Positions 1 to 64,000 of a DNA stretch of 64,000 nt are shown piece after piece. The stretch comes from Streptobacillus notomytis. Lineage in GTDB: Bacteria; Fusobacteriota; Fusobacteriia; Fusobacteriales; Leptotrichiaceae. Positions within the stretch are counted from its first letter, which is position 1; each line of letters opens with the position of its first letter. Below the pieces are notes generated by a model. That model was not told the origin of the DNA and did no database searches. It was given only the letters and a program-made list of their open reading frames with translations. Where the stretch lies: the NCBI GenBank assembly GCA_001612575.1, contig LJRV01000308.1, positions 1 through 64,000 of the forward strand, written 5' to 3'. The translations under genes were made by a program, and so were the position numbers.

Positions 1-352
1 ATTTTTCATAAAATGCTTCATGATTAACTGTAGACATAAGACCAATATATGCACCTTTACAAGCATTTTTAGATATATACTCTAGTGCAGAATTAAGTAA
101 TAATCTACCATATCCTTTATTCCTATGTTCAGGTAATATCATTAAATCTTTTATGAAAAAAACAATTTTATTATCACCTACTATTCTAATCATTCCAATA
201 ACTTCTTCTTCAATTAATAAGACAGCATCAAACAAATGATTTTTAATAGCTGTAATGACATCCTTCTTTTTATATTCTTTAAATCCACATTTTTCATGTA
301 GATTCAAATAATCTTCTGCATTTAATGCATTAAATTTAATAATTTCTTTCAT
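1..352 (-). CDS. GNAT-family N-acetyltransferase, C-terminus cut by window edge
   Basis: Reading the minus strand from the ATG at 350-352 gives about 117 uninterrupted codons running off the left edge. The protein starts MKEIIKFNALNAEDYLNLHE and contains the acetyl-CoA binding core of GNAT enzymes: a hydrophobic strand, then LMILPEHRNKGYGRLLL, which matches the family R/Q-x-x-G-x-G/A motif (here RNKGYG). GNAT enzymes transfer an acetyl group from acetyl-CoA to an amine, but the substrate cannot be told from sequence. A GGAGGT ribosome site lies at 366-371. The gene is divergent from the LacI-type regulator at 479 and shares its intergenic region, so it may be that regulator's target (inference). 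Confidence 0.85.
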   Translation of the reverse strand, partial: MKEIIKFNALNAEDYLNLHEKCGFKEYKKKDVITAIKNHLFDAVLLIEEEVIGMIRIVGDNKIVFFIKDLMILPEHRNKGYGRLLLNSALEYISKNACKGAYIGLMSTVNHEAFYEK

Positions 353-381
353 GATAAAGCGTTTTACCTCCAATCAAATTG

Positions 382-409
382 AGTATACCACAATTTTTAT
401 CAAAGTCAA
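382..409 (-). promoter_or_regulatory. Promoter for the GNAT gene (minus strand)
   Basis: On the minus strand TTGACT (404-409) is followed by a 16-base spacer and TATACT (382-387). The -35 box is one arm of a palindrome whose other arm is the -35 box of the divergent regulator promoter. The predicted transcript would begin very close to the GGAGGT ribosome site, leaving a very short leader. Confidence 0.55.
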
Positions 410-421
410 GTGTTTGACTTT
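402..421. promoter_or_regulatory. Perfect palindrome spanning both divergent -35 boxes
   Basis: Bases 402-421 form a perfect inverted repeat with 8-base arms (AAAGTCAA and TTGACTTT) and a 4-base centre (GTGT). The arms contain back-to-back TTGACT boxes for the two divergent genes. A dimeric repressor such as the adjacent LacI-type protein could bind here and shut both promoters. The symmetry may instead be only the consequence of two -35 boxes facing each other. Confidence 0.45.
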
Positions 422-442
422 TTATATTAAAAAGAATATAAT
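414..442 (+). promoter_or_regulatory. Sigma70-type promoter of the LacI-type regulator
   Basis: TTGACT (414-419), a 17-base spacer and TATAAT (437-442). A CGGAGG ribosome site follows at 466-471, seven bases before the TTG start at 479. Confidence 0.75.
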
Positions 443-478
443 TTAAAAGATTATAATTCGCATTTCGGAGGTTATATT

Positions 479-1459
479 TTGATAAAAATCAAACTAAAAG
501 ATATAGCAGAATTAGCTTCTGTTTCAGAAACAACAGTGTCACTTGTACTAAATAATAAAAAAACACGTATTTCAAAAAAAAAACAAGAACAAATTAAAAA
601 AATTGCAAATGAATTAAATTATCAACCAAATATAATAGCACGTTCTTTAGCACAAAGAAAAACTTTTACGATAGGATTAATTATACCTGATATTAATAAT
701 CCTTTTTTTTCTTCTCTATCTAAATATATAGAAGAAATTCTATACAAAGAAAGTTATCTTTTACTTATTGCAAATAGCAATAACTCTACAGAACATGAGA
801 AATTATTAATTCAATCATATATCAATCATCAAGTAGATGGTATTCTTTTATGTCCTTCTAATGAAATGCTAGATAATTATGATTATGAAAAATATTTAGA
901 AAATTTACCTGTTCCCATTATAATAATCGATAGAATTATGAAAAATTCAAATATTACTCAAATTTCTTATGATAATAAAATAGGTGGATATTTAGCTACT
1001 GAATATTTAATAAAAAAAGGTTGTAAAAATATAGCTGGTGTTACTGGTACATTTACATCTCAAAGTTCTAAAGATAGATTAATTGGATATAAAAAAGCAT
1101 TAGAGGAAAATAATTTGAATGATTCATTAATATTTAAAGGGGATTTTACTTTTGAATCAGGAATTAATTTAGCTCCTAGTATTTTAAAATCTTCACCTGA
1201 TGGAATTTTTTTCTTTAATGATATGATGGCATATGGTTTTTTTTATTATTTAAAAAAATACAATATACCTGAAAATAAATTTTTAATATGTGGATATGAT
1301 AACTTAAAACTTTCAGAGATATTTCATTTGACATCAATTGAACAAAATACAGAGACTTTATCAAAAAAATGTTGCAAATCAATTTTAAATATAATTAACA
1401 AAAAGAAAATTAAGAAAAAAGAAATTATAAAACCAAAACTTATATTAAGAAATAAATAA
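479..1459 (+). CDS. LacI/GalR-family transcriptional regulator
   Basis: A 326-residue DNA-binding regulator. Residues about 5-27 are the LacI helix-turn-helix (LKDIAELASVSETTVSLVLN), followed by the hinge (YQPNIIARSLAQRK). Residues about 60-320 form the periplasmic-binding-protein-like effector domain, with the family landmark IGLIIPDINNPFF. The start is TTG at 479, chosen because CGGAGG lies seven bases upstream and the helix-turn-helix begins immediately. Members of this family usually bind a sugar or nucleoside effector; none can be named here because no transport or catabolic gene is adjacent. Its promoter overlaps a palindrome, so autoregulation and control of the divergent acetyltransferase gene are plausible. 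Family assignment is firm, function is not. Confidence 0.93.
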   Translation: MIKIKLKDIAELASVSETTVSLVLNNKKTRISKKKQEQIKKIANELNYQPNIIARSLAQRKTFTIGLIIPDINNPFFSSLSKYIEEILYKESYLLLIANSNNSTEHEKLLIQSYINHQVDGILLCPSNEMLDNYDYEKYLENLPVPIIIIDRIMKNSNITQISYDNKIGGYLATEYLIKKGCKNIAGVTGTFTSQSSKDRLIGYKKALEENNLNDSLIFKGDFTFESGINLAPSILKSSPDGIFFFNDMMAYGFFYYLKKYNIPENKFLICGYDNLKLSEIFHLTSIEQNTETLSKKCCKSILNIINKKKIKKKEIIKPKLILRNK

Positions 1460-1488
1460 AAGAAGATAAAATATATTTTATCTTCTTT
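1459..1488. terminator. Bidirectional terminator between convergent genes
   Basis: A perfect 30-base palindrome (AAAGAAGATAAAATA and its complement) sits between the regulator stop and the convergent ogt stop. It is flanked by A- and T-rich sequence on both sides and can end transcription in both directions. Confidence 0.7.
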
Positions 1489-1495
1489 ATTAATT

Positions 1496-1987
1496 TTAAA
1501 TATTTTTTTCAAGCTCTAATAATTTAATTTTTCTATCAATACCTCCAGCATACCCTGTCAATGAACCATCACTTCCAACAACCCTATGACATGGAATTAA
1601 AATTGAAATAGGATTATTAGCTACAGCTCCACCAACAGCTCTTGCAGAACAACGTTTTTTCTTGCTCATCATTTCTGATATTTCTTTATAACTAATTGTA
1701 TGTCCATAAGGAACTAACAGTAAAATATCAATAACCTTTTTTCTAAAATCTGTAACTTCTGGACCTAAAATTGATAAATCCAATTGTGGATTTTTACCTA
1801 AAAAATAATCTTCTATCCATTTTTTAACATTTATTATCAACTTATTATCTCCTACCTCAACATCATCAAGATTATAATGTGATCCTAGATATTTTTGATC
1901 ATCAAACCACACTCCCCTAACATATTCCTCGTCTGCTAAAACAATTAAATTCCCAATAGGTGTATCAACATAATTTTTTAATAACAT
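1496..1987 (-). CDS. ogt: Methylated-DNA--protein-cysteine S-methyltransferase
   Basis: A 163-residue suicide DNA repair protein that removes methyl groups from O6-methylguanine by transferring them to its own cysteine. The active-site motif IPCHRV is present with Cys at about residue 133. Upstream are the winged-helix recognition region (VPYGHTISYKEIS) and the arginine-finger stretch (ARAVGGAVANNP). I place the start at the ATG 1985-1987, which has AAAGGA six bases upstream and begins MLLKNYVDTPIGN as in relatives. A longer frame would start with a TTG at 2053, but that codon lies in the -35 box. Cytoplasmic, monocistronic, convergent with the LacI-type gene. Confidence 0.93.
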   Translation of the reverse strand: MLLKNYVDTPIGNLIVLADEEYVRGVWFDDQKYLGSHYNLDDVEVGDNKLIINVKKWIEDYFLGKNPQLDLSILGPEVTDFRKKVIDILLLVPYGHTISYKEISEMMSKKKRCSARAVGGAVANNPISILIPCHRVVGSDGSLTGYAGGIDRKIKLLELEKNI

Positions 1988-2024
1988 TAATATCCTTTCT
2001 TTGTATTTTATGACTCCCAAAAGG

Positions 2025-2053
2025 AGTATATCTATAAACTGTGTTTTCATCAA
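2025..2053 (-). promoter_or_regulatory. Promoter of ogt
   Basis: On the minus strand TTGATG (2048-2053), 17 bases, TATACT (2025-2030). The short inverted repeat ACTCC-GGAGT (2013-2027) overlaps the start region of the transcript. This promoter supports the downstream start at 1987. Confidence 0.6.
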
Positions 2054-2370
2054 CTAATTTAATCAGATTAACTTCTAAATGATGCCTTATATTTATAATT
2101 AATATCAAAAAAATATACCTTCATATAACACGTTCTTATTCTTTTATTATCATTTTTATTATTCTAAGTCCATACATTTTTTATATTATATCATTTTAAA
2201 ATAATTTTTCCTATTCTAAAATTGATATGTTAATATATAAATAATGTAAAGACAGCAAGAAGATATCATAAACTATTACATACTACCAAATTCAATAAAT
2301 ATTTTCCACAATAAAAAGAATACCCTCATGCAAGAATATTCTTCATAAAAAATACCACAAATAAATTTTA
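2054..2370. other. 317-base intergenic stretch with one terminator
   Basis: AT-rich and without open frames of convincing length. Apart from the hairpin at 2316-2343 I see nothing in it. Confidence 0.6.
2316..2343 (-). terminator. Possible terminator after the small membrane gene
   Basis: Inverted repeat AAGAATA / TATTCTT with a 14-base loop. On the minus strand it is followed by a T-rich run (TTTTTATT). Confidence 0.4.
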
Positions 2371-2670
2371 TTATCTCATTAAAAATTCATGAACAGCATC
2401 TAATGTAACCAAATATGATAAAACAGAAAGCATCATTATCAAAAATCCAAGGAAATGAATTGATTCAAATTGTTTTGTTCTATAAATGAATATACGAACT
2501 AATTCTACTGGATTTTTCTTTTTTCTATCAATATAAACACTTATTACACGCAATAGTAATATGTAAGATATCATTTGTTGAATTACTCCTATAAATATAC
2601 CTAAAATTTTATATACCGATATAAAAAATTTTTCTGTTTCAACTATTGATGAACTCATTGTTATTGACAT
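2371..2670 (-). CDS. Small membrane protein of unknown function
   Basis: About 99 residues, starting MSITMSSSIVETEKFF. Two hydrophobic segments (about residues 15-42, YKILGIFIGVIQQMISYILL, and 72-92, FLGFLIMMLSVLSYLVTLDA) with a positively charged connector (YIDRKKKNP) suggest two membrane passes. I prefer the ATG at 2668-2670, preceded by GAGG, over an upstream TTG at 2685 that abuts the previous stop and has no ribosome site. No family recognised. It lies directly downstream of another membrane protein gene and of the damaged IetS-like protease, and may be co-transcribed with them. Confidence 0.6.
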   Translation of the reverse strand: MSITMSSSIVETEKFFISVYKILGIFIGVIQQMISYILLLRVISVYIDRKKKNPVELVRIFIYRTKQFESIHFLGFLIMMLSVLSYLVTLDAVHEFLMR

Positions 2671-2685
2671 TTCCTCAATATTCAA

Positions 2686-3138
2686 TCAATAATACAATGT
2701 TAATATAGAAACAATAGCTGAAACAACAATAAATTTAACAGTAATTTCTTGAACTTTTTTGTTAAAATATATAAAAATACAAAATATAATGGATACTATT
2801 ATCGGTATAATCCCAAACCACTTTAAAAATAAAGATATGTACTTGGAATATTCTTTGAAAAACCCAACAATTATAAATTCAATAATTATTCCTAGAATAA
2901 TTATTCCCGAAATATGATCTTTATTCAAACTATTACTATTACCCAGAGATTTATTTTTTATTTTTAAATTATAATTATAACAAGGAGATTCAATAAAAAA
3001 AGATTCAGTGAATGTTTTTTTATTTTTCTTATATTCATCAATAATTAAATTAATAAAATTTAATATTGATTCTTTAATAATTTCACCAAGTATTATTTTA
3101 AATAATCTTATTAGATATTCTATAATTGTATCAAGCAT
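2686..3138 (-). CDS. Membrane protein of unknown function
   Basis: About 150 residues beginning MLDTIIEYLIRLFKIILGEI. An amphipathic N-terminal stretch is followed by a polar, Asn/Lys-rich middle and three hydrophobic segments near the C-terminus (GIIILGIIIEFIIVGFF; ISLFLKWFGIIPIIVSIIFC; FIVVSAIVSILTLYY). The start at 3138 is chosen because GGAGG lies three bases upstream; a TTG at 3180 would add 14 residues without a ribosome site. The stop is directly followed by the next gene. No homologue recognised. Position after the IetAS-like pair suggests it belongs to the same acquired patch (inference). Confidence 0.6.
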   Translation of the reverse strand: MLDTIIEYLIRLFKIILGEIIKESILNFINLIIDEYKKNKKTFTESFFIESPCYNYNLKIKNKSLGNSNSLNKDHISGIIILGIIIEFIIVGFFKEYSKYISLFLKWFGIIPIIVSIIFCIFIYFNKKVQEITVKFIVVSAIVSILTLYY

Positions 3139-3210
3139 AATCCTCCAATTTTTACTAATTTTATTTTTTTCATTATTCAAGTAATATTTTTCTATTTTTA
3201 TTTTACAATT

Positions 3211-5446
3211 CTATTCAAATTCAATTTTTTCATTCATTTTTTGGTAAATATCAATTCTATTATTAATATCAATTTCATTTACTAGCCACCCTCTTAAATT
3301 ACAATTTTTGATAAACTCATCAATCTTATTTTCACCATCCATTTCTTTAAGAGTTACTACCACACCAAATCTAATCCCTACACCATCTTTCGGATCCAAA
3401 CGATTATTAGTTTTTACTTCCATACCCCAGTTCTTATTTAAATAAGAAGATTTTGGCCTAAATCTTTTTATAGATCTCTCTGCAATATATTTTACACTAT
3501 CCCATTTTCTAAACTTATCTCTGGCATCTTTTTCCAATATATAAATTTTTTCTCTACCTAATGTATAATCTATATTTTGTTTATCACCTTTAATATCCTT
3601 AATTTTACCATCATCTCATATTATACCAAATTGTAAATTCAATTCGGTATTTGTATAATCAACTCCTTGTAATCTGTCACATAATGGGAAATAACACATA
3701 GTAGCTTTTGCAATATATGAATACTTATCATTCTTTAAAGGAATAGGGAAATTATAATTATAAGTGTTCCACTTTTCACTGATATCAGATACAATAAATT
3801 TAATTTCATCGTCTTTAGTTTTAATAATATCATTAATATGAATTGGTACAATACCATGACCATATAATGCAACTTCTTCAAAAGTTTGTTTTTCTTTCCA
3901 ACCTCTAGCAGCATCAATAATCATAGCTTTTGCAACTTCTCTATTTAATCCTAAAACATCAATTAAATAAGATAACTTTCTTGCAATCCAAGGAGCGGCA
4001 TAAGAAGTTCCAGCGACTCTCGCAGATCCTAAAGGTTCACAGACTATAATATATTGTTCTTCACTTCCTCCATAATAACTTACATCAGGTTTTGCAAAAA
4101 AAGACAATACCACTCCCTCACGAGCATATTTTGGTGACAATCCTCTTTTCGTTACTGAATTCACAACAATACTATTAATAGAATCGGCAGGAGAACCTAT
4201 TTTTATAATATCTTCACTTTGTTTATTAGTTCCTGACACAACAAATATCACATTATTTTCAAACTGAATTTGATCTAAGATTGCAGCTTCAGGCAGAAAT
4301 AAAATTATCGTTTATTTTCTGATTGCTACCAAGTGAAATATTCCATACTTTTATATCTAAGTTACTTACTATAATACTCTTTATCTGTTTTATTATAGAA
4401 AAAGATGAAAATTCAGCACCAACAGCTACTCCAAAATGTCTAACTCGAAATCTTCCACAACAATCATCCAACCAAGGATTCAATTTAGCTCCATCTACAA
4501 TAATTGAAGATACCGCCGTCCCATGTCTATAATCATTTGAATTTTTAGGTATATCATCTGATACCATATCATGATATTCAACCCATTCACTAAAATATAC
4601 ATTTTTATCAAATAGAGTATCTATAACTCCTATAGTAGGTTCAATAGTCGAAGATGGTATAGATAATATATTTGTTTGATAATCATTTATAAAATAATCA
4701 TGTGATAATCATGATAAATCAACTGTTGCCATTGATACAAGATAAGGTACTTTTTCCAAAAGCAATTCTAATTGATTTTTGTCTAAGTAAACGGTTTGAT
4801 TATCTAAAATTCTAGTGTTTAAAATATCTATTCCCAAGTCTTCAAACAGTAACCTTGTATCTTTCTTTACATCATAAAGAGTTATAATACTCTGTTTAAG
4901 CTCAATTGTAGGTTTCTCTACTTGAAATGAATCTATATAAGAAGCATCTGCAATCACTTGTTTAAATTTAGACATACTTATATCTGAATCTTTAAACACA
5001 GTTGAATTAAGAATTTTTTTATCTTCAAATATTTTTTTGTTTATTCTATCAGAAAATTTTTTAGATAATATATCTGATACATTTGAAAGTAATTCTATAC
5101 TTTTATTCAAATCATTTTCATCGATAAAATATGTTATTATATGTCTATTTTTATCTTTACTAAACTTGGCTCCTACAACTGAATTATTGGAAGCATTACC
5201 TTTAAAAAGTCCAGAAATACGATTACTTTTTGAAACTATTTTATTGTAATAAACACTAATTAAAATACCTTTAAATGGTTTGTCTTCTTTTTCCCAAAAG
5301 TCTTTGATTTGATTTAGCTGAAATTTTAATCTTAATAAATGGCTTGTAAGAACTTCTACTTCACCATTCATAGATACTCCACCACGTATACCATTTTTAT
5401 TGACTTGTATAAAACGTTTACCTTTTAACTCTAACACATTATTCAT
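3211..5446 (-). pseudogene. ietS: Subtilisin-like (S8) serine protease, IetS-like, interrupted three times
   Basis: The full coding length is about 745 codons from ATG 5444-5446 to the stop at 3211, but it is broken. An in-frame TGA lies at 4709-4711, an extra base near 4294 shifts the frame, and a second in-frame TGA lies at 3616-3618. Joining the pieces gives a coherent S8 protease: N-terminal region (about 245 residues), catalytic Asp in TIGVIDTLF, His in RHGTAVSSI, oxyanion Asn region VVSGTN, catalytic Ser in GTSYAAPW, then a C-terminal domain. An AAA ATPase gene lies seven bases upstream, matching the two-gene IetAS anti-phage system (known family). Nine other tryptophans are encoded by TGG, so TGA is not read as Trp here. 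Either recently inactivated or mis-sequenced. Confidence 0.8.
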
Positions 5447-5453
5447 AATCTAT

Positions 5454-6506
5454 TTACTCTCTCTTTAGTTTTCTTGATACAGTACTCTTAGATTCTCCTT
5501 TTAATTTTTCTATCTCTCTAACCGTAAATCCTTCTTCATGAAGTTGATTTATATCCTTTTGATCCAAATTTTCTATCAAATTGTTATATAATCTCTTCAA
5601 ATAATCATATTCAGATCCAATATCACTAAAGGCAAGTGATGTTTTTATGATATTTTTTAAATCTCCTGGATAAGGTATTTGAGGAGCTATCTTTAATATT
5701 TTTTTTAACAATCTACTATCCTTAGATGTTACTTTAAAGTTATTTATAAATGAAGAGAAATAATGTTCAGCAACTTCCATTAAATCTTCATTACTATATC
5801 TATTAAAATTAATAACTGCATCAAATCTTCTAATTAATGCTTTATCAAAATTTGAATATAAATTAGTAGTTGCAATAATAATTATTTCTTTATTAAGATC
5901 AGTTAATCTGTCTAACTCTCTTAAAATAGTAGATGTTACTCTTCCCATTTCTCTAATATCATTAGAGTTAATTCTATCAAGAGCTATAACATCAATTTCA
6001 TCAAATAAAACTACTATCTTATTGGCATTTGGAATCATATTTATCTCTCTAAATAACTTTATAATATTTTTATTAGTCTCTCCCAATTTACTATCTATTA
6101 AATTTTCAAAATCAACCCTAAAAAGAGATCTATCCAATAATCTTGCAACATTTTTGGCAGCTTCAGTTTTACCACTACCTGGCAAACCCTCAAACAAAAA
6201 TTTATTAATTCCTATATTATAATTTACAGCATTAATAATTCCTTTTATATCTTCTATTATCTCAAGTGGTAAATTTAATGCCTCTAAATTTCGTATTTCT
6301 ACTTGCTTTAAAAATTCACTTTCAAAGTCATTGTTCTGTGGTGAATACAAATTTGCTTCTGATATTAACCCCATTATATATTCAGATAATTGATAATCTC
6401 CAACACTATCAAAATATCTCGCTATTTCTATTGCTTCATTTTTAAAGGATTTTTCATTTCTCTCCACATGGTATTTTATTAAATTAAAAACATTTTGTTT
6501 TTTCAT
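5454..6506 (-). CDS. ietA: AAA+ ATPase, IetA-like defence component
   Basis: 350 residues. A helical N-terminus is followed by a classical AAA+ module: Walker A GLPGSGKT at about 107-114, Walker B VVLFDEID at about 165-172, sensor-1 ATTN near 212-215 and arginine finger ALIRRFD near 223-229. The C-terminus (about 320-350, GFTVREIEKLKGESKSTVSR) reads as a small helix-turn-helix. The start has a good GGAGGT site upstream. Next gene is an S8 protease seven bases downstream; ATPase plus subtilase is the IetAS arrangement, first seen as a plasmid-stability locus and later as phage defence. The ATPase is intact although the protease is broken, so the system is probably not functional as assembled. 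The protein contains no tryptophan. Confidence 0.8.
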   Translation of the reverse strand: MKKQNVFNLIKYHVERNEKSFKNEAIEIARYFDSVGDYQLSEYIMGLISEANLYSPQNNDFESEFLKQVEIRNLEALNLPLEIIEDIKGIINAVNYNIGINKFLFEGLPGSGKTEAAKNVARLLDRSLFRVDFENLIDSKLGETNKNIIKLFREINMIPNANKIVVLFDEIDVIALDRINSNDIREMGRVTSTILRELDRLTDLNKEIIIIATTNLYSNFDKALIRRFDAVINFNRYSNEDLMEVAEHYFSSFINNFKVTSKDSRLLKKILKIAPQIPYPGDLKNIIKTSLAFSDIGSEYDYLKRLYNNLIENLDQKDINQLHEEGFTVREIEKLKGESKSTVSRKLKRE

Positions 6507-6530
6507 ATTATCATACCTCCTATTTTCTTT

Positions 6531-6589
6531 ATTATATCACAATTTAGGACAAACAACTATATTTTTGGGACAATTTTTTAAAACAACTA
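6531..6589 (-). promoter_or_regulatory. Probable ietA promoter region with a repeated motif
   Basis: A TATAAT box lies at 6531-6536 (minus strand) without a good -35. Just upstream the pair GGACAA plus AAACAACTA occurs twice (6547-6559 and 6568-6589, plus-strand reading), the second copy with a longer internal gap. These may be operator half-sites; the helix-turn-helix tail of IetA is one candidate binder. Confidence 0.35.
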
Positions 6590-6715
6590 AATTTAATTCC
6601 TTTTAAAAAATTACTGTCTTCATTTTCTCTTTTGAATTTAAAATCCATCTTTATCCTTATCCAAAATACTTAATCATATTTACTATCCGTGTTTTTAGCT
6701 CCTTTCATAATAAAA

Positions 6716-6732
6716 GAGAGCTAAAAGCTCCC
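6716..6732 (-). terminator. Terminator, probably the original end of the rlmD operon
   Basis: On the minus strand GGGAGCT-TTT-AGCTCTC is followed by TTTTATT. It lies just after the stop codon of the reading frame that appears to encode the displaced original end of RlmD, consistent with being the terminator of the operon before the insertion. Confidence 0.6.
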
Positions 6733-6763
6733 TTATCCTATGTTATTATTTTATTCTTTGTAT

Positions 6764-6784
6764 CAACACTACAGTCTCGACTTG
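6764..6784. repeat. Candidate attR: displaced original 3' end of rlmD
   Basis: Read on the minus strand this stretch encodes QVETVVL and continues IQRIK-stop, the sort of ending RlmD/RumA proteins normally have after the conserved HVETVVLL. It matches the candidate attL at 11002-11022 at 16 of 21 positions, including CAACAC and GTCTC, and both are in the same codon phase. It is followed by a terminator. Confidence 0.5.
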
Positions 6785-6844
6785 CTCATCATTGTCCAAA
6801 CCAGTCTTAATAACATCTCCAACATCCATAATGTTTTTTAAACC

Positions 6845-6946
6845 TTAAATAAGATTTAGATAAATTTGTTTGTAGGTTAAACCATCATGAAATGTCAATT
6901 CACAGATAGTTTTACTTATATATTTATACAGTCTTTTTGTATTCAT
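6845..6946 (-). CDS. 33-codon frame coupled to the STAND NTPase gene; interrupted longer frame possible
   Basis: Starts MNTKRLYKYISKTICELTFH with GAGGA six bases upstream, inside the end of the preceding gene, so translational coupling is likely. It stops at a TAA (6845-6847), but the same frame continues without interruption for about 32 further codons (GLKNIMDVGDVIKTGLDNDE then QVETVVLIQRIK) to the stop near 6750. The combined frame could be a 66-residue protein with a nonsense mutation, whose last residues are the displaced RlmD end. No family recognised. Confidence 0.4.
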   Translation of the reverse strand: MNTKRLYKYISKTICELTFHDGLTYKQIYLNLI

Positions 6947-6949
6947 AAA

Positions 6950-9900
6950 TCATCCTCTTAAAATCTCGTCTATCTGCTCCGCTTCGATTTGTTTTTGTAA
7001 ATCATCAATTTTTGTTTCAATATAGTTTTTATGTTTTATCCACTTTAAACCTATAAAATTTGGTAACAATGATTCGAGAAATTCAATCCAAGCTGAATAC
7101 ATAGGTACTGCACTACCTGACCAACTCCAAGAAGTAGGTGTTAATGGTATTTTTTCAAAGTCTTCAAACAACGGATTATTCTCAAGAAATAGCAATATAT
7201 ACTCTTTTTTTCTTTTGATCTCTAATTTTGACACAACTGAAAATAGGCAATACATTTTTGCTTCATCATTGCAGAATTGTTGAATACATTGTCGAATCCA
7301 CATATCTTGTCTTTCTAACAGCTTTTTCTCATTTTGCTTTGGCAATAATAAAGATTCTAAAAAACACGGTACTGACAACCTAGAATATTGACGGTTTCTT
7401 ATCAACTGCTCAAAGATTTTATTATATATTTCTACAAAATCGTCCAAATCAAAAAAGCAACAATGCTTTTCTTGATGGTCGCTAAAGGAGTCACTATTTA
7501 TTAAATAATCTATATACTTGTCCAGTATAGAAGGTCTAACCGAATATATTTCCTTCAAAAATTGTCCGTCATAATCATGATGTTTATCATATGACAACAT
7601 AGCATGGTATATTTCTTCAAGCAATTCTAAATTGCAATTAAATTTTTGAATCACTTCCTTTGGTGTATTATGATGATAATTAAATAACAAGCCAAAATAA
7701 ATATCCACGATAAAAGAGGAATACTCTTTTTTATCCAAAATAATTTTGCAACCTTCTATTAATGCTAATTCATCTATTGCTTTATATTTATCCAGAAAAT
7801 CTACATCACGCATTGATGATGAGGTAATATATCTGTCAGAAGTATCTTTCAAAAAATCATAAAGCCCTTGTAAATGTTTTTCTGTAATTAATCCCTGCGG
7901 TAATTCATGATAATATGCATATGTCCAAGCATTTTTCTGACTATATTCTTCACTAATAATAATTTCATACACTTCTGAATCGGATAATAATGAAAATAAA
8001 TTGTCTACTAGATGGTATGGATGTAAATTGTTTGGTGTATCGTTTTTGATATAATATTTAATTGCATCAACATACCAATCTGCTTTATCGGAAATAGCAT
8101 CAAAGGCAATGCCTAATCCTTCACCAACCTCCCAATATGAATGGTTATCTAGCTCAGAAATACCGTTGCAAACATCAATTAACTTCTTAAATATCTGTAA
8201 ATCACAATTCAAAGTGTAATGATTAATTGATTGCTGCTTTTGTTTTCTATTTTCTTCATAACCAGTTTCTTTATAATCTGGTCCTTTAAGAAGACAATAT
8301 AATTGAAAGCCCTCTCCTTCAAAATATTCAGAAAACAAGGATTCACAAGAATAATTCATTCTGCTAAAAACTTGCACTATTTTGTCTGCTAAAAGGCAAT
8401 TTGCCAATTTATCTGGTGGAAAATTTAACTTCAAAATTAATTCAATATATTTTAAATCAAATTGTAAAACAGGAATGCTTATATCGTCAATAATGCCACC
8501 ATAAGAACTAAGAATTTCCCTAACTTTTTCTCTATACTTTTCAATTTTACTCAAAGAAGTTAACGATTCCCAAATGAACCCACGATATTTTTCAACACCT
8601 TTAGACATAGTTAATGGAATCTGATATATGGTTATTGCATTCTTTCGTCCTTCCTCCGCTGGATAAAATTTTAACTTCAGAAATTCTTCTGCTATCTGCA
8701 AAAAAATTATTACAATAAATTCTTGTTTCCAATCATTTGAATATTCTATTATTTTTTCAAAAAAAATTATTTGAGTATAAAAACTATTACGAAAAGAATC
8801 CCTCTGAATACGAAAATATATATTAACTGCATGGTAAAATTCCATAAATAAATCTGGTCGCTTTAGATAATATTGAAAAAACAAATCACAAGCGGTTGGC
8901 AAATCATTCATATCTGCAAATCCACCAAGAGTTTTAATGATATCATTTTCCACATATTGATAATTTTTTCTTTTTTCAGTATCTATATCAATCCATTCAC
9001 AAATCACTCTTTCTTCAGATTCAATTTCATTTTGCAAAAGCAAAAGTGTTTCCGTAGGATTAATGCGAAAAAAGACTTTTACAAATTCAAAGAAGATTGG
9101 CGATTTTTCTGTTGATAATTCATCCCATAATAACTTTATTTCTTTCTCAGCAAAATTTAAAAGTGCCTTATTTTTAAAAATATTAAGCAACGTATTAACA
9201 GAAGATATAGTTCTCTCTCTGTAACTTAAAAAGCAAGCTTTAATCATTTTCGACAAACTAAGTAATTTTTTGTCAAAGAAAATATATTTTAACAAATAAT
9301 TAGACAAACATTGATCAGAAAAACGAACAGCTTTATCATTACAAATATTGACAATCTCCAGCTCGTGAAGCATATGGATATTTTCAATGAAACTATCTCG
9401 ATTTAACCCTTTTTCCTGTAGAATTGGTAAAAGTGCATCAATATAATCTAAATGAATTGCTTCAAGAAAAGCAATTATACCAGAAGTTATACACAGATTT
9501 TTGTCTGTAAAAAATTGATTATTTTCTAAATTAGAACCATAATAATCTTCATATAATTGTGACACATCGTCAATAGAATCCAAACGATTTGAACTGCATG
9601 CTACTTTCCCAGCAAGTATAGCAATACGGGCGTTCCCTTCTGAAATTCTTATAATTCGTTCTTGATAATCTGAATTCAAAATGCCCAATGAAGTTTCAAG
9701 TAATTCCTTAATCTCATTCTCTGAAAATACATTTACATTCACAATTTCATAAGAAGTGATTGCTTTAACATCGTTTATCACTTTTTGAAGTGCATAATCC
9801 CTTACTGTAATAAGTATTTTTACATTATATCCCTCTGATTTCATACTAACGTATCGAATAATATGCTGCAGTCCTGACAATTGATTGGCATCATCAATAA

Positions 9901-10684
9901 AAAGAAAATAATCTCCTGGTCTATCTAAAAAAAGTTTTAAATCCTCGTATATTGGTAATGCATTACTATGAATACAGTAAGTCTTTTCATTCTTAGCATC
10001 TGCATGATTTTTTACATAATGCAAAGCTAAACGTGTTTTTCCCGTACCTGATGAACCACTAAGTATAACAACATCCACTTTAAGATAAGCATTGATGATA
10101 TCTTGAAATTCTTTTTCTCTGAATAAAAATTTAGTGTCAATTGGAGCAGCCATTCTATTTGCATTGTAACTATTAATAAATTCATCATATGATTGAATTT
10201 GATCTGTACTTATTGATATTCCCAAAAAATCACGTGAAAGATTATGATGGAAAAGATATATATCTTCTGCAAGCTTATCAATTCCAATAATTACAAGCTT
10301 AACTCCAACATCTTCACACAGTTTTTTTACTTCACTATCTTGCAATGGTGTAAAGTTTGATGAAGTATGACAATAAATAATTTCAGAGATTTTGTCATGC
10401 GGAACACCTGTCTTTGCTGTATCAAGACATTTTTCAAGATCATCACTAATTTTTGCAAATAAGTTCGTCCTTTGAGTTGTGTATTCAACAAAAACATACT
10501 TTCCATTTGATGCAATAAAATAAGTATCAGGTGTACCTAAAGTGGTCTTACGTGTACCTGCCTCTCCACCAAGAGATACTATACTCGGATAGCCTGTTTT
10601 ATATAAATAAGAATCACAAAGATTTTGAAATGAACCTGCATCCAGTTGTAGTATTTTTTGTTTAATACTTTCAATATTAGCCAC
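6950..10684 (-). CDS. Avs-like STAND NTPase with PD-(D/E)XK-like N-terminus
   Basis: 1244 residues. Residues about 15-110 resemble an Mrr-type nuclease fold (GTPDTYF with Asp53, then YVFVEYT with Glu67), but the position where the catalytic Lys is expected holds Thr. Residues about 185-480 are a P-loop NTPase: Walker A SGSSGTGKT near 209-217, Walker B FLFIDD near 260-265, then a winged-helix-like stretch. The remaining ~750 residues are helical repeats suited to target sensing. This order (effector, STAND NTPase, long sensor) is that of AVAST/Avs anti-phage proteins, which recognise phage proteins and activate the effector. Start is GTG at 10684 with AGGGGG nine bases upstream, 20 bases after rlmD. 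Base composition is less AT-rich than its neighbours, suggesting transfer. Confidence 0.7.
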   Translation of the reverse strand: MANIESIKQKILQLDAGSFQNLCDSYLYKTGYPSIVSLGGEAGTRKTTLGTPDTYFIASNGKYVFVEYTTQRTNLFAKISDDLEKCLDTAKTGVPHDKISEIIYCHTSSNFTPLQDSEVKKLCEDVGVKLVIIGIDKLAEDIYLFHHNLSRDFLGISISTDQIQSYDEFINSYNANRMAAPIDTKFLFREKEFQDIINAYLKVDVVILSGSSGTGKTRLALHYVKNHADAKNEKTYCIHSNALPIYEDLKLFLDRPGDYFLFIDDANQLSGLQHIIRYVSMKSEGYNVKILITVRDYALQKVINDVKAITSYEIVNVNVFSENEIKELLETSLGILNSDYQERIIRISEGNARIAILAGKVACSSNRLDSIDDVSQLYEDYYGSNLENNQFFTDKNLCITSGIIAFLEAIHLDYIDALLPILQEKGLNRDSFIENIHMLHELEIVNICNDKAVRFSDQCLSNYLLKYIFFDKKLLSLSKMIKACFLSYRERTISSVNTLLNIFKNKALLNFAEKEIKLLWDELSTEKSPIFFEFVKVFFRINPTETLLLLQNEIESEERVICEWIDIDTEKRKNYQYVENDIIKTLGGFADMNDLPTACDLFFQYYLKRPDLFMEFYHAVNIYFRIQRDSFRNSFYTQIIFFEKIIEYSNDWKQEFIVIIFLQIAEEFLKLKFYPAEEGRKNAITIYQIPLTMSKGVEKYRGFIWESLTSLSKIEKYREKVREILSSYGGIIDDISIPVLQFDLKYIELILKLNFPPDKLANCLLADKIVQVFSRMNYSCESLFSEYFEGEGFQLYCLLKGPDYKETGYEENRKQKQQSINHYTLNCDLQIFKKLIDVCNGISELDNHSYWEVGEGLGIAFDAISDKADWYVDAIKYYIKNDTPNNLHPYHLVDNLFSLLSDSEVYEIIISEEYSQKNAWTYAYYHELPQGLITEKHLQGLYDFLKDTSDRYITSSSMRDVDFLDKYKAIDELALIEGCKIILDKKEYSSFIVDIYFGLLFNYHHNTPKEVIQKFNCNLELLEEIYHAMLSYDKHHDYDGQFLKEIYSVRPSILDKYIDYLINSDSFSDHQEKHCCFFDLDDFVEIYNKIFEQLIRNRQYSRLSVPCFLESLLLPKQNEKKLLERQDMWIRQCIQQFCNDEAKMYCLFSVVSKLEIKRKKEYILLFLENNPLFEDFEKIPLTPTSWSWSGSAVPMYSAWIEFLESLLPNFIGLKWIKHKNYIETKIDDLQKQIEAEQIDEILRG

Positions 10685-10704
10685 TGTCTATGCCCCCTAT
10701 TGTT

Positions 10705-12384
10705 TTAATAATACACCATCTTAAAATACTTCAACGCATCAAAAATAGCCTCTTCCTTTTCAATTGGGCACTGTGGGATTTTCCGACTCTCGTTGTTTGA
10801 TATATTGTAGTGTTCCCTAATGTCTAAACCATATTTTCTCTTCACTTGTGCAATATAAAGTGTAGATACCTTAAACCCAAACTTTTCCAAAACATAGTTT
10901 TGAATTTGCTTATAGGTAGCCTTACTCTCAGCACTTGTTAAATCCATATCATCCATCGGAAGTTCTATACTAATATATTTCTTTGAATCTAGTTTGGAAA
11001 GCAACACGATTGTCTCCACATGTGGTGTATAACCAAACATATCTACACACACTACTCTTTTTAATATATATGAATTATCTTCAAAAATCTTTAAATCTTC
11101 AGCAAGAGTTTTGGGATTACATGAAACATAAATAATATGCTTAACTTCATATTCTAATAATTTAACTATAGTTTTTTCTCCAACACCACTTCTTGGAGGA
11201 TCTAGTATTAATATATCTGGTTTAATATTTTCTTTATCAAATTCCCTTAATTTTTCAAATACATCTCCATCTATAAATTTTGCATTTGTTATTCCATTTT
11301 TTAAAGCATTCTCATTTGCTTTAATAACAGCTTCTTCTATTAATTCTATTCCGTAAACTTCCTTTGAATATTTAGATACAATTTGACCTATGGTACCTGT
11401 ACCGCTAAATAAATCAAATACTATTGGTTTTTCATTAAATTTATTGGTTATTAATAATAAATTATTTATTACTTCTTGATATAGTTTTTCAACTCCAAAT
11501 GAGTTAGTTTGAAAGAATGAATAAGGGCTAATCTTAAAATTTAAGTCAAATAATTTTTCAGTAATATCTCTTTTACCGTATAATATTATATCTTTATCAG
11601 CTTTTACTGTATCAGATTTATTATCATTAATAGTATGAATAATTGATTTTAATTCCATACTAAGATCTAAATTAAGTAACTTTTCCTTATATTCACTAAT
11701 AATATCATAGTTTTCTGCTTGAGATGTAGTAACTATATTCACTCCAAGCTCCCTTGTTTTTTCACCTTTTCTAATAACTAAATTACGTAAAAAACCTATA
11801 TGTGTTAATCTATGATAAAAACTTATTTCTTTCTTAGAAAAAAAATCATTAGTAAATTTAGCTATTTTTCTAAAGTTTTCATCCATTAATTTACATTCAT
11901 TTACATTAACTATATCATGAAATGAATTTTTTTTATGTAATCCTAAAATTATTGGACCATCTTTATACTCATTTCCAAAACTAAATTCCATTTTATTTCT
12001 ATATTCTTTATCTTTATCCATAGTAACTATAGGAAGTTTTTCATAATCTTTAGTTTTTACAACATTATCAATTAATTTATACACTAAATTAGCTTTAAGC
12101 TCTGCTTGCTTTTCATAGCTAAGGTATTGAAATGAGCAACCACCACAACTATTAAATTTTTCACAAAAAGGTTTTGCAACATTTTCAGAACTTTCAAGTA
12201 TTACTATATCCCTTAATTCTATCTTATTATTTTTTATTTTTCCTATTCTAGCTTGAATTTTTTGACCTGGTACTACATTAGTATTGGCAAAACATTTTCT
12301 ATCATCATTTTCTAGATATCCATATGGTTTTGCTGGAAAATCTATACCAACAATGTCAAGATTTACTATATCACCTTTTTTCAT
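10705..12384 (-). CDS. rlmD: 23S rRNA (uracil-C5)-methyltransferase RlmD/RumA with replaced C-terminus
   Basis: 559 residues. N-terminal TRAM domain (about 1-60), the four-cysteine iron-sulfur cluster motif (CEKFNSCGGC), SAM-binding FDLFSGTGTIG, DPPRSG, and the nucleophile region YVSCNPKTLA. It methylates a uridine of 23S rRNA using SAM. Family members end shortly after HVETVVLL; here, after residue about 459, the sequence changes to a ~100-residue tail (starting SKLDSKKYISIELPMDDMDL) that is less AT-rich and continues to the stop. I read this tail as brought by an insertion. Start overlaps the aminotransferase stop (ATGA), so it is the last gene of the mutS2 operon. Confidence 0.9.
   Translation of the reverse strand: MKKGDIVNLDIVGIDFPAKPYGYLENDDRKCFANTNVVPGQKIQARIGKIKNNKIELRDIVILESSENVAKPFCEKFNSCGGCSFQYLSYEKQAELKANLVYKLIDNVVKTKDYEKLPIVTMDKDKEYRNKMEFSFGNEYKDGPIILGLHKKNSFHDIVNVNECKLMDENFRKIAKFTNDFFSKKEISFYHRLTHIGFLRNLVIRKGEKTRELGVNIVTTSQAENYDIISEYKEKLLNLDLSMELKSIIHTINDNKSDTVKADKDIILYGKRDITEKLFDLNFKISPYSFFQTNSFGVEKLYQEVINNLLLITNKFNEKPIVFDLFSGTGTIGQIVSKYSKEVYGIELIEEAVIKANENALKNGITNAKFIDGDVFEKLREFDKENIKPDILILDPPRSGVGEKTIVKLLEYEVKHIIYVSCNPKTLAEDLKIFEDNSYILKRVVCVDMFGYTPHVETIVLLSKLDSKKYISIELPMDDMDLTSAESKATYKQIQNYVLEKFGFKVSTLYIAQVKRKYGLDIREHYNISNNESRKIPQCPIEKEEAIFDALKYFKMVYY
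11002..11022. repeat. Candidate attL inside rlmD
   Basis: Encodes HVETIVL on the minus strand. Base composition changes abruptly here: strongly AT-rich upstream in rlmD, less so downstream. It matches 16 of 21 positions of the site at 6764-6784 in the same codon phase. Confidence 0.5.
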
Positions 12385-13523
12385 TTACACTCATTCTCAA
12401 CATATTTTTTTAATCTTTTAATTGCTTCATCTATTATCTCATCACTTTGAGTAACAGATAATCTAAAATATCCTTCAACATTAAAACATATACCAGGAAC
12501 TACACCTAATTCTGTTTTTTCTAATAAATTTAATGCAAAATCTAAAGATTTTTTATTAGAAAACATTGTATAGTCAACAAAAAGATAAAATGCTCCTTTT
12601 GGTTCAATAACTTTAAACCCTATTTCTCTTAAACCATTCATCATACGCTTTAATTTAGATTTGTTAACTTTTACTACATCTTCTCTTGTAGGTATATGTT
12701 CACAAGCGTAAATAGCTCCTAATTGACCTACTGTATTTACACCTGTCATTGTATATTGTCCAACTTTATTCATATTATTTATAACTTCCTCTGAAGCTAA
12801 AGTATATGCAACTCTGTATCCTGTCATAGAATGAGATTTAGAAAATCCATTTATTACAACTATTTTATCTATTAAATCTGTATATCTTGCAAAAGAATTA
12901 TACTTATCAAATGCAAGAACTGAATAAATTTCATCACTTAATAAATATATATCATACTTTCTTAACAATTCAGCAACTTTATCCATTTCTTCTAGAGACA
13001 TAACTGTCCCTGTTGGATTATTAGGATAAGTAAGTATTATAACTTTAGTTTTTGGTGTTATATATTTTTCTAAAATATCAGCTGTTAATTCAAAATCAGT
13101 GTGTTTTAAATCAATATATACAGGTTTAGCATTCATAAGTAATATATTTGGCTCATATCCAGGATATGTAGGAGTTGGTAATATTACTTCATCACCAGGT
13201 TGTAATACAGTTCTTAAAAAAGAAGATATCCCTTCAGTAGATCCAGCATTAGCTAAAGCATTTTTCCAAGTATAATTTGAACCATAAAGTTTATTATAAT
13301 ATTTAGCAACAGCTTCTCTATATGCTATAGCTCCTCCAGTATTTGTATATCCTATTTTTTCGTTTAAAGTAACCTCTGACATATATTTTTTTAGCTCATG
13401 AGGCAAATCATTCCCAGGTTCACCTATAGTCATGTTAATTCCATTTTTAAATTCTGGCATTCTTGCTGAAATTTGTCTAATAATTGAAATTTGTAAATTT
13501 CTTACTACTTCATTAATATGCAT
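12381..13523 (-). CDS. Class I/II pyridoxal-phosphate aminotransferase
   Basis: 380 residues of the fold-type I aspartate aminotransferase family. Visible landmarks are the N-terminal glycine-rich GEPGNDLP, NAGSTEG, the cofactor-contacting YPNNPTGTVM and DEIYS, the Schiff-base lysine in NGFSKSHSMTGYR (Lys near 230), and the C-terminal substrate arginine in GYFRLS. It moves an amino group between an amino acid and a 2-oxo acid. The donor cannot be assigned; aspartate, alanine or aromatic acids are all possible. It lies nine bases after uvrA and overlaps rlmD by four bases, so it is co-transcribed with the mutS2 operon. Confidence 0.9.
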   Translation of the reverse strand: MHINEVVRNLQISIIRQISARMPEFKNGINMTIGEPGNDLPHELKKYMSEVTLNEKIGYTNTGGAIAYREAVAKYYNKLYGSNYTWKNALANAGSTEGISSFLRTVLQPGDEVILPTPTYPGYEPNILLMNAKPVYIDLKHTDFELTADILEKYITPKTKVIILTYPNNPTGTVMSLEEMDKVAELLRKYDIYLLSDEIYSVLAFDKYNSFARYTDLIDKIVVINGFSKSHSMTGYRVAYTLASEEVINNMNKVGQYTMTGVNTVGQLGAIYACEHIPTREDVVKVNKSKLKRMMNGLREIGFKVIEPKGAFYLFVDYTMFSNKKSLDFALNLLEKTELGVVPGICFNVEGYFRLSVTQSDEIIDEAIKRLKKYVENECK

Positions 13524-13531
13524 TTATCCTC

Positions 13532-16348
13532 CTATTTATTTAAATGTCTTTTTAAGAATTTTCCTGTATAAGATTCTTTATGTTTCATAATTTTATCTGG
13601 TGCCCCCTCAACTACAATATATCCACCTTTATCTCCACCTTCAAGACCTATATCTATAATATGATCTGCACATTTTATAACATCTAGATTATGTTCAATA
13701 ACAACAACACTATTTCCTTTTGAAACTAATCTATCTAAAACTATTAAAAGTTTTCTTACATCTTCAAAATGTAGCCCAGTTGTAGGTTCATCTAAGATAT
13801 ACATAGTTCCTTCTTTTGTAACCTTTGATAATTCAGAAGCAAGTTTTATTCTTTGAGCTTCACCACCAGAAAGAGTTGTTGCAGGTTGTCCTAATGTAAT
13901 ATAGTCCATTCCTACATCAATTAAAGTTTGAAGCTTTCTTTTTAATGATGGTATTGCTTCAAAAAATTCATATGCATCTATAACACTCATATCTAATACT
14001 TCTGAAATATTCTTACCTTTATATTTAACTTCTAAGGTTTCTTTATTATATCGCTTACCTTTACACATTTCACATTCTACATATACATCAGGTAAAAAAT
14101 TCATTTCTATTTTATTAATTCCAGCTCCAGAACATGTTTCACATCTTCCACCCTTTACATTAAATGAAAATCTTCCTTTATCAAATCCTCTAACTTTTGA
14201 ATCATTAGTTTCTGAAAATATAGCTCTAATATCATCAAATATCTTAGTATAAGTAGCAGTATTTGATCTAGGTGTTCTACCTATAGGACTTTGATCTATA
14301 TTAATAACTTTTTTCACTTTATCTAATCCATCTACGTTTCCATGTTTTAATGGGAACATTGTTTTTTCATTTAAATAGTTATGTAATATAGGATAAAGAG
14401 TTTGATTAATTAAACTCGATTTACCGCTACCACTTACTCCTGTTACAACTGTAAATATCCCCAACGGAATTTTTAAATTCACACCTTTTAAATTATTACC
14501 ATAGCAATCATTGATTTTTAAATATTCTTTTGATTTTCTAAGTTTTTTAGGTACTTCTATTTGAATTTCTTTATTTAAATATTTAGCTGTAAGCGACTTT
14601 CCTTCTTTAATAACATCATCAGGTTTTCCATAAGATATTACTTCTCCACCAAACTTACCTGCATTAGGTCCTATATCGATTAAATAATCTGATTCTATCA
14701 TTGTATCTTCATCATGTTCCACTACTATTAATGTATTTCCAATATCTTTTAAATCTTTTAAAGTACTCAATAGCTTATCATTATCTCTTTGATGAAGTCC
14801 TATACTTGGTTCATCTAAAACATATATTACTCCTGTTAATCTTGACCCTATTTGAGTTGCAAGTCTTATACGTTGTGATTCACCACCAGAAAGTGTTTTA
14901 GTCATTCTATCTAATGAAAGATAATCTAGTCCAACATTAATTAAAAAAGATAATCTATTCTTTATCTCTTTTAATATTTCTTCAGCAATTTGTTTCTCTT
15001 TTTCAGTTAAATTTAAATTTTCAAAAAAATTTAAAGAATTAACTATACTCATATTTGTAACATCAATAATATTTTTATCATTAATAGTAATAGCAAGAAC
15101 TATATCATTTAATCTTTTACCACTACATTTAGAGCAACTAGTTTCTATCATATATCTATTTTGAATTTCTTCTCTATTAGAATCACTCATTGACTCTTTA
15201 TGTCTTCTTTTAACAAGATTTATAAGTCCCTCAAAAGTTTTCATTCCATCATAATCATAATCTTTAGTATGAATTGAAAATTGGTATTCTTTATCACTTC
15301 CATAAAATATTAGATCTTTTTCTTTTTGTGATAATTTTTTAAAAGGTTTATCTGCATCAATATTATGTCCTTCTAAAAATGATTTAAATAATTTCCAAGT
15401 CCAAGATGTAGGTGAACTACCTCCAACAACAGATAATGCACCTTCATTAATAGAGATATTTTTATTTAATAAAATGGCATCCATATTAACTTCTAAAGAT
15501 GACCCTAGACCATTACATTCCTCACAAGCTCCATAAGGTGCATTAAATGAGAAAAGTCTTGGATTGATTTCTGGAAATGATATATCAGGATGATTACTAC
15601 ATACAAAATTTTCACTGTATTTATAGTCTAATCCATTTATATTTACAATTAAATTACCTTCAGATAATTTTGTTGCATTAACTATAGCCTCATTTATTCT
15701 TGAGATATTTTCTTCTTTAAATACTATTCTATCAGTAATTAATTCAATATTATGTCTTTTATTTTTATCTAATTCAATGCTATCATCAAGCTCAAGTATT
15801 GTTCCATCTACTCTTACTCTTAGATATCCTTGTCTTGATAAATTAATAAATAAATTTTTAAAACTTCCTTTTTTATCTATTATTATAGGAGATAAAAAGA
15901 TTAATTTATCTTTATCTTTACACTTTAAATGTACTTCATTAGTAATTTCTTCTATACTTTGTTTTTTAACCAAAGATTTACAAACAGGGCAATGTGCACT
16001 ACCAATATGACCCCATAAAAGTCTCATATAATCATATATTTCTGTCATTGTACCAACTGTTGATCTTGGATTTTTGGAAACAGATTTTTGTTCTATTGAT
16101 ATTGCTGGTGATAACCCTTCAATACTATCTACCTCTGGTTTTTTCATTTGACCTATAAATTGTCTTGCATATGCTGATAAACTTTCAACATACCTTCTTT
16201 GACCTTCAGAATATATTGTTTCAAACGCAAGAGATGATTTTCCACTACCACTTACTCCCGTAATTACAACAAATTGATTCTTAGGTATATCTATATCAAT
16301 ATTTTTAAGGTTGTGTTCCCTAGCACCTCTTATTTTAATATATTCCAT
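13532..16348 (-). CDS. uvrA: Excinuclease ABC subunit A
   Basis: 938 residues, the usual UvrA length. Two ABC ATPase modules are visible, each with Walker A (GVSGSGKSS) and a signature LSGGESQR or LSGGEAQR, plus CxxC zinc-binding pairs (CPVC/CSKC region, CEECNG, CETCSGAG, CEMCKG). UvrA2 dimers scan DNA for bulky lesions and hand them to UvrB, which is not in this window. I set the start at the ATG 16346-16348 (MEYIKIRGAREHNLKNI) because AAAGGAG lies five bases upstream; a longer frame from 16366 would cover that ribosome site. It follows the EamA transporter gene by ten bases in the same operon. Confidence 0.97.
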   Translation of the reverse strand: MEYIKIRGAREHNLKNIDIDIPKNQFVVITGVSGSGKSSLAFETIYSEGQRRYVESLSAYARQFIGQMKKPEVDSIEGLSPAISIEQKSVSKNPRSTVGTMTEIYDYMRLLWGHIGSAHCPVCKSLVKKQSIEEITNEVHLKCKDKDKLIFLSPIIIDKKGSFKNLFINLSRQGYLRVRVDGTILELDDSIELDKNKRHNIELITDRIVFKEENISRINEAIVNATKLSEGNLIVNINGLDYKYSENFVCSNHPDISFPEINPRLFSFNAPYGACEECNGLGSSLEVNMDAILLNKNISINEGALSVVGGSSPTSWTWKLFKSFLEGHNIDADKPFKKLSQKEKDLIFYGSDKEYQFSIHTKDYDYDGMKTFEGLINLVKRRHKESMSDSNREEIQNRYMIETSCSKCSGKRLNDIVLAITINDKNIIDVTNMSIVNSLNFFENLNLTEKEKQIAEEILKEIKNRLSFLINVGLDYLSLDRMTKTLSGGESQRIRLATQIGSRLTGVIYVLDEPSIGLHQRDNDKLLSTLKDLKDIGNTLIVVEHDEDTMIESDYLIDIGPNAGKFGGEVISYGKPDDVIKEGKSLTAKYLNKEIQIEVPKKLRKSKEYLKINDCYGNNLKGVNLKIPLGIFTVVTGVSGSGKSSLINQTLYPILHNYLNEKTMFPLKHGNVDGLDKVKKVINIDQSPIGRTPRSNTATYTKIFDDIRAIFSETNDSKVRGFDKGRFSFNVKGGRCETCSGAGINKIEMNFLPDVYVECEMCKGKRYNKETLEVKYKGKNISEVLDMSVIDAYEFFEAIPSLKRKLQTLIDVGMDYITLGQPATTLSGGEAQRIKLASELSKVTKEGTMYILDEPTTGLHFEDVRKLLIVLDRLVSKGNSVVVIEHNLDVIKCADHIIDIGLEGGDKGGYIVVEGAPDKIMKHKESYTGKFLKRHLNK

Positions 16349-16358
16349 TTTTGCTCCT

Positions 16359-17264
16359 TTATTCATTATTTATATTTAAATATAATATACTAAGTAATAA
16401 TACTAAACCTGCTAATATTCTAATAGGATCTAAAATATTTCCTAAAATGAAAATATCTATAAAAACAGATGTTAAAGGAAATGCTAATTCAGAAACAGTA
16501 GAATATATTGCCTTTGTATTTTGCAATCCTTTGTAGTAAAAATTAGCAGCTATTACTCCCCAAATCGCAATAAATATAGCTAGTAATATTATTTGATTAT
16601 TTGAAATTAAATATATTATATCAATCTTAGTTTGAGTTATATTTAACAATAATAGTAAAAAAGTTATTATTGTTGTAAACATAAATCTTATAAATGTAGA
16701 TAAGTTAGCGTTATACTTCATAGCAACCTTTCTACTAAAAGTTGTTGATAAACCAAAAGAAATTGCTGCAATTAACGAATAAATCGCAGAGTATACAGAT
16801 TTAATCTCTATATCGAATGGACTGTTTAGTCCAAAAGTTAAAAAATGTAATGAGATAATAGAAATTATAAATACTATCTTAAATTTATGTGTAATTTTTT
16901 CTTTTAATATAAAATAGGCTGATAATATTGTAAATACAGGTTGTGATTTTTGTATTAATATGACTAAGCTATATGGATTAAATTCACTTAATTGTAATGC
17001 TTTTACAATAGATAAAGTGCCTATAGTTCCTCCAAACAATGCTATTAATAAGAAATATAATTTATCAGATAAATTTACTTTCTTTATTTCCTTTATATAT
17101 TCTCTCTTAGTAATTAACATAAATAAAAAGGGTAAAAGATGAGCTATGAATACTATTAAAACAACATTATATAAACCATATTTAAAATAACGTGGTGTTA
17201 ATAATACTCCATCTATCCCCCACATTATCGCTCCTAAAATAATAAGAAGCCATGATAAATTCAT
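16359..17264 (-). CDS. EamA/DMT-family membrane transporter
   Basis: 301 residues with ten predicted hydrophobic segments arranged as two repeats of five, the EamA (drug/metabolite transporter) pattern. The first repeat begins WLLIILGAIMWGIDGVL and the second around SLIAAISFGLSTTF. Such proteins export or import small metabolites across the inner membrane; the substrate is not predictable here. It sits between ruvA and uvrA in the mutS2-rlmD operon with gaps of 8-10 bases. The position among repair genes probably reflects operon packing rather than shared function. Confidence 0.88.
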   Translation of the reverse strand: MNLSWLLIILGAIMWGIDGVLLTPRYFKYGLYNVVLIVFIAHLLPFLFMLITKREYIKEIKKVNLSDKLYFLLIALFGGTIGTLSIVKALQLSEFNPYSLVILIQKSQPVFTILSAYFILKEKITHKFKIVFIISIISLHFLTFGLNSPFDIEIKSVYSAIYSLIAAISFGLSTTFSRKVAMKYNANLSTFIRFMFTTIITFLLLLLNITQTKIDIIYLISNNQIILLAIFIAIWGVIAANFYYKGLQNTKAIYSTVSELAFPLTSVFIDIFILGNILDPIRILAGLVLLLSILYLNINNE

Positions 17265-17272
17265 TTTTTCAC

Positions 17273-17875
17273 CTACTTTTTCTTTTTGTTTATATTAAAT
17301 AATGCAAGTTTAATTAATTCTTGCATATTTAGTTCTCTAATCTTTTCATCTTCCATAATTTGACTTACATTAATTCTTTCATAACCTAAAGATTCTAATG
17401 CTAATCTTAAATTTTCTTTCTTATTATATAATTCTATCATATCTTTGCTAGAAGCATTGCTTGTTATTTTTAACCCTTCTAGCTTATCAGAAAGATCTAC
17501 CATTATTTTTTCTGCTTTTTTCATTCCTATACCTGGAACTTTTGCAAGTTCTTTAAAATTTTTTGAAGAAGCTATAGCAGCTAATTCTTCAAACTTAAAA
17601 TTAGATAATATTGCAATTGCTTTTTTAGCTCCTATACCATTTATTGCAATGCATTCAAGAAAAATACTTCTTTCAAGTTCACTTTTAAACCCAAAAAATG
17701 AAATATCATCTTCTTTAACTATAGTATGTATGTATAACTTATCTTTTTCTCCAATTGAATTAAGCTTATCATAAGTTTTTATAGATGTATATATCTTATA
17801 ACCTACTCCATTAATATCTATAACAACATAATTAAGATTTTTTACGCTTAATATACCCTCAAAATACTCATACAT
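17273..17875 (-). CDS. ruvA: Holliday junction helicase subunit RuvA
   Basis: 200 residues, typical for RuvA. The N-terminal OB-fold (MYEYFEGILSVKNLNYVVID) is followed by two helix-hairpin-helix motifs, INGIGAKKAIAIL and VPGIGMKKAEKIM, and a C-terminal helical domain that contacts RuvB. RuvA tetramers clamp the four-way junction and recruit the RuvB motor. RuvB and RuvC are not in the window. The start is two bases from the murI stop and the gene is part of the long minus-strand operon. Confidence 0.96.
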   Translation of the reverse strand: MYEYFEGILSVKNLNYVVIDINGVGYKIYTSIKTYDKLNSIGEKDKLYIHTIVKEDDISFFGFKSELERSIFLECIAINGIGAKKAIAILSNFKFEELAAIASSKNFKELAKVPGIGMKKAEKIMVDLSDKLEGLKITSNASSKDMIELYNKKENLRLALESLGYERINVSQIMEDEKIRELNMQELIKLALFNINKKKK

Positions 17876-17876
17876 T

Positions 17877-18647
17877 TTATTCTCCTCTTATTTCAAAAAT
17901 ATTATCGGTCTCAATCGAGAAAATATTCTTCAAATTATTCTTAAATTGCATCTTATTTCCTGAAACATAAAAAAATGTTTTAGAATCTTCTTCTTTATGT
18001 TTTATTAAATCTCTATCATTAATAATTTTTACAATCTCAATTGATGGATCAATTATATCAATATTAAAATAAAGTGATTTTATTGATTCTTTTAAAATAG
18101 AATAATGCGTACATCCGAGTATAAGGCTGTCAATTTCTTTACTCATATTATCAATATATTTATTTATTAACTCATCTATATCTTTCCCTTTAATATTTCC
18201 ATTTTCTATTGCAGGTACTAATAAAGGGCAAGATTTATCTATCACCTTTATACTTGAATTAATATTATTTAAATTTTGTGTATATTTTTTAGAATTTACT
18301 GTTGCCGTAGTTGCAATCAAACCTATGTTTTTACTTTTATTATTTATCGCACCCTCTACTCCTGCCTCAATTACTCCAATAATATTAACATCATATTTTT
18401 CTTTTATTTCATCAAGTGCAAGTGATGTTGCAGTATTACAAGCAACAACAATCAACTCAACTTTTTTGGTTAATAAAAACTCAACTATTTCACTTGAGTA
18501 TTTAATTATCTCATCTTTACTTTTTTCTCCATATGGCAATCTAGCTGTATCTCCAAAAAAATGAATATTAATATTAGGATATTGTTTTCTAATTTCATTT
18601 AATACAGTTACTCCTCCCATACCAGAGTCAAAAATTCCTATAGACAT
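17877..18647 (-). CDS. murI: Glutamate racemase
   Basis: About 256 residues converting L- to D-glutamate for peptidoglycan. The two catalytic cysteines are in VACNTATS and LGCTHYS, and the N-terminus has the family signature IGIFDSGMGG. I choose the ATG at 18645-18647 (MSIGIFDSG) because relatives begin there and GGTGA lies upstream. An ATG at 18659 or a TTG at 18668 in the same frame would add four or seven residues and overlap holB. The D-glutamate role fits with mreB two genes upstream and cell-wall genes elsewhere in the window. Confidence 0.95.
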   Translation of the reverse strand: MSIGIFDSGMGGVTVLNEIRKQYPNINIHFFGDTARLPYGEKSKDEIIKYSSEIVEFLLTKKVELIVVACNTATSLALDEIKEKYDVNIIGVIEAGVEGAINNKSKNIGLIATTATVNSKKYTQNLNNINSSIKVIDKSCPLLVPAIENGNIKGKDIDELINKYIDNMSKEIDSLILGCTHYSILKESIKSLYFNIDIIDPSIEIVKIINDRDLIKHKEEDSKTFFYVSGNKMQFKNNLKNIFSIETDNIFEIRGE

Positions 18648-18664
18648 ATTTGTCACCATTCTTT

Positions 18665-19549
18665 TCAATTTTTAGATAAAGTATCTATAAATAAAAACAT
18701 TAATATTTTCAAATTTACATTAGAATTTATTGCTAACTTATATTCTAATAATTCTTCAAGATAATTTAAAGTTTTAAATTTAGAATATTTATTTATACAA
18801 GTATTCATAAATGTTTTTATTCTTTCTCTACTTTTTTTATTATCATTATTCACTAATAATACTGACAATAGATCATCTTTTAAAATTATTACATCAATTT
18901 CTTTCATAAATTTAATATTATTTATTAAATAATCTATTGCATATTGATATGATATAACTGTAAATACATTTATTTCATCAAAATAGTTTTTAATAGAGTT
19001 AACAGCCTCTTCTAAAGAATCTATTTTATATACTTCTAAATCAATTAAATCTTTTCTATCTAGATATATATTTAAATAATCAACATTATTTTCTAAAAAA
19101 TTAAACATTTCTATATTTTTAGTTATATTCTCAGTGGCTATACTTAAGTTTAAATTTAATATTATAGATCTTGATTTAATAGTTTCAAGTATCTCTAATC
19201 TTCTTGTAAGTAGTATAAAATATACATTTTGTGGAGGTTCTTCTATTACTTTTAAAAGTGCATTCAAAGGTTCCTTCTTTGTAGTTTCAATTGAATCAAT
19301 GATATATATTTTTTTATCAGAAATATATGGACTTTCAACTGAACCTATTATTATTTCCCTTACATCATCAATTTTCAATTCAAAGTAATAACTTACATCT
19401 GGATGAGATAATACATCCGTATTAAATTCATTAAGTAACATAGATGTAAATATTTTAGCTTTTTCTAATAAAGATATCCTATTATCTGCAAAAAACATGA
19501 AAGTTGCACTTTTTTTCAAATTTAATATTTCATTTTTAAATATTTCCAT
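18665..19549 (-). CDS. holB: DNA polymerase III delta-prime-like clamp loader subunit
   Basis: 294 residues. The middle matches the clamp-loader AAA+ fold: IYIIDSIETTKKEPLNALLK (Walker B region), EEPPQNVYFILLT and a sensor-like KSRS. The Walker A loop is replaced by a non-canonical sequence (FFADNRISLLEKAK), so ATP is probably not bound, as in many delta-prime proteins. The C-terminal ~150 residues are helical and poorly conserved. The protein would serve as the stator of the clamp loader. It begins one base after mreB. Could also be called a DnaX-like or generic clamp-loader subunit. Confidence 0.82.
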   Translation of the reverse strand: MEIFKNEILNLKKSATFMFFADNRISLLEKAKIFTSMLLNEFNTDVLSHPDVSYYFELKIDDVREIIIGSVESPYISDKKIYIIDSIETTKKEPLNALLKVIEEPPQNVYFILLTRRLEILETIKSRSIILNLNLSIATENITKNIEMFNFLENNVDYLNIYLDRKDLIDLEVYKIDSLEEAVNSIKNYFDEINVFTVISYQYAIDYLINNIKFMKEIDVIILKDDLLSVLLVNNDNKKSRERIKTFMNTCINKYSKFKTLNYLEELLEYKLAINSNVNLKILMFLFIDTLSKN

Positions 19550-19550
19550 A

Positions 19551-20594
19551 TTAATTTTCTCTCATTTGTAATGTTCTCAATAAATTCTTATTATCAAACG
19601 CCTTTCCTCCACCAAGAACAACTGAATCTAACGGATGATCTGATAAGTACACTTTTACCTTTACCTCCTGTTCTACCAATGTCGTGAAATTTTTAATCAT
19701 AGAACCTCCACCCGTCATTACAATACCATTATCTAAGATATCAGCAGCTAATTCAGGTGGTGATTTTTCAAGTACTTCTTTAGTTGTATTAATTATTGAA
19801 TGAAGCGATGATCTTATAGCTTCATAAACTTCATTAGAATTAATTTCTAAAGAAACTGGTGTTTGAACTTCTAATTGTCTCCCTTTAATAGTCATTACTT
19901 TAGGTTCTTCTTCATATGTTGCAGTAGCTAATTCTTTCTTAATCTTTTCTGCTGTTCTATCACCTATCAATAAATTATATTTATTTCTTACATATCTTAC
20001 TATATCCTCATCAAATTTATTCCCAGCAATTCTTATAGATTTTGAAGCTATAACTTCATCTAATGAAAGTATAGCAACGTCAGTTGAACCTCCACCAATA
20101 TCTATAACCATATTACCAACTGGTTTAGATATATCAATTCCTGAACCAATAATTGCAGCTCTTCCTTCTTCTATTATATATATCTTTTTAGCTCCACTAA
20201 CAGAATCAAATAATGCTTTCCTTTCTACAGGAGTAACTTCTAAAGGAACACAAATCATTACTTCTGGTTTAAATATTGAACTTCCATATATTTTATACAT
20301 AAAATGCGAAAGCATTTCACGAGTTGCATCTAAATCAGCAATTACTCCATCTTTAAGAGGCTTAATAGCTTCAATACTATCAGGCGTTTTCCCTAACATT
20401 TCTCTTGCATCTTTACCAACAGCAATAACTTTTCCAGTTTTTTTATCTCTTGCTAAAACTGATGGTTCATTTAAAACTATTTTATCTTCCTGCTTATCAT
20501 ATATAAGTATATTAGCAGTACCTAAATCTATTGATATATTCTTATTTATTCTAAGAGATCTTATTATTCTTTTTATAAAATTTTTATTAAGCAT
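19551..20594 (-). CDS. mreB: Rod-shape-determining actin homologue MreB
   Basis: 347 residues with all actin-fold nucleotide motifs: phosphate 1 ISIDLGTANILIY, connect 1, phosphate 2 VIDIGGGSTDVAIL and adenosine GIVMTGGGSMI. MreB forms membrane-associated filaments that guide lateral cell-wall synthesis, so a rod or filament shape is expected. The N-terminal MLNKNFIKRIIRSLRINKN is a positively charged extension that may act as an amphipathic membrane anchor. AGGAAGG precedes the ATG at 20594. MreC and MreD do not follow; instead holB and murI do, which is unusual compared with the common mreBCD order. Confidence 0.96.
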   Translation of the reverse strand: MLNKNFIKRIIRSLRINKNISIDLGTANILIYDKQEDKIVLNEPSVLARDKKTGKVIAVGKDAREMLGKTPDSIEAIKPLKDGVIADLDATREMLSHFMYKIYGSSIFKPEVMICVPLEVTPVERKALFDSVSGAKKIYIIEEGRAAIIGSGIDISKPVGNMVIDIGGGSTDVAILSLDEVIASKSIRIAGNKFDEDIVRYVRNKYNLLIGDRTAEKIKKELATATYEEEPKVMTIKGRQLEVQTPVSLEINSNEVYEAIRSSLHSIINTTKEVLEKSPPELAADILDNGIVMTGGGSMIKNFTTLVEQEVKVKVYLSDHPLDSVVLGGGKAFDNKNLLRTLQMREN

Positions 20595-21968
20595 TTATTT
20601 TACCTTCCTATCAACTGTTTTTATTCCAAACTTTAATAGTTCATCACGTATCATATCAGACAATGCATAATTTTTATTGATTCTAGCATCCTCTCTAATT
20701 CTATTTAATAATTCTATTAATTTTTCACTTAAAATGTCATTTTTATCTTTTTCCATCTTTATCCCCAAAACATTAATTATATATTTTTCTAAAACTTCAA
20801 TTACTAGTACAATTTCTTTAAATACTGATGAATTTAAATGTCTATTAGTTTTTCTAATTAAATCATGTATACACGATATTGCCAAAGGCGTATTTAAATC
20901 ATCATTTAAAGCTGAATTAAAATTAAGTTCAAACTCATTTATATCTTTTATGATCTTAATATTTGAATTATTATCAACTACTAATTGCTTATATCTATCA
21001 ATATTATCTATTATTGAATTTAATGTTTTTTTAGATATTTCCAAATTCTCTATAGAGTAATTTATAGGTTTTCTATAATGGGTTGATAACATGAAAAATC
21101 TAACTACATCTCCAGAATAATTTTTTAAAACTTCTCTTAATGTAATAAAATTACCCAAGGACTTGCTCATTTTTTCTCCATTTATTTCTAAGAAACCATT
21201 ATGGAGCCAATAATTTGCAAAGGAAGATTTTTCATTACAAAAACAAATGCTTTGAGCTCTTTCATTTTCATGATGAGGAAATAATAAGTCTATTCCTCCT
21301 GCATGTATATCAAAATTATCTCCTAAAAATTCTCTACTCATTACAGAACATTCAATATGCCAACCAGGTCTACCTTTAGAAAAAGGTGAATCCCAATAAG
21401 GTTCATTTTCTTTCATTTTTTTCCATAATACAAAATCTAGAGGATTTTCTTTTTTATCATCTTTACTAATTCTTACACCAACTGATAAATCTTCTAATCT
21501 TTGATTGGATAACTTACCGTATTCTGAATATTTATTAACTCTAAAAAAAACGTCTCCATCTGAAATATATGCATATCCCTTATCAATAAGCCCTTCTATC
21601 ATTTGTATAATTTCAGGTATATATTCACTTACTTTTGGTCTTTTTACAATATCAAGTATATTTAATTTAGAAATATCTTCCATAAAAGCTGCTATATATT
21701 TTTTTGAAATTTCCTCAAATAAAATAGCTTCTTCTATACTTTTATTAATAATTTTATCATCTATATCTGTAAAATTTTGAACAAATGAAACTTCATAACC
21801 TTGATTTATAAAATGTCTTGCAAGAGTATCAAAAACTATAACAGGTCTTGAGTTACCAAAATGTATATAATTATACACAGTTGGTCCACATACATAAATT
21901 CCAACTTTGTTTTCATTAATAGGTATAAATTCTTCTAATCTATTATTTAAACTATTATATATTTTCAT
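20595..21968 (-). CDS. cysS: Cysteinyl-tRNA synthetase
   Basis: 457 residues, class I synthetase. The HIGH-type motif is YIHFGNSRP near residue 35, the second signature EKMSKSLGNF is near 265, and zinc ligands include Cys28 (YVCGPT) with the downstream CSVMSREF and HHENE. It charges tRNA-Cys with cysteine. The C-terminal helical anticodon-binding part is complete. It follows mutS2 by ten bases and directly abuts mreB. Confidence 0.97.
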   Translation of the reverse strand: MKIYNSLNNRLEEFIPINENKVGIYVCGPTVYNYIHFGNSRPVIVFDTLARHFINQGYEVSFVQNFTDIDDKIINKSIEEAILFEEISKKYIAAFMEDISKLNILDIVKRPKVSEYIPEIIQMIEGLIDKGYAYISDGDVFFRVNKYSEYGKLSNQRLEDLSVGVRISKDDKKENPLDFVLWKKMKENEPYWDSPFSKGRPGWHIECSVMSREFLGDNFDIHAGGIDLLFPHHENERAQSICFCNEKSSFANYWLHNGFLEINGEKMSKSLGNFITLREVLKNYSGDVVRFFMLSTHYRKPINYSIENLEISKKTLNSIIDNIDRYKQLVVDNNSNIKIIKDINEFELNFNSALNDDLNTPLAISCIHDLIRKTNRHLNSSVFKEIVLVIEVLEKYIINVLGIKMEKDKNDILSEKLIELLNRIREDARINKNYALSDMIRDELLKFGIKTVDRKVK

Positions 21969-21978
21969 TTTTTCTCCT

Positions 21979-24318
21979 CTATTTCAATGTCACTATAGTA
22001 ATACCTAGTCCACCTTCACTAGGGTGTCCATCTTTAAATTCTGAAACATAAACAGACTTTTTAAGATATTCATGTATTTTTTTTCTAAGAATCATAGTTC
22101 CTTTTCCATGTATAATTGCAACATTAGTGAACCCGTTTAAAATAGCTCTATTAAAATATATCTCTATTTCTTCTATTGCTTCTTCTGCAATTTTTCCTCT
22201 AACATCAATTTCACCTTTAACATGAGTAACCTTTGAATTAATCACATTAGTAAAACTATTATTCTTTTTCTTAGGTATTTTAGCAACATCTTCAAAGGCA
22301 ACAGTTATTTTTAAAATTCCTGCTTGAACCTGTAAAGATTCTTTTTCTGGAATAATTCTAAGAACTTTTCCAACTTGATTTAATGTTTTCACCAAAACTT
22401 CTTCATTTATTTCAAATTTCAAATTAGATTTAATATGTTTCTTTTCAACAATATTTTCTTTTTTACTATCTTCTATATATTGTCTTATCATATTTATATT
22501 TTTTTGTAGTATTTTGGCTTCTTCTTTCTTAATATTATCTGAATTGATTTTATCAACTAAGGCTTTTGCTTTATTCTGCATATCTTTAATATAGTCGTCA
22601 GCTTTTTTATATGCATCTTTTAATATGTTGTTTTTTTCTTTTTCAAACTCAGCTAACTTATTTTCATAATCACTTTTAGCTTCTACAAGTTCTTGTTTAA
22701 GTTTTTCAATCTCAAAATTCATAATTTCAAGATTATCATTTTTTTCTTTTATTGAAGCTAACATTTTTTCAACTTCTCTATTATCTTCACTAATATATGA
22801 TCTAGCATTCTCAATAATTTCTTCGTTTATTCCATATTTTGAGGCAATTATCAAAGCATTTGATTCTCCAGGTATACCAACTAATAATCTATATGTTGGA
22901 GATAAAGTTTCAGCATTAAATTCCATAGATGCTGATTTTATTCCCGAATGAGTGTATGCATGTGCCTTAACTTGACTATAATGTGTTGTTATAAGTGTTT
23001 TTATTTTTCTTTCAAGTATATGATCAATTATAGCCATTGCAAAGGCTGCTCCTTCACTAGGGTCTGTTCCTGATCCTAATTCATCTAATAATATTAAAGA
23101 TTTCGAAGTTGCTTCATTTAATATTTCTGAAATTGATCTAACATGAGAAGAAAAAGATGACAAGTTCTGTTCTATACTTTGTTCATCTCCTATATCAGAT
23201 AAAACATTATCAAACATACCTATTATAGATTTATCACTAGCTGGTATTGCTAAACCAGATAATGCCATTAAAGTGAATAATCCTGCAACTTTTAATGTTA
23301 CTGTCTTACCTCCTGTATTTGGACCAGTAATTAACATAACCTTATCATTTTCATCTAAATCAAAAGTTAAAGGTACTACTTTATCTCTATCTATAAAAGG
23401 ATGTCTTGCATCTTCTAAATGTATTTTTACATTATTAACTATTTTAGGAATATTTGATTTTGTTTCCAATACATACTCAACTTTAGCATTTAAAAAATCA
23501 AGTCTTTCTAACAATTCTTCAACAACTTTTAAATCTTCAAGTTTACCTCTAAGTATTTCTGTTAATCTTAAAAGTATTTTTCTTATTTCTTCTTTTTCTC
23601 TTGCTTCATATTCTCTTAATTTATTATTTAACGATACAACATTTAAAGGTTCTATAAATGAAGTTGAACCTGTTGAAGATCTATCATGTTCTATTCCTCT
23701 TACCAGTCCCTTAAAATCTGTTTTTATAGCAATAACATATCTTTCATTTCTTTTAGTAATGATCTTATCTTGTATTGCTCTTTGTGTATCTTTATTATTT
23801 ATTAATGCTTCAAACTTTTCTTTTATATTATTAAAAATGATATTTTTTTGTTTTCTAATATCAATCAAAGTTAAACTAGCATCATCTTTTATACTTCCAT
23901 TATCATCTACTACTTCATTTATAAAATTCTCAATATCTTTTAAATCATTTAAATCTTTAAATATATTCCATATTTGCTTATATTTATCTCTAACATTTTT
24001 AGACCTTGATTTAGATATTCTATAAATCACCAAATTTTTTCTTAATTCATGTAATTCATCAGCTTCTAAATAATTTCCAAAAATTGAAATAACTTTTAAA
24101 AATCTATTTATACTTGATAATTGACTTAAATCAAATCCATCGTCAAATTTGTAAAAGTCTATTAAATCTTGGAGTATAGCAAATTCCTTATCTAACTCAC
24201 TTTTTTCTTTAAACATTTTTAAATCTATAAATTTTTCTTTAGTTGATTCTAAGTTTGATTTATCTATTAAATTATTAAGTATTTTATGATATTCTAATAC
24301 TTCATATTTTTTATTCAT
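21979..24318 (-). CDS. mutS2: Endonuclease MutS2
   Basis: 779 residues. It lacks the mismatch-recognition domain of MutS and carries the MutS ATPase core (Walker A TGPNTGGKTVTL, LILLDELGSGTDPSEG, THYSQVK) followed by a coiled coil and a C-terminal Smr nuclease domain (EIDVRGKIAEEAIEEIE and HGKGTMILRKKIHEYL). MutS2 restrains homologous recombination and in Firmicutes helps rescue collided ribosomes. The start at ATG 24318 is favoured by GAAGGAT eight bases upstream; an ATG 15 bases earlier contains that site. First gene of the ten-gene operon ending at rlmD. Confidence 0.95.
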   Translation of the reverse strand: MNKKYEVLEYHKILNNLIDKSNLESTKEKFIDLKMFKEKSELDKEFAILQDLIDFYKFDDGFDLSQLSSINRFLKVISIFGNYLEADELHELRKNLVIYRISKSRSKNVRDKYKQIWNIFKDLNDLKDIENFINEVVDDNGSIKDDASLTLIDIRKQKNIIFNNIKEKFEALINNKDTQRAIQDKIITKRNERYVIAIKTDFKGLVRGIEHDRSSTGSTSFIEPLNVVSLNNKLREYEAREKEEIRKILLRLTEILRGKLEDLKVVEELLERLDFLNAKVEYVLETKSNIPKIVNNVKIHLEDARHPFIDRDKVVPLTFDLDENDKVMLITGPNTGGKTVTLKVAGLFTLMALSGLAIPASDKSIIGMFDNVLSDIGDEQSIEQNLSSFSSHVRSISEILNEATSKSLILLDELGSGTDPSEGAAFAMAIIDHILERKIKTLITTHYSQVKAHAYTHSGIKSASMEFNAETLSPTYRLLVGIPGESNALIIASKYGINEEIIENARSYISEDNREVEKMLASIKEKNDNLEIMNFEIEKLKQELVEAKSDYENKLAEFEKEKNNILKDAYKKADDYIKDMQNKAKALVDKINSDNIKKEEAKILQKNINMIRQYIEDSKKENIVEKKHIKSNLKFEINEEVLVKTLNQVGKVLRIIPEKESLQVQAGILKITVAFEDVAKIPKKKNNSFTNVINSKVTHVKGEIDVRGKIAEEAIEEIEIYFNRAILNGFTNVAIIHGKGTMILRKKIHEYLKKSVYVSEFKDGHPSEGGLGITIVTLK

Positions 24319-24351
24319 AATGTTATCCTTCATTGTACTCTATAATTTTAA

Positions 24352-24380
24352 ATTATATCATATTTTGTATATTTTGTGAA
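24352..24380 (-). promoter_or_regulatory. Promoter of the mutS2-rlmD operon
   Basis: On the minus strand TTCACA (24375-24380), 17-base spacer, TATAAT (24352-24357). Confidence 0.6.
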
Positions 24381-24641
24381 TATCTATAAAGTAGCTAAAA
24401 TATTTGAAAATACAATGAAAATAACAATATTTTTTAACTAAACTTTCTTAGTTCTATTATAATTAAAAACCTCCAATATTTTAAATAATCTTAGTAGCTT
24501 TAAACTTATTATGATATTTTTTAAGCATATACAAAATTATCTAGTAATTCATTAAATATTTCAAAAGTATTATTATTTAACCACTTAACTTTCTACCTAT
24601 TCTAGTTTTATTTTTTAATATTTCTTTTTTGAATTCGAAAA

Positions 24642-24676
24642 TACCCTCATTACTGCTTTTTCCAGTAAAGAGGGTA
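24642..24676 (-). terminator. Strong second hairpin downstream of rpmF
   Basis: TACCCTC and TTACTG pair with CAGTAA and GAGGGTA across a small T-rich loop, with one A-A mismatch. On the minus strand a short TTTT run follows. It may be a back-up terminator or a 3' stabilising structure. Confidence 0.45.
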
Positions 24677-24692
24677 CATATAAAAATAAAAA

Positions 24693-24717
24693 AACAGTCC
24701 TTTCAAATTAGACTGTT
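24693..24717 (-). terminator. Terminator of rpmF
   Basis: AACAGTC / GACTGTT stem with an 11-base loop, followed on the minus strand by a run of about seven T and further T-rich sequence. Confidence 0.7.
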
Positions 24718-24759
24718 ATTCTTATTATAGTTCACAAATAACTTTTTATTTTTTCTTAT

Positions 24760-24951
24760 CTATTCAACTATTTCTTCTGCTGACGCTTTTAGTACTCTTC
24801 TTCCTCTATATTCACCTGTTTCAAGATTTAATCTGTGAGGTCTTCTTACACTACCATTTGCTTCAACAACAAATTTTGGAGCATTTATTGAATCATGTGC
24901 TCTTCTCATATTTCTTTTCGCTTTTGATGTTCTTTTCTTAGGTACTGCCAT
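24760..24951 (-). CDS. rpmF: Ribosomal protein bL32
   Basis: 63 residues, the usual size. The N-terminus MAVPKKRTSKAKRNMRRAHD is the L32 signature; VEANGSVRRPHRLNLETG follows. The zinc-binding cysteines found in some L32 proteins are absent, so this is the cysteine-free form. It is a component of the 50S subunit. It has its own promoter (25021-25049), a GGAG ribosome site and a terminator, and so is expressed separately from ftsH upstream. Confidence 0.96.
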   Translation of the reverse strand: MAVPKKRTSKAKRNMRRAHDSINAPKFVVEANGSVRRPHRLNLETGEYRGRRVLKASAEEIVE

Positions 24952-25020
24952 TTTGAGCTCCTTTCTACATAATCTAATTGTAATTATGTCATTACATGTA
25001 ATTTTGTATTAATACAATCT

Positions 25021-25049
25021 ATTCTACAAAATTTTTATATCTTTGTCAA
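25021..25049 (-). promoter_or_regulatory. Promoter of rpmF
   Basis: On the minus strand TTGACA (25044-25049), 17-base spacer, TAGAAT (25021-25026). Confidence 0.7.
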
Positions 25050-25065
25050 GGTATACTCTACATAT

Positions 25066-27114
25066 TTAGTAATATTTTTCTAATTGTTCATCATCAAGTT
25101 CTAACACTTCATTTACTGATAATCCTGAAACTAATGCTCTAATTTCAGAACCAGTAACAGTTTCTTTTTCCTTTAATAAAGTAGCTATATTTTCTAATGT
25201 ATCTTTATTATCCTTCAACAAATTCAATGTTTCTTCATATTTAAATTTCAATAATTTTCTAACTTCTAAATCAATTTCTCTAGCTGTTTCATTACTTAAA
25301 TCAGAACTTAACGTAAATCCATTATCTGAATGTTCATAATTTATTGGTCCAAGTTCACTCATACCAACACTAGAAACTAATAATTTTGCAAGCTCAGTTG
25401 CTCTTTTAATATCTGAATATGCACCAGTTGCTATATCATCCATCATTAATTCTTCTCCTGCTCTTCCAGCAAATAGTACATTTATTTCAGCAAGTATTTG
25501 TTTTCTAGTTTTACCTAAAGTTTCTTCAGGTAAAGGCATCATATATCCTCCAGCATCTCCACGAGGTATTATTGTAACTTTGTGAACTTTATTTGCTCCA
25601 GGTATTAAAGTTGCAGCTAAAGCATGACCACCTTCATGATATGCTAACATATCCTTATCTCTTTTTGAAATTATTTTACTTCTTTGTCCTAATCCCATTC
25701 CTACTTTATCTACTGCTTCATCTAAATCTTCCATAGTGATCTCATCACTATTTCTTCTTGCAGCAAGAATGGCGGCTTCATTTAATAAGTTTTCTAAATC
25801 TGCTCCTACAAATCCAGGAGTTATTTTAGCTATATCTTCTAATTTTACATCAGATGCTAATTTCTTATTTCTACTATGAACTTTAAGTATTTCAACCCTT
25901 CCTTTAACATCTGGTTTTGAAACTTCAATTCTTCTATCAAATCTTCCACCTCTTAATAATGCAGGGTCTAAAACATCTGATCTATTTGTGGCTGCCATTA
26001 CTATAATTCTTTGATCTGTATCAAATCCGTCCATTTCAACTAATAATTGGTTTAGAGTTTGTTCTCTTTCTTCATTTCCTCCACCACCATTTTTATTTTG
26101 TCCTCTTCTTCTACCTACAGCATCTATTTCATCTATGAATATAATAGCAGGTGCTTCTTTTTTAGCATCTTTAAATAATTCTCTAACACGTGAAGCCCCA
26201 ACACCAACATAAAGTTCTATAAACTCAGAACCTGAAATAGGGAAAAAGGCTGCCTCAGATTCACCAGCAACAGCTTTTGCAAGTAATGTTTTACCTGTAC
26301 CTGGTTCACCTAATAATAAGACACCTTTAGGTACTCTTGCTCCTGCCTTTTCAAATCTTGCTGGATTTTTTAGAAATTCTACTATTTCTTTTAATTCTTC
26401 TTTTTCTTCTGTTAATCCTGCAACATCTGAAAATTTAACATTTGGTCTTTCTCTTATTTTTCCTTTTCCTTTTCCAATATTAAATGGGTTACCTATTCCT
26501 CCTCCAGAAGCACCCATCATTTTCTTATTAATAAAATAGAAAAATAATAATAAGATAAGTAATGGAGCAAAACTAAAAATAATACGTGTTATCATTGAAG
26601 ATAAAGGTGTACCTAATACAACAATATTAACATTTTTTTCTTTTGCAATCTCCATTAAATAATTATCTTGACCTAATCTATCAGTCAATTTATTAGTTTC
26701 AAAAACTTCTACTTTTCCAGCAACTTTTTTTATACCAGTTAATTTTTCTTGATTTTCTCTAATTTCTTTAATTTCACCTTGTTTAACCTTATTTACAAAT
26801 TGTGTATAACTAATTTCACGTTTTTCTTCAAATAAAGCTACCTTATTTCCATAAAAATAGAAAAGTGTAGACATAATTACAAGTATAAATAAAAAGAATA
26901 TAGGTGGTTTAACTCTGAAAGAGATGTTATTATTTTTATTTTTTAAACTTTCTATTCTTTTTTTAATCTCTTCAGCATTTTCATCATCAGAAATATATAC
27001 CTTTTTTTTAGATTTTTCTTCCTTATTTTTTTCATCTTGATTTTGAATATCTTCTTGATTTTCATTTTGTTCATCAAGAACTTCATCATCTTTAATATTT
27101 TTATCTTCCATCAT
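25066..27114 (-). CDS. ftsH: ATP-dependent membrane zinc protease FtsH
   Basis: 682 residues. A charged cytoplasmic N-terminal extension (rich in Glu, Asp, Lys, about 65 residues) precedes two membrane segments ([20 protein letters not shown] and [19 protein letters not shown]). The AAA module has Walker [14 protein letters not shown], Walker [10 protein letters not shown] and the second region of homology; the zinc motif is HEGGH. It degrades misfolded membrane proteins and short-lived regulators. Two ATGs are adjacent at 27109-27114; the second is better spaced from AGGAGAA. It overlaps the end of tilS by about 14 bases. The long acidic N-terminal tail is longer than in most FtsH proteins. 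Confidence 0.97.
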
Positions 27115-28294
27115 TTCTCCTAATATATAAGTAATATTTATTTATAGACCCTTTTCTTCTTGTCTTAAAAAAATATCCTGCTAGCATTAGCATATTTTCA
27201 TATAAAACTACTGGCATTTTATCTCTTATTAACTTATCAACTTTATTATCTATAAATAATTTTTTCAACTTTTTATTATCCAATCTATCCCCATTTATTC
27301 TAGTTCTAACAACAAATGTAGAATATTCATCAAAAGTATCTAAACTAAGTATATTATACATTCTATTAGATATTTTTTCAAGTCTAGTTGAGTCAACATA
27401 ACCTACCTTAAACCCATTAAATTCTACTTCATTATTTAAAGTAAGTATAATGTTTTCTGAGCTTTTTTGTAGATCAGTTTTTTTTAATATTTTATTATTG
27501 TCATATGACTTATACCAAATATATTCATTACCCAAATCTATAATTTTAGTTTCATTTTTATCTAAAATATTATATATTTGTTCAATTTTTTTTGTATTTA
27601 ATTTTATATTTTTTTCATTTAAACTATTCAAAATATATTCATATTTTTTATCGTTTATATTTACAACATTTTTGTGAATTTTAACTATATTATCTATATA
27701 CTTAGAATTAATTTCTTCTAGTACTGGAAAAACTAAATTTCTAATTTTATTTCTACTGTAATTATTTTCAAGATTTGTTTTATCAATTATGTATTCATTA
27801 TACACTTGATTAAGTATGTCATCTTTTGAAATGTATAATATAGGTCTAATAATATCATCTCTTTTAACCTTTATACCCTCTAGACCATTTAGTCCTGTGC
27901 CTCTTATTATTCTAAATAGAATAGTCTCAGCATTATCAGTTTTATTATGCCCTGTCGCAATTTTTATATATCCTATCTCTTTTTTCAAATTACTTAAAGC
28001 TTGATATCTTAATTCTCTTGCCTTTTCTTCACTAAATTTTTCCAATTTAATATCTAATATAGTATATTTTAAACTATATTTATTGGCAATTTTTTTTACT
28101 AACTCTATATCTTTATACACATCATCTCTAAAATTATGGTTTACATACCCTAAATGTAATTCTAAATTATATTCTTCTTTTATTTCTAATAATTTTTCTA
28201 AAAGGAATACTGAATCTGGTCCAGCAGAAAAAGCTATCAAAATTTTATCATTTTTTTCAATTAAATTATTAGCTTCAATAAAATTTCTAAACAT
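27101..28294 (-). CDS. tilS: tRNA(Ile)-lysidine synthase
   Basis: 397 residues. The N-terminal PP-loop motif is FSAGPDSVFLLEKL (family SGGxDS; here SAGPDS), followed by HNKTDNAETILFRIIRGTG, typical of TilS. It ligates lysine to C34 of tRNA-Ile(CAU) so that it reads AUA, an essential step in such an AT-rich genome. The C-terminal part (about 300-397) matches the TilS C-terminal domain (RTRINGDRL, KKLFIDNKV, LMLAGYF). In the mltG-spoIID-like-tilS-ftsH cluster; tilS-ftsH adjacency is widely conserved. Confidence 0.95.
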   Translation of the reverse strand: MFRNFIEANNLIEKNDKILIAFSAGPDSVFLLEKLLEIKEEYNLELHLGYVNHNFRDDVYKDIELVKKIANKYSLKYTILDIKLEKFSEEKARELRYQALSNLKKEIGYIKIATGHNKTDNAETILFRIIRGTGLNGLEGIKVKRDDIIRPILYISKDDILNQVYNEYIIDKTNLENNYSRNKIRNLVFPVLEEINSKYIDNIVKIHKNVVNINDKKYEYILNSLNEKNIKLNTKKIEQIYNILDKNETKIIDLGNEYIWYKSYDNNKILKKTDLQKSSENIILTLNNEVEFNGFKVGYVDSTRLEKISNRMYNILSLDTFDEYSTFVVRTRINGDRLDNKKLKKLFIDNKVDKLIRDKMPVVLYENMLMLAGYFFKTRRKGSINKYYLYIRRNDGR

Positions 28295-28295
28295 T

Positions 28296-29432
28296 TTATT
28301 CTCCTTTCTTTACTACTTCAACTCCTTTATAGAAAAAATGTATTATATCAACATAAGACATATTATGATCTATAGCCATAGATCTTGAACTCCATTGTGA
28401 AAATCCTACTCCATGTCCATAACCTGAACCAACAACATTTAAACCATCATTTGTAATATCTAATGCAAATGAAGTGGATTTTATCTTAGAAGGTGAAAAC
28501 TCTTTTCTAAAATTATTACCTGTATAAGAAATTTCTTTACTTTTATCTTTATTATATAATATCAATTTTGAAACTCTATTACTATCAGTATAGTAAATAT
28601 CAAAATCAAAAACTTTAAATCCTATTTTATCCATAATAATGTTATTATCTATCTTATATTCCCAAGTTAATACAGATGAATGAACATCTTTAGAATAATT
28701 ATCCTCAATAGCTTGTAAATAAGGGACATCATTTCCCCAGACTTCTTTACCACTTGCAGTATATCCTCCACTATATGAATGAAAAACAGCATCTATTATT
28801 TTACCATCATGTGCTATTACTTCTCCATTAGTTTCATCAATTGCTTTTCTAACATTTTCAATGTTTTTATCTACTATACCTTTATAAACCTGTGATAAAA
28901 CATTATCATAAACATCAAATTTTTCTCTATTTCTCAAAATATTTTTATATGCATAACTTCTTGCAATTACAGTTTGAGCTTTCAAAGCTTCTAATGGAAA
29001 AGAAGCTGGCATTTCATAAGGTATTACTCCCAATAAGTACTTTTCCATATTTAATGTATTTATTATGATCAATTTAGAATCAACAGCTTTAATATACATA
29101 TCTCCATAAAAAGAATATTTATCAATTTTTACTATACTATTTTTATTTGTAATAGTAATTTCATCATATATTTTGCCATTCATATGTATTTTATTATCAA
29201 TTGCTTCTAAAATAAATTTTAAATTTTTGGGATATTCTTTATTTATTAACATATTACTATCTAATTCAAAATCTAGATTTTGCTTTTCTAAATTTGTTAA
29301 TTTTACTCTAATATCATCTTTTAATTTTTTTTCTTCCCTAACTTTAACACCTGCATTTTCTATCGTCTTATATTCTATAGTAGAACATGAAAATAAAAGG
29401 AAAAATAAAAATACTAATTTTAATTTTTTCAT
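28296..29432 (-). CDS. SpoIID/LytB-domain lipoprotein
   Basis: 378 residues. A lipoprotein signal is visible: KLKLVFLFFLLFSC with lipobox Leu-Phe-Ser-Cys. The SpoIID domain has GVIPYEMPASFPLEALKAQ, ARSYAY, HSYSGGYTASGKEVWGND, and the C-terminal YGHGVGFSQWSS. SpoIID enzymes are lytic transglycosylases acting on denuded glycan strands in sporulating Firmicutes; in non-sporulating bacteria with this domain (LytB, amidase enhancer) they help remodel peptidoglycan. The start overlaps the mltG stop by four bases, pairing two murein-cleaving enzymes. No sporulation genes are seen, so the sporulation name should not be used. Confidence 0.85.
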   Translation of the reverse strand: MKKLKLVFLFFLLFSCSTIEYKTIENAGVKVREEKKLKDDIRVKLTNLEKQNLDFELDSNMLINKEYPKNLKFILEAIDNKIHMNGKIYDEITITNKNSIVKIDKYSFYGDMYIKAVDSKLIIINTLNMEKYLLGVIPYEMPASFPLEALKAQTVIARSYAYKNILRNREKFDVYDNVLSQVYKGIVDKNIENVRKAIDETNGEVIAHDGKIIDAVFHSYSGGYTASGKEVWGNDVPYLQAIEDNYSKDVHSSVLTWEYKIDNNIIMDKIGFKVFDFDIYYTDSNRVSKLILYNKDKSKEISYTGNNFRKEFSPSKIKSTSFALDITNDGLNVVGSGYGHGVGFSQWSSRSMAIDHNMSYVDIIHFFYKGVEVVKKGE

Positions 29433-30367
29433 TTTAATGATCTTCTCTTTCTTAAATGTTCATCATGAGTTTCTGAATAATAAGTGTCCTTTCCATTCAT
29501 AAAGAAGAATAAATGTTCTCCTTCTTTTGCATTAATTGTTTCTATTATTGTTTCTTTTGAAGGACTACATACTGGTGTAGGTGGTAACCCTTTATGCTTG
29601 TATGTGTTATATAGCGATTGACTTTTCATCAATTCTTTTTTATAAGCTTTTCTTCCTAATTCATATTTTAATGTAGCATCAGATTGAAGCAACATATTTA
29701 TTCCTAATCTTTTTTTGAAAACACCTGCAACCTTAGATTTATGTTCGAATTCTCCTGTTTCAAGTTCTACTATAGATGCTAATTTAATATCATCATAAAA
29801 TTTCTTTTTATCTGGATATTTTTTAGGTGGAAATTGTCTCACAAATTCACCTAATATAATTTTAGCTACATCTAATGGTTTTGCTCCTTTAGGAATTAGA
29901 TATGTTTCTGGATAAAGATATCCATCAAAATTATCTTTTTCATGGTAATATGGGAAATCAACAGAATTTAAAGCCTTTATCATCTCTTCTTTTGTGGCTA
30001 ATCCCAATCTTTCAATTCTAGCAAGAACCTTTTTTTGAGTAAACCCTTCTGGTATAGTCAAAGTAATATTATCTGATGATATATATCTATTTGGCATTCC
30101 ATTTAACAACATATATTTAGATATAATCTTATCCTTAAATCTATACTTACCTTCTTTAATATTAGACAAGTCTGGATTAAACTTTAAATAAATTTTATCA
30201 AATATATTGTATTTAAAATTAAATTTCTCATATATTTTTTTTATAGTTTCACCTTTACCTACAAAAATTATTTCTTCTTTAACTTCTTTTTTATTAAATT
30301 TAAAATCTATAATAGCGTAAGCTAAAGATAATAAAAATAGTAATGGTATTATCATTTTCTTTTTCAT
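29429..30367 (-). CDS. mltG: Endolytic murein transglycosylase MltG
   Basis: 312 residues with one N-terminal membrane segment (KKMIIPLLFLLSLAYAIIDF). The YceG/MltG domain contains the LysM-like subdomain (IIFVGKGETIKKIYEKF), the glutamate motif ASIVELETGEFEHKSKVAGVF, and the signatures LQSDATLKYELG and YNTYKHKGLPPTPVCSP. MltG cuts nascent glycan strands in the periplasm and sets their length. It is the first gene of the cluster leading to spoIID-like, tilS and ftsH. A strong hairpin (30383-30417) precedes it. Confidence 0.94.
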   Translation of the reverse strand: MKKKMIIPLLFLLSLAYAIIDFKFNKKEVKEEIIFVGKGETIKKIYEKFNFKYNIFDKIYLKFNPDLSNIKEGKYRFKDKIISKYMLLNGMPNRYISSDNITLTIPEGFTQKKVLARIERLGLATKEEMIKALNSVDFPYYHEKDNFDGYLYPETYLIPKGAKPLDVAKIILGEFVRQFPPKKYPDKKKFYDDIKLASIVELETGEFEHKSKVAGVFKKRLGINMLLQSDATLKYELGRKAYKKELMKSQSLYNTYKHKGLPPTPVCSPSKETIIETINAKEGEHLFFFMNGKDTYYSETHDEHLRKRRSLK

Positions 30368-30382
30368 TTTTCTCCTTTATTA

Positions 30383-30417
30383 AAATATACATATCATTTT
30401 ATTTGATATGTATATTT
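30383..30417. terminator. Bidirectional terminator upstream of mltG
   Basis: A 14-base perfect stem (AAATATACATATCA and its complement) with a 7-base loop lies between the AI-2E permease stop and mltG. On the minus strand it is followed by TTTAAT, so it may end transcripts of the permease gene and insulate mltG. Confidence 0.6.
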
Positions 30418-30425
30418 AATTATAA

Positions 30426-31529
30426 TTATTTAACAAATTCTCCTGCAAGTATCTTGAAAAATCCTTTATTAATTTCTTCTTTGAACAATATTATCATAAT
30501 AGTTAAAATTATCGGACCAAAGAAAAATCCAACTACTCCAAAAGTTTTAAACCCAACAAATAATGAAATTAATGATAAAAGTGGATTTATACTCAAATTC
30601 TTACTTAAAATACGTGGTTCAAGCGTTATACGCATTCCAGCAATAAATATATATAAAAATAAAATTGATAAACCTAATAAATAATTGCCAGTTAAAAAAG
30701 AATAAACTGTCCATGGCAGCAATATTCCTCCTGCACCAAATATAGGTAAGGCATCAAATAATGCTATAAGCATTGACATTAAAAAAACATAGTTTATCGA
30801 ACTAACAAATATATTTATTATACTTAATCCCACTACTAATTCTGTAAAACATAATGATAATAATATTAATTGAGCTCTTAAATACTGACAAGCTACTCCA
30901 ACTACATTAACTCTAATTTGTTCAAATTTTTCTAACCATATTTTAGGAAACTGTTGTTCAAAAAAATTATGAACCGTTTCTATATCTCCTGCCATTAAAA
31001 ATGTCGCCGTAATTGTTATTATAACATATACAAAAAGTACTGGTAATTTTAATGTCAAAGATAAAATGTAGTTAGCAATTACAAATCCTAAATTAGCTAA
31101 TTTAGAAAGTGCCATTCCCATAAAATTCTTAATTGGTATTATTGCAACTGAAGGTAATAATCTTTCAAAAAATCCAAATTTTTCAAATAATTCCGAACTA
31201 ATATTTTTTAAGGTATTAGTATTTTTTATCAACCAATTTGAAAGATTATATATTTCATTATACGATCTAATAAATAATAAAATTAATATCACAGGTATTA
31301 TTAAATAAAATAACATTATTACTATCATATTTGATATTCTGTGACTAAAATTAAACTTATTTACCAAAAAATTAACTGGACCTCTAGTTACCGTAACCAC
31401 TATGAATGCAATCACAAATGGTAATAAATATAAAGACGCTTTAAAGGCTATTAAGGCTATTAATATAACTGTTATCATGTATATTAAAGGTAAAAATCTT
31501 TTCAAACTAAATTCCTGTCTATTCTCCAT
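30426..31529 (-). CDS. AI-2E family (PerM/YtqI-type) transporter
   Basis: 367 residues with about eight hydrophobic segments: two at the N-terminus, one after a loop near 70, a soluble region (about 95-170) and a C-terminal block. Family landmarks include GGILLPWTVYSFLTGNYLLG and EPRILSKNLSINPLLSLISL near the C-terminus. Members have been linked to autoinducer export, pyrimidine or ion transport; the substrate here is unknown. Single gene between the metNIQ terminator and the mltG terminator. Confidence 0.87.
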   Translation of the reverse strand: MENRQEFSLKRFLPLIYMITVILIALIAFKASLYLLPFVIAFIVVTVTRGPVNFLVNKFNFSHRISNMIVIMLFYLIIPVILILLFIRSYNEIYNLSNWLIKNTNTLKNISSELFEKFGFFERLLPSVAIIPIKNFMGMALSKLANLGFVIANYILSLTLKLPVLFVYVIITITATFLMAGDIETVHNFFEQQFPKIWLEKFEQIRVNVVGVACQYLRAQLILLSLCFTELVVGLSIINIFVSSINYVFLMSMLIALFDALPIFGAGGILLPWTVYSFLTGNYLLGLSILFLYIFIAGMRITLEPRILSKNLSINPLLSLISLFVGFKTFGVVGFFFGPIILTIMIILFKEEINKGFFKILAGEFVK

Positions 31530-31578
31530 TTTTCACACTCATTTCTTATTTATATATATTAATTATACTAAACAAAAA

Positions 31579-31608
31579 AGACTAAGTCAATTTGATTTAC
31601 CTTAGTCT
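31579..31608 (-). terminator. Terminator of metNIQ
   Basis: AGACTAAG / CTTAGTCT stem with about 14 bases of loop, followed on the minus strand by TTTTTTGTTT. Lies directly after the metQ stop. Confidence 0.65.
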
Positions 31609-31619
31609 AATATATTAAG

Positions 31620-32414
31620 TTAAAAACCTACTTCTACTTCTCCATTGTATTTTTCCATTATAAATTGTCTTACTTTATCAGTTTGTAAAACTTTAATTAA
31701 TTTTTGTATTTTTTCATCATTTTCTTTACCTTTTAATACTGTAATTATATTTACATAAGGAGAATCCTTACCTTCAACTATTACAGCTTTATCTCCTGTA
31801 ATTCCTGAAGCTAAAGCATTATTTGTATTAATAATAGCTAAAGTAACTTCAGATAATCTAGGTGCAATTTGCTCTGAATTTAAACTTGTAATTACTAATT
31901 TTTTAGAATTCTCTACAATATCAGAAATATTTGCATCTAATTTTTCTCTACTATTTAATTTAATTAAACCTGAAGCATCTAATAATAATAGTGCTCTTCC
32001 TCTATTCGTTGGATCATTAGGAATTAAAATTTCTGATCCTTCATTTATTTCATTTATATTCTTAACTACATTTGAATATGCTTTTAAAGGTTCTAAATGT
32101 ATAGCACCTGCACTAACCATTTCTATATTATTTTCTTTACCAAATGTTTCCATATATGGTATATGTTGGAAATAGTTTGCATCTATACTTCCATCTTTTA
32201 ATGATATGTTGGGTTGAACATAATCATTAAATACAACTATTTCAAGTTCTATACCTTCAGCTTTTAAATCATCTTTAATAAATTCTGCTATTTCTTGATG
32301 CGGTATTGGAGAAACTCCTAAAATTAATTTTTTACTATTTTCATCAGAAGATTTTCCTCCAACACATGATAATACAATAAAAGTTAAAAATACTAATATT
32401 ATTTTTTTAAACAT
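31620..32414 (-). CDS. metQ: Methionine ABC transporter substrate-binding lipoprotein MetQ
   Basis: 264 residues. Lipoprotein signal FKKIILVFLTFIVLSC with lipobox Val-Leu-Ser-Cys. The NlpA/MetQ domain shows LGVSPIPHQEIAEFI, VFNDYVQPN, DANYFQHIPYM and IPNDPTNRGRALLLL. It binds D/L-methionine and delivers it to MetNI. The start is ATG 32412-32414, preceded by GAGGAAGG, rather than the in-frame codon at 32438 inside metI. Third gene of metNIQ and under the Met-rich leader described at 34137-34184. Confidence 0.94.
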   Translation of the reverse strand: MFKKIILVFLTFIVLSCVGGKSSDENSKKLILGVSPIPHQEIAEFIKDDLKAEGIELEIVVFNDYVQPNISLKDGSIDANYFQHIPYMETFGKENNIEMVSAGAIHLEPLKAYSNVVKNINEINEGSEILIPNDPTNRGRALLLLDASGLIKLNSREKLDANISDIVENSKKLVITSLNSEQIAPRLSEVTLAIINTNNALASGITGDKAVIVEGKDSPYVNIITVLKGKENDEKIQKLIKVLQTDKVRQFIMEKYNGEVEVGF

Positions 32415-32415
32415 A

Positions 32416-33060
32416 TTACCTTCCTCTTTTCTTTTCAATAAATTTTACTATTCTAGTTCCTATAAATTGTATTATTTGAACTATAACTATCAATATAAAC
32501 GTTGATAAATACATTAATTTATAATTACCTCTTTGAAAGCCTTCTATAACAGCTAAGTTACCTAATCCTCCACCACCAATTATACCTGCAATAGCAGAAA
32601 AACTTACAAGTGAAATTAAAGTTAAAGTTAATCCATTAATTATTGAAGGTATTGCTTCAGGTATTAACACCTTAAATACTATATCTTTATTAGTAGCTCC
32701 CATTGAAATAGCAGCTTCTATCAATCCATAACTAACTTCATTTAATGAATTTTCTATAATTCTGGCTACAAATGGTGCTGTTCCTATTGATAAAGGAATA
32801 ATAAATGCCGTTGTACCATATGATTTACCAACTATTAATCTTGATAAAGGAATCAAAAGAACTATCAAAATTACAAATGGTATTGATCTAGTTATATTAA
32901 CTATTATTAAATCAAGAATCTTATTTAAAGTTCTATTCTCTGAAATAGATCCCTCTCTTGTAATTGACAATAATATACCTAATGGCAATCCAATGATGTT
33001 TGCTATACTTATTGAAATAAATATCATATATATTGTTTCTAATATGGCTTTAATAATCAT
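32416..33060 (-). CDS. metI: Methionine ABC transporter permease MetI
   Basis: 214 residues with five hydrophobic segments and the ABC permease EAA loop (GLIEAAISMGATNKDIVFKVLIPEA). The segment SRLIVGKSYGTTAFIIPLSIG is typical of MetI. It forms the membrane channel with MetN as the motor. Its ATG overlaps the metN stop by four bases, indicating translational coupling. The order N-I-Q matches other bacteria. Confidence 0.94.
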   Translation of the reverse strand: MIIKAILETIYMIFISISIANIIGLPLGILLSITREGSISENRTLNKILDLIIVNITRSIPFVILIVLLIPLSRLIVGKSYGTTAFIIPLSIGTAPFVARIIENSLNEVSYGLIEAAISMGATNKDIVFKVLIPEAIPSIINGLTLTLISLVSFSAIAGIIGGGGLGNLAVIEGFQRGNYKLMYLSTFILIVIVQIIQFIGTRIVKFIEKKRGR

Positions 33061-34034
33061 TTTAACACCTCTACTCTAATTCCAACATTTTCCAACCAAT
33101 TTATTATTTCTTCTATATTATTTGTTTCTATACTTATGTTTAAATGCCCTATTTTTACTCCACTTGCTAATGTATCAATGGAACCACTAAGTATATTAAT
33201 ATCCAAATTAAATTCTCTAGTAAGTTCTGAAACATAAGGTTTATCAACTTGATCTCCATCAAAAATCAAATTAAGTGTATTAGCTCTTCCTTTTTGAACT
33301 TCTATTTTTAAATCACTTATTAATTCTCTTGAAAAATCAGTCTTAGGGTTAATAAATAATTCCTTTACTGTAGAGACCTCTATTAATTTACCATTTTTCA
33401 TAACAGCTACTCTATCACATATTTTCTTAATAACTTCCATTTGATGTGTTATTAATATAATAGTTATTCCTAATTTACTATTTATATCTTTTAATAATTC
33501 TAATATTGAATTAGATGTTATTGGATCTAAACTTGAAGTAGATTCATCTGATAATAATATATCGGGATTAGTAGATATAGCTCTTGCAATAGCTACCCTT
33601 TGTTTTTGTCCTCCACTTAAATTATTTACATATTCATCTTTAAAATTTTCTAATCCAACCAACACAAGTAATTCATTTACCTTTTTATCAATTTCACTTT
33701 TTGAAAATTTTGATATTTCTAAAGGTAAAGAAACATTTTCAAATACAGTCCTTGATGATAATAAATTAAAATTTTGAAATATCATAGATGTTTTTTTTCT
33801 ATATTCCCTGGTTTCTAAATCATTAAATTTAAAAATATCTTTATTTTCATGATAAATAGTTCCTTTAGTTGGACTATCTAACTTATTTATCATTCTAATT
33901 AAAGTTGATTTTCCAGCACCAGATAAACCAATTATTCCAAATATTTCTCCCTTTGATATCTCTAAACTAACATCATCAACAGCTATTTTTTCATTGAATT
34001 TTTTGGTTAAATTCTTTATTGTTAGGTATGACAT
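33057..34034 (-). CDS. metN: Methionine ABC transporter ATP-binding protein MetN
   Basis: 325 residues. Walker A GLSGAGKST, Q-loop IFQNFNLL, signature NLSGGQKQR and Walker B ILLSDEST followed by H-loop ITHQ. The C-terminal ~80 residues are the NIL (ACT-like) domain that binds methionine and inhibits transport when the cytoplasm is replete, so uptake is feedback-controlled at the protein level too. Start has AGGAGG seven bases upstream. First gene of metNIQ; transcription reaches it only through the attenuator at 34044-34077. Confidence 0.95.
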   Translation of the reverse strand: MSYLTIKNLTKKFNEKIAVDDVSLEISKGEIFGIIGLSGAGKSTLIRMINKLDSPTKGTIYHENKDIFKFNDLETREYRKKTSMIFQNFNLLSSRTVFENVSLPLEISKFSKSEIDKKVNELLVLVGLENFKDEYVNNLSGGQKQRVAIARAISTNPDILLSDESTSSLDPITSNSILELLKDINSKLGITIILITHQMEVIKKICDRVAVMKNGKLIEVSTVKELFINPKTDFSRELISDLKIEVQKGRANTLNLIFDGDQVDKPYVSELTREFNLDINILSGSIDTLASGVKIGHLNISIETNNIEEIINWLENVGIRVEVLK

Positions 34035-34043
34035 TATTCCTCC

Positions 34044-34098
34044 TTAAAATAAAAAGTCAGGCTTTAGTGCCTGACTTAACTAGTTACATTCAAGGCAC
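34044..34098 (-). promoter_or_regulatory. metNIQ attenuator: terminator and mutually exclusive antiterminator
   Basis: Terminator on the minus strand: AAGTCAGGC (34069-34077) pairs with GCCTGACTT (34054-34062), loop six bases, followed by TTTTTATTTT. Antiterminator: GTGCCT (34093-34098) can pair with AGGCAC (34067-34072), which is part of the terminator 5' arm and loop. Between them AATGTAACTA (34081-34090) is complementary over ten bases to the leader-peptide segment at 34162-34171. No S-box, SMK-box or T-box signature was seen in this leader. Confidence 0.7.
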
Positions 34099-34108
34099 AA
34101 ACACAAAC

Positions 34109-34132
34109 AGCTTGTACCCAAAAATACAAGCT
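34109..34132 (-). promoter_or_regulatory. Pause-type hairpin after the met leader peptide
   Basis: AGCTTGTA (34125-34132 on the minus strand) pairs with TACAAGCT (34109-34116) across an eight-base loop, starting five bases after the leader stop codon. In amino-acid attenuators a hairpin here holds the polymerase until the ribosome catches up. Confidence 0.5.
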
Positions 34133-34136
34133 TTTA

Positions 34137-34184
34137 TTACATGTGCATCATATTCATTTTAAATGTAACTACTTTATTTATCAT
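34137..34184 (-). CDS. Met-rich leader peptide of metNIQ
   Basis: A 15-codon frame, MINKVVTFKMNMMHM then TAA, with five Met codons; four of the last six residues are Met. GGAGG lies seven bases before its ATG, so it should be translated. It lies between the predicted promoter (34214-34242) and the metN terminator hairpin. This is the architecture of ribosome-mediated attenuation, as in trp, his and leu operons of Proteobacteria, but with methionine as the sensed amino acid. Bases 34162-34171, encoding codons 5-8, are the exact ten-base complement of 34081-34090 just before the terminator. Confidence 0.7.
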   Translation of the reverse strand: MINKVVTFKMNMMHM

Positions 34185-34213
34185 ATTTTTTCCTCCAAAA
34201 TTATTACAAAGTA

Positions 34214-34242
34214 ATAGTATCATATATTTATATAAATTACAA
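34214..34242 (-). promoter_or_regulatory. Promoter of the metNIQ leader
   Basis: On the minus strand TTGTAA (34237-34242), 17-base spacer, TACTAT (34214-34219). Expected start near 34207, about ten bases before the leader peptide ribosome site. Confidence 0.6.
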
Positions 34243-34280
34243 GTATACAATATATATAATAATATATATTTTAAATATGA

Positions 34281-34883
34281 TTAATCTTTACTAATTATTC
34301 TAATAATATTATTTACAATATCAAAACCATACCTAACATTTACAACTGCTCTATTTTCCTTTTCTTCATTAACAATATCAACATTAAAATCATATATACT
34401 ATTTTCTAGAACATATGAGATATATTCTCCATTATCATTTAATGTTATATCATTATTAAGTATAATTTTTAATTTTAATTCATCTTCAACCTTAGAAGAG
34501 TTAAGAGGGCAGCCTTTATCACATATTAATTTATTTTGTAAATTTACTAAAATATCTGAATGAATAATAATACTTTTATAATTATCCATTTTTTTTACAG
34601 CTTTCGTTATTTCTACTTTATTTAAAGTATTAGTTATAAACGTGTTTGATTTAGAAAAATCATCATTATTAAATATCTCAAAAATTTTTTTAAATTGAAT
34701 ATCATAAAAAAATTTCTTCATTTTAAACTTAAGCTTTGCTAATTGCTTTAATTTTGTTTTATCATATTTTAATATATCCTCAAAAACTACTTCTTCATTT
34801 AATATTAAATTTTCATTCTTAGAATAAAATTCATTATACATAACCTCGTATATATCTTCTTTTTTTATAATTTTATTAATCAT
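34281..34883 (-). CDS. Conserved-looking cytoplasmic protein of unknown function
   Basis: 200 residues, no signal peptide and no membrane segment. The N-terminal half is lysine-rich and helical (YDKTKLKQLAKLKFKMKKFF). The second half is beta-rich (DELKLKIILNNDITLNDNGEYISYVLEN) with a Cys-containing turn (ICDKGCPLNSS). AAGGAA lies before the ATG. It sits between the secA terminator and the met leader, so it may be transcribed by read-through from secA or from its own unseen promoter. I do not recognise the family. Confidence 0.65.
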   Translation of the reverse strand: MINKIIKKEDIYEVMYNEFYSKNENLILNEEVVFEDILKYDKTKLKQLAKLKFKMKKFFYDIQFKKIFEIFNNDDFSKSNTFITNTLNKVEITKAVKKMDNYKSIIIHSDILVNLQNKLICDKGCPLNSSKVEDELKLKIILNNDITLNDNGEYISYVLENSIYDFNVDIVNEEKENRAVVNVRYGFDIVNNIIRIISKD

Positions 34884-34902
34884 TATTTCACTTCCTTTAA
34901 GT

Positions 34903-34933
34903 AAAAAGAGAATTTATAAAAAATTCTCTTTTT
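34903..34933. terminator. Terminator after secA
   Basis: AAAAAGAGAATTT and its complement AAATTCTCTTTTT (13-base stem) with a 5-base loop, flanked by A and T runs. Works in the minus direction to end the prfA-secA operon. Confidence 0.7.
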
Positions 34934-34937
34934 AAAT

Positions 34938-37544
34938 TTATTCATTTTCTTCTATTCTTTCTCTTCTGCTCTTGAACTCAAAACTTTCATTATCTGAATC
35001 AATAACTTCAATTTCTTCATTTACATTAATTAATTCTTCTGGTACATTTAATTTTAGTTTTAATAAGAAAGATGTTGTTTCTCTATTAATACTATCTATC
35101 ATATCATTATATACATCTGTACTTGAAATTTTATACTCATTAACAGGATTTTTTTGTCCATAAGATTGTAAGTTTATACCTTCTCTTAATTCTGTTAAAT
35201 CCTTTAAGTTTTGTCTCCATTTTTGATCAAGTACTTCAAGCATAATATATCTTTCTATTCTAGAAAATTGTTCTTCTCCTATTTCTAACACTTTATTATC
35301 ATATCTATTTTTAACTTCATTATATAATATATCATAAATTTCATCTAATTTTGAAGCCTCATAAACTAAATCAGGTAATTCAAATCCATATATTTCATAA
35401 ATTTTTGAATTAAGATTTTCAAAATCCCATTCTGATTTATTAGGAGATAATATATCATCCACAACAGAAACAACTGTATTATCTATCATATCATAAATCA
35501 ATTCTCTAATTTCTTTATTATATAATATTTGATCTCTTTGCTTGTATATAACTTCTCTTTGTCTATTATTTACATCATCATATTCAATAAGATTTTTTCT
35601 TATAGAGAAATTTCTACTTTCAATTCTTCTTTGTGCATTTTCAACAGCTTTAGATATTCTTCCATGTCTAATATCCTCATCTTCAGATATATTTAAAGCT
35701 TTCATCATTGACTTAAGTTTATCTCCTCCAAATAATCTCATTAAATCATCTTCTAAAGATAAATAAAATTCAGAAGCTCCTGTATCTCCTTGACGACCTG
35801 CTCTTCCTCTTAATTGATTATCAATTCTACGACTTTCATGTCTTTCAGTACCTAAAATAAATAATCCACCTGCTGCAAGAACTTTTTCTTTATTTTCTTG
35901 ACATTCTTTTTCATAAGTCTTATAAGCCTCATAATATTCAGACGTTCCACGTTCAGCTACTTTAATTGCTAATGAATCTGGATCTCCACCTAATTTAATA
36001 TCTGTTCCACGTCCTGCCATATTAGTTGCAATAGTAACATTTTTATATCTACCAGCCTGTGCTATAATATCAGCTTCTCTTTCATGATATTTAGCATTTA
36101 AAACTTCATGAGGAATTTTAGCTTTAGTTAAATATGATGAAAGCAACTCTGAATGTTCTATTGATGCCGTACCAACTAAAACTGGTTGACCTTTTTCAAA
36201 CAACTCTATTATTTTATTAACTATAGCCTTGTATTTAGCTTTAGTTGTCTGATATATTACATCAGGTAAATCCTTTCTTATTACCGGTTTATTAGTTGGA
36301 ACAACTACAACTCCAAGTTTATATATTTGTTTAAATTCCTCTTCTTCTGTTTTAGCAGTACCTGTCATCCCAGATAATTTTTCATACATTCTAAAATAAT
36401 TTTGTAATGTAATTGTTGCAAGTGTTTGATTTTCTCCAGCAACTTTTAAATGTTCTTTAGCTTCTATAGCTTGATGTAATCCATCAGAATATCTTCTACC
36501 ATCCATTAATCTACCTGTAAATTCATCAACTATAATAACTTCATCTTTTTCATTTATTATATAATCTCTATCTCTTTTAAATAATTCCTTAGCTTTTAAT
36601 GCTTGTGATAAAAAATGAGTTAATTCAACATATTGTGGTGAATAAAGATTATCAATTTGTAATATTTTCTCAACATTTTTTATACCTTTATCAGTTATTG
36701 TAACTGTTTTAGCTTTTTCATCAACTTCATAATCTTCCCAGTCTTCATCTGGAATAACAGTATTTTTTTTATCTTTTATTTCTTCTGTTTTGTAACTTCT
36801 CTTTAATCTTAATACTACATTAGCAAAAACATCATACCAATGAGTTGTTTCTTCTGCTGGACCTGAAATTATTAATGGTGTTCTAGCTTCATCTATCAAG
36901 ATAGAATCAATTTCATCAACTATAGCATAATTATGTTCTCTTTGAACTTTTTCACTTGGATCATGAACCATATTATCTCTTAAATAATCAAATCCAAATT
37001 CATTATTTGTTCCATAAGTTATATCACAATTATATTGTTCTCTTCTAGTTTCATTATCCAAATTAGCTATTATTACTCCTGAAGTTAAACCTAAGAAATC
37101 ATAAATATGTGCCATAGTATCTCTATCTCTTTTAGCTAGATAGTCATTTACTGTAACTACATGCACACCTTTTCCAGTTAAAGCATTTAAATATATTGCT
37201 AAAGTTGACATCAAGGTTTTTCCTTCACCTGTTTTCATTTCTGCAATTTTACCACTATGTATTATCATTGATCCTATTAACTGAACATCATATATTCTCA
37301 TACCTGTTAATCTTTTAGCAGCTTCTCTAACTACAGCGAAAGCTTCAACTAATAAATCATCTAACGTTTCTCCTTGTTTTAATCTATTTTTAAACTCTTG
37401 CGTTTTAGCTGCCAAATCTTCATTACTTAATGCTTCCATAGTCGGTTCTAATGCATTAATTTTTTCTACTTGTTTTTTCATTTTTTTTATAATTTTTTCA
37501 TCAGATGAACCAAATATCTTATTAATTATATCTATTATTTTCAT
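34938..37544 (-). CDS. secA: Preprotein translocase ATPase SecA
   Basis: 868 residues. Walker A MKTGEGKTLMSTL, DEAD-type IVDEIDSILIDEART, preprotein crosslinking domain, GTASIEHSE and NMAGRGTDIKLGG of the second motor domain, RRIDNQLRGRAGRQGD, then the helical scaffold. It pushes unfolded proteins through SecYEG. The C-terminus ends FKSRRERIEENE without the zinc-binding Cys motif found in SecA of many bacteria, so SecB-type interaction through that tail is unlikely. 42 bases after the preceding small gene, at the end of the prfA operon. Confidence 0.97.
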   Translation of the reverse strand: MKIIDIINKIFGSSDEKIIKKMKKQVEKINALEPTMEALSNEDLAAKTQEFKNRLKQGETLDDLLVEAFAVVREAAKRLTGMRIYDVQLIGSMIIHSGKIAEMKTGEGKTLMSTLAIYLNALTGKGVHVVTVNDYLAKRDRDTMAHIYDFLGLTSGVIIANLDNETRREQYNCDITYGTNNEFGFDYLRDNMVHDPSEKVQREHNYAIVDEIDSILIDEARTPLIISGPAEETTHWYDVFANVVLRLKRSYKTEEIKDKKNTVIPDEDWEDYEVDEKAKTVTITDKGIKNVEKILQIDNLYSPQYVELTHFLSQALKAKELFKRDRDYIINEKDEVIIVDEFTGRLMDGRRYSDGLHQAIEAKEHLKVAGENQTLATITLQNYFRMYEKLSGMTGTAKTEEEEFKQIYKLGVVVVPTNKPVIRKDLPDVIYQTTKAKYKAIVNKIIELFEKGQPVLVGTASIEHSELLSSYLTKAKIPHEVLNAKYHEREADIIAQAGRYKNVTIATNMAGRGTDIKLGGDPDSLAIKVAERGTSEYYEAYKTYEKECQENKEKVLAAGGLFILGTERHESRRIDNQLRGRAGRQGDTGASEFYLSLEDDLMRLFGGDKLKSMMKALNISEDEDIRHGRISKAVENAQRRIESRNFSIRKNLIEYDDVNNRQREVIYKQRDQILYNKEIRELIYDMIDNTVVSVVDDILSPNKSEWDFENLNSKIYEIYGFELPDLVYEASKLDEIYDILYNEVKNRYDNKVLEIGEEQFSRIERYIMLEVLDQKWRQNLKDLTELREGINLQSYGQKNPVNEYKISSTDVYNDMIDSINRETTSFLLKLKLNVPEELINVNEEIEVIDSDNESFEFKSRRERIEENE

Positions 37545-37586
37545 TTTTTCTCCTTTTAATATTATATATTTTAAAAAAGGAAATTT

Positions 37587-37880
37587 TTATTCTATATATT
37601 TTAAATTATTTCTACCATAGATTTTATTGTATGTAAAAAAAATATTCCAAAAAGATATTATATTATTTTTTCTTATAATCCTTGTATTTTTAAGAAAAAA
37701 TTTTTCTATATTATTTTCTATATTTATATTTTCATTTTCTTTTTTTTCTATTTTTAAAAAGCTTGTTATCATTCTATCAATATGAATAGTATTACTCGAA
37801 TTATTAAGTGTTTTATTATTCATAATTACAAATAAAAGTGAAAGCATAAAAATAGAAATTAACCTATTTTTTTGTTGCAT
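37587..37880 (-). CDS. Small signal-anchored protein of unknown function
   Basis: 97 residues. The N-terminus MQQKNRLISIFMLSLLFVIM is a basic stretch plus a hydrophobic segment, consistent with a signal peptide or membrane anchor. The rest is polar and rich in Asn, Ile and Lys (IEKKENENINIENNIEKFF), with no Cys and no recognised motif. It starts one base after pgeF and precedes secA, so it is part of the prfA-secA operon. Probably exported or inner-membrane; function unknown. Could be lineage-specific. Confidence 0.55.
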   Translation of the reverse strand: MQQKNRLISIFMLSLLFVIMNNKTLNNSSNTIHIDRMITSFLKIEKKENENINIENNIEKFFLKNTRIIRKNNIISFWNIFFTYNKIYGRNNLKYIE

Positions 37881-37881
37881 T

Positions 37882-38631
37882 TTACTCCTTTATTGATATT
37901 ATAGCAGCAGATCTACCAATACTATCCTTATCTAATCTATGAGAAAATGTATTAGCAATTTTCACACCTCTATTATCTATAACTATATTAGATTCTAATA
38001 TCCCATAATCTAGTGCCAATAATTTATTTAATAATGTATTATCATAAAATATTTTACCATTAATTTCTTTAAAACACTTTTGAAAATGATTTGGAAATAC
38101 ATTTTTAAAATTTTCTAAAAACTCAGTTCCAACCTCATAATCATCAATATGTATACCTATACCAAGAGCTATTAATAAATCTTCTTTTTTACTATTATAT
38201 GTACTAATCATTTTATCAATTAATTTATGTATTACAAATTTTGTAGTTCCTGCCCAACCAGAATGTGCTAAACCGTATGCTAAATTTTTTTTATCTAAAA
38301 TATAAATAGGTAAACAATCTGCATAAAAAGTAAATATAGCTATATCTTTTCTCATTGTAACAAAACCATCAACATTTTCAATATTTATTAATGCTTCAAT
38401 ATCAGCATCATTAGTTATATCAATAATATTATTTGTATGTTTTTGTAATGCAAAAACAATTTTTTTATCACTAATTCCCAATATAGAAAGTGCATTTTCC
38501 CTATTATTCTTTGGATTATCATTATTTATATAATCTGCCATATTCCCCAATTCTTTCTTGGTAAAAGCAGCTATGCAATTATATTTTAAAAATTCATCTA
38601 TGATATAAAGATTTTTTTCTTCTTTAAACAT
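37882..38631 (-). CDS. pgeF: Multicopper polyphenol oxidase/laccase-fold protein (YfiH/PgeF)
   Basis: 249 residues of the YfiH family. Signature residues are FYADCLPIYILD (Asp-Cys) and YGLAHSGWAGT (His-x-Gly-Trp), the zinc-binding and catalytic cluster of this fold. In E. coli PgeF corrects mis-incorporated L-Ser in UDP-MurNAc precursors, and other members hydrolyse purine nucleosides. The activity here is inferred from family only. Overlaps ispA by one base, so translation is coupled. Confidence 0.88.
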   Translation of the reverse strand: MFKEEKNLYIIDEFLKYNCIAAFTKKELGNMADYINNDNPKNNRENALSILGISDKKIVFALQKHTNNIIDITNDADIEALINIENVDGFVTMRKDIAIFTFYADCLPIYILDKKNLAYGLAHSGWAGTTKFVIHKLIDKMISTYNSKKEDLLIALGIGIHIDDYEVGTEFLENFKNVFPNHFQKCFKEINGKIFYDNTLLNKLLALDYGILESNIVIDNRGVKIANTFSHRLDKDSIGRSAAIISIKE

Positions 38632-39479
38632 TAATACTCCCTGTTTAATAAATAATGTGCAAAATCTACTAATTTTTGATTATCTTTTACTATTTCTATT
38701 GCATCATTTGTAAATTTTTCTTTTAACATTTTAGATTTTTCTAAACCTAATGTTTTAGGAAAGGTTGATTTATTATTCTTATCATCAGTATTTTCTTTAC
38801 CAATTTTTTCAAAACTAGATTCTGCTTCTAAAATATCATCTTGTATTTGATAAGCTAATCCAAGATATAATATATATTTTCTAAGTGCATTTCTAGCTTC
38901 TATGTTTATAGATAAACTAATAGAAGCAATTTCAACCGTAGCCATTAAAAGCATTGCTGTCTTATTCAAGTTTATTTCCATTAAATCATTAAAATCCATA
39001 TTATTTTTATTTTCATTTAATAAATCTAAATACTGACCTAATATCATACCTTTATGTCCTGAATAATATGAAAGTGCAACTATACTATATTTATTAGAAT
39101 ATTCTGATTCTGCAAGCACAGAAAAAGCTAATGTTAATAATGCATCTCCTACAAGAACAGCATTAGACTCACCATATTTTTTATGTACAGTCAAATTCCC
39201 TCTTCTATAAGCATCATTATCCATACAAGGTAAATCATCATGTATTAAAGAATAGGCATGTATTAATTCTATAGCAACTGCTTCATTTTCTATATATTTT
39301 TTATCCTTTTTATATATATCGGCAAGTAAGTACATAATTGCTGGTCTTATTCTTTTACCACCTAAAAGAACTGCATATTCCAACATTTCATCAATTTCTT
39401 TTATTGATTTATGTTTTTTTAAAACCTTTTTTATGCTTTCATCTACATCCTTCTTTATATTTTTTAAATATTTCTCCAT
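38631..39479 (-). CDS. ispA: Polyprenyl (farnesyl/geranyl) diphosphate synthase
   Basis: 282 residues. The first aspartate-rich motif is DDLPCMDND, preceded by the chain-elongation region LIHAYSLIHDDLP; the second is YQIQDDILE. It condenses isopentenyl diphosphate with allylic diphosphates to give C15 (possibly C20) isoprenoid precursors of undecaprenyl phosphate and quinones. The xseB-ispA adjacency is widely conserved. Three bases separate it from xseB. Confidence 0.93.
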   Translation of the reverse strand: MEKYLKNIKKDVDESIKKVLKKHKSIKEIDEMLEYAVLLGGKRIRPAIMYLLADIYKKDKKYIENEAVAIELIHAYSLIHDDLPCMDNDAYRRGNLTVHKKYGESNAVLVGDALLTLAFSVLAESEYSNKYSIVALSYYSGHKGMILGQYLDLLNENKNNMDFNDLMEINLNKTAMLLMATVEIASISLSINIEARNALRKYILYLGLAYQIQDDILEAESSFEKIGKENTDDKNNKSTFPKTLGLEKSKMLKEKFTNDAIEIVKDNQKLVDFAHYLLNREY

Positions 39480-39482
39480 ATA

Positions 39483-39686
39483 TTATTCTTTCTCGAAATT
39501 TATTTTTATTACCTCTAATTTACCTTCAACTTCTTTTAATTTTTTTTCAGCTTCTTTTATTAATTTAACAGCATTTTCATATTCTAATATAGAATCATCT
39601 AAAGATATATCAAAGCTTTCTAATTTAACTATACTTTTTTTAATTTCTTCTAAAATAGTTTCAAAATTTTTATTTTCCATATTCAC
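39483..39686 (-). CDS. xseB: Exodeoxyribonuclease VII small subunit
   Basis: 67 residues, the usual size. The sequence is the family pattern of a helical hairpin: NFETILEEIKKSIVKLES followed by LDDSILEYENAVKLIKEAEK. The small subunit coats the large XseA catalytic subunit, which is not seen in this window. Start lies two bases after rsmD. Confidence 0.92.
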   Translation of the reverse strand: MNMENKNFETILEEIKKSIVKLESFDISLDDSILEYENAVKLIKEAEKKLKEVEGKLEVIKINFEKE

Positions 39687-39688
39687 TC

Positions 39689-40240
39689 CTATTTTTTCTT
39701 GTAAAATGTCACTACTTTTTTATTATACTCTCTTTCATCAAATTTAACAAAATCTCCAATTTCATTTTCTAATTTTTCATATTTACCGTGCTCACAAATT
39801 ATTATACCATCTTCATTTAATATATTATGGTTAGAAATTTTTTTTAATGTTTTCTCTGTTAAATTTTCTTTATATGGTGGATCCATAAAAATTATATCAA
39901 ATTTTTCATTTTTATTTTCTAATATTTCTATAGCCCGTAAAGCATCATTTTTATATGCTCTACATTTTTTTTCAAGGTTTAAATTATTGACATTTTCAAT
40001 AATTACTCTTAAAGCCTCTCTATCCATTTCAATCATTACAGCTCTACTAGCTCCTCGACTCATAGCCTCAAAAGACATATTCCCAGTACCAGAATATAAG
40101 TCTAAGAAAATTGCATCTTCAACCTTAGTTGAAATAATACTATAAATCGCTTCTTTTACTCTTTCAAGAGTAGGTCTAGTCTCTTTACCTATTCTACTTA
40201 AAATAACTCTATTTTTTAAATATCCTGATGTAATTCTCAT
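39689..40240 (-). CDS. rsmD: 16S rRNA (guanine966-N2)-methyltransferase
   Basis: 183 residues. SAM motif I FLDLYSGTGNMSFEAMSRGA and catalytic motif IV FMDPPY are both present. The N-terminus (MRITSGYLKNRVILSR) matches RsmD, which methylates G966 in the 30S subunit. Overlaps queA by four bases. Part of the translation-related prfA operon. Confidence 0.94.
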   Translation of the reverse strand: MRITSGYLKNRVILSRIGKETRPTLERVKEAIYSIISTKVEDAIFLDLYSGTGNMSFEAMSRGASRAVMIEMDREALRVIIENVNNLNLEKKCRAYKNDALRAIEILENKNEKFDIIFMDPPYKENLTEKTLKKISNHNILNEDGIIICEHGKYEKLENEIGDFVKFDEREYNKKVVTFYKKK

Positions 40241-41265
40241 AATTCTCCTTGTATAAACATTGCATCACCAAAACTAAAAAATCTATAATTATTTTCTATT
40301 GCATGTTTATATGCATTCATAATATAATCTTTACTAGCAAAAGATGAAATTAACATTATTAAAGTTGATTTAGGTAAATGAAAATTAGTAATTAGTGCAT
40401 CAACTATTTTAAACTTATATTCACCATATATAAATATACTTGTTTCAGATTTTTGTGCAATTAAATTATTATTTTCATCAAGTGATGATTCAAGTGTTCT
40501 AATAGATGTTGTACCAACTGCTATTATTCTTTTTCCTTCTTTTTTACCTTTATTTATTATCTTTGCAGTTTTTTCAGGAATAATATATTCTTCACTATGC
40601 ATTATATGATCTTCAACATTTTCTACTTGAACTGGTCTAAAAGTTCCAAGACCAACAGTTAAAAAAACTTCTAATATTGTTATACCCTTTTTTTCAATTT
40701 TTTCAAGTAATTCAGTAGTAAAATGTAATCCTGCAGTAGGTGCTGCAACAGATTCTCCTGATTTAGCATAAACTGTTTGATATCTACTTTTATCTTCTAA
40801 TTTTTCAGTAATATATGGTGGTAATGGCATTTCAGCGAACTCATCAAGTATTTCTTCAAATACACCCTCAAATTCAAATTCCATTATCCTATTTCCATCT
40901 TCTTTAATTTCTAGTAATGTTGCTGATAATTTATCTGAAAATATTAATTTATCATTCATTTTTAATTTTTTGGCAGGTTTTAGTAAAACTTCCCATTTTT
41001 TTAAATCAATTCTTTTTAATAAAAAACATTCTAATATTACCCCATTTTCTTTCTTACCAAATAATCTAGCTGGAATAACTTTAGTTCTATTAATTACTAA
41101 AATATCATTAGGGGTAAGATAATCAATAATATCATAGAATTTTTTATCTTCTATAGTTCCATTATTTTTATTTAAAACTAATAATTTTGAATGATCTCTT
41201 GGATCTATTGCATGCTGTGCTATAGATTCTAAAGGTAAATCAAAATCATAATCTTCAACTCTCAT
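40237..41265 (-). CDS. queA: tRNA preQ1(34) S-adenosylmethionine ribosyltransferase-isomerase
   Basis: 342 residues. Family landmarks: DYDFDLPLESIAQHA at the N-terminus, RTKVIPARLFG, APTAGLHFT, and NFHLPKSTLIML near the C-terminus. QueA moves the ribosyl moiety of SAM onto preQ1 in tRNA to make epoxyqueuosine, so the organism makes or salvages queuosine precursors. Start overlaps the prmC stop by one base. Confidence 0.96.
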   Translation of the reverse strand: MRVEDYDFDLPLESIAQHAIDPRDHSKLLVLNKNNGTIEDKKFYDIIDYLTPNDILVINRTKVIPARLFGKKENGVILECFLLKRIDLKKWEVLLKPAKKLKMNDKLIFSDKLSATLLEIKEDGNRIMEFEFEGVFEEILDEFAEMPLPPYITEKLEDKSRYQTVYAKSGESVAAPTAGLHFTTELLEKIEKKGITILEVFLTVGLGTFRPVQVENVEDHIMHSEEYIIPEKTAKIINKGKKEGKRIIAVGTTSIRTLESSLDENNNLIAQKSETSIFIYGEYKFKIVDALITNFHLPKSTLIMLISSFASKDYIMNAYKHAIENNYRFFSFGDAMFIQGEL

Positions 41266-42356
41266 TAATTTCCTTTCTTTTTACCAAAAACATATCTTTC
41301 ATTTCCAGTTAAATCTTTACCAATTAATACTTCAATATATCCAAATTTTTCCATAATTTCTTTTACTTTACTTCCTTGAGAATAACCTATTTCAAAAAGT
41401 AAATATCCATTATCTTTTAAATAATTTTGTGCATTTTTTGATATTTCAAAATAGAAATATAGTCCTCCATCATCTGCAAATAAAGCATTTTGTGGTTCAT
41501 GTAATAAAACATTTTCTGACATAATTCCTATTTCATCACGAGATATATAAGGAGGGTTAGAAACAATTAAATCAAATTCCTTATACGTAACATTTGAAAA
41601 TAGATCAGAATGTAAAATTTTCACATTTTCTACATTTAATATTTCTAAATTTTTTTTAGCTACTTTTAAAGCATTTTTTGATATATCAACAGCTAAAACT
41701 TTACTACTTCTATTTTCAAGCCCTATTACTAAAGCTATAGCTCCACTTCCTGTTCCTATATCTAAAACTTTAGGCTCATCTATTTTATTTATTAATTCTA
41801 AAGATTTTTCTACTATAACTTCTGTATCTATTCTAGGTATTAAAACATTTTTATCTACATAAAATGAATAACCATAGAAAATTTGTTCATTAAATATATA
41901 TTGTATAGGTATTTTTTTCTCAACTATTTTTTTTAATATATCTCTTAGCTTATTTTTTTGGTCTTCATTAATACTGGTATTGTATTTAGTAAATAATAAA
42001 CTCATATCAATATTTAATAAATTAGAAAAAATAATGTTTGTAATGATATTACTTTCATTTATACCTTTTTTATCCAAATAAACTTTAGTTTTTTCATAAT
42101 AATCTCTAATAGTTTCAAGTACTATTTCTTCTTTTTTATTAGAATCATAATTTAATAGTTTATCCTTTATCCTTTTTTTTTCATCCTCTGAAATTATTCT
42201 TTCAAAATTTGAATAAAGAGAAATTCTATCAAGTAATAAAATTTCAGATAGTATCTTTTCTGCAACAAATCTAGGTTTAAAGACACCTTTATTTTCTAAG
42301 TATTTAACTGATTTATTCAGTAATGTTAATAAAGTGTCTTTCATATTAATTTTCAC
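41265..42356 (-). CDS. prmC: Release factor glutamine methyltransferase with duplicated N-terminal domain
   Basis: 363 residues, about 80 more than the usual 280. The catalytic part (about 175-363) has [16 protein letters not shown] and the NPPY motif ([12 protein letters not shown]), and methylates the Gln of the GGQ motif of PrfA, encoded just upstream. The N-terminal helical domain appears twice: residues about 8-70 ([20 protein letters not shown]) and 85-155 ([20 protein letters not shown]) share the pattern x-x-YL-x-x-KG followed by SEILLLDR or SNLLNIDM. Overlaps prfA by 11 bases. Confidence 0.95.
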
Positions 42357-43422
42357 CTGAATTTTTTAACAACTCTGCTTGATTAAATGCTATTAAAGCA
42401 TCAATAATTTCATCTAAAGAACCATCAAGTATAGCATCTAATCTATGTAAAGTTAATTTAATTCTATGATCAGTAACTCTTCCTTGAGGATAATTATATG
42501 TTCTAATTTTTTCAGATCTATCTCCTGTACCAACTTGACTTCTTCTTTCAGCTTCTACAGAACTTCTTTGTTTTTCAACCTCAATTTCATATAATTTAGA
42601 AGCTAATACTTTCATGGCTGCTTCCTTATTTTTAATTTGAGATCTTCCATCTTGTGATGTTACAACTATACCTGTAGGCTTATGTGTAATTCTAACTGCT
42701 GAATCAGTTGTATTTACGTGCTGTCCACCTGCACCACTAGATCTATATGTATCTATTTGTAAATCAGATGGATTTATAGCTACTTGCTCTACATCATCTA
42801 TTTCAGGTAATACTGCAACAGTAATTGTAGATGTATGTATTCTTCCAGATGCTTCTGTATCAGGAACTCTTTGTACTCTATGTACTCCACTTTCAAATTT
42901 TAACCTTGAATAAGCACCTTTTCCAGATATTAAGAAGGTTATTTCTTTTAATCCTCCAACACCTATTTCATTTTTATCTATTATTTCTGTTTTCCATCTA
43001 TTTCTCTCAGCATATCTTGTAAACATACGGAATATGTCAGAAACAAATAAAGCAGCTTCATCTCCACCTGCTCCCGCTCTTAATTCAACTATTACATTTT
43101 TATCATCATTTGGATCCTTAGGTAAAAGTAATATTTTTAATTCTTCTTCTAACCTAGGAATTTCTTCTTCTATTGAATCAATTTCTATATTTAACATTTC
43201 TAACATTTCTTCATCTTTTTCAATTTTTATTTCTTCTTTATATTGTTCCAAAGCCTCTTTTTTTGATTTATATGATAAATATTTTTCAACAATTTCTGAC
43301 ATTTGACTTAATGTTTTATTATATTCCATTAATTTTTTAGGATCTGATAATACTTCTGGTGTCATAAGTAATCTATTTATTTCTTCGTATTTTTCAACAA
43401 CTTCATCTAATTTTTGAAACAT
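42346..43422 (-). CDS. prfA: Peptide chain release factor 1
   Basis: 358 residues from ATG 43420-43422 (an adjacent ATG is three bases earlier). The GGQ motif is in [16 protein letters not shown], the anticodon-mimic PxT region is in the preceding domain (RVPDTEASG contains the stop-recognition PDT of RF1), and the C-terminal RNA-like domain is intact. It releases peptides at UAA and UAG. It is the first gene of the operon prfA-prmC-queA-rsmD-xseB-ispA-pgeF-orf-secA. Confidence 0.97.
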
Positions 43423-43458
43423 CATTTTCCCCTTTCATTTTTTTATTTTTTACTATTT

Positions 43459-43487
43459 ATTATAGCATAAATGTACTTTTTTATCAA
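43459..43487 (-). promoter_or_regulatory. Promoter of the prfA-secA operon
   Basis: On the minus strand TTGATA (43482-43487), 17-base spacer, TATAAT (43459-43464). Confidence 0.65.
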
Positions 43488-43558
43488 TCGATAAAAACTT
43501 TACATAATTAAAGAATATTTACTGCTAAAAATATAGTTAAAGTCTAGTTTTTCTTATA

Positions 43559-43586
43559 TTGACTTTTTATTTTATAGTGCTATAAT
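43559..43586 (+). promoter_or_regulatory. Promoter of the EIIA-peptidase operon
   Basis: TTGACT (43559-43564), 16-base spacer, TATAAT (43581-43586), then GGAGGTG before the ATG at 43611. Confidence 0.7.
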
Positions 43587-43610
43587 AATAAAAAGAACGG
43601 AGGTGCTTAT

Positions 43611-44072
43611 ATGTTAATAAGTGAGATTATAAAAAAAGAGAATATCTGCATTGATTTAAAATCAAAAACAAAGAAAGAAATTTTAAAAGAATTAATATCT
43701 TTAGTTAAAACTGTAGAAATTTTAGATGAAGAAAAACTTTACAATGATTTAGTTGCCAGAGAAGATGCTGGTTCAACAGCTTTAGAACATGGATTAGCTA
43801 TACCACATGTTAGAAGTAATAATATAACTCATTTTTCTATAGGTTTAGGAATAAGTCAAGAAGGTGTTGATTTTGAATCTTTGGATAATGAAAAAACTAA
43901 ACTTTTTCTATTTATAGCTACACCTGCAAAATACAATAATTTACATTTAGAAGCTTTAGCTAAAATAGCTAAAATTTTTTATAACAAAACTAATGTTAAT
44001 GTAGTTTCTAACTGTAAATCTAAAGAAGGAATAATAAATTTAATTAACAAATTAGAAGAGGTAAATATATAA
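43611..44072 (+). CDS. PTS EIIA-type protein (fructose/mannitol/nitrogen family)
   Basis: 153 residues. The phosphorylation-site motif is ALEHGLAIPHVR, with the second (IPHVR) histidine as the expected phosphate acceptor. Family members either feed phosphate to EIIB/EIIC of fructose-type PTS or act as regulators (PtsN). No EIIB, EIIC, HPr or EI is nearby, so a regulatory role is possible. The stop and the ATG of the next gene share one base (TAATG), so the two are translationally coupled. Confidence 0.9.
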   Translation: MLISEIIKKENICIDLKSKTKKEILKELISLVKTVEILDEEKLYNDLVAREDAGSTALEHGLAIPHVRSNNITHFSIGLGISQEGVDFESLDNEKTKLFLFIATPAKYNNLHLEALAKIAKIFYNKTNVNVVSNCKSKEGIINLINKLEEVNI

Positions 44073-46039
44073 TGTCTAAATTAAATATAGATACAATGAA
44101 CGATTTTAAATACATTTGGAATTTAAAATCAAATAAAGACAAAAGTATACTAACATATATACTAACAAAACCAAATTTAGCAAAAAATAGATACGATAGT
44201 TGTATATACATGTTTGATGGTAAGGAACATAGAAAATTAACAAATGAAGGAAATTATGAATTTTTAGATAATTCTAATATATACTTTTTTTCTAAAAGAA
44301 CTGATGAGGATAAAGAAAATGAAAATGGTAGTGTAATATATAAATTAAATATAGAAAAATCAGGTGAAGCTGAAAAATTTTTAGAATTTGATTTTTCTGT
44401 AAATAAAATATATAAAATACATGATGATTTATACATCTTATCTTCTGAATACTCTTTAGATAATCCAGAATTTCACTCATTATCTAAGGAAGAAAAATCT
44501 AAGTACATCAAAGAAACAAAAGATAAAAGTTTTAGAAGAATTATAGATGAAATTCCATTTTGGAATGATGGTTCTACATATATTTCTAAATCAAGAAACG
44601 CTATTTTTAAATATATACCTTCTGAAAATAAAGTTGAAAATATAACTTTACTTGATGGAACTAGCACAAATATTTTAGATATAGACAATAATAAAATACT
44701 TTTAATATCTGAATATTTTGATAAAAAAATGGAAAAATATAACTCTTTAGTTGAATATGATGTAAAAACTTCAGAAATAAAAACTATAGTTAATGACGGA
44801 AAATATAGTTTCTCAAATGCTAAATACAGTAAAAATAATATATATGCAATAGCAAGTTTAATGGAATTTTATGGTATAAACGAAAATAGTAAAATATTTA
44901 AAATAAATAGAGATAATTCAGAAATCGAACTTTACTTAGATGAAGATGTTAGTTACGGAAATGCCACTGGTACTGATGCTAGATTTGGGTATAATGAAAG
45001 CTTTAAAGTAGATTATGATACAGAAGAAATAACATATATATGTACTACTGAATATAAAGCAGAGCTACATGGTGTAAAAGATGGAAAATCATACGTTATT
45101 TCTGATTCATTAGGTTCAGTTGATGGATATGCAATTTTAAAAAATGAACTATATCTATTAGGATTTAAAGATTTTAAATTATTAGAAATATACAAATCAA
45201 ATGGATTAGAACAAGTTACTTCATATAACGATGACATTATGAAGGACAAATATATAGCAGAGCCTAATATGTTTGAATTTGAATCTAATGGAGACATAAT
45301 AAAAGGATTTGTTCTATTACCTGAAAATTTTGACAAAAACAAATCATATCCTGCAATATTAGATATTCATGGAGGTCCTAAAACTGTTTATTCTACTATT
45401 TATTACCATGAAATGCAAGTTTGGGTAAATAAAGGATATGTAGTAATGTTTACAAATCCTCATGGTTCTAGTGGTAGAGGAGATAAATTTAGTGATATTA
45501 GAGGTAAATACGGAACTATAGATTATGAAGATTTAATGAAATTTGTTGATGAGACGTTAATTAAATACCCTAATATAGATAAAGAAAAATTAGCTGTAAC
45601 TGGTGGTTCTTATGGTGGTTTCATGACTAACTGGATAATTACACATACAGATAGATTTAAAGTTGCCGCTACTCAAAGATCTATATCTAACTGGATTTCT
45701 ATGTATGGTATTAGTGATATAGGTTATTATTTCTCAGATGATCAAAATTACACTACATTACCTAATGAAAAAGGATTTGAAAAAATTTGGAATCATTCTC
45801 CATTAAAATATATCGAAAATGCTAAAACTCCAACTTTAATAATACATTCTAACGAAGATTATAGATGTCCTGTAGATCAAGGATACCAATTATTTACCGC
45901 TCTAAGAGATAGAAATGTAGATACTAAAATGGTATTATTCTACGGAGAATCCCATGGACTTTCAAGAGGTGGTAAACCAAAAGCTAGAATAGAAAGATTA
46001 GAAGAAATTACAAATTGGATAAATAAATATACAAAGTAA
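44072..46039 (+). CDS. S9 family prolyl oligopeptidase / acylaminoacyl-peptidase-like
   Basis: 655 residues without a signal peptide, so probably cytoplasmic. The first ~390 residues form the beta-propeller and the C-terminal ~250 the alpha/beta hydrolase. The catalytic Ser is in TGGSYGGFM, the Asp in HSNEDYRCPVDQ and the His in GESHGLSRGG, in the expected order. It likely cleaves short peptides. It is coupled to the EIIA gene, an unusual neighbour; together they may link peptide use to PTS state (speculative). A strong terminator follows. Confidence 0.93.
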   Translation: MSKLNIDTMNDFKYIWNLKSNKDKSILTYILTKPNLAKNRYDSCIYMFDGKEHRKLTNEGNYEFLDNSNIYFFSKRTDEDKENENGSVIYKLNIEKSGEAEKFLEFDFSVNKIYKIHDDLYILSSEYSLDNPEFHSLSKEEKSKYIKETKDKSFRRIIDEIPFWNDGSTYISKSRNAIFKYIPSENKVENITLLDGTSTNILDIDNNKILLISEYFDKKMEKYNSLVEYDVKTSEIKTIVNDGKYSFSNAKYSKNNIYAIASLMEFYGINENSKIFKINRDNSEIELYLDEDVSYGNATGTDARFGYNESFKVDYDTEEITYICTTEYKAELHGVKDGKSYVISDSLGSVDGYAILKNELYLLGFKDFKLLEIYKSNGLEQVTSYNDDIMKDKYIAEPNMFEFESNGDIIKGFVLLPENFDKNKSYPAILDIHGGPKTVYSTIYYHEMQVWVNKGYVVMFTNPHGSSGRGDKFSDIRGKYGTIDYEDLMKFVDETLIKYPNIDKEKLAVTGGSYGGFMTNWIITHTDRFKVAATQRSISNWISMYGISDIGYYFSDDQNYTTLPNEKGFEKIWNHSPLKYIENAKTPTLIIHSNEDYRCPVDQGYQLFTALRDRNVDTKMVLFYGESHGLSRGGKPKARIERLEEITNWINKYTK

Positions 46040-46044
46040 TTAAA

Positions 46045-46067
46045 TAGGGGCTAAATTTTAGCCCCTA
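46045..46067. terminator. Bidirectional terminator between convergent genes
   Basis: TAGGGGCTAAA and its complement TTTAGCCCCTA form a G/C-rich stem. T-rich sequence follows in the plus direction (ATTTTCTATTTTTC) and A/T-rich sequence in the other. Confidence 0.75.
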
Positions 46068-46071
46068 TTTT

Positions 46072-47661
46072 CTATTTTTCATAATCTTGATATAAGAAGA
46101 ATTTATTATTATCTTCAAATAATTTAGCTATTTCTAATATTATATTATCATCAAATCTTCCACTTGAAATTAATACTCCTAATGGTAATTTATTTTTAGT
46201 TAAATGCGTTGGTATGCTAATACTTGGTGTATCAGTTACATTTGATAATTGAGTAAATGGTGTAATAGTCCAAGCAGGTAACCATTGATCATAAATTAAT
46301 TGTATAGCTTCTTCTTTAGTTAAACCAGACATATCTCTCATTTTTACTTTTAATTCTTCTGGTATATGGTTATAATCAGCTGAAGGAGCTGGATAAGAAG
46401 TTGTAGGTGTTATGAAAGCTTGATATTTATCAAAAAATTCATCTACAGTTTTTCTAAATCCTTTAAGTGTTTCTTTTGCATTATTTATATCTTCATTATT
46501 TAACTTATTACCAGCTTGGTATAAAGCCCAAGTTAATAATTCAACATCATCCATCTTTAAAGGTCTTTTTAGTAAAGTTTCTCCGAATTTACCTACTCTG
46601 CTTCCTATATACGATGCATTTGTATAATATGCCATCATCATAGCTCTTCCATCTATAGGATAGTCTACTTCTTCTAATGTATAACCCATATCTTTTAAGA
46701 AATTAACTGCATTTTCAACTGCTATTACAGCTTCTGGACTTATAGGAGTATTAGCAGGAGTTTTTGTAGTATAAGCTATTATTTTATCTTTACTTAATTT
46801 TTTATCATTTAACTTATATTCAGGATTGTGAAGAGCCTTAGCTATAGCTAAAACATCTTCCATTTTTTCAGCTATAAGGAAGTTTTCTAATTTAAATCCT
46901 TCAGCTGCAGAATTATTTTTAATAACTCCACCTGTAGGGAAATATCCTATTAAACTTGAGAATGATGATGGTATTCTAATAGAACCTCCTCCATCATTTG
47001 CAGTCCCTATTGCAGTTTGTCCTATAGCTACTCCTGCTGCAGTTCCACCTGATGAACCACCAGGATTTTTACTAATATCCCAAGGATTTTTAGTAGAACC
47101 ATATAAATCAGAATTAGTTACATTTATCCAACCTAACTGAGGTATAGTAGTTTGAGCTATAGGTATAAACCCTAAATCAGTAAACATCTTAACTAAAGCA
47201 TTATCATCTTTAGATATATTATCTTTTCTATAAACTAAAGCCTGAGAATTAATCCCATCTTTTAATTCAAAAGTTATTCCTTTTACCAGTATAGGTACAC
47301 CATAGAAAGGTTTATCCATATTTTTAACATCTTTAGCTTCTAAATATGCTCTTTCTTTTAATTTAGGATCTATAGATTTTCCGTCATATTTAATTATATT
47401 ATTCAAAATAGGATCTGTTTCTTCTATTACCTCATATGCCAAATCTATTAATTGTTTAGGTGTTACCTTTTTTTCCTTAACCAATTTCGCCATTTGAACA
47501 GCCGATAATTTTTTGTACTCTTCTTTAGTTAAAATATAGTTGCTATTTTTTCTAGCTTCCATATTGTTATTACCTAAACTAGAAATAGGTAAAATTGTTA
47601 AAATTGATAATAGAAATAAACTACTCAATTTAATTAATTTTTTATTAATTTTTTTAATCAT
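46072..47661 (-). CDS. Amidase signature family enzyme, exported
   Basis: 529 residues with an N-terminal signal peptide (KKLIKLSSLFLLSILTILPI). The amidase-signature triad is visible: Lys in VPILVKGITF, the first Ser in NPGGSSGGTAAG and the nucleophile Ser in DGGGSIRIPSS. It hydrolyses amides or aminoacyl groups; the exported location argues against the GatA role and for a secreted or periplasmic amidase. No lipobox is obvious. The AGGAGG-like site lies about 37 bases before the ATG with a hairpin in between, unlike the other genes here. Followed by a shared terminator. Confidence 0.9.
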   Translation of the reverse strand: MIKKINKKLIKLSSLFLLSILTILPISSLGNNNMEARKNSNYILTKEEYKKLSAVQMAKLVKEKKVTPKQLIDLAYEVIEETDPILNNIIKYDGKSIDPKLKERAYLEAKDVKNMDKPFYGVPILVKGITFELKDGINSQALVYRKDNISKDDNALVKMFTDLGFIPIAQTTIPQLGWINVTNSDLYGSTKNPWDISKNPGGSSGGTAAGVAIGQTAIGTANDGGGSIRIPSSFSSLIGYFPTGGVIKNNSAAEGFKLENFLIAEKMEDVLAIAKALHNPEYKLNDKKLSKDKIIAYTTKTPANTPISPEAVIAVENAVNFLKDMGYTLEEVDYPIDGRAMMMAYYTNASYIGSRVGKFGETLLKRPLKMDDVELLTWALYQAGNKLNNEDINNAKETLKGFRKTVDEFFDKYQAFITPTTSYPAPSADYNHIPEELKVKMRDMSGLTKEEAIQLIYDQWLPAWTITPFTQLSNVTDTPSISIPTHLTKNKLPLGVLISSGRFDDNIILEIAKLFEDNNKFFLYQDYEK

Positions 47662-48012
47662 AGTTATTCAGATAAAAATATATTTTTATCTTTAAATCCT
47701 CCTTCTTTATTTTTAAAAATATTATATAAAATAATATTATAGAACATATAATTTCATATAAAGAAACAATAAAAAGACTTTCTTATATATTTAAATTCAT
47801 ATTTATATGTATTTTATCGATATATTTTTTATAATTAAACATTCTATTTGCCCTTTAATTTAAAGATAGAAAGTAATTGTTCTAACTTAACTTATTTTAT
47901 TAATATTTTTCTACATATAAATTCTAACATTTTGAATATTTTTTTTCAATTAACACTAATTTTAAATTAAAAAATAAAAAAGTTCAGATAACTGAACTTT
48001 TATGTCTTAAAT
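47662..48012. other. 350-base intergenic region between amidase and rlpA genes
   Basis: Contains the inverted repeat GATAAAAATA/TATTTTTATC at 47672-47691 just before the amidase start, and the rlpA terminator at 47978-48001. Otherwise plain AT-rich sequence with no gene that I can support. Confidence 0.6.
47978..48001 (-). terminator. Terminator of rlpA
   Basis: AAAAGTTCAG / CTGAACTTTT ten-base stem with a 4-base loop, then TTATTTTTT on the minus strand. Confidence 0.7.
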
Positions 48013-48495
48013 TTATTTTACTATTTCTAGCTTAACTTTAGTAATTCCTTTTTCAAAATTTTCAATTTCTTTGAATGCTGCTTTACTTAAATCAATAACT
48101 CTACCTTTAATATACGGTCCTCTATCATTAATTCTAACTGTTACTGATTTACCGTTACTTATGTTAGTAACTTTTACTTTTGTTCCAAAAGGCAATTTTT
48201 TATGAGCTGCTGATACTTTCCATGTATCAAATATTTCTCCATTAGCAGTTTTTCTTCCATTCCATCTTTCACCATAATATGAAGCAATTCCTGTTTGATA
48301 AATTTCTGTTTCAACCATTTCTCTAATATTTTCTTCTTCTACTGGTTGGCTTTGTTCTTTTAATTCAGATATTAATTCCTTAATATCTTCTCCTTTAACT
48401 TCGACATTTTCAATATGACTACCACTAATATTCTCACTAGCATTAACTAATAATAAGGTTAAAGTCAATAAAAATATCGTTAGTATTTTTTTCAT
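48013..48495 (-). CDS. rlpA: Septal ring lytic transglycosylase RlpA-like protein
   Basis: 160 residues with a signal peptide ([19 protein letters not shown]). The double-psi beta-barrel domain has [30 protein letters not shown] and [22 protein letters not shown], including the Asp and His-type residues of RlpA. RlpA cuts glycan strands lacking stem peptides and lies in or under the outer membrane. There is no C-terminal SPOR domain, so this is the short form. It has its own promoter and terminator. Confidence 0.9.
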
Positions 48496-48520
48496 AGTAC
48501 CTCCGTTTCTGAATTGACTA

Positions 48521-48550
48521 AGTATAACATGGATATTTTATATTTGTCAA
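48521..48550 (-). promoter_or_regulatory. Promoter of rlpA
   Basis: On the minus strand TTGACA (48545-48550), 18-base spacer, TATACT (48521-48526). CGGAGGTAC precedes the start. Confidence 0.65.
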
Positions 48551-48553
48551 TTT

Positions 48554-49840
48554 TCAAGGTATATTAATGTCATTAAAAGCACAAAATAATTGATCTTCAA
48601 TACGTTTAACAAAACATAATTTTAGTTTATCTCTACTTTCAAATGATAAAAATATTCTTGTTACATCATTAATAACCTCATCAATTTCAATGTCTTTTAT
48701 TCCCAATTCATCTGTATGTAAAAGTTCATTTTCATCAAGTTCTATATATTCTTGTGGAAAATTAACTATTAATGTAAACTCTTCATTATTTTTATATTGA
48801 TAAATTTTTTCTATAATAATTTCAATAAAAATAGTATTGTTATCTTTATCTATAAAATTAACTATATTTTCATAAAATGATATTATTTTAATTTTTTCAC
48901 TTATATAGTTAATATATGAAATATTTATATCATATTTAAGTTCTATATACTTATACTCTAATATTAAATTTCCTTTATCTCTTTTTCTCTCATAATCATC
49001 AATAATATTAAATATCTCATTTTCATTTACTATATTTTTATATTCCAATATTTTTCCAGGTATAAATTCTTTTAAAACCTCAATAAAATATTTCATGTAT
49101 ACTAATTTACCACTTAATTTAATATCATTAAATTTTTTAAGTATATCTATAATTTTAAAATTTTCAAAAAAATCATAAATAGATTTAAATGAAAGGTAAA
49201 TTATTATATCATCTAAATCTTTTTTATTATTAAAATTTTCATCTTTATAATACATATTCATCAATTCTTTAGCTTCTTCTCTTACATAAATTGAATAATT
49301 ATTAGATAAATTTATTTCAAAATCTCTATTTTCTTTCATAAAATTAAACATATTACCTTCATATTTAAATAATGATTTTCTATCATTTAATATATATTCC
49401 ATTATCATTTTCAAAAACATTATTTCTGTAAGATATGTATTTTCATGTATCACTTGTTCACTCATTTTTAATTTGTATGAAACTTTATTATTCACAACAC
49501 TATGCTTAACGTAAATTATTTTAAAACACTTAATGTCCGATAATATATATGTGTATTCTCTGTCTTTTCCAATAAAATACTTTAAATTATGATAACATTC
49601 AAAACTTAAATTATCATTTAAATCTTCCTCTTCATTTTTCAATATTAGGACATTATTTATTTTAATTTTTATTTTATATTCTATTTTATTGATATAAAAT
49701 TTCATAAATTTTAAAAATAACTCAGAAAAATTTATTATTCGACTATTTAAATTTTCATCTTTTATAATTATAGCATCATTATAATTATAAATTATATCAT
49801 CTATTTGAGTAAAAAAAACTTCTATTTGTCTTATATTCAT
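48554..49840 (-). CDS. Unknown protein, last gene of the contractile-like operon
   Basis: 428 residues, cytoplasmic, no signal or membrane segment. Very rich in Ile, Asn, Lys and Glu. The N-terminal half looks alpha/beta; a segment around 190-280 is helical (KELMNMYYKDENFNNKKDLD). The C-terminal 60 residues are acidic and beta-rich (YIELDENELLHTDELGIKDI). It overlaps the preceding gene by 44 bases, so translation is probably coupled. No family recognised; a baseplate or adaptor role is only a guess from context. Confidence 0.6.
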   Translation of the reverse strand: MNIRQIEVFFTQIDDIIYNYNDAIIIKDENLNSRIINFSELFLKFMKFYINKIEYKIKIKINNVLILKNEEEDLNDNLSFECYHNLKYFIGKDREYTYILSDIKCFKIIYVKHSVVNNKVSYKLKMSEQVIHENTYLTEIMFLKMIMEYILNDRKSLFKYEGNMFNFMKENRDFEINLSNNYSIYVREEAKELMNMYYKDENFNNKKDLDDIIIYLSFKSIYDFFENFKIIDILKKFNDIKLSGKLVYMKYFIEVLKEFIPGKILEYKNIVNENEIFNIIDDYERKRDKGNLILEYKYIELKYDINISYINYISEKIKIISFYENIVNFIDKDNNTIFIEIIIEKIYQYKNNEEFTLIVNFPQEYIELDENELLHTDELGIKDIEIDEVINDVTRIFLSFESRDKLKLCFVKRIEDQLFCAFNDINIP

Positions 49841-50603
49841 TTTCTTTTAAAATATTTTTAGCCTCAGTTCCATAATTTAATGAAATATTATCTTCTAAAT
49901 TTGAAATATCAATACAATAATCTTCTTTTAAATATTTAGACTCAACATTATCTATACCTAATTTAACATAAAGATTTTCTATACTTTCAACTTTTTGTAT
50001 AATATTATATTTAATTATGGGTACTATATATCCATAAATACTATCATTTAATACTTCACTTTTATATTTATTATAATAAATATTATATAGATCTGAACTT
50101 TCTTCAAAAAATGAAAAGAATATCTTTTCATTATTATATTCTGATGTGAATCTATTCAATTCAGGTATTAATGTTAATTCACATTTATAGTAATCATCAT
50201 TTATATCTAAAATTTTTGTACTAAAAATACCATAAATATATCTGTATTCATTAACTAAAAGAACTATATTTAAATCTATATTCTTATTTTTAGTGATACA
50301 TATATTAACTTTAGTAATTATTTCTTTATATATAATTACATCTTCTATAATTATATCAAATTTTTCAAACTCTAAAACTCTTAAGTTTTTTTCAAAAAAA
50401 TCCTGTAATGAATAATAGCCTATTTCAAGATATTCTTCAATTTTTTTATTATATTTATACTCATTATTTTTTAATATATTATTTATTAATTTTTTTCTAT
50501 TTATATCAAAATTATACCTGTCTACGATATTTTCTTTTCTTGCTATCTCATATAGTTCATAATTATTTTTTACTATTAATTCATTTTTATTATAATTCTT
50601 CAA
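49797..50603 (-). CDS. Unknown protein with Rho-N/SAP-like N-terminus
   Basis: 268 residues. Residues about 14-50 (YELYEIARKENIVDRYNFDI then KKLINNIL) follow the helix-extended-helix pattern of Rho N-terminal or SAP-like domains, which usually contact nucleic acid or serve as protein adaptors. The remainder is a beta-rich domain with no recognised motif. It overlaps the kinase gene by 14 bases and the next gene by 44. Function unknown; its place behind the kinase suggests it belongs to the same machine. Confidence 0.55.
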   Translation of the reverse strand: MKNYNKNELIVKNNYELYEIARKENIVDRYNFDINRKKLINNILKNNEYKYNKKIEEYLEIGYYSLQDFFEKNLRVLEFEKFDIIIEDVIIYKEIITKVNICITKNKNIDLNIVLLVNEYRYIYGIFSTKILDINDDYYKCELTLIPELNRFTSEYNNEKIFFSFFEESSDLYNIYYNKYKSEVLNDSIYGYIVPIIKYNIIQKVESIENLYVKLGIDNVESKYLKEDYCIDISNLEDNISLNYGTEAKNILKENEYKTNRSFFYSNR

Positions 50604-51276
50604 TTATATCACTTATCATTTCTTTCATAATAACTGTGCTATTATACCTTTTATATTTTATCAAGGATAAACCTTTTTTTAAAAATCTTTCTAATTTTTT
50701 ATTTGAATGGACAATATTAATATAATTTGAATCACAAATGTTAGGATAAATTTTATTAAAAACTAAATAATAACATATAGATGTTAAAGAATAAGTATCA
50801 TTTTCAATAAAATTTTTTTCGATATTTGAATATTTTTCCAAAGAAGAAAATCCTTTAGTATATGAAAAATATTTTTTATTATATTCACCATTTAAAAATC
50901 TTGATTCAGAAAAATCAATAATATATACATTATTTTCATTAATAATTATATTCCCTAAGTTAATGTCATTGTGTATTAAACCTAAATCATGAATTCTTTT
51001 TATGGCAATAATAATTTTATTAAATATTTCTAGTCTTCCTTTTAATGAATAATTTAATATATTTATTTCATTAAGAGTCTTACCTTTTATTTTTTCATAA
51101 AAAATTTCCCTATTATTTTTTCTTATTTTAACTTTTAATATTCTAGGTATAAATGAAATCTCATTTTTTAATAAGAAAAACATGGTATTTATTTCGTAAT
51201 TAAACATAAAATTATATTCTGGTAAATTAATATTAAATATTTTTTTATAATATTTCATTTCCATAATTCCCACCAT
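50590..51276 (-). CDS. Small Ser/Thr protein kinase
   Basis: 228 residues. Catalytic-loop motif HNDINLGNI (HxD with the metal-binding Asn) and IIDFSES in place of DFG, with an N-lobe lysine candidate in FYEKIKGKTL. The N-lobe is short. The invariant Asp, Asn and second Asp are present, so activity is possible. It lies in an operon with two FHA proteins, which bind phosphothreonine, and a degenerate PP2C-like protein: a phospho-relay as in T6SS regulation by PpkA, PppA and Fha (known for Pseudomonas). Starts at 51264 or 51258 are also possible. Overlaps the upstream gene by 22 bases. Confidence 0.75.
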   Translation of the reverse strand: MVGIMEMKYYKKIFNINLPEYNFMFNYEINTMFFLLKNEISFIPRILKVKIRKNNREIFYEKIKGKTLNEINILNYSLKGRLEIFNKIIIAIKRIHDLGLIHNDINLGNIIINENNVYIIDFSESRFLNGEYNKKYFSYTKGFSSLEKYSNIEKNFIENDTYSLTSICYYLVFNKIYPNICDSNYINIVHSNKKLERFLKKGLSLIKYKRYNSTVIMKEMISDIIEEL

Positions 51277-53021
51277 TTTTTGCCCTTTTTTTTCTTAATA
51301 TATTCTACCTTTTTCTCAATATCTAATTTTATTTTTTTTGAATAATTTACTTTATCCATTAATTCTATAGCCTTTTTATATTCTATAAACGCTTTCTCAT
51401 ACTCATCATTTTTTAATGATTTATCACCTTTTTCTATTGATAATTTAATGGTATATTTCATATCATTTTCTAATTTCAATTTATCTTTTATATCTTCAAC
51501 TTTTTTTATATTTTCCATTTCTATTTTTTTCTTTTGTTTATAAATTAATCTAATTCTACCTTCTAGCTCTTTAATTTTATTGTCATTATGCAACAAATTA
51601 GCATAATAAAGTGATTTTTCAAGAAATGAAATAGATGTAGTGTATTCTTTAATCTCATAGTATTCTTTATGTCTATTATATAATTCATTCATTTTACTTT
51701 CTAAATTTAATATTTTATTTGATATTTCAATTTCTTTTTTACTTAAATATTCAACTTCTTTATTAAATTCCAATTTACTATATTCTTGCTTTAAATAAAT
51801 TATTTCTTTTAAACCTTCTGAAATATTTTGGTCTAATAAATCATCAATTTTAAGATATCTCTTATCCAATTTTATTTTTAAATTATCTAATATTTTAAAA
51901 TTATTATTTTTTCTATCTTCTAAATCATTTATATCTATTTCAAATTTTGATTTTTTATATACCTCTATTAAATTATTTAAAATATCAGTATTTTTAATTA
52001 TGTCCTCTCCAACTAAAAATAATTCATTATTTTGTTCAATTATTAATTTGTCTAACTCAGCTATATCCTTATTAATATCTATTAATAATTTGGGCGAGAT
52101 GTCCTCTATCTTATTTTTTATATTAACATATTCATTTTTGGCTTTTAAAAATTCTCTATTTTTTATCATTTTTTTTGTTATATTTTTAATTTCAAAAATA
52201 TTTTTAAATATATTATTTTTATTCTTCTCTAAGCTTAACTTATTTTTTAACTTTTCTCTTTTTTCTATATTCTTACCTGTATAATAAATGTATTTTTTAT
52301 CTATAAGTATTAACCTATTTTCAATTTCAATTAACTTTTTTTCATTTGATAAATAATCAAAATTATTATTATTCACCTTTGTAAATATGTTTTCAATATG
52401 ATTAAAACTATTATTTAAATAAATGTTTGATAATATAAAATATATAAATACAAAAAATATTAAAAATAATATTGTAAATTTTATAAAAAAGTTATTATTT
52501 GTAAATTTTGATATCTTATTTATTTTAAGTATTTTAAATTCAACAATTTTTTTATTACCTATACGTATTTCTATTAAATCATTTTCAATTAAGGGAAATA
52601 GTTCCGTATATCCAATTATATCTCCTTTTTCAATTATTTGATTTTTAAAAAATATTTCATCATCTCTTATTATATTAAAATAATAATCTTTCATATATAC
52701 ATAAATTACATTGCAATAATCTGTTAATATACACGATAAATATATTTTAGTATTTTCAATATTTTCAACTATTACCCTATCTTCAAATTCAAAAAGTATT
52801 TCTGTAATTAATTTTTTTATATATTTTGAATTAAATACAGTATTTTCTGTAAATCTATAAATTAATTCTTCCATTAAATTATCAAATAATTCTATTTTAC
52901 CTTGACCTTCAATAAAAATAGATACCCCTATTGTAAATTCTTCAGTTTCATAATATACAAAATGGGTATCCTTTTCATTTATACAACAGGGTAAAATATC
53001 TAACTTTTTATTATCCATCAA
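51255..53021 (-). CDS. Membrane protein with degenerate PP2C-like head, coiled coil and TPR-like tail
   Basis: 588 residues. Residues about 1-165 follow the outline of PPM/PP2C phosphatases (strand order and a YLSCILTDYCNVIYVYMKDY core) but lack the metal-binding aspartates, so it is probably catalytically dead. One membrane segment at about 195-217 (FIKFTILFLIFFVFIYFIL) is followed by more than 280 residues of predicted coiled coil and then TPR-like helices ending in a lysine-rich tail (KKKGKKWWELWK). This could span the inner membrane and signal to the machine. It overlaps the FHA gene by four bases and the kinase by 22. Confidence 0.6.
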   Translation of the reverse strand: MMDNKKLDILPCCINEKDTHFVYYETEEFTIGVSIFIEGQGKIELFDNLMEELIYRFTENTVFNSKYIKKLITEILFEFEDRVIVENIENTKIYLSCILTDYCNVIYVYMKDYYFNIIRDDEIFFKNQIIEKGDIIGYTELFPLIENDLIEIRIGNKKIVEFKILKINKISKFTNNNFFIKFTILFLIFFVFIYFILSNIYLNNSFNHIENIFTKVNNNNFDYLSNEKKLIEIENRLILIDKKYIYYTGKNIEKREKLKNKLSLEKNKNNIFKNIFEIKNITKKMIKNREFLKAKNEYVNIKNKIEDISPKLLIDINKDIAELDKLIIEQNNELFLVGEDIIKNTDILNNLIEVYKKSKFEIDINDLEDRKNNNFKILDNLKIKLDKRYLKIDDLLDQNISEGLKEIIYLKQEYSKLEFNKEVEYLSKKEIEISNKILNLESKMNELYNRHKEYYEIKEYTTSISFLEKSLYYANLLHNDNKIKELEGRIRLIYKQKKKIEMENIKKVEDIKDKLKLENDMKYTIKLSIEKGDKSLKNDEYEKAFIEYKKAIELMDKVNYSKKIKLDIEKKVEYIKKKKGKKWWELWK

Positions 53022-53527
53022 TAATTCCAGTCAAAATTCACACCACAAAGTTCTATGAATATGAATTTGTTCTCCCCCATTTCTATGATATCTAAGTTTA
53101 AAATTTGTTTACTTTCATATAAAGCTTTTCCTTGTAAATATACTAATCCACTACTTTCACCTGGAGATATTACAAAAACTCTTTGTTTAGGATTATATGT
53201 TATAGAACAATGATTTTTCCTCGCTATTGTTTGATCATTTTCAATACATACATGCATTTCAGAAGATCGACCTATAAAATTTCTTTCATTTATTAATCTA
53301 TAATCTTTTCCTTTTTCAGATCCAGAAATACATACTAACCATCCTACTACTGGTGAAACATTAGTTTCCTTAATCCAAAAAACTGAGGTTTTAGTATCGC
53401 CTTCTAATATTATTGGCTTTTTTTCTTCTTCTTTTTCAATATTTATTTTATTTCCATCGCAATACGGACAATTTGAATATTTGCTTGTATTATACATATG
53501 TCCATTACTACATTTCAATAATTTCAT
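53018..53527 (-). CDS. Zinc-ribbon FHA-domain protein
   Basis: 169 residues. An N-terminal rubredoxin-like zinc ribbon (CSNGHMYNTSKYSNCPYC) precedes an FHA domain: NFIGRSSEM (Gly-Arg-Ser), the phosphothreonine-contacting HVCIENDQTIARKNHCSI (with Arg, Asn-His) and SSGLVYLQGKALY. FHA domains bind phosphothreonine, so it is a likely target of the operon kinase. It ends with DWNY, overlapping the next gene by four bases. Confidence 0.85.
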   Translation of the reverse strand: MKLLKCSNGHMYNTSKYSNCPYCDGNKINIEKEEEKKPIILEGDTKTSVFWIKETNVSPVVGWLVCISGSEKGKDYRLINERNFIGRSSEMHVCIENDQTIARKNHCSITYNPKQRVFVISPGESSGLVYLQGKALYESKQILNLDIIEMGENKFIFIELCGVNFDWNY

Positions 53528-53538
53528 TAAATCACACC

Positions 53539-54225
53539 TTAATTAACCAATATCTTTATCACACCGACATATATAATATCCCCTACCTCAATTAAATATG
53601 ATTTATTTGGTAATAATTTTTCCTTTATCTTATTTTTTCTTTCTATTCCACTTCCATTTCTAGAATTTAAATCTTCATAATACCATTTTCCATCAACCTT
53701 ATTTAATAATCCATGTATTCTACTTATTAAATGTGAATACTCATGATTAGATAAATCAATATCTATATCATAATTTTTTTCAGATTTTTTACCTATTACT
53801 ATTGAAGCTTTATTTTTAATATCCCAAGAATATATATCATAATCAAAATCATCTTTAAGTGTTAATTTTTTTATGGTATCTATACTTAATTTTATTTTTT
53901 CATCATTTAATTCTTTTATATATTCCTCTTTTTTTTCTTGTAAGATCTTATTAATATATCTAATATTTCTTTTTCTTTCATAAGGATAATAAAAAAGAAA
54001 AAAATACAGTATATAAACATTAAGTAGTGAATAAAAAATAAGTAAACCTTTATATGAGAATCTAATTGATATAAATAATATAAATATTAGTATTAAAATA
54101 ATCAAAAATATCATATATTGTGTGTATGAATTAATTTTTTTAAATTTAACTTTACCATAAATTTTTGAATTTGGCATAATATATTTAAATAACTTCACTT
54201 TAAATATGGTAAACCATTTTCTCAT
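53539..54225 (-). CDS. Membrane-anchored FHA-domain protein
   Basis: 228 residues. Two hydrophobic segments (YMIFLIILILIFILFISI and GLLIFYSLLNVYILYFFLFY, about residues 33-82) anchor it in the inner membrane. A C-terminal FHA domain (about 140-228) has SIVIGKKSEKNYDI, HEYSHLISRIHGL (Ser/Arg-His) and DLNSRNGSGI, the classic Ser-Arg-Asn-Gly FHA pattern. It begins one base after the preceding gene. Two FHA proteins in one operon with a kinase is typical of T6SS/CIS signalling modules. Confidence 0.8.
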   Translation of the reverse strand: MRKWFTIFKVKLFKYIMPNSKIYGKVKFKKINSYTQYMIFLIILILIFILFISIRFSYKGLLIFYSLLNVYILYFFLFYYPYERKRNIRYINKILQEKKEEYIKELNDEKIKLSIDTIKKLTLKDDFDYDIYSWDIKNKASIVIGKKSEKNYDIDIDLSNHEYSHLISRIHGLLNKVDGKWYYEDLNSRNGSGIERKNKIKEKLLPNKSYLIEVGDIIYVGVIKILVN

Positions 54226-54226
54226 A

Positions 54227-54973
54227 TTACTCTACTTCTACTTTTTTATCAAAATCAAATTCTTTGTTAGATTTTGCTAACATATTTAATATTTCATATA
54301 GTTTAATTAATATTTCTGTATTTGTCATTTTTTCTTTATAATATTTAAATTTAGTAAATATATATTTTTTCAATACTTCAATATTAATTGTTTCTATATT
54401 ACATAAAGATGATATCCATAAATCCATACTTTCTTCAAGTTTTAATTCCATCATTTTATTAGACCATATTTTAAGTAATTTGGGATTAATTCCTGTCTTA
54501 GAATATTTAACTTCATTAATGTTTAAAGAATTATATTCTTTTGAGAATTTTTTTAATTCATAATCATAATTTTTTAAAGTTGCACCATTTCTTAAATTAA
54601 ATCTTACAACTTCCATAGAATCAATTTCTTCAATTTTACTTATCTTTAAATATATCTTTTTATTTACAGTATATTCTTTTTCATAATTTTCTGTAACTAT
54701 GTATACTATAAATTCACCTTCATCATCAGGAATGTTAATATAAATTTTTTCATCTAATAATATAACTTCATTGTTAAATTTATATATTCCTTTATCTATA
54801 AATATCTTTTCACCATCAGTTGTAGGATGTAATCCTGAAATTATTCCTTCTTCATAATCAATATATTTTAAAAAGCTAGCACTATCTATATTTTTATTTA
54901 TTGATAATAAATCTACACTTCTTAATACTGTCTTAGTTGAAAACTTAGGTACAATATATTCATTTTCTAACAT
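54227..54973 (-). CDS. Possible baseplate-like protein of the contractile locus
   Basis: 248 residues, no signal. The first ~130 residues are beta-rich, with a pattern reminiscent of phage receptor-binding or TssK shell domains (IIDKGIYKFNNEVILL after GLHPTTDGEKIFI). The C-terminal part is helical (MMELKLEESMDLWISSL, KEKMTNTEILIKLYEIL). The assignment is only a suggestion from domain order and neighbourhood. Gap of eight bases to the upstream tube-like gene and one base to the FHA gene. Confidence 0.45.
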   Translation of the reverse strand: MLENEYIVPKFSTKTVLRSVDLLSINKNIDSASFLKYIDYEEGIISGLHPTTDGEKIFIDKGIYKFNNEVILLDEKIYINIPDDEGEFIVYIVTENYEKEYTVNKKIYLKISKIEEIDSMEVVRFNLRNGATLKNYDYELKKFSKEYNSLNINEVKYSKTGINPKLLKIWSNKMMELKLEESMDLWISSLCNIETINIEVLKKYIFTKFKYYKEKMTNTEILIKLYEILNMLAKSNKEFDFDKKVEVE

Positions 54974-54981
54974 TTAACCCC

Positions 54982-55413
54982 CTATTTTTGATATCCACCT
55001 TCAATTACTATTTCTTTTATTTTTTCCTTTTTTTGCCTAATTTTTAATAAGAAAGTTCCATTACCATTCTTTTCATCAAAATATTCATTATAATCTATTA
55101 GAAATGCATTAGTTAAATTTACTTTTCTAACTACATTTCCAGCTAAAATTATTTCAAGAGTAACATTTTTATATGCTTCTAAGTCTTCTGCACTAACCAA
55201 GGACCAAAGTAATAGTTTTCTTGTCGGATCTTCAACATCATTTTGACCTATACTAGGTATTATCTTACCTTCTATTTCAAGTCCTATACTAAGATCTGTA
55301 GATCTTGCATTAGAGCTATCATTTGTATCTGATAAAAACTTAACACTTACAATATTTTCTTGCTCTACTGTAAATTCTTCGCTACTTCCTTTTAAATTCA
55401 ACTTAAATCCCAT
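54982..55413 (-). CDS. Hcp/tail-tube-like small protein
   Basis: 143 residues, all-beta. The sequence begins MGFKLNLKGSSEEFTVEQEN and includes the Ser-Asn-Ala-Arg-Ser-Thr-Asp-Leu stretch, KLLLWSLVSAEDL, and an acidic FLIDYNEYFDEKNGNGTF near the end. This pattern is shared with small proteins in contractile-type clusters of clostridia, where it was often labelled a membrane-associated protease; I see no protease motif. A beta-barrel tube subunit, analogous to Hcp or phage tail tube, is the most likely role. It follows the sheath-like gene by 14 bases, the usual sheath-tube order. Confidence 0.55.
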   Translation of the reverse strand: MGFKLNLKGSSEEFTVEQENIVSVKFLSDTNDSSNARSTDLSIGLEIEGKIIPSIGQNDVEDPTRKLLLWSLVSAEDLEAYKNVTLEIILAGNVVRKVNLTNAFLIDYNEYFDEKNGNGTFLLKIRQKKEKIKEIVIEGGYQK

Positions 55414-55427
55414 TAATTACCCCACCT

Positions 55428-57566
55428 TTAATTAGTTTTATTTATTTCAATTTTAAGATTTTTAACTTCTCCAAGGAATACTAAATTCAATTGACAAGTA
55501 TTATTTTGTTCATCTATTACATGTGATATATCATCACCCTGTCTTAATATTGCATTTACTGTTGTAGATTCTTTTAACCAAATACTCTTTTGGCTATTTG
55601 GACTATTACTAAAAAAATAATTTAATTTATCTGATTTAAAATCATTACTCATAAATCTTAATAGTCTTTCTATATAGGTCGTTGTTAAAGTTTTATATAT
55701 ACTCTCGTAATTATTATTACTTGTTTTATATAAATTTCTAGCTTTATAAACTGTTATATTCTTTACCTTTTCATTATTTATTTGTGCTTGTTCAGATGCA
55801 AAAATAAATCCATAATTTTTACTATTTATCTCTTCTTTTATTCCAACCGTAAATCCACTAATTTCACGTGCCATTACTGTTCTTACAATTAATGAATTAT
55901 CTTCTGCTTCTATGTTAAATCTAACACCTGGATTATTTGATACATTTTTAAATCTTTCTTTTAAATAAATAGGACATTGATATGCTGCAACTAATCCAGC
56001 AGCTATATATGCAGCATCTATATAAATCCCGTCTAAGAAAAATTCTAAATTATCTCCATCGTTGAAAAATACTCCATCTTCATTTATAATTGCTTTTTTA
56101 TCAATTTTAATTCCAGATTTATCTTTTGGTATTAAAGTTAAATTAGGTAAAACTGGTATAATGTATTCTGAAAATTTACTATTTTCTAATACCTGTGTTT
56201 TTTCAACATACTTATTAATTCCATATATGGCAAGATTTTCAAAAGTATTCTCATTATTTCTTTCAAAACTAATAAAAGTCTGTACTTTATGTTTATAAAG
56301 TATTTCCATTAAATTAGATAAATCCTGTACAGTATTTACATTTTTTGATTTAATATCATTATTACCACTAAATATATTTTTACTACTCTTCTTGAAGTCA
56401 TCTTTTAATGAAATGTTTGGAAAAATAGAAAACCATATTGTATTTTCAAATTCATTTTTATCATTAACAGTTCTTAAATATTTTTCTATTTTTTCTCTGT
56501 TTTTAACTTGAATTAATAATTCATTGTCAACATTAGTAATAAGTAATTTTGGTAGCATTCCTTTAGTATTTACTGAATATTGATCAAAGAATAATTTAAC
56601 CCCCATAACCTTCTCTATTAATTCTTTAGCAATCTTGATAAAATCTTCTTGAGAATTTTTATACAGTTCTAAATATTGATTATAGTTATTTACTTCTTTT
56701 TCAAAATCAATTTTAAGATTATTAGTCGTTATCGGAACATATGTTCTTTTAATTAAATTAGCTACATAATTATTTGGCTTTTCAATACTTTCATAATAAT
56801 CATTTTCAAATATTTCTAATAATTTTTGACTATTATTTGGTAAAAGTTTTACAGTTTCTAATTCCAACTGATCCTCTATAAATTCTATTTCTCCTCCATC
56901 TGAAAATTCTAAATAACCCAGTTTTATTTCCTCAATATTTACATTTTCTTTATTCTCTCCAATTTCAAGTCTAGTTTTTATATCTTCTATAGCTAATGGT
57001 AACATCGCTAAAATATTATTGTAATTTTTTGATGCTTCTTGAAATTTATAATTTAATAAATCTCCAACATCAAGTTTTTTAGGACTTTTATCGCTTAAAG
57101 CTTCATATTTTGCAAATAGATAATTGATTTCTTTTCTTTGTTGTTTTATATTTTCTATTATTTTTCTCGGTGATATTAACTCTAAAATATCCTCAAATTT
57201 AAAATCTACATTTTTCTGATCTAAATTTTTTCTATTTTCAATCAATGTTGATAACATTCTTATAAAAGTATTTTCATTATTAATATATATTGTTGTATAC
57301 ATAGAATCTGGAATATTTTCATTTTTTGTAAGTGTATATCCAATTCTTTTATTTTCAACATCCATATATGAATAAATTTTTGGTTCAAATTTTTCTAAAA
57401 ATTCATTAAAATCCGATACTAATAAATGCTTATTTATTTCTTGAATTTTTTCATCATCTAAACTACTAATATTTTCAACATCACCTATTAAAGTTAATAT
57501 ATCATAAACCTCTTCATTAAATTTTTCGAACAGTAATGTACGATTTGTTTGTTTTATAACCTCCAA
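55428..57566 (-). CDS. Probable contractile sheath (TssC-like) protein
   Basis: 712 residues, first gene of the operon. Start is TTG at 57566, with GGGGGAG nearby and no in-frame ATG close. N-terminal ~200 residues are helical. The C-terminal half has IWFSIFPNISL, YIIPVLPNLTLIPKDKSG, GIYIDAAYIAAGLVAAYQCP, and a final block (LTTTYIERLLRFMSNDF, then STTVNAILRQG and QLNLVFLGEVKNLKIEI) laid out like the TssC C-terminus: conserved helix, then linking beta-strands. The length fits a fused TssB-TssC. Confidence moderate: I recognise architecture, not exact family. Promoter at 57640-57668. Confidence 0.5.
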   Translation of the reverse strand: MEVIKQTNRTLLFEKFNEEVYDILTLIGDVENISSLDDEKIQEINKHLLVSDFNEFLEKFEPKIYSYMDVENKRIGYTLTKNENIPDSMYTTIYINNENTFIRMLSTLIENRKNLDQKNVDFKFEDILELISPRKIIENIKQQRKEINYLFAKYEALSDKSPKKLDVGDLLNYKFQEASKNYNNILAMLPLAIEDIKTRLEIGENKENVNIEEIKLGYLEFSDGGEIEFIEDQLELETVKLLPNNSQKLLEIFENDYYESIEKPNNYVANLIKRTYVPITTNNLKIDFEKEVNNYNQYLELYKNSQEDFIKIAKELIEKVMGVKLFFDQYSVNTKGMLPKLLITNVDNELLIQVKNREKIEKYLRTVNDKNEFENTIWFSIFPNISLKDDFKKSSKNIFSGNNDIKSKNVNTVQDLSNLMEILYKHKVQTFISFERNNENTFENLAIYGINKYVEKTQVLENSKFSEYIIPVLPNLTLIPKDKSGIKIDKKAIINEDGVFFNDGDNLEFFLDGIYIDAAYIAAGLVAAYQCPIYLKERFKNVSNNPGVRFNIEAEDNSLIVRTVMAREISGFTVGIKEEINSKNYGFIFASEQAQINNEKVKNITVYKARNLYKTSNNNYESIYKTLTTTYIERLLRFMSNDFKSDKLNYFFSNSPNSQKSIWLKESTTVNAILRQGDDISHVIDEQNNTCQLNLVFLGEVKNLKIEINKTN

Positions 57567-57578
57567 TAACTCTCCCCC

Positions 57579-57611
57579 TTATATATCAATTAACCCCCTA
57601 AAATTTCCCAA
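57579..57611 (-). CDS. Possible 10-codon leader frame upstream of the contractile operon
   Basis: TTG at 57609-57611 with AAGGAGG four bases upstream opens a 10-codon frame (LGNFRGLIDI) ending 12 bases before the first gene's start. G-rich patches in this leader (AGGGGG, AAGGGGGAG) could act as ribosome sites or in structure. Weak evidence. Confidence 0.25.
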   Translation of the reverse strand: MGNFRGLIDI

Positions 57612-57639
57612 CTAACCTCCTTCCATTAATTGATAACTC

Positions 57640-57668
57640 ATTATATTATTTTTTAATTTTAATGTCAA
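57640..57668 (-). promoter_or_regulatory. Consensus sigma70 promoter of the contractile-like operon
   Basis: On the minus strand TTGACA (57663-57668), exactly 17 bases, TATAAT (57640-57645): perfect matches at both boxes, implying strong constitutive transcription unless blocked. Confidence 0.8.
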
Positions 57669-57712
57669 GTATTTTTTAATTTTATTTTAATTAAAGTAAT
57701 TTTTGAAATAAA

Positions 57713-57736
57713 AAATGTACCATCTTAGGTACATTT
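57713..57736 (-). terminator. Terminator of trmB
   Basis: AAATGTACC / GGTACATTT nine-base stem with a 6-base loop, then TTTATTTC on the minus strand. Confidence 0.7.
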
Positions 57737-57739
57737 ATA

Positions 57740-58435
57740 TTATTTTTTAATTATTTCAATATATTTAATATTCATATTATGTTTAGATAAAAATAAATGT
57801 TCAAATTCTGTTTTTATATTATCCAAAGCCTTTTCGGAATTATGTAAATCATCCGTATGATAAACAACTTCATAGTTTTTACTATCTTTTATTAATTCTA
57901 AAATATCTAAATAATAATTCAAATGATCTGTTTTAAAATATATTTTTGAACCTGATTTTAATACTACATCTAAATCATTTAAAAGTTTAGGTCCAAATAT
58001 TCTTTTATGTTCCTCGTTTTCCCAAGGATCTGGAAAATTAATATACAGACCTGAAAGTTCATTATCACCTATAAATTCTTTAAGTGAATTCACTCTCTTT
58101 TTTAGAAATAGTAAATTGTTCAAATTATTTTTTTCTGCTTTTCTCGCAGCTTGAACTAATCTTTTTAATCTAAGTTCAACACCTAAAAAATTAATATTAG
58201 GATTTTGTAATGCTTTATTATTTGTAAAATTAGCACTTCCACTTCCAATTTCTAAATGTAATTCATTATTATTTTTAAAATAAATTTCATTCCACATACC
58301 TTTTGAATTCAAAATTTCTTCATCATCAAATATTAAATGATTAGGATATTTTGGCATTTCATACATGTATATATTATAATGTTTTTTGGGCTTATCAAAA
58401 AAGTATTCCCAAAGTTCTTTGTTCCTAAATTTCAT
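57740..58435 (-). CDS. trmB: tRNA (guanine46-N7)-methyltransferase
   Basis: 231 residues. SAM-binding LHLEIGSGSANFT, then the TrmB signature GLYINFPDPWENEEHKRIFG with the catalytic Asp-Pro-Trp. It makes m7G46 in the tRNA variable loop. It lies six bases after the SurA-like gene and is followed by a terminator. Start ATG at 58433-58435. Confidence 0.95.
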   Translation of the reverse strand: MKFRNKELWEYFFDKPKKHYNIYMYEMPKYPNHLIFDDEEILNSKGMWNEIYFKNNNELHLEIGSGSANFTNNKALQNPNINFLGVELRLKRLVQAARKAEKNNLNNLLFLKKRVNSLKEFIGDNELSGLYINFPDPWENEEHKRIFGPKLLNDLDVVLKSGSKIYFKTDHLNYYLDILELIKDSKNYEVVYHTDDLHNSEKALDNIKTEFEHLFLSKHNMNIKYIEIIKK

Positions 58436-58441
58436 GTTTAT

Positions 58442-59224
58442 TTATTTTATATATTCCTTTACAAGTTTTTCTATATCATATTCCTTAATTACTCTTTCAA
58501 CTATTTCATTTTTAACTTCTGCAATTTTTGCATTAAGTAAATTATCTCCAACATATTTAAATAATTCTTCTTGAGAATAATTTTTAACTGCTTCAAAATT
58601 TTCTTTTGAGAATTTTTGCATTTCATCTAATACAGTTTGATTAGAAATTATTGCTTTTTCTTCAATTAATTTATTTAAATAATAATTAAGTCTTGCATCT
58701 TTTTTAATTAATTCTATTTCTTCATTATTTTCCTCAAAAAAATTATCTTTTTTAGCATTTTCTTTCAATACATTTATTAATAATATAGATTTAATTAAAT
58801 TTTCATTTCCTTTTGTAAATAATATATCTTCTTTTGATAAAACAACATTATCATCCATTTCATTCATCAATTTTTTAACTAAATCTTCAAATAATAAATA
58901 GTTTGATTGTTCGGTTAAATCTTTTTTTATAATTTCTCTTGCTTCATTAAATGGTATTTTATTTTGTTCAAAATATTCTTTATTTTTGTTATATACTTCT
59001 ATAATAGAATTTTCATTAACCATAACTCTTGGTTCAACTTTTTTTCTCATATATAATTCTAAAACTAAATTTTCTTCGCTAAACCATATATTTTTCTTAT
59101 CACTTTCATCAAATTCATAATTTAAACTTTCATTATATATAGCTTTCGAAACTAAATTCATTTTTACTGCTTCTTCATTTTTATTGAATATTTCTATTTC
59201 TTTTTTAGTTAACTTTAATTCCAT
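58442..59224 (-). CDS. SurA/PpiC-like protein without signal peptide
   Basis: 260 residues. Charged and helical throughout. The segment VMVNENSIIEVYNKNKEYFE followed by KIPFNEAREIIKKDLTEQSN follows the helical chaperone pattern of SurA and PpiC N-terminal domains, but no peptidyl-prolyl isomerase domain and no signal sequence are present. The C-terminal half (about 190-260) looks similar (VLDEMQKFSKENFEAVKNYS). It may be a cytosolic chaperone or an unrelated helical protein. It is between tRNA-Leu and trmB, probably transcribed with both. Confidence 0.55.
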   Translation of the reverse strand: MELKLTKKEIEIFNKNEEAVKMNLVSKAIYNESLNYEFDESDKKNIWFSEENLVLELYMRKKVEPRVMVNENSIIEVYNKNKEYFEQNKIPFNEAREIIKKDLTEQSNYLLFEDLVKKLMNEMDDNVVLSKEDILFTKGNENLIKSILLINVLKENAKKDNFFEENNEEIELIKKDARLNYYLNKLIEEKAIISNQTVLDEMQKFSKENFEAVKNYSQEELFKYVGDNLLNAKIAEVKNEIVERVIKEYDIEKLVKEYIK

Positions 59225-59247
59225 AGTATCATCCTTTCAAAAAAAAA

Positions 59248-59330
59248 TGGTGACTAGGAAGGGACTCGAACCCTTATGATTTCTCGGCAGATTTTGAGTC
59301 TGCTGCGTCTACCGATTTCGCCACCCAGCC
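59248..59330 (-). tRNA. tRNA-Leu(CAA)
   Basis: On the minus strand a class II cloverleaf with acceptor GGCTGGG/CCTAGTC (two G-U pairs), D-loop GGTAGACGC, anticodon loop CTCAAAA within stem GCAGA/TCTGC giving anticodon CAA, an extended variable arm and the T-loop GGTTCGAGTCC. The CCA end is encoded. It reads UUG codons. Confidence 0.93.
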
Positions 59331-59366
59331 ATCTACAATAGTTTAACATAATTTTTTCAAAAAAAC

Positions 59367-59389
59367 AAGATAGAACATTGTTCTATCTT
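59367..59389 (-). terminator. Terminator of the YadA/OmpA-type gene
   Basis: AAGATAGAACA / TGTTCTATCTT stem with a 1-base centre (practical loop larger), followed on the minus strand by TGTTTTTTT. Lies between the OmpA-type gene and tRNA-Leu. Confidence 0.7.
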
Positions 59390-59404
59390 ATTTATCAGAA
59401 AATA

Positions 59405-61231
59405 TTATCTTAATGCAATCTCTACTCTTCTATTTAAATATCTTCCTGTTGAATTCTTATTTGTTTCCACAATATTACTATATCCTGATGAACTTACCTT
59501 TCTTATAGATATACTTCCATCTAATCCTAATTCTCTTAATTTTTCAGCAACTTTATTTGCTCTCCTTAACCCCAATTCAAGATTGAAATTTTCATTTGAT
59601 ACATTATCTGTATACCCTGTTATATATATTTTTCTGTTCTTAAAATTAATGTTTAATTCTTTCACAATATTCCTAAGTATATCTATTTGTGAACTTGTTA
59701 ATTCTGATGCTCCCATCTTATATCCATTTAATGTATATAGATCATCTTCATTTACTTTAATGCTTTCATAATTTTTTAATTTTTCTCTAAATCTTTCAAG
59801 CTCTTGACATATGTTGCCATTTTGTTTATCTAATTTATCATTTAAAGCATTCAATCTTTCTAAATAAATATTAATAGTTGTATCTTTTTCTTTTGAATCA
59901 TTATCATAACCTCCAAATTGATAACTTATTCCTGCTCCTAATGCTAAATATCCTTTTGTATTAAGTGATCCACTTGCTCTATACACTATATTATCATTTG
60001 TTCCAGAAAATCCTAAAGCAAAAGCATTCTCTCCATTATAGTAAGCATATGATCCTGAAAGATTATGTCCTTTATTATTTACTTGTAATAAATTTGCCAT
60101 TGCTATTGCATTTGCTATTCCACTATTTGCTGCAACTCCTTTTTCTATATCTTTTTTAATTTTATCTGATAAATCTACATTAACTTCATTTCCATTTGCT
60201 TTTGTTATAATATGATCAGAACCCTTAATTTTAAAATTCAGTCCACTATTTTTATTTAACATTTGTTTTTCTGTAGTTCCACTATCTCCATCAAATGATA
60301 AGGTATTTGTAGATAATTTCTCTAATTTTTCACTCGTTTCTTTATTTTTATCAAAATTCTCTTTTATTGAATCATGTATAGTATTCTTACTAGTTCCACC
60401 AATATTTGACATAGTTATTTTACCATTTATATCCAAATTTGCATTAGAACCAAAAATATCTTTAACTGAACTTGCAAAATATCCAAAAATCTTATTTGTT
60501 GAATAAAGTTGTGAACCATTTATTGCATCAGTAGATGTGCTACTTATTTGTCCTGCTGCAACATTCTGTAGTTGTCTTTCCTTATCTTTATCTCCTATAG
60601 ATACTACTGAAACAGGATTATTTCCTGCAAATCCATTATATTTTATATTTTCTATTGTAACTTCATTTGTTTTTACTGCATTTGTTGTCTTACTATTAGA
60701 TCCTATAGCTACTGATTTTTCTGAATTGGCCTCTGCTTGATCACCTATTGCTATTGAATATTCTCCTTTAGTTTTAGCTTCATTTCCTAGTACTATTGAA
60801 AAGGCTTTTCCAGCTTTTGAATTACTTCCTATTGATATTGAAGTCCCTCCTTCAGCTTGTGCTTTATATCCTTGTGCTATTGCATAATTTGCTCCAGATT
60901 TTGCTCCATATCCATGTGATATTGAAGCGTATCCATCAGCTTGCGCTTCATACCCTTGTGTTACTGCAGCATATCCTTCACTTGAACTTTTATTTCCAAT
61001 TGCTATTGAGTATTCTCCACCATGTTCTGTTTTAGAACCCACACTAATACTATTTTTATTTTGATCTCCTATTCCATAATATATTGGTTTTATTTCATAA
61101 TTCATACCATTTCGTTTTTTTAATCCTTCTGGCATTAAATCTGTAGTTTGTCTATTTGCAAAAATATTTTCTATTGTCAAAAATGTAATAAATAATAATA
61201 GTATGTTAAATAATGATTTATTTTTTTTCAT
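59405..61231 (-). CDS. Trimeric autotransporter-type adhesin with C-terminal OmpA domain
   Basis: 608 residues. Signal peptide (KSLFNILLLFITFLTIENIFA). Residues about 55-185 are repeating YadA-head motifs (AIGNKSSSEGYA, AISHGYGAKSG-like, SIAIGDQAEANSE). The neck motif is STSTDAINGSQLYSTN. Residues about 365-440 look like the four-strand YadA anchor (GIANAIAMANLLQV, then NGENAFALGFSG, GYLALGAGISYQFGG). Unusually, a coiled coil (IYLERLNALNDKLDKQNG) and an OmpA-type peptidoglycan-binding domain (ITGYTDNVSNENFNLELGLR, RYLNRRVEI) follow, with the Asp and Arg used to bind diaminopimelate. The trimer would display heads outside and hold peptidoglycan inside. Terminator follows. Confidence 0.85.
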   Translation of the reverse strand: MKKNKSLFNILLLFITFLTIENIFANRQTTDLMPEGLKKRNGMNYEIKPIYYGIGDQNKNSISVGSKTEHGGEYSIAIGNKSSSEGYAAVTQGYEAQADGYASISHGYGAKSGANYAIAQGYKAQAEGGTSISIGSNSKAGKAFSIVLGNEAKTKGEYSIAIGDQAEANSEKSVAIGSNSKTTNAVKTNEVTIENIKYNGFAGNNPVSVVSIGDKDKERQLQNVAAGQISSTSTDAINGSQLYSTNKIFGYFASSVKDIFGSNANLDINGKITMSNIGGTSKNTIHDSIKENFDKNKETSEKLEKLSTNTLSFDGDSGTTEKQMLNKNSGLNFKIKGSDHIITKANGNEVNVDLSDKIKKDIEKGVAANSGIANAIAMANLLQVNNKGHNLSGSYAYYNGENAFALGFSGTNDNIVYRASGSLNTKGYLALGAGISYQFGGYDNDSKEKDTTINIYLERLNALNDKLDKQNGNICQELERFREKLKNYESIKVNEDDLYTLNGYKMGASELTSSQIDILRNIVKELNINFKNRKIYITGYTDNVSNENFNLELGLRRANKVAEKLRELGLDGSISIRKVSSSGYSNIVETNKNSTGRYLNRRVEIALR

Positions 61232-61311
61232 ATTAACCTCATTTCTTTTTATTATATTTTTTAAACTACCAACTTATACAGAATATTATAATAAAATTCT
61301 TAAATAGTTTT

Positions 61312-62043
61312 TTATTTCAATATTCTCGATAAAAATTCTTTTGTTCTTTCGTTTTTAGGATTAGTAAATATCTCATCTGGATGTCCTTCTTCAAGAATAA
61401 TTCCACTATCCATAAAAATTATTTTATCAGAGACTTCTCTTGCAAAATCCATTTCATGTGTTACTATTATCATAGTTAAACCTTCATCTGCCAGTTCTTT
61501 TATAACTTTTAAAACCTCTCCAACCATTTCAGGATCTAACGCAGATGTTGGTTCATCAAATAATAATAATTCTGGATTTACAGAAAGTGCCCTTGCTATT
61601 GCAACTCTTTGTTTTTGTCCACCAGATAATTGATTTGGTCTGGCATTAATAAATTTGGACATTCCAACTTTTTCTAAATATTTTATAGCGTTATTTCTTG
61701 CTTCTTCTCTTGTTCTACCTAAAACACTTATTTGTGCTAACATACAGTTTTCAAGTACATTTAAATTATTAAATAAATTAAACTGTTGAAACACCATCCC
61801 AACCTTACTTCTATATTTATTAAGTGATATTTTCTTATCCTTAATATCAATATCTTTATATGTAACATTACCGTCATCATATGTTTCAAGTAAATTTAAA
61901 CATCTTAATAAAGTGGATTTTCCTGATCCCGAAGAACCTATAATTGAAATAACTTCACCAACATTTACTTCAAAATTTATTCCATTTAATATATTTCTTT
62001 TACCATAACTCTTTTTTAAATTCATAACTTTAATTATACTCAT
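61312..62043 (-). CDS. Amino-acid ABC transporter ATP-binding protein
   Basis: 243 residues of the polar-amino-acid (GlnQ/HisP) family. Walker [13 protein letters not shown]-loop [11 protein letters not shown], signature [13 protein letters not shown], Walker [18 protein letters not shown]-loop VTHEMDF. It powers the fused binding-protein/permease encoded two bases upstream. Lysine is the likely substrate because the operon leader holds a lysine riboswitch. Confidence 0.94.
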
Positions 62044-62045
62044 AT

Positions 62046-63578
62046 TTATCCCTCAATTTCATATTCTTTATTTCCATCCATTTTCTTTTCTAAGTATCTA
62101 AATAATTTAGATAATGAATAAGTTAATACAAAATATATAGCACAAGTAATAACAAAAACTTCATAATATCTTACATGTGAACCTACTATAGATTTTGAAG
62201 TAGTAAATAATTCTGTAACACCTATAGAAAATAGTACAGAAGTATCTTTTATATTAATAATAAATTCATTTGCAACGGATGGCATTACATTTCTAATGGA
62301 TTGAGGAAGTATAACTTTTCTCATAATATTAAAATGATTCATCCCCAATGCCTGTGCTGCCTCATATTGACCTTTTTCAATTGAGTCTATTCCACCTCTA
62401 ATAATTTCAGTAATATATGCTCCAGTATTATATGAAACTATTATTAAAGCTGATGTTAGTGCTGGAATATTTATTCCAGTTATTTGTGAAAATCCATAAT
62501 AGAATATTATTGCTTGAACTATCATAGGAGTTCCACGAATAAATGTTACATATATTGATACAAAATATTTAAATATATTGTATGTAAATATTGATAACCA
62601 CGAGTTTTTATTAACATTTCTTTCATCTCTTAATAAAGATAATATTAATCCGATAATAAATCCAAAAAAAGTTCCTATTAAAGATAAATTAATTGTAGTT
62701 AATGTTCCTTGTAAAAAATCTTTCCAATAATTAACAATAAAATATTTTATCCAACCAAAGAAATTAACAGGTAATACATCTGAACTTTGATTAGGTTGTG
62801 TTTCTATTGCTCTTTTCATTATTTCTTCTCTTTGTTCAATAGAAATTTCAGATAATATACTATTAATTTTATTTCTAAGTTCAATATTACCTTTTTTTAA
62901 TGCTATAGCAACATTTACATCATCTCTATCATATTTAAACCCATTATCTTTAGAAAACTCAACAAAGGATATATTAGGATTGGATATTTTAGCTGATAAA
63001 GCTCCTGGTTTTTCAGAAATATATCCATCTATTTTACCTGATACTAATGCAACAAGCATATTAGAAAAGTTTTCACTTGCATTTTCTTTTTTTAATCCCA
63101 TTATTTGATCTAATACAGTATAATGAAACGTATTTAACTGTGCTGTTAATTTACTATTAGAAAATTCTTGTATATTCTTAGCAGCTAAATATTTAGAATC
63201 ATTTTTTACAACTATTACTAAATCTGATTCATAATAAGGATTTGTAAATTCTAAATTTTCTTTTCTTTTTTTAGTGGGTGACATTCCTGCAATTACGACA
63301 TCGATTTTATCTGAATTTAATGCTGGTCCTAATAATGAATCCCAATCACTTTGTACTATTTCTAGTTCCATATCAAGTTTTTCTGCAATAATTTTTGCTA
63401 TTTCTACATCATAGCCACCAACATAACCATTTCTCAATTTTACTGCACCATTTCTATCATCACTTTGAAACCAATTAAAAGGTGCATATCCTGCTTCCAT
63501 TCCTACCCTTAGCTTATCCATACCTAAAGAAAAAACAGATAATATTAGCAATACGAATAATACAATTTTTCTTTTCAT
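62046..63578 (-). CDS. Fused amino-acid-binding protein and ABC permease, probable lysine uptake
   Basis: 510 residues. A signal peptide ([20 protein letters not shown]) precedes a type-3 substrate-binding domain (about 22-262) with [34 protein letters not shown] and [10 protein letters not shown]. Then comes a HisM-type permease (about 280-500) with the EAA loop [21 protein letters not shown]. Fusion of binding protein and permease is known in some Firmicutes and Fusobacteria. The lysine riboswitch in its leader points to lysine or a related cation as substrate. Start ATG at 63576-63578, with AGAAAGGA upstream. Confidence 0.92.
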
Positions 63579-63593
63579 ACTTTTTCCTTTCTA

Positions 63594-63622
63594 AATAAAA
63601 AAACTGATAGAATTCTATCAGT
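63594..63622 (-). terminator. Riboswitch-controlled terminator
   Basis: ACTGATAG / CTATCAGT perfect stem with a 4-base AATT centre, followed on the minus strand by TTTTTTTATTT, directly before the transporter ribosome site. An alternative stem joins CTATTGGTTAAGTATA (63640-63655) to TATACTTACTGATAG (63615-63629), which would remove the terminator's first arm. Confidence 0.75.
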
Positions 63623-63646
63623 AAGTATAAAAAAATAACTATACTT

Positions 63647-63816
63647 AACCAATAGCTCAACATTATATTTTATAATGACAGTATTATAAATGTTATTTAT
63701 AATCCCACCTATGTAGTTGTCAAATACATAAGTTCGGCAATTTCCCCTTTCAAATTTAATCATCACATTGACTAGTTCATAAATTTTACTGTTGAATTTT
63801 GCACCTCTATCTCGTT
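63647..63816 (-). ncRNA. Lysine riboswitch (L box)
   Basis: On the minus strand the core elements of the L box occur in order: GATAGAGGTGC (63801-63811), AGTAA (63786-63790), AAAGGGGAAATTGCCGAA around 63733-63750, AGGTGGGAT near 63703-63711, CTGTCA (63676-63681), then GAGCTATTGGTT closing P1 with AACGAGATAG (63807-63816). Spacing matches the Bacillus lysC L box. Lysine binding would stabilise P1, take CTATTGGTT away from the antiterminator, and let the terminator at 63603-63622 form. So uptake is shut when lysine is plentiful. Confidence 0.9.
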
Positions 63817-63825
63817 ATTTGGTAT

Positions 63826-63854
63826 ATACTAGCATATTATTTCTAAAATGTAAA
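63826..63854 (-). promoter_or_regulatory. Promoter of the lysine-transporter leader
   Basis: On the minus strand TTTACA (63849-63854), 17-base spacer, TAGTAT (63826-63831), ending about ten bases before riboswitch P1. Confidence 0.6.
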
Positions 63855-63869
63855 GAAAATAAATAAAAA

Positions 63870-63902
63870 ATATCATTAATGTAAAATTTACACTAATGAT
63901 AT
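63870..63902 (-). terminator. Terminator of the penicillin-binding-protein-like gene
   Basis: ATATCATTAATGTAA pairs with TTACACTAATGATAT with one mismatch, loop of about three bases; a TTTTTTATTTATTTTC run follows on the minus strand. Confidence 0.7.
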
Positions 63903-63907
63903 TCATT

Positions 63908-64000
63908 TTAATAGCCTTCATATATAATATTTTCTAATTCAACTGGTTCTGTACCAGAAATAAATAAAGCTTCTCTAGCATTAACACCATCACTATCAAG
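63908..64000 (-). CDS. C-terminal fragment, probable class A penicillin-binding protein
   Basis: The last 30 residues are visible: LDSDGVNAREALFISGTEPV, then ELENIIYEGY and TAA. The pattern (IDSDG then REALFxxGTEP) is the usual very end of PBP1A-type proteins. These polymerise and crosslink peptidoglycan. The start lies outside the window. The fragment is short, so confidence in the family is moderate. Confidence 0.45.
   Translation of the reverse strand, partial: LDSDGVNAREALFISGTEPVELENIIYEGY

Follow-up and report, generated by a model that had tools for sequence, protein, structure and literature searches.

A candidate ribosome-mediated methionine attenuator before metNIQ in Streptobacillus notomytis and related Leptotrichiaceae

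The leader of the metNIQ operon of Streptobacillus notomytis very probably works as a ribosome-mediated transcription attenuator that responds to how much charged Met-tRNA is available, a reading that we draw from sequence comparison and modeled RNA folding. The window, i.e., the whole stretch of DNA analyzed here, comprises 64,000 nt (assembly GCA_001612575.1, contig LJRV01000308.1, positions 1 to 64,000); its source is a 1.73-Mb draft genome (G000), which was compared with three congener genomes and with relatives in the same family, Leptotrichiaceae, such as Oceanivirga miroungae (G015, hereafter Oceanivirga). An earlier note on this DNA had proposed a methionine attenuator of this type, and the proposal is supported by conservation of the leader, by compensatory change in a predicted helix between leader codons and a downstream segment (A:E), and by folds computed with a ribosome at successive positions. 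We infer that the leader ORF would be translated, that ribosomes would stall on it when charged Met-tRNA is scarce, and that transcriptional read-through would follow.

Organization of the leader and operon

The genes metN, metI, and metQ form one operon on the minus strand (Table 1). Their top NCBIfam matches carry the names MetN, MetI, and MetQ, all under curated cutoffs: metN best matches TIGR02314 (ABC_MetN) under its equivalog cutoff, and metI scores 205.8 against PRK10782, for which the cutoff is 212. The codon identity of the leader fits the operon, a Met cluster standing before genes for a NIL-domain MetN and a MetQ. The putative promoter is a weak one, as each hexamer matches the consensus at only 4 of 6 bases and falls under the scan threshold; the same site reads TTGTAA-N17/18-TAATAT/TATTAT in the congeners, TTGACA-N17-TATAAT in G006, and TTGCAA-N17-TATAAT in G007. 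Directly upstream of the leader, a 200-amino-acid ORF (34281-34883, minus strand) has no Pfam or NCBIfam match.

Table 1. Predicted features of the metNIQ leader and operon, in window positions. C5 and C3 are the arms of hairpin C, D and F the arms of the antiterminator, and G the 3' arm of the terminator.
Feature	Position	Strand	Description
Putative promoter	34214..34242	minus	TTGTAA (34242-34237), 17-nt spacer, TACTAT (34219-34214); read from sequence
Shine-Dalgarno GGAGG of leader ORF	34192..34196	minus	Read from sequence
Leader ORF, 15 codons	34137..34184	minus	MINKVVTFKMNMMHM, then stop; Met codons 10, 12, 13, and 15
Segment A, leader codons 5-9	34159..34171	minus	13-bp pairing with E
Segment B, end of Met-codon run and stop	34135..34146	minus	GCACAUGUAAUA; pairs with D in minimum-energy and ensemble folds
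Hairpin C, right after stop	34109..34132	minus	AGCUUGUA...UACAAGCU
C3, 3' arm of hairpin C	34119-34109	minus	GGUACAAGC; alternative partner of D
Segment D, antiterminator 5' arm	34093..34105	minus	UGUGUUUGUGCCU; three rival partners (B, C3, F)
Segment E, adjoining D	34081..34093	minus	UUGAAUGUAACUA; partner of leader codons in A
Antiterminator hairpin D:F	34067..34098	minus	GUGCCU...AGGCAC
Intrinsic terminator F:G with U-run	34046..34077	minus	9-bp stem (34077-34054), just before GGAGG of metN
metN	33057..34034	minus	Met ABC transporter ATPase with NIL domain; PF00005, PF09383
metI	32416..33060	minus	Permease; PF00528; best NCBIfam match MetI PRK10782
metQ	31620..32438	minus	Substrate-binding NlpA-type lipoprotein; PF03180 (1.9e-79); MetQ/NlpA family matches

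The elements listed in the earlier note, namely, the ORF with its GGAGG, four Met codons, a hairpin after the stop, a terminator with a T-run, and a GTGCCT/AGGCAC antiterminator overlapping that terminator, are all present on the minus strand at the sites in Table 1. Met accounts for four of the last six codons of the ORF (34157-34155, 34151-34149, 34148-34146, and 34142-34140). The 10-base complement that had been noticed between leader codons and a downstream segment (34162-34171 with 34081-34090) is exact and extends to a 13-bp helix, A:E (34171-34159 with 34093-34081); in the window sequence alone, its duplex energy is -15.6 kcal/mol, whereas shuffles average -5.8 kcal/mol (P = 0.0005). 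Since E adjoins D, A:E and the antiterminator D:F are mutually exclusive. The leader as a whole (208 nt) folds with a z score of -4.4, none of 200 shuffles being equally stable, and a consensus scan of the region found three terminator-like sites against 0.0 expected in shuffles. Hairpin C may possibly serve as a pause hairpin for RNA polymerase.

Two other loci in the window drew our attention. A lysine riboswitch (RF00168, 98.6 bits; 63645-63817, minus strand) precedes two genes that together probably constitute a lysine importer: an ORF in which substrate-binding and permease parts are fused (62046-63578) and a second one encoding an ABC ATPase (61312-62043). By eye, a 608-amino-acid ORF (59405-61231, minus strand) has YadA-like head repeats (SIAIGxxS) and an apparently OmpA-like C terminus and is probably a surface protein.

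Conservation and covariation among relatives

We sought metN homologues in 33 Leptotrichiaceae genomes and inspected the regions upstream of the returned loci. Ten leaders sharing a common core immediately precede metN; they come from nine genomes in four genera (G000, its three congeners, G009, Oceanivirga, G006, G007, and G016), and in all of them the Met codons, the complementary segments, and the stems first described in the window recur. The proposal thus withstands the comparison that the earlier note had set as its own test, since these relatives keep both the Met codons and the complements. One genome, G003, has two such leaders, the second of which (contig C322) precedes another metN-metI-metQ set. 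This second operon (G003:C322:1-8000, positions 201-3924) is followed by an M20-type amidohydrolase-like ORF and may import a methionine derivative. The inspection of relatives also found an eleventh, divergent leader in a fifth genus (G017; loci L028 and L065), with the peptide MKRFREAMCMS, an unrelated core, and the same A:E logic; it may be a convergent or an older version and could respond to Met/Cys.

A Shine-Dalgarno sequence, an ATG-initiated ORF of 11 to 16 codons, and an in-frame Met cluster near the ORF end are found in all 11 leaders; each core leader has three or four internal Met codons, and G017 has two. The clusters read MNMMHM, MMHMY, MMHM, MMMDM, MMMYM, MMMHM, MMMHT, and MCM, and the remaining peptide is unrelated. 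Most of the AUGAUG of the cluster lies outside the B:D helix, and the codons themselves are therefore what is kept. The relatives likewise have a terminator between the ORF and metN, seen both in their sequences and on folding, and the GUGCC of D is invariant in all core leaders. A covariance model built from the ten core leaders recovers exactly these ten (E of 7e-14 or better) and, across 98 Fusobacteriota genomes, finds nothing credible elsewhere, such that within these genomes the model places the element only before metN. Weak matches in Fusobacteriaceae (E of 5e-4 to 0.006) were rejected as lying in unrelated places, including a tRNA neighborhood and, in one case, a leader before an apparent isoleucyl-tRNA synthetase gene. 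In the leader-bearing genomes examined, metK (which follows a recR-like sequence) and metE have no such leader.

The strongest of the comparative evidence is the A:E helix, whose pairing is predicted in 11 of 11 leaders even though A and E differ between genera: A/E reads UAGUUACAUUUAA/UUGAAUGUAACUA in the window, AAAUUUGC/GCAAAUUU in Oceanivirga, UUUACAACUA/UAGUUGUAAA in G006, and AAAAGAUUUAG/CUAAAUCUUUU in G017. Shuffle P values for single leaders range from 0 to 0.03. Because a hand alignment would be circular, we replaced a formal count of covarying A:E pairs with a permutation test, in which the pairing of each A with its own E across eight lineages (total of -104.9 kcal/mol) was the best of 40,320 permutations (mean of -44.3). 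The MAFFT alignment of the leaders misplaced A segments between genera and was excluded from the covariation analysis. The core helices B:D, C, and F:G hardly vary and so contribute little covariation. B:D is paired in 93% of cells across the ten core leaders without any double change, and in F:G, two base pairs differ on both strands among the relatives with the helix intact. The near-invariance of the core arms is explained by each arm having two or three partners. C3:D was proposed independently by RNAalifold on a MAFFT alignment of the core (which missed C5:C3, two rows being shifted), and B:D and A:E were proposed by minimum-energy folds. D:F is mutually exclusive with F:G, C3:D, B:D, and A:E, and these helices are conserved. 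In energy, the antiterminator region is comparable to the terminator region, their stabilities being about equal in most relatives.

Strong sequence conservation of the block GGUACAAGCUa..UUUGCGUGUGCC might instead be taken to indicate a ligand-binding riboswitch, with a SAM or Met aptamer and an ORF that is incidental to conserved sequence, particularly as SAM riboswitches precede metN in a sister family and metK in other genera of Leptotrichiaceae. However, the window has no match to a SAM family at the gathering score and no match to any Rfam family at the leader, relaxed thresholds return only chance-level hits, and the conservation of the block is accounted for by the part that every arm plays in two or three alternative helices. 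An aptamer would also leave the in-frame Met codons, the Shine-Dalgarno sequence, and the ribosome-dependent switch unexplained, and A:E covaries inside the ORF. We therefore consider an aptamer very unlikely.

The distribution of the known SAM riboswitch nevertheless bears on the history of the leader. A whole-genome search for RF00162 found none in the nine core-leader genomes, while the family is present once in 22 of 24 other Leptotrichiaceae genomes (Fisher P = 1.4e-6); the nine genomes may be one clade, and the association thus counts as few independent events. In Leptotrichiaceae, these riboswitches lie before metK in the two loci inspected and, by position, in others; in Fusobacteriaceae, a SAM riboswitch precedes metN itself. 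G017 carries both the divergent leader and a SAM riboswitch. Searches of the genus of the window, which has metK, turned up neither methionine synthase (MetE or MetH); G009, G007, and G016 do have MetE. Leader-bearing Leptotrichiaceae are host associated and have small genomes. Altogether, this pattern suggests that charged Met-tRNA replaced SAM as the sensed signal while the cells grew dependent on imported methionine.

The conserved Met cluster could also be read at the level of the peptide. In TnaC, the nascent peptide arrests its own ribosome in response to tryptophan, and an MM(H/D/Y)M peptide might similarly stall the ribosome on free methionine or SAM, in which case the leader would encode a Met-sensing arrest peptide and not a codon-starvation attenuator. 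Although the M-M-x-M motif is kept in most leaders, the other residues, residue x itself, and the distance to the stop all vary: the last Met is followed directly by the stop or by Y, YT, CR, or CLSL, G003b ends in MMMHT, and in G017 the motif is reduced to MCMS. The simpler common factor is codon identity, and we give peptide arrest very little credence.

Predicted switch and the effect of ribosome position

Under the attenuation model, ample methionine would allow the ribosome to pass through the Met codons. With the ribosome at the stop codon, C3 would be freed and would trap D (C3:D); after release, or without any ribosome, the leader and its Met codons would trap E and D (A:E and B:D). 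In all of these states, the terminator F:G would form and transcription would end short of metN. Under methionine shortage, the ribosome would stall on a Met codon and cover both A and B, hairpin C would close on itself, the antiterminator D:F would form, and polymerase would read into metNIQ. The part of the earlier model in which a stalled ribosome releases the antiterminator is supported by the folds described below, and we extend that model, which was incomplete, with two predicted interactions. In the first, the Met codons themselves tie up D as well, GCACA pairing with UGUGC (B:D). In the second, C3 (GGUACAAGC) can pair with the D arm (GCGUGUGCC), giving a stop-codon state of the trp/his type.

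We placed a ribosome on one codon after another and folded the RNA truncated just past F, masking either the footprint only or everything upstream; such folds describe equilibrium on partial transcripts, not kinetics. Across ribosome edges from +11 to +17, the stop state was clear from about +13. The antiterminator is missing from the free leader (probability of 0.00 to 0.02 in all 11 leaders) and strong with the A-site on most Met codons (usually 0.6 to 1.0). Values are weaker at some Met codons of G002 and at the first Met of G006, and at the last Met codon, they are often low when upstream RNA may pair. With the ribosome on the stop codon and only its footprint masked, the antiterminator probability is 0.00 in 10 of 11 leaders, G009 being the exception; when all upstream RNA is masked (edge of +14), it drops to 0.1 or less in seven leaders, takes an intermediate value of 0.48 in G006, and remains high in G001, G003b, and G009. 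Shuffling A and B together raises the ribosome-free antiterminator to 0.49 to 0.98, and shuffling C3 raises the stop-state antiterminator to 0.56 to 1.00.

A constitutive terminator behind a short, nonregulatory ORF, with no methionine regulation at all, would be hard to reconcile with conservation across genera through compensatory change, with three alternative partners for D, and with a switch that depends on ribosome position; we regard it as exceedingly unlikely. A point that counts against the attenuator model itself is that its control codon is also the start codon of the leader, and methionine starvation should therefore slow initiation on the very ORF needed for induction, favoring termination.

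Relation to known methionine control systems

Classical attenuators of the trp, his, leu, ilv, thr, and phe operons combine an ORF that has a Shine-Dalgarno sequence with clustered cognate codons and alternating helices. The metNIQ leader resembles the trp and his attenuators in that a stall is predicted to give the antiterminator, and a ribosome at the stop codon, or none, the terminator. It differs from the classical systems in that Met is both its control codon and its start codon, that it would control an importer in place of a biosynthetic operon, that it matches no Rfam leader family, and that it is found in Fusobacteriota. The SAM riboswitch RF00162 occupies the same regulatory niche, but there SAM is sensed by an aptamer.

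In Lactobacillales, a Met-specific T-box senses Met-tRNA charging and controls methionine uptake (PMC7058034); the T-box binds the tRNA directly and without translation, whereas the metNIQ leader relies on predicted translation of its ORF. Even though methionine transport operons of lactic acid bacteria are under T-box control (PMC7058034), a T-box-like leader that binds uncharged tRNA-Met is almost certainly not the explanation here, as the window has no match to the T-box family (RF00230), no leader-bearing genome has one even at an E value of 0.001, and the 140 nt from ORF start to terminator end are already filled by the ORF and the attenuator arms.

Leader peptides with Met codons have been proposed before. 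In Campylobacter jejuni, MetL precedes metBA, and stalling with antitermination was suggested (PMC3847290); MetL also gave a signal in translation-initiation profiling, and CJsORF19 (MMYQMR) precedes a D-methionine transport binding-protein gene (PMC11955535). As far as the excerpts of these two reports extend, MetL and CJsORF19 share with the metNIQ leader a short ORF of Met codons, yet the phyla differ, MetL precedes biosynthetic genes and not an importer operon, and it is presented without an antiterminator model or covariation, with orthologues in only three Campylobacter species. In Streptomyces lividans, a Met-containing leader peptide, metL, precedes metNIQ (PMC8079986). Unlike the Streptobacillus leader, it is 29 amino acids long with a leaderless start and two internal Met codons, and it lacks a typical Rho-independent terminator, its termination being reported as unclear (PMC8079986). 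A survey of premature terminators recorded leader peptides in Firmicutes, Proteobacteria, and Actinobacteria and does not mention Fusobacteria in its main text (PMC2965389). The principle of a Met leader peptide has thus already been proposed; relative to the open-licence literature, what is new is the lineage (a new phylum for Met specificity), the complete predicted switch, and evolutionary support that is stronger than for earlier Met leader proposals. Those attenuators were suggested from single transcriptomes, whereas a family of ten to eleven sequences is available here, and we found no earlier Met leader-peptide attenuator with a conserved, covarying switch in that literature.

Leader peptides of another specificity may also occur in this family. 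In two genomes of another Leptotrichiaceae genus, g9 (G011, L077:1423-1494; G018, L075), an ORF with three consecutive His codons (MTLISLNNNSINKIKAHHHIGRV, then stop) is followed by a terminator and precedes a histidyl-tRNA-synthetase-like (hisZ-type) gene and a hisG-like gene, an arrangement that is likely a classical his attenuator in Fusobacteriota.

What the first reader, a model, noticed from the sequence alone, without database searches (positions are those of the whole stretch)
48554..57566. Compact contractile-like operon with its own phospho-relay
Nine overlapping genes under a perfect promoter: sheath-like, tube-like, possible baseplate, membrane FHA, zinc-ribbon FHA, pseudo-PP2C with TM and coiled coil, Ser/Thr kinase, and two unknowns. 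T6SS control by kinase, phosphatase and FHA is known in Pseudomonas; similar sheath/tube sets occur in clostridia. What is odd is that ClpV, TssM/J/L, VgrG/PAAR and a clear effector are missing from the operon, which is flanked by terminators.
Basis: partly seen in the sequence, partly recalled or inferred. Interest (0 to 1): 0.8.

Follow-up and report, generated by a model that had tools for sequence, protein, structure and literature searches.

The report
T6SS-like injection machine, two loci
This operon encodes the spring and inner tube of a spear-like protein-injection machine that is shared by fusobacteria and many Gram-positive bacteria, lacks several standard parts of the known type VI secretion system, and keeps its baseplate and toxin-carrying tip at a second place in the genome.

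Summary
The operon is real and its core reading holds. Eight genes, not nine: the two 'unknowns' are one gene split by a one-base frameshift, intact in three congeners (75,76). The genome is a Streptobacillus; its relative G001 has the S. moniliformis chromosome length (106). The 143-aa protein is a tube: 33 of 40 homologues hit Pfam TssD (49). The 712-aa protein models poorly, but its fold matches are mainly T6SS, phage and CIS sheaths (64,71). The 'missing' parts are at a second locus, contig C347: a homologue of a family that models as a TssF/gp6-like wedge (82,88), c8, a second tube-like gene, a split VgrG-like hub, and a DUF4280 (PAAR-like) tip with CHAP (51,99). DUF4280 tracks the sheath in 37 of 40 genomes (78). 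Bacillota carry both halves in one cluster, with Hsp70-like, J-domain, vWA and PP2C genes (22,24,31,45). Recognisable ClpV, TssK, TssM and gp25 were not found (54,55,111,112). The 'phospho-relay' is not supported here: truncated kinase, degenerate phosphatase, no PP2C_2 match (100,101). Genes are under purifying selection (109). Best reading: a divergent, envelope-anchored, T6SS-like contractile injection system, probably the 'unknown phage-like translocation system' postulated in PMC8651086.

The parts
55428..57566 (-). Sheath protein (712 aa), TssC/VipB-like fold in residues ~340-700
   Evidence: Top Foldseek PDB match VipA/VipB 5myu; VIA matches to many T6SS, phage and CIS sheaths (64,71); model confidence is low (56); dN/dS 0.065 (109); 47-57% identical in Bacillota and Fusobacteriota (22,41)
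54982..55413 (-). Inner tube protein (143 aa), Hcp/TssD-like
   Evidence: PF17642 TssD in 33 of 40 homologues, best 6.6e-5; gp19 in 3 (49); PDB profile best hit Hcp1 6bdc E=0.026 (58)
54227..54973 (-). X248: conserved protein of unknown fold, possible baseplate or adaptor component
   Evidence: Conserved in both phyla (80); non-significant profile hit to cyanobacterial CIS protein All3314, E=0.82 (86)
53539..54225 (-). Membrane FHA protein (hydrophobic stretch 30-80, FHA 143-221)
   Evidence: PF00498 E=1.4e-7 (4); hydropathy (110)
53018..53527 (-). Zinc-ribbon FHA protein, among the most conserved genes of the set
   Evidence: PF00498 E=9.6e-6 (4); dN/dS 0.038 (109)
51255..53021 (-). Degenerate PP2C-like domain, one TM (~175-204), coiled-coil part, C-terminal WWxxWK tail
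   Evidence: Homologous position to PP2C-TM-TPR proteins of relatives (24,45,101); tail conserved in Leptotrichiaceae (110)
50590..51276 (-). Kinase-like protein without N-lobe (HND and DFS present, beta-3 Lys absent)
   Evidence: PF00069 E=2.1e-11, profile 57-223 only (4); alignment (101)
48554..50603 (-). Degenerate Hsp70/actin-like protein, one gene with a one-base frameshift near 49818
   Evidence: Single ORF in three congeners (75,76); orthologues in Fusobacterium and Bacillota carry IDFG(T/S)xNT and DCGGGTTDL motifs (15,25); weak HSP70 Pfam hit in Paenibacillus (45)
48013..48495 (-). RlpA-like lytic transglycosylase, conserved neighbour in several Leptotrichiaceae, probably accessory
   Evidence: PF03330 E=2.2e-26 (4); adjacent in L009, L013, L020 (12)
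57640..57668 (-). Consensus sigma-70-type promoter (12/12, 17-bp spacer)
   Evidence: consensus match only
47978..48001 (-). Terminator-like stem after RlpA
57713..57736 (.). Bidirectional terminator-like stem upstream of the promoter

Best explanation
The operon encodes the contractile body and control/anchoring proteins of a T6SS-like contractile injection system. The 712-aa protein forms the sheath and the 143-aa protein the inner tube. At a second locus (G000:C347 ~26.7-33.4 kb) lie a TssF/gp6-like baseplate wedge candidate (383 aa), its partner c8 (221 aa), a second tube-like protein, a gpD/base-V hub split in two genes (188+280 aa) and a 1034-aa DUF4280 PAAR-like tip protein with a C-terminal CHAP domain. 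Proposed working: the baseplate with hub and tip docks on membrane-anchored FHA and pseudo-PP2C proteins at the cytoplasmic membrane; tube and sheath polymerise behind it; contraction drives tube, hub and the DUF4280-CHAP effector out of the cell into a neighbour, where CHAP would cut peptidoglycan. In Bacillota a kinase, PP2C and FHA module would gate assembly, and an Hsp70-like/J-domain pair could replace ClpV in building or recycling the sheath; in Streptobacillus these enzymatic parts have degenerated to likely scaffolds. Shown by computation: gene content, conservation, co-occurrence, tube family, domain calls. Inferred from structure models: sheath and wedge identity. Inferred only: anchoring, firing, export of the effector, target cell, role of Hsp70.
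For: Tube: TssD profile hits in 33/40 homologues, Hcp1. Sheath: first Foldseek PDB hit of 350,542 chains is the T6SS sheath; VIA rows over 340-700 are dominated by sheaths of T6SS, phages, pyocin and CIS (71). Wedge: Bacillota c7 model (pLDDT 84; 82) best VIA match is chain I of TssK-TssF-TssG 6n38, Z 7.9 over 323 residues, with T4 and Streptomyces CIS baseplate chains also over full length; the own-genome homologue hits the c7 profile. Hub and tip: PF05954, PF04717 and PF14107 with CHAP (51,102). DUF4280 and sheath agree in 37/40 genomes, p=5.8e-8, and at genus level p=1.6e-4; c7 follows the same pattern. Syntenic single clusters in Bacillota join both halves (24,31,108). Membrane proteins but no phage or plasmid homologue of the sheath (65,66,110). 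Purifying selection in all parts.
Against: Sheath model has mean pLDDT 46 and no sequence profile hit to known sheaths (56,57,20). The wedge match is Z 7.9, at the level where chance matches occur, with rmsd 6.5, and Foldseek itself gave no significant match (87,107). The wedge model is of the Bacillota family, not of the window genome's own protein. c8 and X248 remain unidentified. No gp25 initiator, ClpV, TssK or TssM detected (54,55,111,112). Envelope anchoring and function are not demonstrated. One gene in this assembly is frameshifted.
Confidence: 0.78

Rival explanations
1. A released particle (tailocin or eCIS) derived from a phage tail: built in the cytoplasm, freed by lysis, and binding target cells by fibres.
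For: Sheath, tube, wedge, gpD hub and PAAR-like tip are shared with eCIS and tailocins; VIA matches include Streptomyces CIS and pyocin R2 sheaths (71).
Against: No tape-measure, fibre, lysis or AAA+ (Afp15-like) gene was recognised in the clusters read (31,102; searches limited); several conserved proteins are membrane-anchored (110); no phage or plasmid homologue of the sheath (65,66); the best sheath and wedge matches are T6SS proteins (64,71,88).
Confidence: 0.15
2. A relic: the system no longer works in Streptobacillus, with pseudo-kinase, pseudo-phosphatase, degenerate Hsp70 and a frameshift.
For: Frameshift near 49818 (75); kinase without N-lobe, degenerate PP2C, no PP2C_2 hit in the genome (100,101).
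Against: Sheath, tube and ZnFHA are as constrained as neighbouring housekeeping genes; both halves of the split gene have dN/dS ~0.16; three congeners have it intact (76,109). The frameshift may be an assembly error or phase variation (draft of 823 contigs).
Confidence: 0.12
3. A contractile device used inside the cell or for self-directed functions (e.g. stress-triggered cell death, as proposed for some Streptomyces CIS), not for attack.
For: Coupling to kinase/PP2C/FHA/Hsp70 modules in Bacillota (24,45); monoderm carriers.
Against: DUF4280 proteins carry variable extensions, CHAP and other domains, and an Imm11 immunity-type gene sits beside the tip gene in Tepidibacter (51,102), a signature of antagonism.
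Confidence: 0.15
4. Not a contractile system: the 712-aa protein is a different scaffold and the tube hit is spurious.
For: Low-confidence sheath model; sub-threshold Pfam scores per protein (4,56).
Against: Independent identification of tube, hub, tip and wedge families in linked, co-occurring genes (49,51,78,88).
Confidence: 0.05

Closest known systems
Type VI secretion system (T6SS i-iii)
   Same: Sheath and tube folds, TssF-like wedge candidate, VgrG-like gpD/base-V hub, PAAR-like tip, FHA/kinase/PP2C control set as in Pseudomonas H1-T6SS; tube closest to Bacteroidetes-type TssD (PF17642)
   Different: Single large sheath gene (no separate TssB seen); no ClpV above cut-off, TssK, TssM or gp25/TssE found (54,55,111,112); Hsp70-like and J-domain genes in the cluster; present in monoderm Bacillota
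Unknown phage-like translocation system postulated for Firmicutes from GPD next to PAAR_H2/DUF4280 genes (PMC8651086)
   Same: Same GPD-DUF4280 gene pairs in Bacillota
   Different: That paper reports no conserved T6SS or eCIS genes nearby; here a sheath, tube, wedge candidate and control module are linked to them, and the system extends to Fusobacteriota
Extracellular and membrane-anchored contractile injection systems (Afp, PVC, Streptomyces CIS, Anabaena tCIS)
   Same: Sheath, tube, hub, PAAR-like tip, gp6-like wedge
   Different: No recognised tape measure, fibre, gp25 or Afp15-like ATPase; membrane FHA and pseudo-PP2C proteins
Francisella T6SS-ii IglG / DUF4280 PAAR-like protein (PMC5014421)
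   Same: DUF4280 tip domain
   Different: Rest of the Francisella cluster not recognised here

Membership tests
Contractile injection machines (general) | Contractile sheath protein | tested here: met
   Fold matches dominated by sheaths (64,71), with the caveat of pLDDT 46 (56)
Contractile injection machines (general) | Inner tube protein | tested here: met
   TssD in 33/40, gp19 in 3/40 (49); Hcp1 E=0.026 (58)
Contractile injection machines (general) | Baseplate wedge | tested here: inconclusive
   c7 model: TssF-complex chain Z 7.9 over 323 residues plus T4 and CIS baseplate chains (88); no significant Foldseek match (87)
Contractile injection machines (general) | Hub/spike and tip (VgrG-like, PAAR-like) | tested here: met
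   PF05954, PF04717, PF14107 (27,28,51,102)
Type VI secretion system | ClpV (TssH) recycling ATPase | tested here: not met
   TIGR03345: 0 of 24 relatives over cut-off; only ClpB-type hits (55)
Type VI secretion system | TssK | tested here: not met
   PF05936: 0 of 40 (111); a divergent TssK analogue (X248?) is not excluded
Type VI secretion system | TssJLM membrane complex | tested here: not met
   PF06744 (TssM): 0 of 40 (112); TssJ and TssL not searched
Type VI secretion system | gp25/TssE initiator | tested here: not met
   PF04965: none over cut-off in 24 relatives; 1 of 7 Bacillota carriers, remote from the cluster (54,73)
Type VI secretion system | Separate TssB and TssC sheath subunits | tested here: inconclusive
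   One 712-aa sheath gene; N-terminal 340 residues unresolved (56)
Type VI secretion system | Contact-dependent injection | not testable with these tools
   Needs microscopy and competition assays
eCIS / tailocin | Tape measure, fibre, lysis genes, Afp15-type ATPase | tested here: inconclusive
   None recognised in the proteins scanned (31,45,51,102), but not every ORF was scanned
T6SS-type threonine phosphorylation control (PpkA-PppA-Fha) | Active kinase and PP2C phosphatase | tested here: not met
   In this genome: kinase lacks N-lobe, PP2C degenerate, no PP2C_2 match (100,101); intact-looking in Bacillota (45,101)

The most novel reading that the evidence does not exclude
A distinct, ancient lineage of membrane-anchored contractile injection systems spans monoderm Bacillota and diderm Fusobacteriota, with a single large sheath protein, no ClpV/TssK/TssM/gp25, and an Hsp70-like/J-domain chaperone pair plus kinase-phosphatase-FHA module replacing the known assembly, recycling and control parts; it would be a contact-dependent injection system of Gram-positive bacteria.
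Probability: 0.5. Interest if true: 0.9.

Novelty: new variant of a known kind. Interest (0 to 1): 0.78.

Why it matters
Contractile injection by a T6SS-type machine is regarded as a trait of Gram-negative bacteria. A 2021 survey (PMC8651086) found GPD and DUF4280 genes in Firmicutes without any contractile body nearby and postulated an unknown translocation system. Here the sheath, tube, wedge candidate and control module are found next to those genes in Bacillota and, as two loci, in fusobacteria such as Streptobacillus. If it works as proposed, it explains how many DUF4280 and Rhs-type effectors leave Gram-positive cells, and it raises the question of how such a machine is recycled without ClpV and anchored without the TssJLM complex.

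Tried and rejected
Sequence profile of the sheath against PDB and Pfam: nothing (20,57). PHROGs and PADLOC: nothing useful (10,11). Sheath in 72,556 plasmids and 50,697 phages by tblastn: no match (65,66). c7 and c8 profiles against PDB sequences, and c8 and X248 members against Pfam: no consistent family (62,63,81,85). BFVD fold search of c7: uninformative (107). An attempt to gather Gammaproteobacterial TssB/C/F/G for profile-profile comparison failed because no genome handle could be used (68,72,73). The window's other gene run at 4.7-24 kb was checked as a possible second half and is ordinary (UvrA, MreB, CysS, transporters; 14). Considered and rejected: the two 'unknown' ORFs as separate effectors (one frameshifted gene, 75,76). 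'Phospho-relay' is a misnomer, as no His-Asp relay is involved. The literature search covers only open-licence PMC papers, no preprints, so an existing description could have been missed.
Full report
OBSERVATION. The nine ORFs are present on the minus strand from 57566 to 48554. Two of them, 268 and 428 aa, are halves of one gene: in three congeneric genomes a single frame of 681-684 aa spans both, and the window differs by one base in a T run near 49818 (75, 76). So the operon has eight genes. A consensus promoter (12/12) lies at 57668-57640 and terminator-like stems at 57713-57736 and 47978-48001; the latter lies after an RlpA gene that has its own promoter-like site (77). The window lies in G000:C308; the complete relative G001 has a chromosome of 1,662,578 bp (29, 30), the length published for S. 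moniliformis 9901T (106), so the window is from Streptobacillus (inference).

SHEATH AND TUBE. The 143-aa protein scores below Pfam's cut-off for TssD alone, but 33 of 40 homologues match TssD (best 6.6e-5) and three match phage tube gp19; the profile's best PDB sequence is Hcp1, E=0.026. The 712-aa protein has no sequence relative of known function. Its AlphaFold model is poor (pLDDT 46; 56), yet the first of 350,542 PDB chains is the VipA/VipB sheath (E 0.014; 64), and VIA-align places sheaths of Azotobacter, Vibrio, Francisella, Pseudomonas and Myxococcus T6SS, of phages phiKZ, T4, phi812 and P1, of pyocin R2 and of Streptomyces CIS over residues ~340-700. I take the sheath identity as likely, not proven.

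DISTRIBUTION. The sheath is found in 19 of 40 related fusobacterial genomes, plus a 34-residue relic in G005 (6); in 233 stretches of the genome collection, with Paenibacillus, Brevibacillus, Aneurinibacillus, Clostridium, Tepidibacter, Halanaerobacter and others at 46-55% identity; and in 13 of 398 sampled genomes of the phylum of Tepidibacter. It has no homologue in the phage or plasmid collections. In 73 informative loci of the genome collection the usual order is sheath, tube, J-domain protein, membrane FHA, zinc-ribbon FHA, PP2C, PP2C-TM-TPR, c7, c8, Hsp70-like (22 loci exactly so; 108), preceded by a kinase and, in many, a vWA-TM protein.

SECOND LOCUS. In Bacillota the cluster continues with X248, a GPD/base-V (VgrG-like) gene, DUF4280 genes and other large proteins. 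Searching the own genome for DUF4280 gave one gene on contig C347. There, c7 (383 aa), c8 (221 aa), a second tube-like gene (profile E 1.8e-6 in G001), gpD (188 aa), a 280-aa base-V-type protein (by homology to the C-terminal part of VgrG-like relatives) and a 1034-aa DUF4280-CHAP protein lie in a row. In G001 the two loci are ~105 kb apart. Across 40 genomes DUF4280 and sheath agree in 37 (Fisher p 5.8e-8; by genus p 1.6e-4; 78), and c7 shows the same pattern.

BASEPLATE. The Bacillota c7 family models well (pLDDT 84; 82). Foldseek finds nothing significant (87), but among its 1000 best chains VIA-align ranks first chain I of the TssK-TssF-TssG complex 6n38 (Z 7.9, 323 residues aligned, 52-426), with a Streptomyces CIS baseplate chain (Z 5.4) and a T4 baseplate chain (Z 5.0) also over the full length; other rows cover only one small domain (88). 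Chain I is taken as TssF from its length (my knowledge). Z below 8 can be chance, so this is suggestive. c8 and X248 remain unidentified; X248 has a non-significant hit to the cyanobacterial CIS protein All3314 (86).

CONTROL MODULE. Bacillota members have an intact-looking kinase, a PP2C (PF13672 3.8e-16), FHA proteins, a J-domain protein (7e-27) and an Hsp70-like protein. In the window the kinase has lost the N-lobe with the beta-3 lysine, the PP2C domain is degenerate, and no PP2C_2 match exists in the genome; the Hsp70-like protein has lost its ATPase motifs. These proteins may act as scaffolds here. All genes are under purifying selection between G000 and G001, with sheath, tube and ZnFHA as constrained as housekeeping neighbours and the DUF4280-CHAP protein among the fastest.

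WHAT IS ABSENT. No TssK (0/40; 111), TssM (0/40; 112), gp25 over cut-off in the fusobacteria (54; one unlinked hit in seven Bacillota carriers, 73) or ClpV over cut-off (55). Hence it fails defining parts of the canonical T6SS, though it probably works like one.

KNOWN OR NEW. [quoted passage not shown] I found no paper describing the sheath, tube and control cluster, within an open-licence library without preprints. I therefore call it a new variant of a known kind.

LIMITS. No experiment; structure models only for two proteins, one poor; function, anchoring and targets are inferred.

Noticed in passing
L147:6190-6650 (own contig C347) and L137:10740-11170: The second tube-like gene seems to start at a non-ATG/GTG/TTG codon (ATT after a GGAGGGG-type site) in both Streptobacillus genomes; standard ORF calling truncates it to 73 aa in the own genome (105).
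   Followed up: partly
window 59405-61231: 608-aa protein with YadA-like head repeats and membrane anchor followed by a coiled coil and an OmpA-like domain, an unusual order for a trimeric autotransporter.
   Followed up: no
window 51255-51300, C-terminus of the PP2C-like protein: C-terminal KKWWxxWK tail conserved in most Leptotrichiaceae homologues (NWIPF in Fusobacterium), not seen in Bacillota (110).
   Followed up: partly
G005 (Leptotrichiaceae, single-contig genome), C1:1178659-1178760: A 34-residue sheath remnant with a stop codon: the system seems to have been lost there (6).
   Followed up: no
window 6950-10684: 1244-aa protein with a STAND-type NTPase domain near an AAA-HTH protein (5454-6506); possible defence genes.
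   Followed up: no
G427:C1:778809-780971 and G295:C1:159973-162072: Full-length but only 29% identical sheath relatives in Bacillota: a divergent subfamily (90).
   Followed up: no
window 63645-63817: Lysine riboswitch (RF00168).
   Followed up: no
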